This document shows positions 1 through 38,360 of a stretch of DNA of 38,360 bases, one piece after another. Below the pieces are notes generated by a model. The model was not told where the DNA came from. It worked only from the letters and a program-made list of their open reading frames with translations, and did no database searches. The number at the start of each line of letters is the position of its first letter. The first letter of the stretch is position 1. This DNA comes from Lachnospiraceae bacterium (lineage in GTDB: Bacteria > Bacillota > Clostridia > Lachnospirales > Lachnospiraceae): assembly GCA_017465475.1 (NCBI GenBank), contig JAFTWC010000024.1:1-38360 (forward strand), in the 5' to 3' direction. The position numbers and the translations under genes are program-made.

Positions 1-333
1 ACCAATGATATGAGTTATGTGTTGGAGGACAAAGACAGAAGAGAAGAATATATTAACGGGTATATTGAGTTCTTAAAAAAGGTGAGAAAAAACAATCCGA
101 TGGCTCAGATTCTTTGTACATTGGGAATTATGGGAGAAGCCTTATGTCCGGCAGTGAAAGAGACTGTAGAACGGTATGAAAAGGAGACGGGAGATGTAAA
201 GGTTTCCTATATGGGATTTCATGATCAGTTGCCGGAGGACGGATATGTGGCAGATTGGCATCCGACCGAAAAAACACACACCAAAGCAGCAGAAAAGTTG
301 ACAGAGGAAATAAGAAGAATAATGTCCCGGTAG
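1..333 (+). CDS. SGNH/GDSL-type esterase, CE2-like (3' end only)
   Basis: Only the C-terminal part is present; the reading frame is open from base 1, so the true start lies outside the window. The first codons read T-N-D, which fits the end of the 'GTND' block of SGNH hydrolases, and the motif ADWHP near the C-terminus supplies the family's catalytic Asp-x-His pair. The tail after it (KTHTKAAEKLTEEI) is the usual last helix. In carbohydrate esterase family 2 these enzymes remove acetyl groups from plant or wall polysaccharides; whether this one has the CE2 N-terminal jelly-roll or a signal peptide cannot be seen. The gene is closed by an intrinsic terminator right after its stop. Family placement is fairly sure, substrate is not. 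Confidence 0.75.
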   Translation, partial: TNDMSYVLEDKDRREEYINGYIEFLKKVRKNNPMAQILCTLGIMGEALCPAVKETVERYEKETGDVKVSYMGFHDQLPEDGYVADWHPTEKTHTKAAEKLTEEIRRIMSR

Positions 334-334
334 A

Positions 335-367
335 AAAAAGGTGCGTTTATGTAACGCACCTTTTTTG
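335..367 (+). terminator. Intrinsic terminator of the esterase gene
   Basis: The inverted repeat GGTGCGTT...AACGCACC has a 4-nt loop, is preceded by an A-run and followed by six T. It starts two bases after the stop codon. Confidence 0.9.
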
Positions 368-388
368 GTGAGATTTCATATCTTGTGT

Positions 389-417
389 TTGACATTTTTC
401 TTCTATTGTGAGAAAAT
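389..417 (+). promoter_or_regulatory. Possible sigma-A promoter of the chemoreceptor gene
   Basis: A perfect -35 box TTGACA (389-394) is followed after 17 bases by GAAAAT (412-417), a 4/6 match to TATAAT. The -10 box is weak, so the exact site is uncertain. I saw no sigma-28 type (TAAA/GCCGATAA) motility promoter here. Confidence 0.45.
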
Positions 418-502
418 ATAAGTAATTCAGAGTTTTTTTTCGAGTAAACAGTTTTTTTAGGGGTAAGTACTGAATACGCTATAGGATAATGGAGGAAAAC
501 CA

Positions 503-2005
503 ATGGAAGAAAAACAGTTTCGCTACGCAGAACAGGGGGAGCAGTTAAATAAGGTAAATCGTTTTATGTGTGTTGTTACGGCAGTTGTGTTTTTGCTTTG
601 TTATGTGATTGTGTTTGTGTCATATCTAAAAGGAGATCGAGACTTGACATATGCAATGGTTATGCTTGCCATAATGGTACTGACGCTTTTGACCGGCTTT
701 ATGGAGTTAAAACGAGATCGTGGGAGCAAACGGTTACGATATTATATGTTGATTGGCCTTACGGTTGTCAATGTGATGCTGATGTACTCATTTAATGACT
801 ATTATACACGTTTTTTAGCAGCGATGCCCCTTTTGGGATGTGTCTTGTTCTTTGATTTGAAGTTTGCAAAGATATCTGCGTGGATTACATCTGTTGCAAA
901 TATCATGCTGACTTTAATTCGGCAATTTGTTTTGAATAATTACAAAGCGGAAACATTTCTCCCGAATATTGTGGCGGCTTTATCTGTGACCACTTTGATG
1001 TTTTTATTGTATTATCTTACAAAAGTCGGGAGAGTCTTTAACGAGGATTCTTTAGGAAAAGTACAATATGAGTCTGAAGTACAGAAAAAAATGACGGAAG
1101 ATGTGATAGGTATTGCTGAACGGGTTCGTACCGAAACGCAACAGGCAATGGATCTTATGAATGAATTACAGATGTCGTCGGAGGCAGTGGCGGAAGCCGT
1201 GGGCGATATCAGCCAGAGTACGAATGCAACAGCAGAGAGTATACAAAATCAAAGCAGCATGACACAGGGAATACAGGATAATTTGGAACAATCGGTATCG
1301 CGTGCAAAAAAAATGGTACAGGTTGCAAAGTATTCCAGTGAACTTAATGAGGAAAGTGCAGAGAAAATAAAAGCATTGCATACGGAAGCGAGAGCATTAC
1401 AGGCAACCAACGATGTGGTTTCCGCGGCAATGAAACAGTTGCAGCAAAACGTAATCAATGTAAAGGAAATCACAAAGACCATTTTTGATATTTCTTCTCA
1501 AACCAATTTGCTGGCATTGAATGCTTCTATTGAAAGTGCCCGGGCAGGAGAGGCAGGACGTGGATTTGCCGTGGTTGCGGATGAAATCCGCAATCTTTCC
1601 GAACGCACCAGGATGGAAACCGAAAATATTTCGAAAATTTTAGATGACTTGGCAAATAATGCGTTGAATACGACAGCTGCGGTAGAGGAATCATTGAAGA
1701 ACGGAAGAGAGCAGGAAGAAATGATTGCAGCAGTGGCCGGTCAGTTTGAAGAGGTAAATGAGAATGTAGATAAATTGACAGAGGATGTATATGAGATTGA
1801 AAAGACACTGGCCGAGTTGTCAAATGCTAATACCGAAATTGTAAATGACATCTCGAATTTGTCTGCAATGTCGGAGGAAATTACGGCATTGGCTCAACAG
1901 TCAGCAGAAATGACAGAGGGAAACCATAGTAATACCAGGCAGGCAAGAGAGTTATTGGAGGATATATTGGCAGTGTCCCATGAGTTGGACAAATATATAG
2001 AATAA
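503..2005 (+). CDS. Methyl-accepting chemotaxis protein, six-TM sensor region
   Basis: A 500-residue chemoreceptor. Residues about 18-175 hold six predicted membrane helices with only short loops, so there is no classical extracellular ligand domain; input is probably within or close to the membrane. I see no clear HAMP domain. From about residue 195 on the protein is a long coiled coil, with the highly conserved signalling hairpin tip ([20 protein letters not shown], then [15 protein letters not shown]) near residues 335-370, the part that contacts CheA and CheW. Glu/Gln-rich heptads on both sides are candidate methylation sites. The ATG at 503 follows GGAGG with good spacing. The gene stands alone between two terminators, as is common for 'orphan' receptors. 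Function as a chemoreceptor is sure; its stimulus is unknown. Confidence 0.93.
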
Positions 2006-2016
2006 CGGTGAATGGG

Positions 2017-2064
2017 AAAGACGTTTTATACCGATGGTGACGATAGGTGTAAAACGTCTTTTTT
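2017..2064 (+). terminator. Intrinsic terminator after the chemoreceptor gene
   Basis: AAAGACGTTTTA (2017-2028) pairs with TAAAACGTCTTT (2050-2061) and runs into a T-tract. It lies inside the longest possible reading frame of the next gene, which argues that the next gene starts further downstream. Confidence 0.85.
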
Positions 2065-2086
2065 ATGCCGAAATCAGCGTTTTCTC

Positions 2087-2115
2087 TTGCTTTTTTTTCT
2101 GTATGACAATATAAT
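2087..2115 (+). promoter_or_regulatory. Sigma-A promoter of the MFS gene
   Basis: TTGCTT (2087-2092), 17 bases, then a perfect TATAAT (2110-2115). The expected transcript start near 2122 is downstream of the far-upstream ATG at 2012 and supports translation from 2156 (or 2132). Confidence 0.7.
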
Positions 2116-2155
2116 AAGAAGAAGTGAGAGAATGGCTTATGGAATTGAGGAAATT

Positions 2156-3343
2156 ATGAAAATAAATTATAAACCAACGATTTATGCCTGTTTTGTGGGG
2201 TATATTGTACAGGCAATTGTAAATAATTTTGCACCGTTGTTGTTTTTGACCTTTCATAAAACATATGAAATACCGTTAACAAAGATTACTTTTTTGATTA
2301 CCTTTAACTTTTTGTTGCAGTTAACGGTGGATTTTGTGTCAGCTGTTGTAATCGACAAAAAAGGATACCGGGTGGCAGCGGTAACGGCCCATGTGTTTGC
2401 TGCCACGGGACTTCTTTTACTGGCAGTATTGCCGGGGGTGACACCGGATCCGTTTGTGGGACTGATGATAGCGGTGTTAGTGTATGCGGTAGGCGGCGGT
2501 TTGTTGGAAGTGCTGATAAGTCCTATTGTAGAGGCTTGTCCTACAGATAATAAAGAAGCAGCCATGAGCCTTCTGCATTCCTTTTATTGTTGGGGACATG
2601 TAGGCGTAGTGCTTGTTTCCACGGCATTTTTTGCCCTGGTTGGAATCGAACATTGGAAAGTACTCGCTGTTTTTTGGGCAGCGATTCCGCTTATTAACGG
2701 TTTTGTTTTTTTGAAGGTACCGATTGCAAGGCTTCTCTCTGATGAAGAGAAAGGGTTGACTATCAAGGAACTGGTTTGTAAAAGATCGTTTTGGCTATTT
2801 GTTGTTTTAATGTTTTGTGCCGGAAGCTGTGAACAGGCAGTCAGTCAATGGGCATCTGCTTTTGCGGAAAAAGGACTCAATATCAGCAAAACGCTGGGGG
2901 ATTTGGCAGGTACTATGGTATTTGCCGTATTGATGGGATTATCCCGTGTGTTATACAGTAAAATCGGTGAAAAAGTAAATTTACATAAAGCGATGTCGTT
3001 TTGCGGAGTGCTGTGCGTATGCAGCTACTTATTGATTTCATTGTCATCGGTTCCTGCTTTGGGATTATTGGGATGCGGTTTGTGCGGATTTTCAGTAGGC
3101 CTTCTATGGCCGGGAACATTCAGCCTTGCATCGGCAGGGATTCCGAAAGGCGGAACAGCCATGTTTGCATTTCTTGCATTGGCAGGAGATTTAGGGTGTT
3201 CCATGGGGCCGACTCTGGTAGGACGTGTTTCGGGAGCAGTAGGAGATGATTTGCAAGCGGGCATTTTGGCGGCTGTTATACTACCGGTTCTTCTGTTGAT
3301 AACATTACAGATATGTAGGAATGATATGAAAAAAGGGAAATAA
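2156..3343 (+). CDS. MFS transporter
   Basis: A 395-residue protein with about twelve hydrophobic segments spread over its whole length, typical of the major facilitator superfamily. The N-half has a family-like loop (DKKGYR, near residue 66), and two six-helix halves are separated by a charged stretch with LSDEEKGLTIKEL. I chose ATG 2156 because TTGAGG lies five bases upstream and the protein then starts right before the first helix (MKINYKPT). A start at 2132 is possible. The frame stays open back to 2012, but that would cross a terminator and the promoter. The substrate cannot be told; it loosely resembles sugar or drug permeases of Clostridia. The next gene begins 13 bases after the stop, so the two are probably cotranscribed. 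Confidence 0.85.
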   Translation: MKINYKPTIYACFVGYIVQAIVNNFAPLLFLTFHKTYEIPLTKITFLITFNFLLQLTVDFVSAVVIDKKGYRVAAVTAHVFAATGLLLLAVLPGVTPDPFVGLMIAVLVYAVGGGLLEVLISPIVEACPTDNKEAAMSLLHSFYCWGHVGVVLVSTAFFALVGIEHWKVLAVFWAAIPLINGFVFLKVPIARLLSDEEKGLTIKELVCKRSFWLFVVLMFCAGSCEQAVSQWASAFAEKGLNISKTLGDLAGTMVFAVLMGLSRVLYSKIGEKVNLHKAMSFCGVLCVCSYLLISLSSVPALGLLGCGLCGFSVGLLWPGTFSLASAGIPKGGTAMFAFLALAGDLGCSMGPTLVGRVSGAVGDDLQAGILAAVILPVLLLITLQICRNDMKKGK

Positions 3344-3356
3344 AGGAGAGTAAAAT

Positions 3357-4463
3357 ATGAGAAAAAAGATTTTGTTTTTTTTGGCAGTTGCTGTATTAGC
3401 ATTCGCCGGATGTCAGGAAAAAGAAAGTGCAAAACAGCCGGATCGTTCTAATAGAGATAAAGTAACTCAGGAGAAAGATCAAATAGAGAGCGGAGAAGAG
3501 AATGCGGAAAACTCCGACGGGACGGGAGAAAACGAAAATTCGGGAACACAGGAATTTACGCCGACCCCGGAGCCGATAGCTACTCCGGAGCCGACAGCTA
3601 CTCCAGAACCGACGGCTACTCCGGAACCGACAGTGACTCCGGAACCGACGGCTACCCCGGAGCCGACGTCCACACCGAAACCGACAAAGAAGCCGAAGGC
3701 AACGGCAACCCCGAAGCCGACGAAAAAGCCGAAAGCAACGGCAACCCCAAAGCCGACAGCTACGCCAAAGGCATCCGGCGTGAAAGTGACGGATCCCAAG
3801 GATTTTACTTATATGGCGGAAAATTGGAGTGGGGATACGTTAAAAATAACCGGTTTGGAGCCATTACGGGTTACGGTTGATAAGTCTAAAGTTACGGAAC
3901 TTTTAATTCCGGAAGAGATTGACGGTTTGCCGGTGCTTAGTTTTGAAAATTTCGCGTTTAAGGACTTTACCGGGTTAAAGACGGTAGAAGTGTCTGATGG
4001 ACTTACAAAGTTGGGATATGAGTTATTTTCCGGGTGTAAAAAGCTGACCACTGTTAAGTTGCCGAACAGTATGGTAGAAATTTCTCAATATGCATTTAAA
4101 AATTGTACGAGTTTGACGCGCATCAGTTTGCCGTATCAGGTGGAGCAAATCGGTGACGGTGCATTTAGCGGATGTACTTCATTGGAAAGAATGAGTATAC
4201 CGGATAAAGCAACTTATATCGGAAATAAAGCGTTTGACGGTTGTACGGGACTTGTTAGCGTCAGCGTTCCGGAGGGAGCAATTATCTTAGATTATGTATT
4301 CAGAAATTGCACCGGTTTGGAAGAGATTGAAATACCGGCAAGTGTAGACTGGTTTTCGGATACGGCGTTTGACGGATGCAGTAAAAGTTTATGTTTTGTG
4401 ACACCGGCGGGGTCTTATGCGGATACTTGGGCAAGGAGTCACGGCTACAAAGTGAAAAACTGA
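3357..4463 (+). CDS. Lipoprotein with TPEP stalk and BspA-type leucine-rich repeats
   Basis: A 368-residue surface lipoprotein. Residues 1-19 are a lipoprotein signal (MRKK, hydrophobic core, lipobox FAGC with Cys19). An acidic, low-complexity stretch follows, then a stalk of TPEPTA repeats that turns into lysine-rich TPKPTKKPKA repeats (about residues 66-138). The rest (about 140-360) is a set of about five 22-24 residue repeats of the type 'ALxxCTSLxxIxLPxxVxxIGxxAFxGC', the LRR_5/BspA pattern; in other proteins such repeats bind partners at the cell surface. RBS AAGGAG is seven bases upstream. It precedes an HTH gene by 37 bases; a second lipoprotein with the same stalk sits next to the HTH paralogue further on, which suggests that HTH and lipoprotein belong together. 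Ligand unknown. Confidence 0.88.
   Translation: MRKKILFFLAVAVLAFAGCQEKESAKQPDRSNRDKVTQEKDQIESGEENAENSDGTGENENSGTQEFTPTPEPIATPEPTATPEPTATPEPTVTPEPTATPEPTSTPKPTKKPKATATPKPTKKPKATATPKPTATPKASGVKVTDPKDFTYMAENWSGDTLKITGLEPLRVTVDKSKVTELLIPEEIDGLPVLSFENFAFKDFTGLKTVEVSDGLTKLGYELFSGCKKLTTVKLPNSMVEISQYAFKNCTSLTRISLPYQVEQIGDGAFSGCTSLERMSIPDKATYIGNKAFDGCTGLVSVSVPEGAIILDYVFRNCTGLEEIEIPASVDWFSDTAFDGCSKSLCFVTPAGSYADTWARSHGYKVKN
3560..3770 (+). repeat. Tandem repeat coding the TPEPTA/TPKPT stalk
   Basis: About a dozen imperfect 18-base units (ACTCCGGAGCCGACGGCT type), with the later ones switching to lysine codons. The array lies in frame inside the lipoprotein gene, so gain or loss of units would alter stalk length without a frameshift. 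Confidence 0.85.
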
Positions 4464-4500
4464 TACGAAAAGTTTTGGGGAGACGAAAGTAGGAGAAGGT

Positions 4501-4950
4501 ATGGAGGAAAAACAGGTGCAGCAGAACCGGAAGAAGGATACGGTAATGTTGCAGTCGGAACTAAAAAACGCGGAAAGTGCGGAAGCTTTTGTCCGGGCAA
4601 ATCAATCAGAACTGAATATGAAAAGTGTGACGGAGTATCTGACGGAATTGTTGATTAAGTATAACGTTGAAAAGTGTGACATTTCCAAGCGGGGTGGATT
4701 TTCCGGCAATTATGTCTATCAGATTTTTAACGGAGTGAAAAGTGCCAGCAGAGATAAATTGATACAGATTGCGCTGGGCTTTCCGTTAACGTTGGAAGAA
4801 ACACAGTATTTGCTACGGGTAGGAGGTCACTCGGAACTGTATGTCAGAAACAGTCGAGATGCATATTTGATGTTTGCCATTGAAAAAGGCTATGAAGTAC
4901 AAAAGGTGAATGAATTATTGTTTGAAAATAAAAAAGAGTTGTTAGAGTAG
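4501..4950 (+). CDS. Small helix-turn-helix protein (copy 1)
   Basis: A 149-residue protein about two-thirds identical to the product of 5122-5577. The segment around residues 60-95 (KRGGF.GNY.YQIFNG...SRDKLIQIA) is a lambda-repressor/XRE-like HTH: YQIF is the recognition helix and the last part the following helix. The N-terminal segment (KKDTVMLQSEL, then ES.E.FV) is conserved between the copies. The C-terminal third (ELYVRNSRDAYLMFAIEKGY...NELLFENKKELLE) is helical and shared as well; it may be a partner or dimer surface. I recall similar HTH proteins beside Ser/Thr kinases in Lachnospiraceae, which fits the kinase gene at 6732, but function is unproven. Target promoters are unknown. A terminator follows directly. 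Confidence 0.85.
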   Translation: MEEKQVQQNRKKDTVMLQSELKNAESAEAFVRANQSELNMKSVTEYLTELLIKYNVEKCDISKRGGFSGNYVYQIFNGVKSASRDKLIQIALGFPLTLEETQYLLRVGGHSELYVRNSRDAYLMFAIEKGYEVQKVNELLFENKKELLE

Positions 4951-4992
4951 AAAAACAGGGTTGTTGCCATAAAAGCGCAACCCTGTTTTTTG
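4951..4992 (+). terminator. Intrinsic terminator after HTH copy 1
   Basis: AAAAACAGGGTTG pairs with CAACCCTGTTTTT and ends in a T-run. It separates the first lipoprotein/HTH pair from the second. Confidence 0.9.
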
Positions 4993-5015
4993 TTCAAAAA
5001 TTATTCTCTGAGTGT

Positions 5016-5044
5016 AAGACTTTTTCGGAAATCTCTTTTATAAT
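5016..5044 (+). promoter_or_regulatory. Sigma-A promoter of the second HTH/lipoprotein pair
   Basis: AAGACT (5016-5021), 17 bases, TATAAT (5039-5044). The -10 box is perfect, the -35 box moderate. The leader to the GTG start would be about 70 bases, in which I see no clear structure. Confidence 0.6.
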
Positions 5045-5121
5045 GAAATAGAGTGAAAAATAGAAAAAGAGTTACTTCGAAAAATTAATATAATGTATAT
5101 TTTATCGAGGGGAGAATAATT

Positions 5122-5577
5122 GTGAAGACGATACCAAAAAAAGAAGGTGCCGACAGACGGAAAGATACCGTAACGTTGCAAAATGAACTTCGTCATTCCG
5201 AAAGTGTGGAGCAGTTTGTTAGGGATAATTCGGAAGAACTGGGTGTTATGAGTGTATCGGAATATCTGAACGGATTATTGAAGAAATATAATTTAGAAAA
5301 AAGCGATGTAACGAAACGAGGCGGCTTTAACGGAAATTACCTATATCAAATCTTTAACGGAAAGAAGAAGGCCAGTCGGGACAAATTGATTCAAATTGCT
5401 TTGGGTTTTCCTCTGACAGTGGAAGAAACACAGGAACTGTTAAAGTGCGGGGGATATGCGGAACTCTATGTAAGAGACAGTAGGGATGCTTTTTTGATGT
5501 TTGCTTTGGAAAAAAAGTACGTGTTGCGTGAAATAAATGAATTGCTGTACAAAAATAAAAAGAAGATTTTGGAGTAA
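5122..5577 (+). CDS. Small helix-turn-helix protein (copy 2)
   Basis: A 151-residue paralogue of the protein at 4501-4950, colinear over the full length. It has the same HTH core (TKRGGFNGNYLYQIFNGKKK, then ASRDKLIQIA) and the same conserved N-terminal RKDTV.LQ.EL segment. The start is GTG at 5122, chosen because GAGGGGAGA lies seven bases before it and the alignment with copy 1 begins right after. Differences lie mainly at the N-terminus and in the last 40 residues, while the DNA-contacting helix is almost unchanged, so both copies may bind the same or overlapping sites. It is followed after 19 bases by a TPEP-stalk lipoprotein gene and is surely cotranscribed with it. The role in the cluster is inferred from position only. 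Confidence 0.85.
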   Translation: MKTIPKKEGADRRKDTVTLQNELRHSESVEQFVRDNSEELGVMSVSEYLNGLLKKYNLEKSDVTKRGGFNGNYLYQIFNGKKKASRDKLIQIALGFPLTVEETQELLKCGGYAELYVRDSRDAFLMFALEKKYVLREINELLYKNKKKILE

Positions 5578-5596
5578 CCATAGGAGGAAGCGCAGT

Positions 5597-6598
5597 ATGA
5601 GAAAAAGATATTTGTTAGCGATGGTAACATTGACGATGTTGCTTTGCCTGACGGGCTGTCAGAGCAAAGAGGTAGGAGAGAACCCGCCGGCCACGAAGAA
5701 TCCGGCGGAGGAAGTAAACGTAACAGTAACCCCGGAACCGACAGCCACGCCGGAACCGACGGCTACGCCGGAGCCGACGGCTACGCCGGAGCCGACCGCC
5801 ACGCCGAAGCCGACAGCTACGCCGGAACCGACAGCTACGCCGGAGCCGACCGCCACCCCAGAGCCGACCGCCACGCCGGAACCGACGGCTACGCCGGAGC
5901 CGACCGCAACCCTGAAGCCGACGGCTACGCCGGAGCCGACCGCAACCCCGAAGCCGACAGCTACACCGAAGCCTGTAGTAAAGTCATTTGAGACATCGCC
6001 GAATGAATCTTATTCCGAACAGTACGGAATTGCAAATGCGCCGCAGGAAGCGAGAGTGTATGAAGAAGGGAAAATGTGGTTTGAGATGACCCAATTTGAG
6101 CCGAGTGTTTGGGCTAAGGCAGGTATTTCCGGACTTAAGATTAGCAGAGAAGGGATGTATTTTAAATCCAGAGATGCTTATATCGAAGGTGTGGTAATTG
6201 ATTATACGGATGGCGGTGCCGGTGAAGATGTGGTACATGAAAAAGTGATGGGATTTATGACGGTAGTAGATAAAGAACATCAGGCGCAGTATAGTTTAAT
6301 AACGGCTTCGGCGGAAGAAATAAGGGAAGAAATGCCTTACAGAGGAAATTACTCTGTGGATGATGGTGCCACCAATGAAATTATTTGTTATGATATAAAT
6401 GATGCGGGAGAGGATTATGCAAAAAAGGATCATTTCCACCGTTATTCCGGACGGGTTTATCAGGATATCGGATTGCCGGGATGTTTATCCATTTGGTTCC
6501 ATACAAATGAACCGGTTTATGACGAAGATGTTTTTTCGGAGTTTATTGAAAAAATAAAATTAAACCCGGGAGATTATGAGATAATTCCATTGGAATAA
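5597..6598 (+). CDS. Lipoprotein with long TPEP stalk and unknown C-terminal domain
   Basis: A 333-residue surface lipoprotein. The start ATG 5597 follows TAGGAGGAAG; the frame is open from 5537, but that part overlaps the HTH gene. The signal peptide ends in lipobox LTGC. Residues about 45-127 are a nearly pure (TATPEP)n stalk. The C-terminal domain (about 130-333) is not one I recognise. It is acidic, contains many aromatic residues and looks like a mixed beta-sheet fold; it has one remaining Cys in DIGLPGCLSIWF and one in EIICYDIN. It shares the stalk but not the end domain with the lipoprotein at 3357, so the two pairs (lipoprotein-HTH, HTH-lipoprotein) may display different sensors or binders. 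Confidence 0.85.
   Translation: MRKRYLLAMVTLTMLLCLTGCQSKEVGENPPATKNPAEEVNVTVTPEPTATPEPTATPEPTATPEPTATPKPTATPEPTATPEPTATPEPTATPEPTATPEPTATLKPTATPEPTATPKPTATPKPVVKSFETSPNESYSEQYGIANAPQEARVYEEGKMWFEMTQFEPSVWAKAGISGLKISREGMYFKSRDAYIEGVVIDYTDGGAGEDVVHEKVMGFMTVVDKEHQAQYSLITASAEEIREEMPYRGNYSVDDGATNEIICYDINDAGEDYAKKDHFHRYSGRVYQDIGLPGCLSIWFHTNEPVYDEDVFSEFIEKIKLNPGDYEIIPLE
5731..5976 (+). repeat. 18-base tandem repeat coding the TATPEP stalk
   Basis: About fourteen units of the kind ACGGCTACGCCGGAGCCG, with GAACCG/GAGCCG/AAGCCG variants. It is related to the array at 3560-3770 and is a likely site of length change by slippage or recombination. Confidence 0.9.
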
Positions 6599-6616
6599 GG
6601 GACTTAAGAGTAAGAA

Positions 6617-6678
6617 ACACAAGGGGAAGCAGTCTGTGGTTTGGCGTAAAGTCACAGGGCTGTTTCCCTTGTTTTTTA
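6617..6678 (+). terminator. Intrinsic terminator after the second lipoprotein
   Basis: ACAAGGGGAAGCAG...TGTG pairs imperfectly with CACA...CTGTTTCCCTTGT, followed by six T. The outer 7-bp stem (ACAAGGG/CCCTTGT) is perfect. Confidence 0.8.
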
Positions 6679-6697
6679 GGCGTGGGTATGCTATTCT
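6669..6697 (+). promoter_or_regulatory. Promoter of the kinase gene, overlapping the terminator
   Basis: TTGTTT (6669-6674), 17 bases, TATTCT (6692-6697) with the extended -10 element TGC just upstream. The -35 box lies in the end of the preceding terminator. A start near 6704 gives a leader of about 28 bases to ATG 6732. Confidence 0.5.
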
Positions 6698-6731
6698 TGA
6701 AAGTGATACGGGAAAGAAAGTAGGTGCCGAA

Positions 6732-8570
6732 ATGGATTACATGAAGTATATAACAATTCAGGTGATAAAAAAATCCGAGCGTTCTGAAGTTGTTTTTGCG
6801 GCAATGGATGAAATGGACGTACCTGTTGTTGTAAAAAAGTTACAGGGGGCAAATCCGGAGATATACCGAGGGATTGCAAAGCTGCGGAATTCTCATATTC
6901 CGAAGATTTATTGCGTGGAAGAACAAGGAGAAGAATTGTGTATTGCAGAGGAATATATTGACGGGCGAACTCTGGATGTATACCTTGCGGAGGAAAACTT
7001 GACGGATGTACAGAAGCTGGAGCTGATGGTGCAGTTATGTGAGGCTTTGGAGGTACTGCATCAGTGTAAACCGCCGGTAATCCACAGGGATATCAAACCA
7101 TCGAATGTATTAATTACCGGAGACGGAGTGCTAAAGGTGATTGATTTTGATGCATCCAGACAGTATAAAACAGAAAAGAATACAAGTGATACACGATTAC
7201 TCGGGACCATAGAATATGCGGCACCGGAACAGTTTGGATATGCACAGACGGATGTGCGAAGTGATATCTATTCTGTCGGAGTCGTGTTCAGTGAAGTGAA
7301 AATCGAAAGCGAGGCACCGTTTGCTAAGATTTGGAAACGTATTGTAGATAAGTGTACCAGTTTCGATCCGGAGAATAGGTATAAGACAGTCACAGAGCTG
7401 AAAAAAGATTTATTAAAGTGTATTGACAGAGAAAAGAATCCGTTATGGAAGCGGTGGCTGGTTCCGACAATGGCAGCAGGAGTAGTACTTGTTATGTTGG
7501 CGGCAGGGGGCGTGCAACAACAAAGAGAAAAGAGTCGTGAGGAGCAGGGGAATTTTGAACTGACACCGACCGGACAAGTTGTCGATACGGTGGAGTTACC
7601 GACCAAAGAACCGGAGAATGTAAAAAAGACAGAACCGTATAAAAAGAGTATGAAACCGGAAGATGTGACGGAGGTGTATATTCCTAATGTACGTTGGGGG
7701 TATCTGGGGGAGGACGGAGAATACAGAATCGGAAAGAGGTTGGCGGGAGAACAGACGGAAAAGGTGGGGTATTCCTGTCGAGGGCTAATGTATAAGGATG
7801 CCCGGGATGTTTCATGGAAGTTACATGATAATGATACTATATCATTGACGTACGAGAAGCAAAACGGACAATTGCTATTGGAATTTTCGGAAGTATTTGA
7901 TATGAAGTATTGTAACCGCCTTGTGGTACGGGCAAAAAACGAGGCGGGAAATATTGCAGTTGTGTTGTATGATGAGGACTGCAAAGAATTGGAACGTTGG
8001 CCTCTGGATAAGACAGAGGGTACATGGGAGTTTTCGTTTTATCCGGAGAAGGCGGGGATAGCAGAGTATATCGGTTTTATGGCAAATGACGAAGGTTTGT
8101 CGGAGTATGCTGAGTTTAAAACCACAATTTATTATGTGGATTTTTATATGTTAAATCCGGAAAATGAGAAGATTTCTTATGAACCGGCGGACTTGGTGGA
8201 AGAAATGTATTATAATTTGACCAGAGATTACATGGCAGATGGTTCGGTGTGTCTGGATTTTTCCAGGGTGTACGGAGCGATGTATCTTTCGTTTCCCGAA
8301 CCGGTGAAGATGAAAGAAGGGGATACGGTCAGTGTGGTAGTGGACACCGGCGGGAAATATGTTACCTTCGGTTTGCTTGATGAAGAAATGAATGTTATAG
8401 AATGTAGTTATGACTATAGGACGGAGAGAATGGAAGAAGTGATGTTGGATATTACTTCAAACAAAACGGTATACGGAATCGAGATTATGTTAGATGAAAA
8501 AAACGATGGGGATTCTACCTATTATAAGGACGGCGAGGTGGCGGTACAATCGATTCATTTTTATCAATGA
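6732..8570 (+). CDS. Membrane Ser/Thr protein kinase with extracellular repeat module
   Basis: A 612-residue eukaryotic-type kinase. Cytoplasmic part, residues 1 to about 236: VVVKKL with the ATP-binding Lys near 35, catalytic HRDIKPSN with Asp120, metal-binding DFD (138-140, in place of DFG), activation segment ending in GTIEYAAPEQFG, and RSDIYSVGVV. The glycine-rich loop is not recognisable and the C-lobe between SDIYS and KCTSFDPENRY is short. One membrane helix (about 241-262) is followed by a linker and two outside modules of about 130-160 residues; the first is clearly homologous to the modules of the next gene's lipoprotein. There are no PASTA domains, so this is not a plain PrkC. I start at ATG 6732; the frame is open to 6636 but crosses the terminator and promoter. 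Likely role: an envelope-sensing kinase acting with the nearby HTH proteins (inference). Confidence 0.87.
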   Translation: MDYMKYITIQVIKKSERSEVVFAAMDEMDVPVVVKKLQGANPEIYRGIAKLRNSHIPKIYCVEEQGEELCIAEEYIDGRTLDVYLAEENLTDVQKLELMVQLCEALEVLHQCKPPVIHRDIKPSNVLITGDGVLKVIDFDASRQYKTEKNTSDTRLLGTIEYAAPEQFGYAQTDVRSDIYSVGVVFSEVKIESEAPFAKIWKRIVDKCTSFDPENRYKTVTELKKDLLKCIDREKNPLWKRWLVPTMAAGVVLVMLAAGGVQQQREKSREEQGNFELTPTGQVVDTVELPTKEPENVKKTEPYKKSMKPEDVTEVYIPNVRWGYLGEDGEYRIGKRLAGEQTEKVGYSCRGLMYKDARDVSWKLHDNDTISLTYEKQNGQLLLEFSEVFDMKYCNRLVVRAKNEAGNIAVVLYDEDCKELERWPLDKTEGTWEFSFYPEKAGIAEYIGFMANDEGLSEYAEFKTTIYYVDFYMLNPENEKISYEPADLVEEMYYNLTRDYMADGSVCLDFSRVYGAMYLSFPEPVKMKEGDTVSVVVDTGGKYVTFGLLDEEMNVIECSYDYRTERMEEVMLDITSNKTVYGIEIMLDEKNDGDSTYYKDGEVAVQSIHFYQ

Positions 8571-8611
8571 TAAGGCGGGATGCTGATTTGCAAAAGGAGG
8601 AACGGGGCAAG

Positions 8612-9802
8612 GTGAAACAAAAGAGAATATGGTATGTGTTTGGGATTGTCGCATTGCTTATGTTTGCCGGCTGCGGGAAAGAGAACCTATCAAAAAGTAC
8701 AGAAGAAAATGGTTTCATATCAAACGACACGACGACGCAAGCTGCGTCGGAGGTAACAGAGCCGGTTTTGCCGGTACCGGAGGTTATACTTGACGAGAAT
8801 GAACCGGAGCAAATGGAATATAGCTACTCCTTTTATGAACTGTGGTGTATGGCTGATACGGGACAGGTCTATGAAGTGACGGAGGACGGCGCGTGCCGGG
8901 TGGTATTTGAGGAGCAGTATAATCAGTTGACGTTTGCTTTGCCGGAAGGAATCAATATGGCAATGTGTGATTATGTGACGGTAAAAGCGAAAAGTGAGTA
9001 TGCAGAATTGGCGGTGAAGCTGTTCGACAAAGAAGTATATGCTGATCCGTGGACTCAGGAAGTATATACCCGTTATGACTGTCACGGAGAGGGTGTGCAG
9101 GAGTATGAGCTATATCCGGCACTTTCCTGTGTTGTATGGGGAATCGGGCTTATGTCAAGTAATGATGCGGAGGATTTTTCACAGTATTCCGTAGAAGCAT
9201 ACAGTGTAACCTTTCATATGAAAAGTTACGAGGAACGGAATGCAATAGTGAGTTTGACCACGGAATCAAACAGTCCGACCCCAACGCCGAAGATAACAAA
9301 GATACCGACAGAAACGGAAGACCCGACGGTGCGTCCGGCCTCCGTGGGAGAGAATGGTACGGTAAGAAGAAGGAAAACAATCATAAGGAAACAAGCAGAG
9401 CCGGTAAGGTATACGGCAAAACAAATGGAACAGGAAGAGTGGTTGAATATATCCTGTCAGTATGATAAGGATGAATCCATGAGATTGAATTATGACAGAA
9501 TCTACGGGCGGATGGTTTTTGAACTCAAAGATGTCATAGACATGAAGTATTGCGAGGAAATAATTATCAGGTTCAAAAATGAAGTGGGGAAAATTGACAT
9601 TGATTTGCATAATGAAGACAACCTGTCGGTGGAAGTGGTGTCCTATGAACCGAAGGAAGGAATCCGTGAAGTTCGCCTTTCGCCGAAATATGAGGGATAT
9701 TTGGAGTATATTCGTTTTATGGCAAATGATGGGGAATTGGAAGATTATTCCGGATTTGAAACCACAATTTACAGTGTGGAGTTTTTAATGACGAAACCAT
9801 AG
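8612..9802 (+). CDS. Lipoprotein with two copies of the kinase ectodomain module
   Basis: A 396-residue lipoprotein. I choose GTG 8612: AAAGGAGG ends 11 bases upstream and the product then begins with a normal lipoprotein signal (MKQKRIW, hydrophobic core, lipobox FAGC). An ATG at 8567 overlaps the kinase stop (ATGA) and would only add 15 polar residues. The mature protein has an acidic linker, module 1 (about residues 65-210), a Thr/Pro linker, and module 2 (about 270-396). Module 2 matches the first kinase module closely: DMKYC, then I.RFKNEVG / VRAKNEAG, IRFMANDGEL / IGFMANDEGL, and ETTIYSVEFLM / KTTIYYVDFYM. The modules look like beta-sandwich, carbohydrate-binding-like folds, but I cannot assign a family. 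Close similarity and adjacency suggest that lipoprotein and kinase bind the same ligand or each other. RBS and operon point to cotranscription with the kinase. Confidence 0.85.
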   Translation: MKQKRIWYVFGIVALLMFAGCGKENLSKSTEENGFISNDTTTQAASEVTEPVLPVPEVILDENEPEQMEYSYSFYELWCMADTGQVYEVTEDGACRVVFEEQYNQLTFALPEGINMAMCDYVTVKAKSEYAELAVKLFDKEVYADPWTQEVYTRYDCHGEGVQEYELYPALSCVVWGIGLMSSNDAEDFSQYSVEAYSVTFHMKSYEERNAIVSLTTESNSPTPTPKITKIPTETEDPTVRPASVGENGTVRRRKTIIRKQAEPVRYTAKQMEQEEWLNISCQYDKDESMRLNYDRIYGRMVFELKDVIDMKYCEEIIIRFKNEVGKIDIDLHNEDNLSVEVVSYEPKEGIREVRLSPKYEGYLEYIRFMANDGELEDYSGFETTIYSVEFLMTKP

Positions 9803-9859
9803 GCGTGGAAGGGGTTGCCATGACGAAAGTTTCGGAATGTGAAAAAGGAGTGTCGTAAA

Positions 9860-9890
9860 CCGCCTGCAAAATATTGACTTTTGCAGGCGG
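9860..9890 (+). terminator. Hairpin at the end of the kinase operon
   Basis: A perfect 12-bp stem, CCGCCTGCAAAA with TTTTGCAGGCGG and a 7-base loop. The downstream T-tract is poor (GTCTGTTAT), so termination may be incomplete. The loop holds the -35 box of the next promoter. Confidence 0.65.
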
Positions 9891-9902
9891 GTCTGTTATA
9901 CT
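9874..9902 (+). promoter_or_regulatory. Sigma-A promoter of ilvD
   Basis: TTGACT (9874-9879), 17 bases, TATACT (9897-9902): 5/6 matches in both boxes at ideal spacing. It overlaps the hairpin at 9860-9890. The transcript should start near 9909. Confidence 0.8.
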
Positions 9903-9908
9903 TAGGGG

Positions 9909-9980
9909 TAATTGTAACTTTAGCACAATGCTGTGCTGATTTGAACGGAAGTTACAATGGAACCCCGGTGAAAATCGGGG
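9909..9980 (+). promoter_or_regulatory. Structured RNA leader of ilvD
   Basis: The predicted 5' leader contains two strong elements. ATTGTAACTT (9911-9920) pairs perfectly with AAGTTACAAT (9949-9958), enclosing a small hairpin AGCACA/TGTGCT (9922-9937). Right after it, CCCCGGT/ATCGGGG (9963-9980, one G-U pair) closes a GAAA tetraloop. No terminator hairpin follows before the ilvD ribosome site AAGGTGG (10004-10010). It is not a T-box (no GGTGGNACC element). Class and ligand, if any, are unknown. Confidence 0.5.
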
Positions 9981-10018
9981 ATGAAAAAGAACTATCAGAA
10001 AGAAAGGTGGAATCACTT

Positions 10019-11683
10019 ATGAAGAGTGACGCAGTGAAGAAGGGCGCAACACAGGCACCGCATCGGTCTCTGTTCAACGCACTTGGTTTGACAAAGGAAG
10101 AAATGGATAAGCCGTTAATCGGTATTGTCAGCTCCTACAATGAAATCGTTCCGGGTCATATGAATCTGGATAAGATTGTGGAGGCAGTAAAGCTTGGCGT
10201 GGCAATGGCAGGCGGTGTTCCTCGAGTCTTCCCGGCAATTGCGGTCTGTGACGGTATTGCCATGGGTCACATCGGCATGAAGTATTCCCTTGTAACAAGA
10301 GATTTAATTGCAGATTCTACGGAGGCTATGGCTCTTGCGCATCAGTTTGATGCATTGGTTATGGTTCCGAATTGTGATAAAAATGTACCGGGCTTGTTGA
10401 TGGCAGCAGCACGTCTTAATATTCCGACTATTTTTGTTTCCGGCGGTCCGATGCTTGCGGGACACGTACACGGTGACAAGACCAGTCTTTCCAGTATGTT
10501 TGAGGCAGTAGGTGCCCATGCGGCAGGTAAGATGAGTGAGGAAGAGCTTGACTATTATGTAGAAAAGGCTTGTCCGACCTGCGGCTCCTGTTCCGGTATG
10601 TATACTGCAAACTCCATGAACTGTCTGACCGAAGTGCTTGGTATGGGCTTACAGGGCAACGGTACCATTCCGGCAGTTTATTCCGAACGTATCCGTCTGG
10701 CAAAGCATGCCGGTATGAAGATTATGGAATTATTGGAAAAGAATATCCGTCCGCGGGATATTATGACTGAGAAGGCATTTATGAATGCACTGACTGTAGA
10801 CATGGCCCTGGGTTGTTCTACCAACAGTATGCTTCATCTTCCGGCCATTGCGCATGAAGCGGGCGTAGATTTAAATGTTGATATTGCAAACTCTATCAGC
10901 GCAAAGACTCCGAACCTGTGTCATTTGGCACCGGCCGGTCATGCGTATATCGAGGAGCTTGACGAGGCAGGCGGCGTGTATGCGGTAATGAACGAGCTCA
11001 GTAAGAAGAACTTATTGAATCTTGATTGTATGACTGTCACCGGTAAGACCGTAGGTGAAAATATTGCCCCGGTGAAGAATAAAAATACAAATATTATTCG
11101 ACCGATTGAGAATCCGTACAGTGAGACCGGCGGTATTGCTGTGTTAAAGGGTAACCTGGCTCCGGATTCCTGTGTGGTAAAGCGTTCCGCAGTAGTACCG
11201 GAAATGCTTGCCCATGAAGGTCCGGCAAGAGTTTTTGATTGCGAAGAAGATGCGATTGCAGCGATTCTTGGCGGTAAGATTGTAGCCGGTGATGTTGTGG
11301 TTATCCGTTACGAGGGACCTAAAGGTGGTCCGGGTATGAGAGAAATGTTGAATCCGACCTCTGCCATTGCAGGTATGGGCCTCGGTTCTACCGTAGCTCT
11401 TATTACCGACGGACGGTTCTCAGGTGCAAGCCGTGGTGCTTCCATCGGACATGTTTGTCCGGAAGCGGCAGTAGGCGGACCGATTGCATTGGTAGAAGAG
11501 GGAGACATTATTTCTATCGATATCAATGCCAACACTATTAATGTAAAAATCAGCGACGAAGAAATGCAGGCAAGACGTGAGAAGTGGCAGCCGAGAGAGC
11601 CGAAGATTACCACCGGTTATCTTGCAAGATATGCTTCTTTGGTGTCTGCAGCATGTAAAGGTGCTGTTCTCGAGATGAAGTAA
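10019..11683 (+). CDS. ilvD: Dihydroxy-acid dehydratase
   Basis: A 554-residue enzyme of valine, leucine and isoleucine (and pantothenate) synthesis that dehydrates 2,3-dihydroxy-3-methylbutanoate and its homologue to the 2-oxo acids. Family hallmarks are present in order: [34 protein letters not shown], the iron-sulfur cysteines in [11 protein letters not shown] and in [40 protein letters not shown] and the C-terminal [11 protein letters not shown]. Length is normal for the family. ATG 10019 follows AAGGTGG by eight bases; the longer open frame (from 9881) lacks conserved residues and starts upstream of the promoter's transcript start. The leader in front is structured. ilvB follows after 22 bases, so this is an ilvDB operon. 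Confidence 0.97.
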
Positions 11684-11705
11684 TATTATAAAGGAGTTTT
11701 TTGAA

Positions 11706-13385
11706 ATGGAATTAAATGGTTCTCAGATTGTTTTAGAGTGTTTGCTTGAGCAGGGTGTAGATACCGTATTCGGGTATCCGGGCGGTGCGATTTTAAATAT
11801 CTATGATGCATTGTATCATTATCAGGATAAGATTCATCATGTGCTTACCTCCCACGAGCAAGGAGCAGCACATGCGGCAGACGGGTATGCCAGAGCTACC
11901 GGCAAGGTAGGTGTTTGTATGGCAACCAGCGGTCCGGGTGCAACGAATCTTGTTACCGGTATTGCAACGGCATACATGGATTCTATTCCGATGGTGGCGA
12001 TTACCTGTAATGTAGGTACACCGCTTCTCGGTAAGGACAGTTTCCAGGAGATTGACATTGCCGGTGTGGTAATGCCAATTACAAAGCATAGTTTTATTGT
12101 AAAGGATATTACGAAGCTTGCGGATACCATCCGTCGTGCGTTTAAGATTGCAAAGAGTGGCCGACCGGGACCTGTCCTTGTGGATATTACCAAGGATGTA
12201 ACCGGTGCAATGTATGAGTATGAACCGGTAAAGCCGGAGGCAATTAAGAGAGTAAAGGATACCATTACCGAAGCGGATCTTACAAAAGCAGTAAAGCTCA
12301 TTAAGAAATCCGAACGTCCGATGGTACTTGTAGGCGGCGGTGCGGTAACCTCCGGTGCCAGCAAGGAACTCGCTGAGTTTGTTGAGTTATTGGATGCACC
12401 GGTATGTGACACCTTAATGGGTAAGGGCGCATATGACGGTACGAAGGAAAACTACACCGGTATGGTAGGGATGCACGGTACGAAGGCTTCCAACTATGCA
12501 GTGACGGAGTGTGACTTACTTGTTGCTATAGGTGCAAGATTCTCTGATCGTGTAACCGGTAATGCAAAGAAATTTGCCAAGGATGCCAAGATTTTACATA
12601 TTGACATCGATCCGGCAGAAATTAATAAAAACGTACTTACCGATGCTTCTGTCATCGGCGACATAAAGGAAGTATTAAAGGCGCTGAATAAGCGCATTGA
12701 AAAGAAAGATAATGACCAATGGGTACAGCATATCGTAGAGTATAAGGAAAAGTTTCCGCTTCGCATTCCGGAAGGTCTGTCCGGTCCGTATGTGGTGAGT
12801 CGTTTGTATGAGGCTACCCAGGGAGATGCGGTTATTGTTACCGAGGTTGGACAGCATCAGATGTGGGCAGCGCAGTTTTTCTCTTATCAGAAGCCTCGTA
12901 CCCTGCTTACCTCCGGTGGTCTCGGAACCATGGGATACGGTTTCGGTGCTGCCATGGGTGCAAAGACAGGACTTCCGAATAAGCGTGTTATTAACATCGC
13001 TGGTGACGGTTGTTTCCGTATGAATATGAACGAATTGGCTTCTGCGGCAAGAAACAAGATTCCGATGATTCAGGTGGTAATCAATAATCATGTGCTCGGT
13101 ATGGTACGTCAGTGGCAGAATTTATTCTACGGACAGCGTTACTCCAACACTACATTGATTGACGGTGTGGATTTTGTGAAGGTTGCCGAAGGCATGGGCG
13201 CGGCCGGTATGACCGTTACTACCAGAGAAGAGCTGGATGTTGCAATTGAAAAGGCATTCAAGGCAGAAGGACCGTTTGTCATTGACTGTCGCATTGATTC
13301 CGATGAAAAGGTATGGCCGATGGTAGCACCGGGAGCTCCGATTCAGGAAGCATTTACCGACGAAGATTTGGCAAAGCAAAAATAA
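11706..13385 (+). CDS. ilvB: Acetolactate synthase, large (catalytic) subunit
   Basis: A 559-residue thiamine-diphosphate enzyme that joins two pyruvates to acetolactate, or pyruvate and 2-oxobutyrate to acetohydroxybutyrate. N-terminal PYR domain with the catalytic Glu in SHEQGAAHAADGYARATG, FAD-associated central domain, and C-terminal PP domain with the TPP-binding motif GDGCFRMNMNELASAARN...NN. The residues NHVLGMVRQWQNLFY are typical of anabolic acetohydroxyacid synthase rather than catabolic AlsS. AAGGAG lies nine bases upstream of the ATG. No ilvN (regulatory subunit) or ilvC follows; these must be elsewhere in the genome if valine-sensitive synthesis is complete. Cotranscribed with ilvD. 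I see no terminator after the stop before the serC promoter. Confidence 0.97.
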   Translation: MELNGSQIVLECLLEQGVDTVFGYPGGAILNIYDALYHYQDKIHHVLTSHEQGAAHAADGYARATGKVGVCMATSGPGATNLVTGIATAYMDSIPMVAITCNVGTPLLGKDSFQEIDIAGVVMPITKHSFIVKDITKLADTIRRAFKIAKSGRPGPVLVDITKDVTGAMYEYEPVKPEAIKRVKDTITEADLTKAVKLIKKSERPMVLVGGGAVTSGASKELAEFVELLDAPVCDTLMGKGAYDGTKENYTGMVGMHGTKASNYAVTECDLLVAIGARFSDRVTGNAKKFAKDAKILHIDIDPAEINKNVLTDASVIGDIKEVLKALNKRIEKKDNDQWVQHIVEYKEKFPLRIPEGLSGPYVVSRLYEATQGDAVIVTEVGQHQMWAAQFFSYQKPRTLLTSGGLGTMGYGFGAAMGAKTGLPNKRVINIAGDGCFRMNMNELASAARNKIPMIQVVINNHVLGMVRQWQNLFYGQRYSNTTLIDGVDFVKVAEGMGAAGMTVTTREELDVAIEKAFKAEGPFVIDCRIDSDEKVWPMVAPGAPIQEAFTDEDLAKQK

Positions 13386-13419
13386 TGTCAAAAATATAAC
13401 AAGTTTCTTCGAAAAACGA

Positions 13420-13448
13420 TTGACGCGACAAATGATTTGGATTATAAT
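13420..13448 (+). promoter_or_regulatory. Sigma-A promoter of serC-serA
   Basis: TTGACG (13420-13425), exactly 17 bases, perfect TATAAT (13443-13448). It is a strong promoter, and the -10 box lies between the arms of an inverted repeat. Confidence 0.85.
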
Positions 13449-13469
13449 AAAACTAATAGTTTGTCGTGT
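13423..13469. promoter_or_regulatory. Operator-like inverted repeat around the serC promoter
   Basis: ACGCGACAAA (13423-13432) and TTTGTCGTGT (13460-13469) are inverted copies with a single mismatch, centred on the -10 box. A third GTGACAAA half-site follows at 13474-13481. The first arm overlaps the -35 box, so a bound repressor would block RNA polymerase. The regulator is unknown. Confidence 0.5.
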
Positions 13470-13505
13470 TAAAGTGACAAAATATAAGAATGGAGGATTC
13501 ATAAA

Positions 13506-14591
13506 ATGGGAAGAGTGTATAATTTTTCCGCAGGTCCGGCAGTATTACCGGAGGAAGTATTGAAAGAAGCAGCAGAAGAAATGCTGGATTACAAGGGAAC
13601 CGGCATGTCCGTTATGGAGATGAGCCATCGTTCCAAGGCTTATGATGAAATCATTAAGACCGCTGAGCAGGATTTAAGAGACTTGATGAACATTCCGGAT
13701 AACTACAAGGTATTGTTCTTACAGGGCGGTGCTTCCCAGCAGTTCGCTATGATTCCGATGAACCTGATGAAGAACAAGGTTGCTGACTACATTGTTACCG
13801 GTCAGTGGGCGAAGAAGGCATATCAGGAAGCTCAGATGTACGGTAAGGCAAATGCGATTGCATCTTCCGCAGATGAGACGTTCTCTTACATTCCGGATTG
13901 TTCTGATCTTCCGATCAGCGAGGATGCTGACTATGTTTACATTTGTGAAAACAACACCATTTACGGAACCAAGTTCTGGACTCTTCCGAATACCAAGGGC
14001 AAGACTTTGGTAGCTGACCAGTCCTCCTGTTTCCTTTCTGAGCCGGTGGATGTAACCAAGTACGGTGTAATCTACGGTGGTGTTCAGAAGAACGTTGGAC
14101 CGGCAGGTGTGGTAGTTGTAATCATTCGTGAGGATTTAATTACCGAGGATACCCTTCCGGGAACTCCGACCATGTTAAAGTATAAGATTCACGCTGATAA
14201 TGATTCTTTATACAACACTCCGCCGGCATATGGTATTTATATCTGCGGTAAGGTATTTAAGTGGCTCAAGAAGCAGGGCGGCTTAGATGCTATGAAGAAG
14301 CGCAACGAAGAGAAGGCGAAGATTCTTTACGATTTCCTTGACGAGAGCAAGATGTTCAAGGGTACCGTTCGTAAGGAAGACCGTTCTCTTATGAACGTTC
14401 CGTTCATTACCGGAGATGAAGAGCTTGACGCAAAGTTTGTTAAGGAAGCTAAGGCAGCTGGCTTTGAGAACCTTAAGGGTCACAGAAGCGTTGGAGGTAT
14501 GCGTGCAAGTATCTACAATGCTATGCCGAAGGCAGGCGTTGAGGCTCTTGTAGAGTTCATGAAGAAGTTCGAAGCTGAAAACACGAAGTAG
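13506..14591 (+). CDS. serC: Phosphoserine aminotransferase
   Basis: A 361-residue PLP enzyme (class V aminotransferase fold) that converts 3-phosphohydroxypyruvate and glutamate to phosphoserine and 2-oxoglutarate. It starts with the family's NFSAGPAVLPEEV and has SVMEMSHRSKAYDEI, LFLQGGASQQFAMIPMNL, and the PLP-binding lysine K195 in GGVQKNVGPAG. The C-terminal GHRSVGGMRASIYNAMP binds phosphate. Length is as usual. ATG 13506 follows TGGAGGATT. The gene is the first of a serC-serA operon; phosphoserine phosphatase (serB) is not in the window. Confidence 0.97.
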   Translation: MGRVYNFSAGPAVLPEEVLKEAAEEMLDYKGTGMSVMEMSHRSKAYDEIIKTAEQDLRDLMNIPDNYKVLFLQGGASQQFAMIPMNLMKNKVADYIVTGQWAKKAYQEAQMYGKANAIASSADETFSYIPDCSDLPISEDADYVYICENNTIYGTKFWTLPNTKGKTLVADQSSCFLSEPVDVTKYGVIYGGVQKNVGPAGVVVVIIREDLITEDTLPGTPTMLKYKIHADNDSLYNTPPAYGIYICGKVFKWLKKQGGLDAMKKRNEEKAKILYDFLDESKMFKGTVRKEDRSLMNVPFITGDEELDAKFVKEAKAAGFENLKGHRSVGGMRASIYNAMPKAGVEALVEFMKKFEAENTK

Positions 14592-14603
14592 GAGGGTACC
14601 ATT

Positions 14604-15782
14604 ATGTATCAGTATCATTGCTTAAATCCGATTGCAGCAATCGGTCTTAACAATTTTACCGCAGACTATGCAAAGACGGAGGATGCGGCAAATGCAGAGG
14701 CATTTTTAGTTCGTTCCGCAGTTATGCATGAGATGGAGTTTTCCGATAAGCTTCTTTGCGTTGCAAGAGCAGGTGCAGGTGTAAACAATATTCCGCTTGC
14801 AAAGTGCGCAGAAGAAGGTATCGTTGTATTTAATACTCCGGGTGCAAATGCAAACGGTGTTAAGGAACTGGCAGTTGCAGGTATGTTACTTGCTTCCAGA
14901 GATGTTATCGGTGGTGTGAACTGGGTTCAGACCGTAAAAGATGATGAGAATGTTGCAAAGCTCGTAGAAAAAGGTAAGTCCAAGTTTGCAGGTCAGGAAA
15001 TTAAGGGTAAGAAGCTTGGTATCATCGGTCTCGGTGCGATCGGTGGCCCGCTTGCTAACGCAGCAGTAAGTCTTGGCATGGATGTATACGGATGTGACCC
15101 GTATCTTTCCGTAGACGCTGCATGGAACATTTCTCGTTCCGTTCATCATGTAAAGACCCGTGAGGAGATTTTCTCTACTTGTGATTACATTTCCGTACAT
15201 ACTCCGCTGGTTGAGAATGAGGACCCGAATGTAAACACCAAGAAGATGATCAATAAGGAAACCATCGCTATGATGAAGGACGGCGTTATCATTCTTAACT
15301 TCGCAAGAGACCTTTTGGTTGATGACGAGGCTATGGAAGAGGCACTTGCGTCCGGTAAGGTTAAGAAGTATGTAACCGATTTCCCGAATGCGAAGACCGC
15401 AGGCATGGCTGGTGTTATCGCTATTCCGCACCTTGGTGCTTCTACCGAGGAGTCTGAAGATAACTGTGCAGTAATGGCTGTTAACGAGATCAGAGAGTAC
15501 CTTGAGAACGGTAATATCATTAACTCCGTAAACTATCCGGCATGTGATGCAGGTATCTGCAAGACCGCTGCCCGTGTGACCATTTGTCACAAGAACATTC
15601 CGAACATGCTCACCCAGTTTACCGGTGTATTTGCTTCCGAAAATATCAACATCGAGAACATGGTGAACAAGTCCAGAGGTGAGTTCGCATATACCGTACT
15701 TGACGTTGTAACTGATGTTGCTGACGGCTTAGTTGCTAAGCTCAATGCAATTGACGGTGTATTAAAGGTACGCGTACTGTAA
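14604..15782 (+). CDS. serA: D-3-phosphoglycerate dehydrogenase
   Basis: A 392-residue enzyme that oxidises 3-phosphoglycerate to 3-phosphohydroxypyruvate with NAD, the step before SerC. The Rossmann dinucleotide site is LGIIGLGAIGGPLANA; the catalytic Arg is in LNFARDLLVDD (usually CARGG) and the catalytic His in PHLGASTEESEDN. The C-terminal ~75 residues (TICHKNIPNMLTQFTGVF...) form an ACT domain, which in this family senses serine. It is the short form without the extra 'ASB' domain. Start ATG 14604 has AGGAGGG in front, 12 bases after the serC stop, so expression is coupled. The terminator at 15806 ends the operon. Confidence 0.95.
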   Translation: MYQYHCLNPIAAIGLNNFTADYAKTEDAANAEAFLVRSAVMHEMEFSDKLLCVARAGAGVNNIPLAKCAEEGIVVFNTPGANANGVKELAVAGMLLASRDVIGGVNWVQTVKDDENVAKLVEKGKSKFAGQEIKGKKLGIIGLGAIGGPLANAAVSLGMDVYGCDPYLSVDAAWNISRSVHHVKTREEIFSTCDYISVHTPLVENEDPNVNTKKMINKETIAMMKDGVIILNFARDLLVDDEAMEEALASGKVKKYVTDFPNAKTAGMAGVIAIPHLGASTEESEDNCAVMAVNEIREYLENGNIINSVNYPACDAGICKTAARVTICHKNIPNMLTQFTGVFASENINIENMVNKSRGEFAYTVLDVVTDVADGLVAKLNAIDGVLKVRVL

Positions 15783-15805
15783 ATAGTTGAATACAATAGT
15801 AATAC

Positions 15806-15841
15806 AAGGGCTGTCGCACGAAGTGTGGCAGCCCTTTTTTG
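15806..15841 (+). terminator. Intrinsic terminator of serC-serA
   Basis: AAGGGCTGTCGCAC pairs with GTGTGGCAGCCCTT (wobble inside, GAA loop) and is followed by a run of T. Clear and strong. Confidence 0.93.
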
Positions 15842-15883
15842 GGCTCTTTGTCAAGAGTTGGTGCAACACTTTTTTCTGAATAT

Positions 15884-15915
15884 TTACACTTGTAGTGTAA
15901 GACAAAGACACTACA
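15884..15915. promoter_or_regulatory. Palindromic operator candidates before the giant surface gene
   Basis: TTACACT-TGT-AGTGTAA (15884-15900) is a perfect palindrome. Overlapping it, TGTAGTGT (15891-15898) is repeated inverted as ACACTACA (15908-15915). All lie just upstream of or over the likely -35 region, as expected for a repressor site. The short ACTACAT core recalls BlaI/CopY-type operators, but this is only a resemblance. Confidence 0.5.
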
Positions 15916-15928
15916 TATGCGATATAAT
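15899..15928 (+). promoter_or_regulatory. Promoter of the giant surface gene
   Basis: A perfect TATAAT (15923-15928) with AAGACA (15899-15904) 18 bases upstream. The -35 box is weak, in keeping with a regulated promoter. The leader to ATG 15993 is about 58 bases. Confidence 0.6.
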
Positions 15929-15992
15929 ATAAATTGTAGAATAATGAGGTTTTATATAGATATAAAGTGTAAGAAACAAAAGGAGGAGCACC

Positions 15993-18900
15993 ATGAGACA
16001 TGCAAGTAAAAGACTGATTGCAGTGCTTTTGACGGTAGTATTGTTGTTTTCCATGCTTCCGAGGGCAGTACAGGCAGAGGATGTGTCGGGGAACGGATTG
16101 GAGGCACTGGCCAGTGTATATCTGCCGATTGTAGAGGAAGGGGCGGAAGCTGCGGGACTGTTTCAGAACGGAGCTAAGTACTATTATGCGTCTACAAGTG
16201 CAATGAGTATTAGATTGAATGATGTGACAGTTCCGAGCGAAGGAAGCGCATCTTTGCAAAATGCGCGGGTGCAGGCGGTGAACGGGGACACGGTTGTGGC
16301 TCAGTCGGAACAGAGCACAATTTACAATTATAACGGCGGTTATCATGTGAGTACCGAGCTTTTCTTTTTAGTGCAGCCTGCGGTAGGAGATTATGAATTA
16401 CAGGTTGTATATGGTGACGCAGAAAACATGACTACGTTGGCAATTCCGGATTTGTTTTTGTCTGTAGTGGATGCGCCGGTAATCACTTATGCCGGAATTC
16501 AAAATTTATATAAGGGAGCGGCACCGTTTTCCTTGACCATCAGGGTGAGTGGATATCAGGGGAATCCGAATCTGTACACCTTTGGTTTGATGAATGGAGA
16601 AGGAACGGAAATTCCGTGTACAGCGACGTATAAATCATTGAGTAATTTCGGCTCTGAAGTGCAGATTACATATACGGTAACTCCGTCTCAGGCCTTGGCG
16701 GAGGATGTGTATGCATTGGTGATTTCTGCAAATTCAGTGTATTCCAATGCAGATAGTGTATCTGCAAGTGTAACGGAAACAGCCCCGGAAACGTTAACCA
16801 TATCCGGAGTTACCGCAAATGCTGCAGTGACCGGAGGCGTAACGGTAGTTGTTGATGATGCAACGGAAGGGGCAGAGTACCGGGTAAAGGCAGAGTATGT
16901 ACAGCATGGAAGTACTGTAATAGCGACGTTGTACGAGGGAGTGCTTATGCCGGTAATGGATGGAACGCAAGGTACATTTTCTCTTGTATTGCAGTACAAT
17001 GGGGTGACATTACCGTTATCGTCCTATAGTTATTTAAATGAATCAATTGTATTTACCGTGACAAACGAAAGTGGCGGAACGGATCGCTTTGAGTGTGAAT
17101 TTGCACAAGGAAACAGTAATGTGCGTAGTGAGCTTGAGATAACTCAAACAGGGACATGCCAGTATGAGTTTAAGTTAACCGGTGAAAATATGTTGTTAGA
17201 CGTGTATGCCGGTGAGAATAATGTGTTTGAGATTAAGAAGGATGAAACGACGCTGGCAACTTGTATGTCGGTTACCAAGTCCACTGTAACACAGCAGGAT
17301 ACGGTGTACTGCTATTTTACAGGAAGCTTTACAACTGCATCGGAACTTGATAGCACAAAATATTATGATTTCTATATAAACGGAGAACTGCATACCTCGG
17401 TAAAGGTAAAATTGCCGGTTGCTTCCGATGTATTGCAAGTAAAAAAGATTAAAACAGAGTTCGGATGGAGTTCTTTTAGTTTTTATTTTGACTGTTTGAC
17501 AGCAGAGGTGCTGGCTACAAACGGTGCAGGCACGGCCACCATGGAGTTGTGTGATGCCAATCAGTCGGTAGTGGCAACCTCCGGAGAAGTTGCGGGAACA
17601 GCAACAAGTGATGGCTATTGTTACCGGTTAACGCTCCAAAAGCCGGCAGAGTTCGATGAGAACGGAACCTATACGTTACGAATCAGAAGTGGAGAAAAGA
17701 CGCATTGGGTAGAAGGAACAAACGGGAAAACGTTTGACAGTACGGTACGTGCTCCGTACAGTTACAATGTAGATACTCCTGTTTTTGCGGGAGACAGTCG
17801 CCTTGTCATCGGATTGTCTTCTCCGAAAAATATTTCGTTGGAGTACTATGAAGCGAATCCGTTTTCTTTCTTACGAACAGGTGCGGATACGGGACTTTCC
17901 TATACGCTCGGAACTCCGTATTATTCCTTTGAGGAGGCTGAATGGAAACTTCCGCTGGAGTTATCTGAGCCGTTGGCATACGGAACCTATGAATATGATT
18001 ATTATTCCTTTACGACGCAAGGAAGCGGAACACCGGTGTTGGCAGACTGGTGTACAACGGATGATGTGAACAGGGTCATTACCATTGAAGGAAATCGGAA
18101 TCTTCCGGAAGCCTCTTATACGGGAGCACTTTTTGTAAACGAAGGGGATGGCGGAAAGGTTGCAGATGTTGCGTTAAGTAAGGACGGAGATGTATTGACG
18201 GTAACAAATCTTCCGGAGGGGATTGAAAACGGCAGTTATATGCTTGAAGTGTTTGCCGATAGTCAGTATATCGGTGCAGTAAGCTGTTATATAAGATGGA
18301 ATGTAAACACAGCGGTTCCGACCATTAAGGCATATGACAGCGAACATAGTTACACGGAAATTCAGTATGAAATCATAGGAAATAATGTTTGGTTTGATGC
18401 GGCATTAACCGGATATGCTTACGTTCGTTTTTCGGAAGATGCATTATTTGCAGACACACAGTATCAGGCAATTCGTAACAAAATCCCGTTCCTGTTAAGT
18501 GATGGAGAAGGCGAAAAAACGGTATATGTTCAGTTTAAAAAAGCAGGCGGAGAAGAAAGTGAAGTGTACCGTTGGCAGTATAAGATGTTGGAAGAGGCGG
18601 TAACTCCGGAAATCTTGTCCGTAGATGTACTGGTAAACGGCAGCAGTTCCATGTTTGTTCCGGAGTATACGGAGTTTGTATTACGACTTGTGACAAATTC
18701 TGCTCTGACCAGTGCATATGCAACGTTTGTTTTGGAGGATGGAACTCTTTCGTACACGGATGCGGAATTAGACTATGTGGAAAGTACGCAGGAAGGTGTT
18801 GTCTATGAGGCGGTACTGAATACCGGTAGTTATCCGTTTTCTAATGAAGCATATTACGGAGTTGAGTTTGCTATAACCGATATGTCCGGTTATCAAATGA

Positions 18901-21900
18901 ATCCGTACGATACGGAACGGATTTCTGTGTTAATCGGTGCGGAAGGCTTGTTATTAAAAGACTGGGAAAGCGAAAGTAAATTATATAAGAATACCGGAGC
19001 TTATACCGTTTCCGGTTACGGAATTCCGGGAGCCGAGGTGACGATTCAGCTTTACAATGCCAATGTCGGATTTAAGACGGAAGTGGTAACGGTATCTTCC
19101 TCCGGAGAGTTTTCTGCAGAGTTTACCGGATTGGGAGAACACACTTATGAAGTAACCGTAACGGATGATGCCGGAAATGATATTTGGAAGGATTTGGTTA
19201 TTGATAAGACTGCTCCGGTGATTGCCGGTTTTAAGGCTACGCTTGACCAAAGCGGAAATGCGGCAGTTTCCTGGGAGTGTGAGGAAGAGAACCTGAAAGG
19301 TTTTATTCTTTGGAGAGACGGTGCAAAGATTATTGATGAGTATAATAACTTTACGGATACAAGTTATATTGCATCCTATGCGACAGGCGCTGGTTTCGAA
19401 TTGCAAGCGGTAGATAAGGCAGGAAATTATTCGGAGAAGGTGCAGACCTCTACACAGGATACAGAGGCGCCGACGGCTCCGGGGGTTCCTTTTGTGACTG
19501 CTCACGGTACGAAGAAAATTTCCTTTAGCTGGACCGCGGCAACGGATAATGTGGCGGTATATCGGTATGAAGTATATCGCGGAGAAACAAAGCTTGCAAC
19601 ATTACCGTACACGGCATTAAGTTACAGTGATTCCGGACTTTTGCTCGGAACAGAGTATGAGTATCATGTCTATGCATTGGACCGTGCAGGAAATAAGTCG
19701 GAGGCAGCATCTGCCACACTTGCGACGGCGGGGTTAGAGATTGCATCCGTAAAGAACTTTGAGGAGAAGTATTACTTAGAGGCCTATATGGATACCAAGC
19801 GTCTTCCGGTTCATCTAAATCTGGAAGAAGATGCGCTCTATGATTTTTCCGGTGTAACGACAAAGATTCTTTATAAGCTTGAGAATGCACAGAGCTGGGC
19901 GGAAGAGGCCATGACAGGAAGCGGTACATATTATAGCGGAAGCTGGACCATAGACGGGTTGGAGCCGGGAATGTATCAGGTGAAGTTTAAGGTTTCCGAT
20001 GCGGAAGGGTCCGAGAATTTCTCTGAGGTTCAGACGGTTAAGATATTACACGATGATATCAATCCGGAAGTGACGGTAAGTTTGCCGGAGGAAGGCAGAA
20101 TATACGCAGGGAAGGAAATGGAAATTTCCGGTAATGCTACGGACAATTTAGTATTAAAGACTGTGGAACTTTATGTTTCTGCGGATGAAGGAGCATCCTA
20201 TACTAAAATAGCTACGGAGACAAATCCGCATATCACCGATTGTTTGTCTTATAATGTTTCCTATGAAGAGGCAAAGGATTTTCCGTCCGGAAGTCTTTGG
20301 TTTAAGGCGGTGGCAGTGGACAGCGCAGGAAACAAAGCGGAAGTAATCAGAAAGATTGTCCTGGATAATACGCCGCCGGATGGTCCGGAGAATTTCTGGG
20401 TTGGCGGTGACAAGGAAAAGATTACCGTAATGTGGAGCTATCCGGAACTTGCTCCGGAAAATGATTTCAGTCATTTTAACGTATATCGTTCTGCTACAGG
20501 GGAAGACGGTAGCTTCGCTGTGGTAGAAGAAATCGGTTCCATCGGATACTTTGATACATTGGAAACCGGAATTGTTGCGGATACCTTATATTATTATTAT
20601 GTGATGGCAGAGGATATATACGGAAATGAAAGTGAAGCTACGTTAGTACAGTCTGCAAAGCTGGTTGATGATACGGAAGCTCCGGTTATCCGGGGAATCG
20701 GTCCGGACGAGGATAGTTTGATAAAGTCAGCCGAACTGATTGTCAGTGCGACGGATAATTACAGACTGGATCGCTGTGTCATTGAGTATAAGAAAGCCAA
20801 TGCATCTGAGTGGACGTCACTTGCCGAAGTGGGTTGCGGTGATACCCCGGTGCGCAGCTATGTATATCATTACACATGGAATCTGGAAGGCCTGGAGGCG
20901 GGAAATTATCAGGTACGGTTTACCGTGTATGACGAACAGGAAAATGAACCGGCAACACAGATTTGCGACTATATCATAAAGGAGTACACTGCGCCGGTGG
21001 CGCCGGTGGCAACGGCACAGTCCACCGGACACAAGACAATTACTGTTTCCTGGACCTATGCAGGAAATCGGGAACTTGCAGAAAGTTTTTCCGTATATCG
21101 TTCTTCTGATGGGGTGTCCTACGAATATATCGGCATGGTTAATGTAGGAAACGACTGGAAGTATACGGATATACTTCGGTTTGAAGGGGATTCCAAGGAG
21201 TTTTTCTATAAAGTTGCAGTAAAAGATACATATTTAGCAACGTCAGAAAGTGTTGCGGTCAGTGCCGTAGCACAAACCGCAGATACGGAAAAGCCTGTTG
21301 CAGTGTTTGATATGAACAGTTCTGCGTATGCGTTGTGCGGAAACGAGATTACCTTTGACGCAGGAGGTTCTAAGGATAACGATAACATTGCGGAATATTC
21401 CTGGAACTTCGGAGACGGAAAGACTGCAAAGGGTGTGTCGGCAGCTCATGCATATACGACTCCGGGCACCTATACGGTACAGCTTACGGTAAAGGATGCA
21501 ACCGGAATTGTGGGAACCACCGGCAAAGCAGTGACAATTGTTGCGACAGAACAGGCAAAGGACTATACGGAGGTAGAAGTAGTAATTAAAAATGCACTGG
21601 ATAATTCGATGATTGCAGAGGCGGATGTCATTATTGTGGACAATAACGGAAGGGAAACCCCGCTTCGTGCAGAAGCCGGAACCGTAACCTGTTTGTTACC
21701 AAACGGTTTCTATACCGTACGTGTGGCGGCACAGGGCTTCTTAATCAGAAGCGTATCCATCACCTGTGAAGGCGGCGAAGCACAGCACATCATCGGTTTG
21801 ACCAACAGCGAGGTAATGGTAGGTGAGTTTAACGTAACAGAGATGACCTACGATGAAATCGTTGCAGCAGGAATCGATACAGAAGCAGAAGGAAATCAGC

Positions 21901-24900
21901 ACGTTTATAAGTTTAAGACGGAGATTACTTTTGTAGCCGGTTTAAAGATGTATTCCTTACCGTTGACACTTTATAAGAATAATAACGGTGAAACGGTAGG
22001 AAAGAGCGGAGACGGATTTTTCTTCTTCCCGCTGGGAACCGGTGGCGGAACCGGCGGAAGCGGTGAAGGTTACGGTGATATTAAGTTGCAGATTGATTTC
22101 TCCGAGCATTTTGTTCTGGCAATTTACGGTGAAGCACATTGGCTGAAGGAAATGTACCATGCACAACTAACCGTAATGAACCAGTCCTATACGGATACCT
22201 TAGAGCAGGTATCGGCAAAAATTAATCTTCCGGAGGGACTTTCTCTGGCGGATATGACAGGAGAACCACAGGAAGTCTATCAACACATCGGAACCATCGG
22301 TCACGGTGAGTCGAAAAAGATTGACTGGTACATTCGCGGTGATAAGGAAGGTGAATATCACGTCAGTGCGGATGTTATTGCGGTTTCCATGCCGTTTGGA
22401 GATGTGATTGAGCAGAGATTTTCCACAAAGGAGCCTCTTAAGGTATATGCCGGAAGTGCACTGCACCTGACCATCACGCCGGACAGCACCGCGGAACGGG
22501 GTGAGGATTATACCGTGAAGTTCCGTTTGGAAAACGTATCTGATAAGTCCTTATATAATCTTACCTTTGGTATTACCCGTTCCGAGCAGTATAAAGTGTT
22601 AGGCTGGGATGTGGATTCGCCAAAGTTAGAGCTGGAAGCTACGGACTACGGTGATACGTTTACAAAAGGAATTAAGGAACTGGGACCGGGCGGTTACATT
22701 GAATTAACTTTCTCCACAACCGTTTGGTTTAATTCCGCATTACATTTAGTGGAGCTTACAAAGCTGGGCGCATTTGTGGATATCGCATATTATGTTACGG
22801 ATGTTCAGGTGACTACAATGGAGGGAAGTACCACGGAAATTCCGTATACCATCAATATTAATCACAAGGAGCCGGATAGTTTCATTAACAAAATCGTGGA
22901 TAAGGTTTTTGAAGAAGCGTACGAGGAATTTTTTGATGAAGAGGTACACGGTCTCAGCTTCAGTGATTTTGTAGAACTTTGGGGAAAAGCGGAAGGGTTG
23001 GATGTGAACGTGATAAAGAAGGCAACCACACTGCTTAAGCTGGCCAAGGGTGAGACAAATCATAAGATGTTTGTTACCATTGATAACGGTAAGATTGACG
23101 GACACAGGATCTATAATGATTATATATCTGTTACAACCGGTAATGGTGTGGAAGGTATTATTGATAGCATTAATAATACGGGAGTTACGATTTCAGGAAC
23201 GGAACTTTCCATTAAAGTAAATGCACCGGGTAAGACATCCTTTAAGGTGGGAATAAAGGACGATTACGGTAATTTGGAATCGGAATATACCTTAAACTAC
23301 AACATTAAGGATGAGGAAGTAAAGCAAACGGTGACATTGACGCCGGAGGGAACCGAATTGAGCTATCAGGTAAACGGCGATATATGGGAAGATACCATAG
23401 GAAAAGTGCGGCAGGAAGAGCTGGAAATGCTGGCAATGAATCCGTTTATGGGATTCCAGTCCACCGTGGAATACGAATTAAGCGGTTCGGAAGGAAAGAA
23501 CAGTTACATGGTTACCATTGATGATGAGTCCATAAACGAGATGCTGGGACACACCGGTGTTTCTCACATGGGAGTAATGGGAGGTACTTCGGATGTGATT
23601 TTTGACCGTGATGCGTTACTGGAAATTGCAGATGAAGCCGATACGGATATTACATTGGTGGCGCGTCGCCTGAGTGAGGAAGAGGCAAAAGAACTGGGAA
23701 GTGATAAGCCGACCTATCAGTATCAGATTGTTTGCGGAGATGAAATGATTTCAAACTTCGGAACGGGTTCTGTATATGTAACGGTTCCGTATGAGTTAAC
23801 CGGAACGGAAACTGCCGATTCTATGTATGTAGAACATATTCTGCCGAACGGAAGAATTGAAAAGCTGGATGCAACCTACGATGCGGATCGAAAGACCATT
23901 AGCTTTTCTACGAACGGATTCTCTTACTTCCGTATTGTAAGTGAAACTTCTGAGAGTGATACCCCTGGCGGAAACACTCCTGGCGGAAACACTCCTGGTT
24001 GGACTCCGAGTTTGCCACCATTCGATAGTGGTACAACCGATGACGATACCACGGAGGATAAGGACGATGCCGAAGGTAAGGAAGATACCGAAGGTAAGGA
24101 CGACACCGAAGGCAAGGACGATACTGAAGGTAAGGACGACACCGAAGGCAAGGACGATATTGAAGATAAGGACGACACCGAAGATAAGGATGATACGAAG
24201 GAATCCGGTACGTCGATTCTTGTGTTGACCGAAAAGGGAACGGAAGAAAAGGAAGTAACCGTAAAAGAGGCGGTAAAGAAATATAAGAAACAGTCCTTCC
24301 ATTTATTCCGGTATAACAAGAAGGAAAAGAGTTACGAATATGTGGGAAGCGTGGAGCCGAAGCAGTTGGAAAAGACCATTGCCGACAGTAAGGATGAGGT
24401 AGTGGTAATTGTAGCCGGCGAAATGAAGACGACAGAGAAGGTGACATACAAGACCCACACCGTAAAGCACGGCGATACCTTATGGAAGATTTCCGAGAAG
24501 TATTTAGGAAAAGGAAATCGTTATAAGGAAATCATGAAGTTAAACAATATGGAAAGTGCCGTGTTGTATACCGGCATGAAATTAAAACTTCCGGTGGAAG
24601 AAACTGCAAAAGAAGAGGTATTTCTTGAAACGGAGCCGTCCGAAACTACCGCAATAACCAAGAACAAGACCCATACCGTAAAGCACGGTGATACCATGTG
24701 GAAGATTGCGGAACAGTATTTGGGTGAAGGCAGCCGATATAAGGAAATCATGAAGTTAAACAATATGACCAGTGCAATGCTGCGTACCGGCATGGTTTTG
24801 GAACTTCCGATTAAGGAGACACAGACATCCGTGACGGAAGGAAAGAGTATCTCCGTAGCAGATATTATTCGAGATTTGAATAAGCAACGAAAAGACGGGG

Positions 24901-25187
24901 ATGCAGAAGAAAAACCGGTAATTGAAACTGAAAAGCCGGATGCTGTGAAGTCGGAAGAGACAAAACCGCAGGAAACGAAACCTGCACCTGCAGCAAAGGA
25001 AGAAAAGAAAGAAGAGAAGAAAAAGACTACGAAATATAAGGTGAAGTCAGGTGATTATCTTCGTAAGATTGCGCAGGAACAGTTAGGGGACGGAAGCCGG
25101 TGGACGGAAATTCGTGATTTGAATCCGAATATCAAAGACATTAATAAGATTTATCCGGGACAACAATTGATTTTACCGGAAAAGTAA
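15993..25187 (+). CDS. Giant secreted multi-domain protein with C-terminal LysM domains
   Basis: A 3064-residue surface protein. It has an N-terminal signal peptide (RHASKR, hydrophobic core, AVQA/ED). About residues 35-1150 hold many beta-rich repeats of Ig-like type. FN3-like domains follow near 1158-1245, 1460-1545 and 1670-1760, mixed with Ig-like parts (NPEVTVSLPEEGRIYAG). A PKD domain lies at about 1765-1850 (FDAGGSKDND...YSWNFGDG), then a carboxypeptidase-regulatory-like domain (about 1860-1925) and large unassigned beta-rich parts. Near 2657-2740 there is a Pro/Gly then Asp/Glu/Lys repeat (DDTEGK). Three LysM domains (about 2820, 2892 and 3014 on; HTVKHGDTLWKI, HTVKHGDTMWKI, YKVKSGDYLRKI) should hold it on peptidoglycan without sortase; there is no LPXTG. 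AAAGGAGGAG precedes the ATG. Likely an adhesin or wall-surface scaffold; no enzymatic domain seen. Single-gene unit between two terminators. Confidence 0.9.
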   Translation: MRHASKRLIAVLLTVVLLFSMLPRAVQAEDVSGNGLEALASVYLPIVEEGAEAAGLFQNGAKYYYASTSAMSIRLNDVTVPSEGSASLQNARVQAVNGDTVVAQSEQSTIYNYNGGYHVSTELFFLVQPAVGDYELQVVYGDAENMTTLAIPDLFLSVVDAPVITYAGIQNLYKGAAPFSLTIRVSGYQGNPNLYTFGLMNGEGTEIPCTATYKSLSNFGSEVQITYTVTPSQALAEDVYALVISANSVYSNADSVSASVTETAPETLTISGVTANAAVTGGVTVVVDDATEGAEYRVKAEYVQHGSTVIATLYEGVLMPVMDGTQGTFSLVLQYNGVTLPLSSYSYLNESIVFTVTNESGGTDRFECEFAQGNSNVRSELEITQTGTCQYEFKLTGENMLLDVYAGENNVFEIKKDETTLATCMSVTKSTVTQQDTVYCYFTGSFTTASELDSTKYYDFYINGELHTSVKVKLPVASDVLQVKKIKTEFGWSSFSFYFDCLTAEVLATNGAGTATMELCDANQSVVATSGEVAGTATSDGYCYRLTLQKPAEFDENGTYTLRIRSGEKTHWVEGTNGKTFDSTVRAPYSYNVDTPVFAGDSRLVIGLSSPKNISLEYYEANPFSFLRTGADTGLSYTLGTPYYSFEEAEWKLPLELSEPLAYGTYEYDYYSFTTQGSGTPVLADWCTTDDVNRVITIEGNRNLPEASYTGALFVNEGDGGKVADVALSKDGDVLTVTNLPEGIENGSYMLEVFADSQYIGAVSCYIRWNVNTAVPTIKAYDSEHSYTEIQYEIIGNNVWFDAALTGYAYVRFSEDALFADTQYQAIRNKIPFLLSDGEGEKTVYVQFKKAGGEESEVYRWQYKMLEEAVTPEILSVDVLVNGSSSMFVPEYTEFVLRLVTNSALTSAYATFVLEDGTLSYTDAELDYVESTQEGVVYEAVLNTGSYPFSNEAYYGVEFAITDMSGYQMNPYDTERISVLIGAEGLLLKDWESESKLYKNTGAYTVSGYGIPGAEVTIQLYNANVGFKTEVVTVSSSGEFSAEFTGLGEHTYEVTVTDDAGNDIWKDLVIDKTAPVIAGFKATLDQSGNAAVSWECEEENLKGFILWRDGAKIIDEYNNFTDTSYIASYATGAGFELQAVDKAGNYSEKVQTSTQDTEAPTAPGVPFVTAHGTKKISFSWTAATDNVAVYRYEVYRGETKLATLPYTALSYSDSGLLLGTEYEYHVYALDRAGNKSEAASATLATAGLEIASVKNFEEKYYLEAYMDTKRLPVHLNLEEDALYDFSGVTTKILYKLENAQSWAEEAMTGSGTYYSGSWTIDGLEPGMYQVKFKVSDAEGSENFSEVQTVKILHDDINPEVTVSLPEEGRIYAGKEMEISGNATDNLVLKTVELYVSADEGASYTKIATETNPHITDCLSYNVSYEEAKDFPSGSLWFKAVAVDSAGNKAEVIRKIVLDNTPPDGPENFWVGGDKEKITVMWSYPELAPENDFSHFNVYRSATGEDGSFAVVEEIGSIGYFDTLETGIVADTLYYYYVMAEDIYGNESEATLVQSAKLVDDTEAPVIRGIGPDEDSLIKSAELIVSATDNYRLDRCVIEYKKANASEWTSLAEVGCGDTPVRSYVYHYTWNLEGLEAGNYQVRFTVYDEQENEPATQICDYIIKEYTAPVAPVATAQSTGHKTITVSWTYAGNRELAESFSVYRSSDGVSYEYIGMVNVGNDWKYTDILRFEGDSKEFFYKVAVKDTYLATSESVAVSAVAQTADTEKPVAVFDMNSSAYALCGNEITFDAGGSKDNDNIAEYSWNFGDGKTAKGVSAAHAYTTPGTYTVQLTVKDATGIVGTTGKAVTIVATEQAKDYTEVEVVIKNALDNSMIAEADVIIVDNNGRETPLRAEAGTVTCLLPNGFYTVRVAAQGFLIRSVSITCEGGEAQHIIGLTNSEVMVGEFNVTEMTYDEIVAAGIDTEAEGNQHVYKFKTEITFVAGLKMYSLPLTLYKNNNGETVGKSGDGFFFFPLGTGGGTGGSGEGYGDIKLQIDFSEHFVLAIYGEAHWLKEMYHAQLTVMNQSYTDTLEQVSAKINLPEGLSLADMTGEPQEVYQHIGTIGHGESKKIDWYIRGDKEGEYHVSADVIAVSMPFGDVIEQRFSTKEPLKVYAGSALHLTITPDSTAERGEDYTVKFRLENVSDKSLYNLTFGITRSEQYKVLGWDVDSPKLELEATDYGDTFTKGIKELGPGGYIELTFSTTVWFNSALHLVELTKLGAFVDIAYYVTDVQVTTMEGSTTEIPYTININHKEPDSFINKIVDKVFEEAYEEFFDEEVHGLSFSDFVELWGKAEGLDVNVIKKATTLLKLAKGETNHKMFVTIDNGKIDGHRIYNDYISVTTGNGVEGIIDSINNTGVTISGTELSIKVNAPGKTSFKVGIKDDYGNLESEYTLNYNIKDEEVKQTVTLTPEGTELSYQVNGDIWEDTIGKVRQEELEMLAMNPFMGFQSTVEYELSGSEGKNSYMVTIDDESINEMLGHTGVSHMGVMGGTSDVIFDRDALLEIADEADTDITLVARRLSEEEAKELGSDKPTYQYQIVCGDEMISNFGTGSVYVTVPYELTGTETADSMYVEHILPNGRIEKLDATYDADRKTISFSTNGFSYFRIVSETSESDTPGGNTPGGNTPGWTPSLPPFDSGTTDDDTTEDKDDAEGKEDTEGKDDTEGKDDTEGKDDTEGKDDIEDKDDTEDKDDTKESGTSILVLTEKGTEEKEVTVKEAVKKYKKQSFHLFRYNKKEKSYEYVGSVEPKQLEKTIADSKDEVVVIVAGEMKTTEKVTYKTHTVKHGDTLWKISEKYLGKGNRYKEIMKLNNMESAVLYTGMKLKLPVEETAKEEVFLETEPSETTAITKNKTHTVKHGDTMWKIAEQYLGEGSRYKEIMKLNNMTSAMLRTGMVLELPIKETQTSVTEGKSISVADIIRDLNKQRKDGDAEEKPVIETEKPDAVKSEETKPQETKPAPAAKEEKKEEKKKTTKYKVKSGDYLRKIAQEQLGDGSRWTEIRDLNPNIKDINKIYPGQQLILPEK
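24040..24200 (+). repeat. 18-base repeat coding (DDTEGK)n in the giant protein
   Basis: About eight imperfect units of the form GACGACACCGAAGGCAAG, some with GATATTGAAGAT variants. It forms a charged linker between the beta-domain region and the LysM end. A shorter GGAAACACTCCTGGC duplication (PGGNTPGGNTP) lies just before it. Confidence 0.88.
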
Positions 25188-25198
25188 AAAATGAGGGA

Positions 25199-25238
25199 AG
25201 GGCGTTACCGTAAGTTTGCGGTGACGCCTTTTTCTTTT
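25199..25238 (+). terminator. Intrinsic terminator of the giant surface gene
   Basis: GGCGTTACCG (25201-25210) pairs with CGGTGACGCC (25219-25228), one G-U pair, followed by TTTTTCTTTT. Confidence 0.9.
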
Positions 25239-25274
25239 GCGATGGATTTTTATCGGACCGGATATCTTTTTTTC

Positions 25275-25303
25275 GTGACAATCCTACGGGAATATGGTAC
25301 ACT
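25275..25303 (+). promoter_or_regulatory. Sigma-A promoter of the pepT operon
   Basis: GTGACA (25275-25280), 17 bases, TACACT (25298-25303). The leader to ATG 25378 is about 68 bases, with no structure I can support. Confidence 0.65.
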
Positions 25304-25377
25304 AATAATAGTTTGATTTTGTTAAAAATGGGTATAAAATCTTACGACCTTGAAACAACAGAAAGGAAGAAACAATC

Positions 25378-26619
25378 ATGAGCAGTGTGGTAGAACGCTT
25401 TTTACGATATGTACAAATTGATACAAAGTCTGATGACAAGACGAGAACATCTCCCAGTACGGCGAAACAGCATAATTTGGCAAAAGTGTTGGTAGAGGAA
25501 CTGAAAGCACTTGGGATTGAGGATGTGACCTATGATGAGGAACATTGCTATGTTTATGCAAGTATTCCGGCAAGTAAAGAGTGCGAGACGGCGCCGGCCT
25601 TAGGTTTTATTGCTCATATGGATACCTCTCCGGCAGTGACGGGTGAGAATGTAAAACCGAAGAGAGTGGTAAACTATGATGGGAAGAATGTGCTGTTAAA
25701 TGAGGAAAAGCAGATTTGGTTGGCCACAGAGGATTTCCCGGAGCTTTCGGAGCTTGCGGGTCAGGATTTGATTGTGACTGACGGGACCACGCTTCTTGGT
25801 GCGGATGATAAAGCCGGTGTGGCAGAAATTATGGGGATGGCAGAGTATCTTTTGAACCATCCGGAAGTATCCCACGGAAAGATATGTATTGGATTTACAC
25901 CGGATGAGGAAATCGGTTGCGGAACAGATTATTTTGATATTCCGAAGTTTGGAGCTGCGTATGCTTATACGGTAGACGGCGGCGCTTTGGGTGAGCTTGA
26001 GTATGAGAATTTCAATGCAGCCGGGGCTACGGTACACATTTACGGACGAAATGTACATCCGGGTTCTGCAAAAGGGAAGATGAAGAATGCACTTTTAATA
26101 GCACAGGAGTTACAAAGCCTTCTTCCGGTACAGCAAAATCCGATGTACACGGAAGGGTATGAAGGTTTCTTTCATTTGGATCGGTTAAGCGGAATCGTGG
26201 AGGAAGCAGAGGCGGAATATATTATCCGTGATCATGACAGAGTGCTGTTTGAGCAGAAGAAAGTACTGTTCTTAAATGCGGTACGTTTTTTAAATGAGAA
26301 GTATGGTGACGATACGGTTGTAGTGGAGTTGGAAGATTCTTACTATAACATGAAAGAAAAATTGACGGAGCATATGCACTTGGTTACTTCGGCTTGTGAA
26401 GCCATGAAGGAACTTGGAATTGAGCCGAAGGTAATGCCGATTCGAGGAGGTACGGACGGAGCAAGATTAACATATGAGGGATTACCTTGTCCGAATTTGT
26501 GTACCGGAGGAGCAAACTATCACAGTCGCTTTGAATACGTAAGCGTGGATGCTATGGAAAAAACCACACAACTTTTGGTATTATTGGCAAAAAAATACGG
26601 AAATGAGGGACATAAGTAA
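25378..26619 (+). CDS. pepT: Peptidase T (tripeptide aminopeptidase)
   Basis: A 413-residue cytoplasmic zinc peptidase of family M20B that removes N-terminal residues from tripeptides. Metal-binding and catalytic motifs are all in place: [11 protein letters not shown] (His and Asp), [16 protein letters not shown] (bridging Asp), [14 protein letters not shown] (catalytic Glu pair), [32 protein letters not shown], and [19 protein letters not shown] followed by the His of NYHSR. Length is normal. ATG 25378 is preceded by GAAAGGAAG. It is the first gene of an operon with an alpha/beta hydrolase and an Lgt homologue, and probably feeds amino acids from imported peptides. Confidence 0.97.
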
Positions 26620-26620
26620 A

Positions 26621-27562
26621 ATGGGGGACATGGTAAAAGATAACGATGAAAAAATGAGCGGCAACAAACAGGAATTTAAGTTGTCATCTACAGACGGGCT
26701 TTTGCTGGCGTGTACGTTATTTCCTTGCGAGAATCCCAAGGGTGTGATTCAGATGATTCACGGTGCAAAGGAGCACAAGGAGCGGTATTACGATTTTTGT
26801 ACGTTTTTGCAGAACAACGGCTATGCAGTGTTGGTTTCCGATAATCGCGGACATGGAGCATCGTTAAATGAAAGGTATACGCTTGGATATATGGACGGAT
26901 TGGATTTGCTGATTGAGGATCAGCGCGTAATTACCGCATATATAAAAGAACGATATCCGGATGTGCCGCTTCATATGTTCGGCCATTCTTTCGGGTCTTT
27001 GATTACCAGAAAATATATGCAGAAGTTTGATGATGAGTTGACCTCTGTTATGATGTCCGGTACAGCCAATTATGTTAAAATCGTAAAGCCGGGTATGGCA
27101 TACGGAACGCTGATGATGAAATTTAGCGGAGAAAGGGGACATCACCCGTTTTTAATGAATTTGGGAGATAAAGAGGATGATTCCTGGTTGGCGTATAATC
27201 CGAAGGTGCAGGAATTATATCGGAAGGACCCGCTGTGTGCCGGTTATAAATATACCAATCGTGCGGTACTTACGGTGTGGGAAGCAGACAAAGAACTGAA
27301 GCACTATAAGGCCTATGAATGTAACAATCCGGAACTTCCGATTTTAAGTATTACCGGAGTGGATGATCCGGTAACCGGTTTTGAAAAGGGACTTCGGGAT
27401 TCGGTGAATAATTTGAAGAAGGTCGGTTATACCGATATTCGTACCATTGTATATCCGGATATGAAGCATGAAGTGTTAAATGAGATTGGAAATGAAAAGG
27501 TGTATGAGGATGTACTATCTTTTTTGGAACATGTGGGAAGTGAAGAAAGGAAAGCAGTATGA
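26621..27562 (+). CDS. Alpha/beta hydrolase, lysophospholipase/monoacylglycerol lipase-like
   Basis: A 313-residue serine hydrolase of the PldB-like group. The nucleophile elbow is GHSFGS with Ser123; an upstream IHGAKEHKERY supplies the oxyanion region, DNRGHGAS is typical of the family, and the catalytic Asp and His are likely in GVDDPVTG and MKHEVLNE. No signal peptide, so it is cytoplasmic or membrane-associated. I take ATG 26621, two bases after the pepT stop, with GAGGGA ten bases upstream; ATG 26630 is an alternative. The frame is open further upstream inside pepT but this is overlap only. It overlaps the next start (ATGA). Position next to an Lgt homologue fits a lipid role, but the substrate is unknown. 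Confidence 0.88.
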   Translation: MGDMVKDNDEKMSGNKQEFKLSSTDGLLLACTLFPCENPKGVIQMIHGAKEHKERYYDFCTFLQNNGYAVLVSDNRGHGASLNERYTLGYMDGLDLLIEDQRVITAYIKERYPDVPLHMFGHSFGSLITRKYMQKFDDELTSVMMSGTANYVKIVKPGMAYGTLMMKFSGERGHHPFLMNLGDKEDDSWLAYNPKVQELYRKDPLCAGYKYTNRAVLTVWEADKELKHYKAYECNNPELPILSITGVDDPVTGFEKGLRDSVNNLKKVGYTDIRTIVYPDMKHEVLNEIGNEKVYEDVLSFLEHVGSEERKAV

Positions 27563-28323
27563 GAGCGATTTTGTTTGAATTGGGACCGATTAAGGTCCAT
27601 GGCTACGGATTAATGATTGCCATTGGTGTCGTGTTGGCCTTTATTATTGCAGAAAAAAGAGCACCCAAAAAGGGACTTGATGAAGAACGGATTTGGCCTC
27701 TGGGGATGTGGTGTGCCCTTGGCGGATTTTTAGGTGCTAAAGTGTTGTATGTCATAACGGAGTGGAAGAGTTTATTTGCGGGGAAAATGGAGTTTCGTGA
27801 TATACTGTATGGATTTGTAGTATACGGAGGCATTATCGGAGGAATATTGGCAGGCTATTTATACTGTAAGGTTAAGAAAATGAATTTCTTAAAATACTTT
27901 GATATTATCATGCCGTCTATTGCATTAGCCCAGGGATTCGGACGGATCGGGTGCTTCCTTGCGGGATGTTGTTACGGAAAGGAAACGGATGCATGGTACG
28001 GGATGGAGTTTAACCATTCCGTATATCAGGATATGATTGGAGTGAAGGTAATTCCGACCCAGCTTGTAATGAGCGCTGCCAATTTTGTGCACTTTTTCCT
28101 TCTTGTGTTTATCGCAAATAAGGTAAAGAAAGATGGCGTAGTGGCAGGATGTTATCTGTTGTTCTACAGTATCGGAAGATTCTTAATTGAGTTTTTACGA
28201 GATGACCCTCGCGGAGGTGTAGGAGTGCTTTCAACATCCCAGTTTATTTCGTTGTTTATTTTTGCAGCAGGAGCATTGATGGTGCTGTTTTTCGGGCTTC
28301 GTAAGAGAAAAGCAGATAAATGA
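27559..28323 (+). CDS. lgt: Lgt-family prolipoprotein diacylglyceryl transferase homologue (atypical)
   Basis: A 254-residue protein with about seven membrane helices. Canonical Lgt moves a diacylglyceryl group from phosphatidylglycerol to the lipobox Cys. Family signs are GYGLM at the first helix, VVYGGIIGGILAGY, GRIGCFLAGCCYG (residues 128-140) and the C-terminal SIGRFLIEFLRDD. However, aligned with E. coli Lgt, His103 is Tyr89, Asn146 is Cys132 and Glu151 is Cys137, while the Arg143, Gly154 and Arg239 equivalents are kept. This Cys-rich form is common in Clostridia and carries the same annotation, so it may be a variant enzyme or a paralogue with another job. The gene overlaps the preceding stop by four bases. 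The symbol is given for family only. Confidence 0.8.
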   Translation: MRAILFELGPIKVHGYGLMIAIGVVLAFIIAEKRAPKKGLDEERIWPLGMWCALGGFLGAKVLYVITEWKSLFAGKMEFRDILYGFVVYGGIIGGILAGYLYCKVKKMNFLKYFDIIMPSIALAQGFGRIGCFLAGCCYGKETDAWYGMEFNHSVYQDMIGVKVIPTQLVMSAANFVHFFLLVFIANKVKKDGVVAGCYLLFYSIGRFLIEFLRDDPRGGVGVLSTSQFISLFIFAAGALMVLFFGLRKRKADK

Positions 28324-28348
28324 ATCTATAGAATACGGAGGGAAGACG

Positions 28349-28918
28349 ATGGTAGTAAGTAATGTAAAGGTATACGGTTTGGAGAGTGCGGTACGGGGAA
28401 GTAAGTTCCCTATGGCGACAAAGACAGAAGAGTTAAACAGTGATGTGGTCCCGACCACCTATAAGCTTGCCACCTGTGAAAAGGGGAGCGGACATGACCA
28501 GTTCATGACCGGCATTATTGTACAGTTTGATTTGACATTTACGGTAAAGGCATGGACGGAAGCGGAACGATATCATTTCCTGGATTTCATTTCCAGTCAA
28601 TCTACCATGCACCGGATTGCAAAGTTTGATTTGGATAATCAGTACAGCGAGTATACGGACAAGCGTATGATTGCCATTATGAACGAGTTGAAGGAGAAGT
28701 ATAACGAAACCCAGGATCCGGAGGATTATTTAAGACTTCTTTATTCCAATCCCTGCGGATTCAAACTGACGGCAGCCATGACAACCAATTACCGTCAGTT
28801 AAAGACGATTTATGCCCAGCGTAAGACTCACAGACTGCCGGAGTGGCGGGAGTTTTGCGCGTGGGTAGAGACACTGCCGTATGCGGAGTTTATTACCGGT
28901 GTGAAGGCAGAATCATAA
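28349..28918 (+). CDS. Conserved protein of unknown function, 189 residues
   Basis: No signal peptide and no membrane helix. The N-terminal half is beta-rich and the C-terminal half helical. It has a striking basic/aromatic motif, TTNYRQLKTIYAQRK followed by HRLPEW.EFC.W. I recall similar motifs in proteins from phages and from Firmicutes genomes, but not a function, so I do not name one. The RBS ACGGAGGGA is well placed for ATG 28349, and it is 25 bases after the Lgt homologue, so it is probably the last gene of the pepT operon. The last six bases overlap the 3' end of the convergent gene on the minus strand. Confidence 0.75.
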   Translation: MVVSNVKVYGLESAVRGSKFPMATKTEELNSDVVPTTYKLATCEKGSGHDQFMTGIIVQFDLTFTVKAWTEAERYHFLDFISSQSTMHRIAKFDLDNQYSEYTDKRMIAIMNELKEKYNETQDPEDYLRLLYSNPCGFKLTAAMTTNYRQLKTIYAQRKTHRLPEWREFCAWVETLPYAEFITGVKAES

Positions 28919-30160
28919 AAAAGAGCCCAGTACGGATTTTGCCAGTTGAGTTAATACGTCGGCGCCCGGTTCCTTGGTATGAGGAGTATAGCAGAAATTA
29001 CTTTTATAGTCAGGTAAGAAGCATGGAAGAGAAGCAGTTTGTTCTGTCTGTGCTTCTTTTTTTGCGTGTAATTCGAAAGATTCTGCTGTCTTTTCCTTAC
29101 ATTGCATTGTTTTGGCATTACGAAGTGCAAGCGGAAGAAACACACCTTCCTTTTTGGTATAACAGGTGGCTGCCGTTGCTTTTTTGCGGTATTCCTTTTC
29201 CACAAAGGATGCTACGCTTTTATGCATGGCACAGTCCTCTAAAGGAAGATAGTAGTAATCGGAGGGATTCGGATAAAAGTATTTCAGCTCCCCTTTAAAA
29301 GTTGGTAAGAGAAGCAGAATGTGGCCGTTTGAGGAAAGGTTCAGTCGAATGGATTGTTCGTTAAACGGCAAAGAAAGCTCACAACTTTGCGGTAATGTAA
29401 AAGAAAATTGGTACTCTATGGAAAAGGCAACCGGTGTAAGCGTGATGTTTGCCAGGGCTTTTTCGGCTTCCGGAGAAGTAACATGAGGAGTACTAAGAAT
29501 TCGCTCCGGGGTAAGTTCTGATGCCAGGTTCTGTAAAAAGAGAAGCACGGTAAGGGACGGAAGATTTTTGATGTCTTCCGCATTGTGCAGTAAAAGAACA
29601 TGACCAAGGGCGGTGACCTCTTGTTCTTTGCTGTGATTTGTCATTTCATTTAAACGATAAAGTCCTAAGAATTGGGCATATACTTCGATTAATTCACCAC
29701 CGGAAAAGGTGTCGGTACGGGTAAAACCGAAAAACTGCTCCATGGATTTTAATTTTAAATCCTCTGTAGGCAAGTATGCTTTCAGCTTACGAGAAGCGGC
29801 ATACAAGTCTAAACTCTTCAAGGAAGAAAGCGGTGAAGACAGGCAATGTCGTTTTGCTTTTTTCTCTAAAAACGGCAAATCGAACCCGGTGCCGTTGTAG
29901 TGTAAAAGCAGGTCATACGTCTTTGCTTTTTCGAAAAACAGACGCAGTAACTCCTTTTCTTCGGAGGGTTCCGTACACATCCACTGAGTCAGATAGTAGG
30001 TACCCTCTTCTTCGTAGGCACAGCCGATTAAATAGACATAAGAGCTTTGCGCGGAAAGCCCGGTGGTTTCGATATCAAAATAAAGCGTTTTTTTATCCCG
30101 GAATTCAGTCGGTAAATAAGGAGAAAATTCGGGAATAAACGGGGTAGTTAAAGTAATCAT
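28913..30160 (-). CDS. YprB-like RNase H-fold (DEDD) exonuclease
   Basis: A 415-residue protein. The N-terminal half (about residues 20-200) is an RNase H-like 3'-5' exonuclease domain of the YprB type: exonuclease motif I is FDIETTGL (Asp29, Glu31), motif II is in LLHYNGTGFDLPFL, and the later part with HNAEDIKNLPSL supplies the third motif. The rest (about 210-415) is less conserved, beta-rich, with Cys-containing ends. I chose ATG 30160, preceded on its strand by AAAGGAAG seven bases upstream, rather than the earlier ATG at 30193. It is the only minus-strand gene here. In B. subtilis YprB lies beside a DNA helicase (YprA); no such helicase is adjacent here. Substrate unproven. Confidence 0.8.
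   Translation of the reverse strand: MITLTTPFIPEFSPYLPTEFRDKKTLYFDIETTGLSAQSSYVYLIGCAYEEEGTYYLTQWMCTEPSEEKELLRLFFEKAKTYDLLLHYNGTGFDLPFLEKKAKRHCLSSPLSSLKSLDLYAASRKLKAYLPTEDLKLKSMEQFFGFTRTDTFSGGELIEVYAQFLGLYRLNEMTNHSKEQEVTALGHVLLLHNAEDIKNLPSLTVLLFLQNLASELTPERILSTPHVTSPEAEKALANITLTPVAFSIEYQFSFTLPQSCELSLPFNEQSIRLNLSSNGHILLLLPTFKGELKYFYPNPSDYYYLPLEDCAMHKSVASFVEKEYRKKATAATCYTKKEGVFLPLALRNAKTMQCKEKTAESFELHAKKEAQTEQTASLPCFLPDYKSNFCYTPHTKEPGADVLTQLAKSVLGSFL
29030..29063 (+). terminator. Intrinsic terminator of the pepT operon, inside the opposing gene
   Basis: AGAAGCA (29030-29036) can pair with TGCTTCT (29051-29057), followed by a run of T to 29063. A second AGAAGCA copy at 29017-29023 could pair instead. 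On the plus strand this is about 110 bases past the 189-residue gene and lies within the coding part of the minus-strand nuclease gene. Confidence 0.55.
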
Positions 30161-30298
30161 AGATACACTTCCTTTGTGAGTGCAGGAAAGCACTGTGTGC
30201 CCCTGCTAATGAATTTAGTGTATCATAAGAACCCTGATTTGGGTAGTGGGAAGAAACAGAAAAAAACCAAAATTCCTATTCCATCCCGAGAACGATTA

Positions 30299-30307
30299 TG
30301 CTATACT
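30299..30307 (+). promoter_or_regulatory. Extended -10 promoter of the zinc-ribbon gene
   Basis: TGCTATACT is an extended -10 element (TG, one base, TATACT at 30302-30307). The -35 region (TTCCAT, 17 bases upstream) is weak, as is normal for extended -10 promoters. The start would be close to 30314, about 30 bases before ATG 30344. Confidence 0.6.
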
Positions 30308-30343
30308 GTAATTGTAAAAGTATATCTGTCGGGAGGTGGTTGT

Positions 30344-30592
30344 ATGAAGCTGAATCAATGTAAGTATTGCTTTCAAATGTTTCAAAGTCCGGATACCCGT
30401 GTGGTATGCAATAAATGCAAACCCTTGGATGAAGCATTATTCAGCAGCATCGAAGAGTATTTAAAAAAGTATCCCAACAGTAATGCAATCCAGATTGCAG
30501 AGGGGTTAGAGATTCCGACATTTGAAGTGGTACGGTTTATAGACGAAGGAAGACTGCAGTTTTCCAGGGGGAAATTTGAACGGTTAAAGTAA
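30344..30592 (+). CDS. Zinc-ribbon/MerR-like HTH small protein (YvyF-like)
   Basis: An 82-residue protein with four Cys in CKYC and CNKC spaced as for a zinc knuckle, then a helical part with SSIEEYLKKYPNSNAIQIAEGLEIPTFEVVRFIDEGRL, a winged/MerR-like HTH pattern. This combination is that of the YvyF/TIGR03826-type 'flagellar region' family, whose exact role is unclear; some members lie in the flagellar regulator operon, but here the neighbour is ruvA. The frame is open up to 30176, but ATG 30344 has GGGAGG in front and fits the family. The gap to ruvA is 73 bases. Cotranscription with ruvA is possible. Confidence 0.75.
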   Translation: MKLNQCKYCFQMFQSPDTRVVCNKCKPLDEALFSSIEEYLKKYPNSNAIQIAEGLEIPTFEVVRFIDEGRLQFSRGKFERLK

Positions 30593-30665
30593 AGCACGGC
30601 ATGCAGGAACGTCCGGTTGAACAGACAGATAACGTATTAATGAATAGATGATTGAGGTGACACAG

Positions 30666-31289
30666 GTGATAGCATATATCAAAGGTATGTTTGCGGAAGC
30701 AGACGGAAATATGGTAATGATAGAGACTGCCGGCGGTATCGCCTACGAAGTAGCAGTCATGGCCGCAGATTTGGACAAACTTCCGGTACAGGGAGAAGAA
30801 ATAAAGTTGTACACCTATCTTCAGGTAAGAGAAGATGGTGTGGCGTTGTTTGGTTTCCTTTCCAAGTTTGATTTGGCTGTATTTAAGTTGTTGATTACGG
30901 TCAGCGGCATCGGACCGAAGCTGGGACTGGGGATATTGTCTTCCATCGGTTCTCAGGAACTGCGTGTGGCGGTAGCAACAGAAGATGCGGACCGGTTAGC
31001 AGCGGCACCGGGGATTGGAAAGAAAACGGCAAGTCGCCTTGTAATCGAGTTAAAGGATAAGATGACGGCATTGGCTGCTTCTTTTGCGGAAGAGTTTGTG
31101 GCAGAAGTGTCCGAAGGAAAAGGAACAGAACCGGAAGCGCAGAGTGCTTTGCGTGAAAATGCGGTGCAAGTACTGGTGGCTTTGGGATATGCACAGAAAG
31201 AAGCAGAAAAGGCAGTCAAGATGGTAGAAGTTACAGAAGACATGACGGACGATGAAATGGTACGCTTAAGTTTACGACAGCTTGGCTAA
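30666..31289 (+). CDS. ruvA: Holliday junction branch migration protein RuvA
   Basis: A 207-residue DNA-binding subunit of the RuvAB motor; a tetramer or octamer grips the four-way junction. The N-terminal OB-fold domain starts MIAYIKG; the two helix-hairpin-helix motifs are in SGIGPKLGLGIL and APGIGKKTASRLV; the C-terminal small domain (VQVLVALGYAQKEAEKAV) contacts RuvB. I use the GTG start at 30666, because TGAGGTGA lies just before it and MIAYIKG is the standard family start. An upstream ATG at 30648 has no ribosome site and would add six residues. ruvB follows after 18 bases. Confidence 0.95.
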   Translation: MIAYIKGMFAEADGNMVMIETAGGIAYEVAVMAADLDKLPVQGEEIKLYTYLQVREDGVALFGFLSKFDLAVFKLLITVSGIGPKLGLGILSSIGSQELRVAVATEDADRLAAAPGIGKKTASRLVIELKDKMTALAASFAEEFVAEVSEGKGTEPEAQSALRENAVQVLVALGYAQKEAEKAVKMVEVTEDMTDDEMVRLSLRQLG

Positions 31290-31307
31290 GGAAGGTAGAA
31301 AACGGGT

Positions 31308-32321
31308 ATGGCTAGACGAATCATTACAACCGAAGCAGTGGGAGATGAGAAGAAAAGCGAAGCAGGTCTTCGTCCTCAGATGCTTGCGGATTATATCGGA
31401 CAGGCAAAAGTCAGAGAAATGTTAAAAATCTATATCGAGGCGGCAAAGGAACGGAAGGAGACACTGGATCATGTGTTGTTTTTCGGACCGCCGGGGTTAG
31501 GAAAGACAACGCTTGCCGGGATTATTGCCAATGAAATGGGAGTGAATATCCGCACCACGGCGGGACCGGCCATCGAAAAGCCGGGGGATATGGCATCCAT
31601 TTTGTATAAGTTAAACGAAGGAGATGTGCTTTTCATTGATGAGATTCATCGGATTCCTCGTCAGGTTGAAGAGTTTTTATATTCAGCTATGGAAGATTTT
31701 TCCATGGATGTATTGATTGGTCAGGGAGCCAGTGCAGTTTCCAAGCATTTTTCATTGCCTCATTTTACACTGGTGGGAGCTACCACTCGTGCCGGGATGC
31801 TTACGGCACCTTTACGGGATCGATTTGGTGTAGTAAGCAGGTTAGAGTTTTATACCGATGAAGAACTGACACAGATTGTAAAACGTTCTGCAAGAGTATT
31901 GCAGGTGGAGATAGAAGAAGAGGGGGCATTGGAAGTGGCCCGACGTTCCAGAGGAACGCCTCGTCTTGCCAATCGTTTCCTTAAGAGAGTCAGGGATTAT
32001 GCCCAGGTGGTGGGAAACGGTGTGATAACAAAAGAAATTGCCGACAAGGCGTTGGATTTGTTGGAAGTAGATAAAGAAGGTCTCGATCATATTGACCGAA
32101 GAGTACTTCAGACCATGATTGAAAAGTTCCATGGAGGTCCGGTGGGCTTAGAAGCGGTAGCCGTTAGTATCGGAGAGGATGCGGGAACCATAGAAGAGGT
32201 ATATGAACCGTTTTTGGTACAAAACGGATTTGTGGCAAGAACACCGAGAGGGCGTGTGGTATTGCCGAAAGCATATCGGCATATCGGGTTGCCGGAGCCG
32301 GAAAACGATGTACGGGAATAG
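31308..32321 (+). CDS. ruvB: Holliday junction branch migration ATPase RuvB
   Basis: A 337-residue AAA+ motor that pulls DNA through the RuvA-bound junction. Walker A is GPPGLGKT (residues 60-67), Walker B is FIDEIHR (about 108-114), sensor 1 and arginine-finger region are in [20 protein letters not shown], and the winged-helix C-domain ends with [17 protein letters not shown]. Length and N-terminus are normal. AGGAAGG precedes ATG 31308. It is directly followed by zapA. I see no SOS (LexA) box near the operon. Confidence 0.97.
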
Positions 32322-32337
32322 TCAGGAGGATGTGAGG

Positions 32338-32751
32338 ATGAACAGGAAAAACGGAATTGAAGTAATTATTAACGGAAAAAGAGTAAGCCTCGGCGGCTAT
32401 GAAAGCGAAGAGTATTTACAGCGTGTGGCATCGTACCTGAATGCAAAGTACAAGGAGTTACAGCAGATGGATTCCTATCGTATGCTGGATTCGGAAATGA
32501 AAAATATGTATTTGCAGTTAAATTTAGCAGATGATTATTTTAAGTTAAAAAAGCAGATGGATGAGACTACCGGGGATGCGGATGCCAAAAGCGGTGAGAT
32601 TTTTGATTTGAAGCATGAGGTGATTACGGCGCAGACAAGGCTGGAAGCGGCACAGAGAGAAATCGAAGTGTTAAAGAAAGAGAATTTGGAAGCACAGAAA
32701 CGAATTATACGGTTGGAAACCGAGTTAGAGGGATATCATGGAAAAGCCTGA
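32338..32751 (+). CDS. zapA: Cell division protein ZapA
   Basis: A 137-residue protein with the ZapA N-domain (EVIINGKRVSLGGYESEEYLQRVASYLN) and a long C-terminal coiled coil (from about residue 85). ZapA binds FtsZ and bundles filaments at the division ring. Start ATG 32338 has GTGAGG close upstream and TCAGGAGG a bit further up; the frame is open back to 32203 but only inside ruvB. The last 14 bases overlap the U32 gene, a sign of translational coupling. The ruvB-zapA-U32 order is one I know from other Lachnospiraceae. Confidence 0.9.
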   Translation: MNRKNGIEVIINGKRVSLGGYESEEYLQRVASYLNAKYKELQQMDSYRMLDSEMKNMYLQLNLADDYFKLKKQMDETTGDADAKSGEIFDLKHEVITAQTRLEAAQREIEVLKKENLEAQKRIIRLETELEGYHGKA

Positions 32752-35218
32752 AATTCTCGCTCCAGCAGGTAGTATGTCTGCGTTAAAAGCAGCCTTTGCG
32801 GCAGGAGCGGATGCAGTATATATGGGGGGGAACCGATTCGGGGCAAGAGCATTTGCGGATAATCCGGATAAGGATGAACTGGTAGAAGCCATCCGCTATG
32901 CGCATTTGCGGGGAAAACGGTTGTATCTTACGGTAAATACGTTGGTGAAAGAGCAGGAATTTGTGTCTTTGTACGATTTTCTTGCTCCTTATTACGAGGC
33001 AGGTCTGGATGCCGCCATTGTGCAGGATGTGGGTGTGTTGCATTTCTTGGCGAAAGAGTTTCCGGGCCTTTCTTTGCATGCCAGTACACAGATGACGCTG
33101 ACATCTTCCGAAGGGACGAACATTTTTGACGGGTATCCTGTAACCCGTCTGGTACCGGCAAGAGAGTTGTCCATAAGCGAGATTACGGACATATGTAAAA
33201 ACACGGGAAAAGAAGTGGAGGTTTTCGTACACGGCGCGCTATGTTATTGTTATTCCGGACAGTGTCTTATGAGCAGTATGATCGGAGGACGAAGCGGCAA
33301 CAGAGGACGGTGTGCCCAGCCTTGTCGTATGGAATACGAAAGCGAAGAGAAGGGAAGGAAGTACTGGCTCAGCCCTAAGGATTTATGCGGACTTCCGCTT
33401 CTTCCGGAGTTGATTAAGGCAGGAGTGGCCTCCTTTAAAATTGAAGGAAGAATGAAACGACCGGAGTATGCAGCGGCAGTGGCGGCAGCGTATCGAAAGT
33501 TTACGGATTTATATTACTCTTACGGAGAGGAAGGGTATCGAACCCATTTACGGAATCATCCGAATTTGCTCACGGAAGAAGCACAGCGTCTGGCGGATAT
33601 TTATAATCGTGGCGGTTTTACCGGCGGTTGCTTTACCGTGCATAACGGAAAGGGATTGATGTCCGTGCATCGGCCGGGACATTTCGGAGTACCGGTGGGA
33701 GAAGTATGTTCCGGAGGAAAAGGAGAGGCACTGATTCGCTTGTCAAAGCCGGTGCAGCCTCAGGATGTACTGGAATTGCGCAGAGAATCCGAAAAGTACT
33801 CGGGAGAGCCGGGGTATTATGAATATACGTTGGGAAGCGGTGCAAAGGCAGGAGAAACGATAAAGGCAAAACTTTTACCGAAGCTTGTGTCAAAGCCGGG
33901 AGATACCGTATATCGGATGAAGAATGCCGTATTGCTGAACGAATTGGAAGAGGCCTATATCAAAAAAGAATTGCGGGTACCGGTGACCGGTGTGTTTTAT
34001 GCAAAGTCGGGAGAGGTCTGCAGGTTAACTGTGTCTGCAGAAGGGGAGAGTCTTCTTCTTCCGGTGCCGTTTCCGAAACAGGGAAAGGAACTTGTTACCG
34101 TATGTAAGGAAGGGTTTGTATGCGAAAAGGCAGGGAAGCTTCCGGCTACTGTGGAGTCTGTAGAAAAGCAACTTCGGAAAACAGGAAATGAAGCTTTTTA
34201 TTTTGAAGAATTGTCTGTGACACTGGCAGACGATGTGTTTTTGCCAAACGGGTTGCTAAATGAATTGCGACGGTCGGCTCTTCTTTTGCTGACGGAGGCA
34301 ATACAGAAACGTTTCCTGCGGAAAAACACAGAGGTGAGCCGAGAAATTTTGTCGGAAGAGTATCGTAACAAAGACGAGGCGGGAAAGCCGCTTCTTGATT
34401 GTATGGTTACCACAAAAAGACAGGCAGATGCGGTGGCAACGGAACCGAAGGTACGCAGAATTTATTTGGATTTGATAGGACAGACAACCGCTTCGGTTTG
34501 TGAAGTTGCGAAGAATTTAAAACAGGCCGGGAAAGAGGTATGGTTTTGCTTTCCGCGTATTTGCAGAAAAGATACATTAGAACAGTTTCGGAGTGAGAAT
34601 GTGTTACTTAGAGAGAGTTTTGACGGATATCTGATTCGAAATTATGAAACTCTTTCTTTGTTGGCGGAGCAGGACCCGGAATGGAAGTCAAAGTGTGTTC
34701 TTGATTACAACATGTATGTGATGAATCGGGAAGCGATGGCGTTTTATGAGAACTTGTTCGGAGGGACGGAAGGTGTGTTTACTGCGCCTGTAGAACTTTC
34801 CGAAAGAGAACTTTCCGGTATCGGAATCGAAGAAATGACGCTTGTTGTGTACGGGCATCTTCCGCTTATGGTGACGGCACACTGTGTGAAAAAGACCATG
34901 GGTCTTTGTAAAAACAAAAAAGGTACGGAGTCGGAAGGTCAGCCGGAACCGTATTATCTTACGGACCGGGTAGGAAAACGGTTGCCGACGATACAGAATT
35001 GTAAGGAATGTTATAACCTGATTTATAATCCGGAGTGTTTGTCGCTTCTAACCGGCGGAAGAGAGATAGAAAAACTTCGTCCTATGGCGGTGCGACTCGA
35101 TTTTACTTTTGAGTCGGAACGTGAAGTGAAACGGGTATTGAAGAGTGCCGCCGGGAATGGGGAAGCGGTAACAGGAACCGGATATACGGGAGGTCACTTT
35201 AAAAGAGGGGTGGAATAA
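32738..35218 (+). CDS. U32 family protein, RlhA-like (rRNA hydroxylation type)
   Basis: An 826-residue, cytoplasmic protein. N-terminal U32 domain: starts EKPEILAPAGSMSAL, then GADAVYMGG, and the family signature EVFVHGALCYCYSGQCLMSS near residues 161-180, followed by RSGNRGRCAQPCR and IEGRMKRPEYAA. The four Cys of this region and two Cys near the end (NCKECYNL) are candidate iron-sulfur ligands. The C-terminal half includes a DUF3656-like region, so the protein resembles the long form that includes E. coli RlhA (YdcP), needed for hydroxylation of 23S rRNA C2501, rather than a true peptidase. The name 'collagenase-like peptidase' is old annotation. It overlaps zapA at its start; the next gene's ATG uses its stop region (TAATG). 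Confidence 0.88.
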   Translation: MEKPEILAPAGSMSALKAAFAAGADAVYMGGNRFGARAFADNPDKDELVEAIRYAHLRGKRLYLTVNTLVKEQEFVSLYDFLAPYYEAGLDAAIVQDVGVLHFLAKEFPGLSLHASTQMTLTSSEGTNIFDGYPVTRLVPARELSISEITDICKNTGKEVEVFVHGALCYCYSGQCLMSSMIGGRSGNRGRCAQPCRMEYESEEKGRKYWLSPKDLCGLPLLPELIKAGVASFKIEGRMKRPEYAAAVAAAYRKFTDLYYSYGEEGYRTHLRNHPNLLTEEAQRLADIYNRGGFTGGCFTVHNGKGLMSVHRPGHFGVPVGEVCSGGKGEALIRLSKPVQPQDVLELRRESEKYSGEPGYYEYTLGSGAKAGETIKAKLLPKLVSKPGDTVYRMKNAVLLNELEEAYIKKELRVPVTGVFYAKSGEVCRLTVSAEGESLLLPVPFPKQGKELVTVCKEGFVCEKAGKLPATVESVEKQLRKTGNEAFYFEELSVTLADDVFLPNGLLNELRRSALLLLTEAIQKRFLRKNTEVSREILSEEYRNKDEAGKPLLDCMVTTKRQADAVATEPKVRRIYLDLIGQTTASVCEVAKNLKQAGKEVWFCFPRICRKDTLEQFRSENVLLRESFDGYLIRNYETLSLLAEQDPEWKSKCVLDYNMYVMNREAMAFYENLFGGTEGVFTAPVELSERELSGIGIEEMTLVVYGHLPLMVTAHCVKKTMGLCKNKKGTESEGQPEPYYLTDRVGKRLPTIQNCKECYNLIYNPECLSLLTGGREIEKLRPMAVRLDFTFESEREVKRVLKSAAGNGEAVTGTGYTGGHFKRGVE

Positions 35219-37659
35219 TGGAAACAGCTTTTTTAGCGTTGGGAAATTATATATTGGTAGGATTGTTGCTCGCATATAACATACAGGCGTTTCTTTGTAT
35301 ACGAAAAAGTGCGGAAGACAGAGGAATGTGGTTTCGGATTGCAATGAAAGCAGAAATTGCAGGGATTTTTATCCTGTGTTTTCTGACACTTTACTTACGA
35401 AGTGATGAGGTGAAGTATCTTTGGTTTTCGCTGCTTCAGTTAGTAACCTACGGCGTCATAACGTTTGTGTATAAAAAGATGTATCCCCGTATGTCGGAGT
35501 TGTTGTTTAATCACATGTTACTGCTGCTTTGTGTCGGTTCGGTGATATTAGCGCGGTTGGATTTTAACGGAGCAATCCGCCAGTTTATTATTGTGGCAGC
35601 GGCTCTGTTTGTTGCATTGTTTATTCCGGCGTTTATTCGGGCAATGCATCGAATTGAACGATACGGATATGTTTATTTGGGTCTTGGAATCGTAGTACTC
35701 ATCCTGGTGTTTTTCTTCGCAGGAGAACGTTTGGGTGCGCGTATCTGGGTGAAACTATTCGGTGTGGCAATGCAACCCTTTGAATTTGTTAAGATTCTTT
35801 TTATATTTGGCTGTGCCGCGGTGCTGCTTCGAACAAAGTCATGGAGAGGAATTGTTGCGGGAACAGTACTTGCCGGAATTCATATTTTATTGATGGCAGC
35901 ATCCAAAGATTTGGGCGGAGCATTGCTGTTTGCGGTGGTGTACTGGATTTTATTGTATTGTACCACGGGACAGAAGAGGTGGTTATTCGGCGGCCTTGGG
36001 GCAGCAGCGGCAGCATGTGTAGCAGCATACCGGTTATTTTCTCATGTGCAGGTTCGGGTTCTTGCATGGAAAGACCCATTTGCAGTGGTGGATAATGAAG
36101 GATATCAGTTGGCGCAGTCTTTGTTTGCCATCGGAAATGGGGGTTTTTTTGGAACCGGATTGTTAAAAGGAGCTCCGGAACAGATTCCGGTGGTAACAAC
36201 GGATTACATTTTTTCGGCGGTATGCGAGGAGTTGGGAGCGTTTTTCGCTATAGGGCTCTTGGGAATTTATTTCCATTGTATGGTACTTCTGATTCGTATG
36301 GCAGAGAAGTTTACAGAGGACTATTACCGGTTAGTTTTTACAGGATTTGCAACTATGTTTACCACACAGGTGCTTTTAAATGTGGGCGGAGTGACCAGAA
36401 TGCTCCCATCCACCGGTGTGCCGCTTCCTTTTGTCAGTGCGGGAGGTAGTTCGGCGGCCAGTATGATATTAATGTTTATGCTGATTCAAGGAATGCAGGA
36501 ACAAAAAAGTCTTGCGGAACCGGGACGAAAGTACAAAGACGGATTTGTTCCGGGAGAGATTACGAAACCGGCCCGGAGGGCATTGCGACAGTGTTCGGTG
36601 GGATTTTTGGCAGTATTGCTTTTAGTGGCGGTATATTTTACCGTATTCAGCTGTACCGGAGCCCGGACGGTGATTTTTAATTCTTATAATCGGCGTCAGG
36701 CGAAGCTTGAAGAACAAAACGCACGTGGCATTATTTATGATGCGGACGGGAATCCATTGGCACTAACGATTCTGTCCGATGGGAAGGAAGTACGGAACTA
36801 TCCTTACGGACGATTGTACTCCCATGTGGTAGGGCAGGTAAAAAACGGCTCCAGTGGTTTGGAGGCAGTGAAAGAAATTGATTTGTTATCTTCTTCGGCC
36901 AATGAGCTTACAAAGTTACTGTATCGGATAAAGGACGCACAGATACCGGGGAATAATTTATTTACCACCTTATGTACGCCGTTACAGGAAAAGGTATATG
37001 AGGCACTTTCCGGATATACGGGGGCTGCCTGTGTGTTGGAATCAGAGAGCGGTGCATTGTTAGCCAGCGTGTCGTTACCGGACTTTTTACCGGGAGAAGA
37101 TGCGGTATATGAAGGGGAAGAGGGACGGCTGTTTAATCGTGTATTTTACGGAGAATATCCGGTGGCGGATGCAACGGATCTTTTCCGGCAGGCCGCAAGG
37201 ATATATGGGAACGGAATTCCGACGCCTTTCGGAGAACGGATAAAAACAGACGGAACGATATTGACTCCTGTGGGTGCAGCATTGTTTTCTGTTGCATGTA
37301 GCAATGACGGAATATATGAAATGCCGTATGTGACAAAAAAACTTACGGATGCGTCGGGAGATACTATTTATAAAACAACGATGAGGAGTGAGAGGTTGAT
37401 TTCCCCGGAAGACGCAGAGCGTTACCTGAAGGAATATCAAAGAATAGAAAACGAAGACGGATTCTCTTATCTTTATACGGAAACCGAAGTGACATCAGGA
37501 ACATCCGGAACGAAACATTGTCTCGGCACAGCACTTGTTCCGGCAGACAATCCGATTGTAGCCGTCAGTGTTTTTTTGGAGCATCGCAGAGGAGTACGGG
37601 ACGGTGTATTAAATGAAGTGACAGAGCAAATAGTAAATGCGGTGACTTCGTTGCAATAG
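35218..37659 (+). CDS. SEDS glycosyltransferase (FtsW/RodA) fused to a degenerate PBP transpeptidase
   Basis: An 813-residue membrane protein. The N-half (about 1-430) is a SEDS peptidoglycan polymerase: about ten or more helices, GARIWVKLFGVAMQPFEFVK, ASKDLGGALLFA, and the catalytic-type TDYIFSAVCEELG with Asp329, then PLPFVSAGGSS. A further membrane helix (about 465-485) leads to a class B PBP-like half: dimer-type start RGIIYDADGNPLALT, then CTPLQEKVYEAL and GAACVLESESGALLASVSLPDF. The transpeptidase is broken. After FNRVFYGEYP (to about 648), where YPPGSTFK normally holds the SxxK serine, the protein jumps to AARIYGNG, so the SxxK-SxN region is missing; the KTG site reads TSGT (762-765). 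There is no frameshift. Hence it likely polymerises glycan, with a structural PBP half. The start overlaps the U32 stop. Confidence 0.85.
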   Translation: METAFLALGNYILVGLLLAYNIQAFLCIRKSAEDRGMWFRIAMKAEIAGIFILCFLTLYLRSDEVKYLWFSLLQLVTYGVITFVYKKMYPRMSELLFNHMLLLLCVGSVILARLDFNGAIRQFIIVAAALFVALFIPAFIRAMHRIERYGYVYLGLGIVVLILVFFFAGERLGARIWVKLFGVAMQPFEFVKILFIFGCAAVLLRTKSWRGIVAGTVLAGIHILLMAASKDLGGALLFAVVYWILLYCTTGQKRWLFGGLGAAAAACVAAYRLFSHVQVRVLAWKDPFAVVDNEGYQLAQSLFAIGNGGFFGTGLLKGAPEQIPVVTTDYIFSAVCEELGAFFAIGLLGIYFHCMVLLIRMAEKFTEDYYRLVFTGFATMFTTQVLLNVGGVTRMLPSTGVPLPFVSAGGSSAASMILMFMLIQGMQEQKSLAEPGRKYKDGFVPGEITKPARRALRQCSVGFLAVLLLVAVYFTVFSCTGARTVIFNSYNRRQAKLEEQNARGIIYDADGNPLALTILSDGKEVRNYPYGRLYSHVVGQVKNGSSGLEAVKEIDLLSSSANELTKLLYRIKDAQIPGNNLFTTLCTPLQEKVYEALSGYTGAACVLESESGALLASVSLPDFLPGEDAVYEGEEGRLFNRVFYGEYPVADATDLFRQAARIYGNGIPTPFGERIKTDGTILTPVGAALFSVACSNDGIYEMPYVTKKLTDASGDTIYKTTMRSERLISPEDAERYLKEYQRIENEDGFSYLYTETEVTSGTSGTKHCLGTALVPADNPIVAVSVFLEHRRGVRDGVLNEVTEQIVNAVTSLQ

Positions 37660-37711
37660 AGTTGGAGATGACAGGAAGAAAAGGAAATTTCAGAAACCTC
37701 TTACGGAATGG

Positions 37712-37740
37712 TTGCAAAGTGAATCAAAATGATGTATACT
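37712..37740 (+). promoter_or_regulatory. Sigma-A promoter of the NUDIX gene
   Basis: TTGCAA (37712-37717), 17 bases, TATACT (37735-37740). It supports the start ATG 37782 and argues against the TTG at 37662. Confidence 0.75.
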
Positions 37741-37781
37741 TATACTCAGTTATTGAAGGCACACCAGCAGGAGGTATTGCA

Positions 37782-38234
37782 ATGGTAGAAGCGACCAGCT
37801 GCGGCGGTGTAGTTATTTTCAGAGGTAAGATATTACTACTGTACAAAAATTATAAGAACAAATACGAGGGATGGGTTTTACCGAAGGGCACCGTAGAAGA
37901 AGGCGAAGAGTTCAAGGATACTGCAGTGCGTGAGGTAAAAGAAGAGACCGGTGTCGACGCACAGATTATAAAGTATGTGGGTAAGAGCCAGTATACCTTC
38001 AACACCCCTCAGAATACGGTTTTAAAAGATGTGCATTGGTATTTGATGATGTCTGACAGCTATTACAGCAAGCCGCAACGAGAAGAGTTTTTTATGGATT
38101 CCGGGTATTACAAGTTTCATGAAGCATATCATATGTTAAAGTTTGCGAATGAAAAGCAGATTTTGGAACAGGCTTATAATGAATATGTGGATTTAAAAAA
38201 GAGTAATCTCTGGGGAAACAAAAAGTATTTTTAG
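37782..38234 (+). CDS. NUDIX hydrolase
   Basis: A 150-residue protein with a complete Nudix box (residues 36-58, beginning GTVEEGEEF and ending REVKEETGV), which binds Mg and cleaves nucleoside diphosphates linked to another group. The preceding GWVLPKG is the usual lead-in. The C-terminal part is helical and ends with NKKYF. AGGAGGT lies six bases before ATG 37782; the frame is open back to a TTG at 37662, which I reject. Substrate cannot be read from the sequence; in general this type resembles Ap4A- or mutator-like hydrolases of Firmicutes. It has its own promoter and terminator, so it is separate from the upstream operon. Confidence 0.92.
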   Translation: MVEATSCGGVVIFRGKILLLYKNYKNKYEGWVLPKGTVEEGEEFKDTAVREVKEETGVDAQIIKYVGKSQYTFNTPQNTVLKDVHWYLMMSDSYYSKPQREEFFMDSGYYKFHEAYHMLKFANEKQILEQAYNEYVDLKKSNLWGNKKYF

Positions 38235-38242
38235 CAGAAGAA

Positions 38243-38273
38243 GAGAGCGATTGTGAAAACAGTCGCTCTTTTT
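38243..38273 (+). terminator. Intrinsic terminator of the NUDIX gene
   Basis: AGAGCGATTGT pairs with ACAGTCGCTCT (one G-U pair, GAAA loop), then a T-run. Confidence 0.88.
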
Positions 38274-38290
38274 GCGTGCAGGCAAAGTGA

Positions 38291-38339
38291 GCATCGAAGA
38301 GATTATCGGAAGCTTGCTTCCGATAATCTCTGACGATGC
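38291..38339. repeat. Long inverted repeat at the window end
   Basis: GCATCG (38291-38296) and the 16-base arm 38298-38313 match, inverted, 38316-38331 and CGATGC (38334-38339); only a one- and a two-base bulge break the stem. The loop is TT. No T-tract follows, and the next bases are GC-rich, so it is not a typical terminator. It may be an intergenic repeat element or the stem of an RNA. Confidence 0.75.
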
Positions 38340-38360
38340 GAACGCGCCCACGACTGAGCG

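Follow-up and report, generated by a model that had tools for sequence, protein, structure and literature searches.

Genes for a membrane Ser/Thr kinase and a small HTH protein form a conserved gene pair in Clostridia. In the window, by which we mean the whole 38,360-nucleotide stretch of DNA analysed, this pairing lies within six genes (3357..9802) that a previous sequence-only reading described as adjacent, and all six are indeed present in that order on the + strand. Our proposal, held with about as much belief as doubt, is that in this gut bacterium a receptor kinase responsive to plant xylan phosphorylates the two HTH proteins, which in turn govern surface proteins.

Kinase and HTH genes are paired across Clostridia

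In other genomes, 74 of 93 HTH-family genes lie no more than 350 bp from a kinase gene (33 of 41 in the family sample and 41 of 52 in the class sample). Of these pairs, 55 are divergent, 15 have the HTH gene first, 3 have the kinase gene first and 1 is convergent. Chance linkage of this kind would amount to roughly 0.1–0.2%, a figure that may be somewhat low because the kinase search (genus-kinase profile, E 1e-8) and the background rate (Pfam, E 1e-15) used different models and thresholds. The 93 genes are not independent, some coming from the same genome or genus, and the count leaves out the genus loci, the window and 28 further loci (L033–L060), several of which are genus genomes again; a kinase lies somewhere in the stretch in 22 of these 28 loci, the six without one being L034, L035, L041, L045, L046 and L058. 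Thirteen of the 93 HTH genes have no kinase within 5 kb in the fetched stretch, and of these 7 are at most 2.4 kb from a contig end and 6 are not. The HTH family is thus not found mostly away from kinases, the outcome that would have counted against the sequence-only reading, and the linkage supports that reading's view that kinase and HTH protein belong together. Across the 74 pairs, kinase distances also track HTH distances (r 0.58, against at most 0.12 in 2000 permutations), and the same genome holds a second kinase–HTH pair (C17 type) that is 49% identical in the kinase and 42% in the HTH protein. Because the gene pair is conserved, there is a high probability that kinase and HTH protein act in one pathway.

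Organization of the locus

An MFS transporter gene (2156..3343, +; Pfam MFS_1 E 2.4e-23; start codon picked by eye from comparison with sister loci) lies 5′ of the HTH genes here and also precedes them in sister loci. The unit may extend from this gene to a terminator-like hairpin before ilvD (9860..9890, +), which is uncertain, with 12 pairs and a poor T run; the hairpin scan as a whole was not above shuffles (9 observed, shuffle mean 6.8). Likely starts, judged by eye from Shine–Dalgarno-like sequence, were revised to ATG 5597 for the second lipoprotein (LIPO2), ATG 6732 for the kinase and GTG 8612 for the third lipoprotein (LIPO3). The sequence-only reading had divided the six genes into three two-gene units, which is not a conserved layout; sister loci instead run MFS–HTH–HTH–(LRR lipoprotein)–kinase–module lipoproteins. 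At the truncating contig end, the C-terminal end of a GDSL-type esterase (1..333, +) matches Pfam Lipase_GDSL below cut-off (E 0.0063), and a CE2-type esterase (CE2_N and GDSL by Pfam) lies upstream of the MFS gene in sister loci L025, L026 and L027. No RNA family in the window reached its gathering score, and neither Pfam nor NCBIfam pointed to a phosphatase in the six-gene set.

A Hanks-type kinase with a distinctive activation loop

The kinase gene (6732..8570, +; Pfam Pkinase E 1.4e-30) encodes a kinase domain (about 6741–7421), a single TM helix placed by hydropathy (about 7452–7517) and two ectodomain modules (about 7749–8162 and 8157–8567), as expected from the previous description of a membrane Ser/Thr kinase with outside domains. 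The residues that mark a Hanks-type kinase, namely the catalytic Lys, the HRD Asp, its Asn and the DFG Asp, are present, and among linked kinases the latter three are found in 83 of 83 sequences each and the Lys in 58 of 67. The window kinase has no recognizable glycine-rich loop (the Pfam match begins at profile position 45, and no GxGxxG is visible by eye) and reads DFD in place of DFG; the 83 linked kinases include DFN (21), DFD (16), DFG (13) and DYD (11). These are variable features that are compatible with the Hanks-type family and do not exclude membership. The activation loop of linked kinases follows the pattern D-T-x-x-hydrophobic-G-T, with D and T each in 80 of 83, and a similar D-T was seen by eye in 2 of 24 control kinases (L212 and L225), a control set that includes poorly aligned rows. 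With NF033483, the NCBIfam model for PASTA kinases, the window kinase reaches 139 bits where 450 is the cut-off, and it has no PASTA match in Pfam.

A nearly invariant threonine in the HTH family

HTH-A (4501..4950, +) and HTH-B (5122..5577, +, GTG start) are 67% identical over 141 aa, in line with the earlier estimate of about two-thirds. As possible Cro/C1 (XRE) regulators, both match Pfam HTH_3 (17 and 16.3 bits, cut-off 23) and HTH_19 (15.1 and 20.4 bits, cut-off 30.2) below gathering score; against the PDB, the HTH profile gives DnaI, not an HTH protein, as top match (E 0.028), and the best HTH structures follow at E 0.11 and 0.19. The Thr of an N-terminal KxTxxL motif is conserved in 127 of 129 family sequences, with a hydrophobic residue at +3 in 126 of those 127; it is the sole highly conserved Ser/Thr, the second-best column reaching 66%. 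This Thr (codon of Thr14, 4540..4542, +, in HTH-A; codon of Thr16, 5167..5169, +, in HTH-B) is one of two phosphosites put forward by the sequence-only reading, and its conservation makes the Thr of the RKDTV segment a good candidate phospho-acceptor. The other, the Ser of the SRDK segment, is present in 44% of HTH sequences and was rejected.

Six distant HTH relatives (L130, L132–L136) have neither KxTxxL ahead of the HTH region nor a kinase in 14–17 kb; one of them, L135, has an upstream KDT without the hydrophobic +3 residue. The six are a sample of 56 weaker or long-frame matches, with Pfam run on three of them, and at least six further matches that start at model position 2–7 (two in G033; one each in G071, G108, G127 and G126) lie outside this control. 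A 371-aa match from G091, whose layout resembles Macro-HTH proteins, was removed from the family sample.

The kinase displays modules related to a xylanase module

The sequence-only reading held that the third lipoprotein repeats the outside domains of the kinase, and the two indeed align at 36% identity over 164 aa (E 1e-31). LIPO3 (8612..9802, +; modules 8798–9232 and 9389–9799), which like LIPO2 has no Pfam match up to E 1, matches the xylanase module PDB 6SGF at E 3.9e-7, and a profile from 18 modules matches it at E 1.2e-12; kinase module 1 alone gives no match up to E 10. We take 6SGF to be CBM86 of a Roseburia intestinalis xylanase. In R. intestinalis CBM86 sits in a xylanase, whereas here the modules form part of a kinase ectodomain and of a lipoprotein that carries no enzyme. 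CBM86 is given as xylan-binding, in a GH10 gene, in PMC11913394. Other strong profile matches in the genome are to GH10 proteins on contigs C77, C11 and C72 and to one lipoprotein on C50 that looks deacetylase-like by eye. Two sister loci contain a module-bearing GH10 xylanase-type lipoprotein; in L026 it immediately follows the kinase, and in L025 one module lipoprotein stands between the two. The kinship of the ectodomain module with a xylanase module makes xylan or its fragments the likely surface signal. Among linked kinases tested, the module is restricted to this genus, and other linked kinases have LRR or multi-TM parts instead.

The two remaining lipoproteins share a TPEP stalk. One (3357..4463, +) adds a BspA-type LRR_5 domain (Pfam E 2.6e-47), and LIPO2 (5597..6598, +) adds an end domain without Pfam match that was found in this genome alone among 10 genus genomes. 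In a sample of stretches of the genome, the stalk also occurs on other lipoproteins, namely GH10 ones and one that by eye resembles a polysaccharide deacetylase, and because of this recurrence we regard the TATPEP stalk as a generic spacer. The sequence-only reading had drawn both stalked lipoproteins into signalling: the stalk and the LRR_5 domain are there, and the stalk as a sign of shared function or pathway was rejected. A part for LIPO2 in the signalling is likewise not supported, its end domain being private to this one of ten genus genomes.

A candidate operator precedes surface-protein genes

Upstream of HTH-B, a candidate operator–promoter (4999..5044, +) combines a 17-bp dyad, TTATTCTCTGAGTGTAA (5001–5017), with a TATAAT ending at 5044, so that the dyad occupies the −35 region and 21 bp separate it from the −10 box; the symmetry of the dyad was matched by 2 of 20,000 column shuffles. 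The sites were surveyed in one outgroup and 10 congeners, the latter mostly incomplete: eight sites had at most two mismatches, all in the four congeners with HTH-A/B and none in the other six. Four of the eight are HTH-B promoters, and these supplied the pattern; the other four precede LRR or stalked surface-protein genes, and two of these genes, one in G003 and one in G005, are orthologs with 66% identity. Looser patterns also matched outside the HTH-A/B congeners. When up to three mismatches were allowed, 15 sites turned up, spread over 7 of the 10 genomes, and all 7 with at most two mismatches were in the four HTH-A/B genomes. The gapped right half by itself matched at 14 sites, again in 7 of the 10 genomes; the left half is missing from those in G007, G008 and G009 and from three in G000 and G002. 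One site (G002:C6:3867) was not counted as a promoter, as its strand does not suit the gene that follows and, judged by eye, it coincides in part with a hairpin. Because no predicted site precedes a GH10 gene, the output looks like surface proteins and not xylanases. No common operator emerged at the 55 divergent kinase–HTH pairs across Clostridia, where only TATAAT-like words stood out, and the promoters of the second (C17-type) pair, compared over five loci, showed no convincing footprint. Neither the candidate operator nor the relation to a xylanase module had been noticed in the sequence-only reading.

A proposed signalling unit and its alternatives

Together these observations suggest a signalling unit in which a Ser/Thr kinase is dedicated to HTH regulators. 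This kinase, crossing the membrane once, is probably responsive to xylan or xylan fragments because it displays two CBM86-like modules outside. Ligand binding would pair kinases and lead to phosphorylation of the activation loop at D-T-x-x-hydrophobic-G-T, and the active kinase would then phosphorylate the KxTxxL Thr of HTH-A and HTH-B, a motif that resembles its own activation loop. The HTH regulators would bind the 17-bp dyad and switch HTH-B together with genes at scattered places that encode LRR or stalked surface proteins. Conceivably, LIPO3 and the LRR lipoprotein might serve as surface co-receptors or capture proteins.

The divergent layout is the commonest (55 of 74) and typical of local regulators, one operator lies inside the unit, and the conserved Thr, which precedes a predicted helix, would suit an N-cap, a role that an invariant Thr can fill; the HTH protein could thus be an autoregulator of the kinase operon, with the kinase acting on other proteins. 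We consider this doubtful, as an N-cap would accept Ser, Asp or Asn in place of so uniform a Thr, the pair is kept in same-strand and convergent layouts too, the six distant relatives examined retain the HTH region and not the motif, and sites also occur on contigs other than that of the kinase. Assignment of the dyad to another regulator or a sigma factor, with HTH-B merely a regulon member, is somewhat improbable: half of the sites are HTH-B promoters and the link to HTH-A/B is a co-occurrence within the surveyed genomes, yet the remaining sites fall ahead of surface-protein genes, including the orthologous pair, and the six congeners without HTH-A/B have no close site.

The modules might instead not gate the kinase and serve to hold the cell or its surface proteins on xylan, or their target might be a different polysaccharide or the bacterium's own wall. 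LIPO3, with modules and no enzyme, the LRR or multi-TM parts of other linked kinases and the lack of a 6SGF match for kinase module 1 alone agree with this; we nevertheless find it unlikely, because module and kinase share one polypeptide in the window, G002, G003 and G005, and GH10 and CE2 genes lie nearby in sister loci. An anti-phage defence kinase is very improbable and was rejected: the PADLOC models PD-T4-6 and mad6 match the kinase domain (best E 5.1e-40), but the best-listed matches cover the generic kinase domain, and elsewhere in the cluster there are only weak matches, to LIPO2 over the stalk (E 2.5e-4) and to HTH-B (E 0.0098), with no credible defence match, and hence no PD-T4-6 or MADS6 partner, among the other five proteins of the cluster. 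The preferred reading, a xylan-responsive kinase acting on HTH regulators, extends to a broader proposal that we hold to be evenly poised, that Clostridia contain a large undescribed class of one-to-one, two-component-like kinase–HTH pairs with one phospho-Thr motif, exchangeable sensors (CBM86-like, LRR or multi-TM) and surface-protein regulons, and that the window holds a xylan receptor of this class.

Comparison with known systems

Bacterial Ser/Thr kinases are described, in PMC4601284, as few per genome with broad rather than exclusive targets; the conserved kinase–HTH pair, by contrast, suggests a dedicated design. If correct, fibre-degrading gut Clostridia would sense plant xylan without a histidine kinase or anti-sigma factor. 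A word-based search of titles and first lines in the open PMC literature, with most subscription papers outside it, found no described CBM-bearing Ser/Thr kinase or kinase–HTH pair. PASTA kinases (PrkC, StkP and PknB) share the superfamily, one TM helix and a sensory ectodomain, and differ in their PASTA repeats and activation loop and in the DFG that is DFD in the window kinase. Bacteroides hybrid two-component systems, as PMC10766802 presents them, likewise use a membrane kinase to sense arabinoxylan and drive transcription, with a histidine kinase and response regulator of other folds. The closest known systems are RsgI–SigI and PknH–EmbR. In RsgI–SigI of Clostridium thermocellum (PMC12203970, PMC4711584 and PMC6056542), polysaccharide sensing outside also drives transcription inside, but the signal passes by anti-sigma factor proteolysis and not through a kinase; no RsgI-type anti-sigma domain was found among Pfam or NCBIfam matches of the six proteins. 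In Mycobacterium tuberculosis, according to PMC4601284, the membrane Ser/Thr kinase PknH phosphorylates the transcription factor EmbR on Thr, and the substrate motif of PknH has been argued to look like the site at which this kinase phosphorylates itself. EmbR has a paralogue, EmbR2, and is also phosphorylated in vitro by PknA and PknB. EmbR combines an FHA domain with an OmpR-type DNA-binding domain, in contrast to the small HTH protein with its N-terminal KxTxxL here, and the system described here further differs from PknH–EmbR in its recurrence as a gene pair across Clostridia and in its carbohydrate-type ectodomain.

Kinase and HTH genes are paired across the family and class

All six genes of the cluster were confirmed as the sequence-only reading had described them, including the approximately two-thirds identity of the two HTH proteins (measured at 67%) and the domains common to the kinase ectodomain and the third lipoprotein, LIPO3, which prove to be one domain repeated in both. 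Pfam matches place LRR_5 in the first lipoprotein and Pkinase in the kinase, and HTH-A and HTH-B match HTH_3/HTH_19 below threshold; LIPO2, which sits between HTH-B and the kinase, and LIPO3 had no domain match in this search. Shine-Dalgarno-like sequences, assigned by eye, set the starts of LIPO2 at 5597, the kinase at 6732 and LIPO3 at a GTG at 8612. The 3′ end of the unit may be a hairpin with a poor T run ahead of ilvD (9860–9890), of a type that does not exceed shuffles in the surrounding region. The genome to which the window belongs, as contig C28, measures 3.07 Mb and is 89% complete. The closest named HTH matches lie in MAGs of Lachnospiraceae; of the first four, three came from the hindgut of deer or sheep. 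Positions 15993–25187 encode 3,064 aa that include LysM, PKD and other Ig-like domains; this large protein is likely bound to the wall at the cell surface.

Co-occurrence of the HTH family with kinase genes, suggested earlier as a check, extends across Lachnospiraceae and the class. Genes assigned to the HTH family itself (short frame, E under about 1e-16) occur in 34 of 120 family and 39 of 293 class genomes, the genome of the window being in both counts; a second kinase–HTH pair lies on its contig C17. We fetched the surroundings of 41 family and 52 class genes, excluding the window's genome, one long-frame match and genes repeated between samples. In 33/41 and 41/52 cases a kinase gene is no more than 350 bp away; three more in each set have one farther off but within 5 kb. 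No kinase was found within 5 kb of the remaining 5 and 8 HTH genes; for seven of these 13, but not for the other six, the contig ends at most 2.4 kb away. Sixteen relatives hold 49 kinases, one to seven per genome, so chance adjacency would be roughly 0.1–0.2%, an estimate resting on two kinase searches of unequal stringency. The 74 pairs occur in four orientations (55 divergent, 15 HTH then kinase, 3 kinase then HTH and 1 convergent), a spread that speaks against a single fixed block having simply been inherited. Distances among the HTH proteins correlate with those among the kinases (r 0.58, compared with at most 0.12 in 2,000 permutations), and part of this correlation is due to shared species history. 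We consider it nearly certain that kinase and HTH protein act in one pathway.

In five loci (L048, L050, L051, L057 and L060), a small multi-TM protein of about 120–175 aa, possibly a partner, adjoins an HTH-linked kinase of multi-TM type. L045 and L046 hold two closely similar HTH genes and no kinase in the fetched stretch; their neighbours appear phage- or element-like by eye, and the L045 HTH keeps the conserved Thr described below. L038 packs two kinase–HTH units and four HTH matches into 9 kb, suggesting local duplication.

A conserved Thr is a candidate phosphorylation site

Of 131 distinct HTH proteins, 129 have a residue in the Thr16 column (numbered as in HTH-B), and in 127 of these it is Thr, bearing out the proposed conservation of the RKDTV Thr; the SRDK Ser, put forward alongside it, is present in only 44% and drops out as a conserved site. 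The next best Ser/Thr column, among those at least 90% occupied, reaches 66%. One exception, HTH-A of genus genome G003 (L026:9022–9567), still encodes KDT in that stretch but in a different frame, through either an assembly error or a frameshift that occurs naturally; in the other, L200, the family-model match begins only at position 18. The residue at +3 is hydrophobic in 126/127. Activation loops of linked kinases carry D-T ahead of G-T (D and T each in 80/83), and a similar D-T was seen by eye in 2 of 24 other kinases (L212 and L225). Both sites thus read T-x-x-hydrophobic. For PknH, a substrate motif has been reasoned to resemble the site at which the kinase phosphorylates itself (PMC4601284). 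The linked kinase probably phosphorylates the HTH protein at the Thr16 column.

Distant relatives provide a natural control for the association of motif and kinase. They carry the same HTH region behind a longer N-terminal extension, with a Macro domain in 3 of 3 tested. In six such relatives the HTH-model match starts at position 15–33, no KxTxxL occurs in the 60 residues ahead of the HTH region, and no kinase lies in the 14–17 kb covered; one, L135, has an upstream KDT without the hydrophobic +3. The six were drawn from 56 weaker or long-frame matches in the family sample; the control does not extend to at least six more whose match begins at position 2–7. Macro-domain proteins ending in a distant HTH relative include L132:7747–8868 (contig C77 of the window's genome), L133 and L134; a double GH10 lipoprotein is encoded 2.5 kb downstream of the C77 gene.

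The ectodomain module suggests xylan as a probable signal

LIPO3 residues 102–220 match PDB 6SGF (E 3.9e-7), an entry named Beta-xylanase, which we take to be CBM86. When 18 modules taken from kinases, lipoproteins and xylanase-type proteins were combined into a profile, it hit 6SGF at E 1.2e-12; the first kinase module by itself gave no match to 6SGF. Within the window's genome the profile strongly hits, besides the kinase and LIPO3, GH10 proteins on C77, C11 and C72 as well as a C50 lipoprotein resembling a polysaccharide deacetylase by eye, with four weak hits on C42 and C74; the genome has 16 GH10 matches. We judge xylan to be the likely ligand of the module.

Five of ten genus genomes (G000, G002, G003, G005 and G007) have matches to the query HTH. 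The same five, and G009 in addition, have kinases that align to the Pfam profile only from position 11 or beyond; in G009 no HTH lies on the 7.3-kb kinase contig. G003 (L026) reads MFS-HTH-HTH-kinase followed directly by two lipoproteins with GH10 and module; in G005 (L025), the kinase is preceded by an LRR lipoprotein and followed first by one module lipoprotein and next by a GH10 lipoprotein. CE2-type esterases lie upstream of the MFS gene in both. G002 likewise has a module-bearing kinase, on a short contig separate from that of HTH-A/B, so adjacency is not readable there. At L027:3685–6624, a CE2 esterase fused to a GH5 cellulase domain lies directly upstream of an MFS-HTH unit. Among linked kinases tested, the module is confined to the window's genus; among long C-terminal parts, 8 of 31 match LRR_4, and tails of three helices, judged by hydropathy, are frequent (23/74). 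The kinase–HTH pair is thus retained while its sensor part is swapped.

A candidate operator precedes surface-protein genes

The HTH-A/HTH-B gap of sister genomes shares the element AATTRTTCTSYGAGTRTAA, followed 21 bp on by a TATAAT-type box. With up to two mismatches, this layout occurs at eight sites in the ten genus genomes, all within the four holding HTH-A/B, and at none in the other six; up to three mismatches give 14 sites in 11 genomes versus 2 for the reversed pattern, and looser searches also match in other congeners. Four of the eight are the HTH-B promoters that yielded the pattern, so the independent part is four sites, in 3/4 genomes versus 0/6. Downstream of them lie the genes for a stalked LRR_5 lipoprotein (G000:C32), for a large LRR_5 protein of G003 and its G005 ortholog (66% identity), and for a stalked lipoprotein, again in G003. 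No GH10 gene is preceded by a predicted site. In another genus (G099), the element lies ahead of the second HTH gene with spacing one base longer. The core, 17 bp long, has dyad symmetry (48 pairs out of 72 possible; equalled by 2 of 20,000 column shuffles), and its −35 position would fit activation of a weak promoter.

A model for signalling and its relation to known systems

Building on the observed gene pairing, conserved Thr, module relation to 6SGF and operator site pattern, we propose that xylan would be bound outside by the module-bearing kinase, which would become activated and phosphorylate the HTH proteins; these would bind the 17-bp dyad operator, and the LRR lipoprotein and LIPO3 may have roles in the signalling unit. 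The core chain, from xylan-responsive kinase through HTH phosphorylation and operator to surface-protein genes, has in our estimate an even chance of being correct as a whole. Word searches of the open PMC literature, which cannot prove absence, returned neither a dedicated kinase–HTH pair nor a xylanase-type module on a Ser/Thr kinase; the individual parts are of known kinds. By analogy, PknH–EmbR would share the working mode of kinase-to-regulator signalling, and the likeness to RsgI would lie in the input side of the system.
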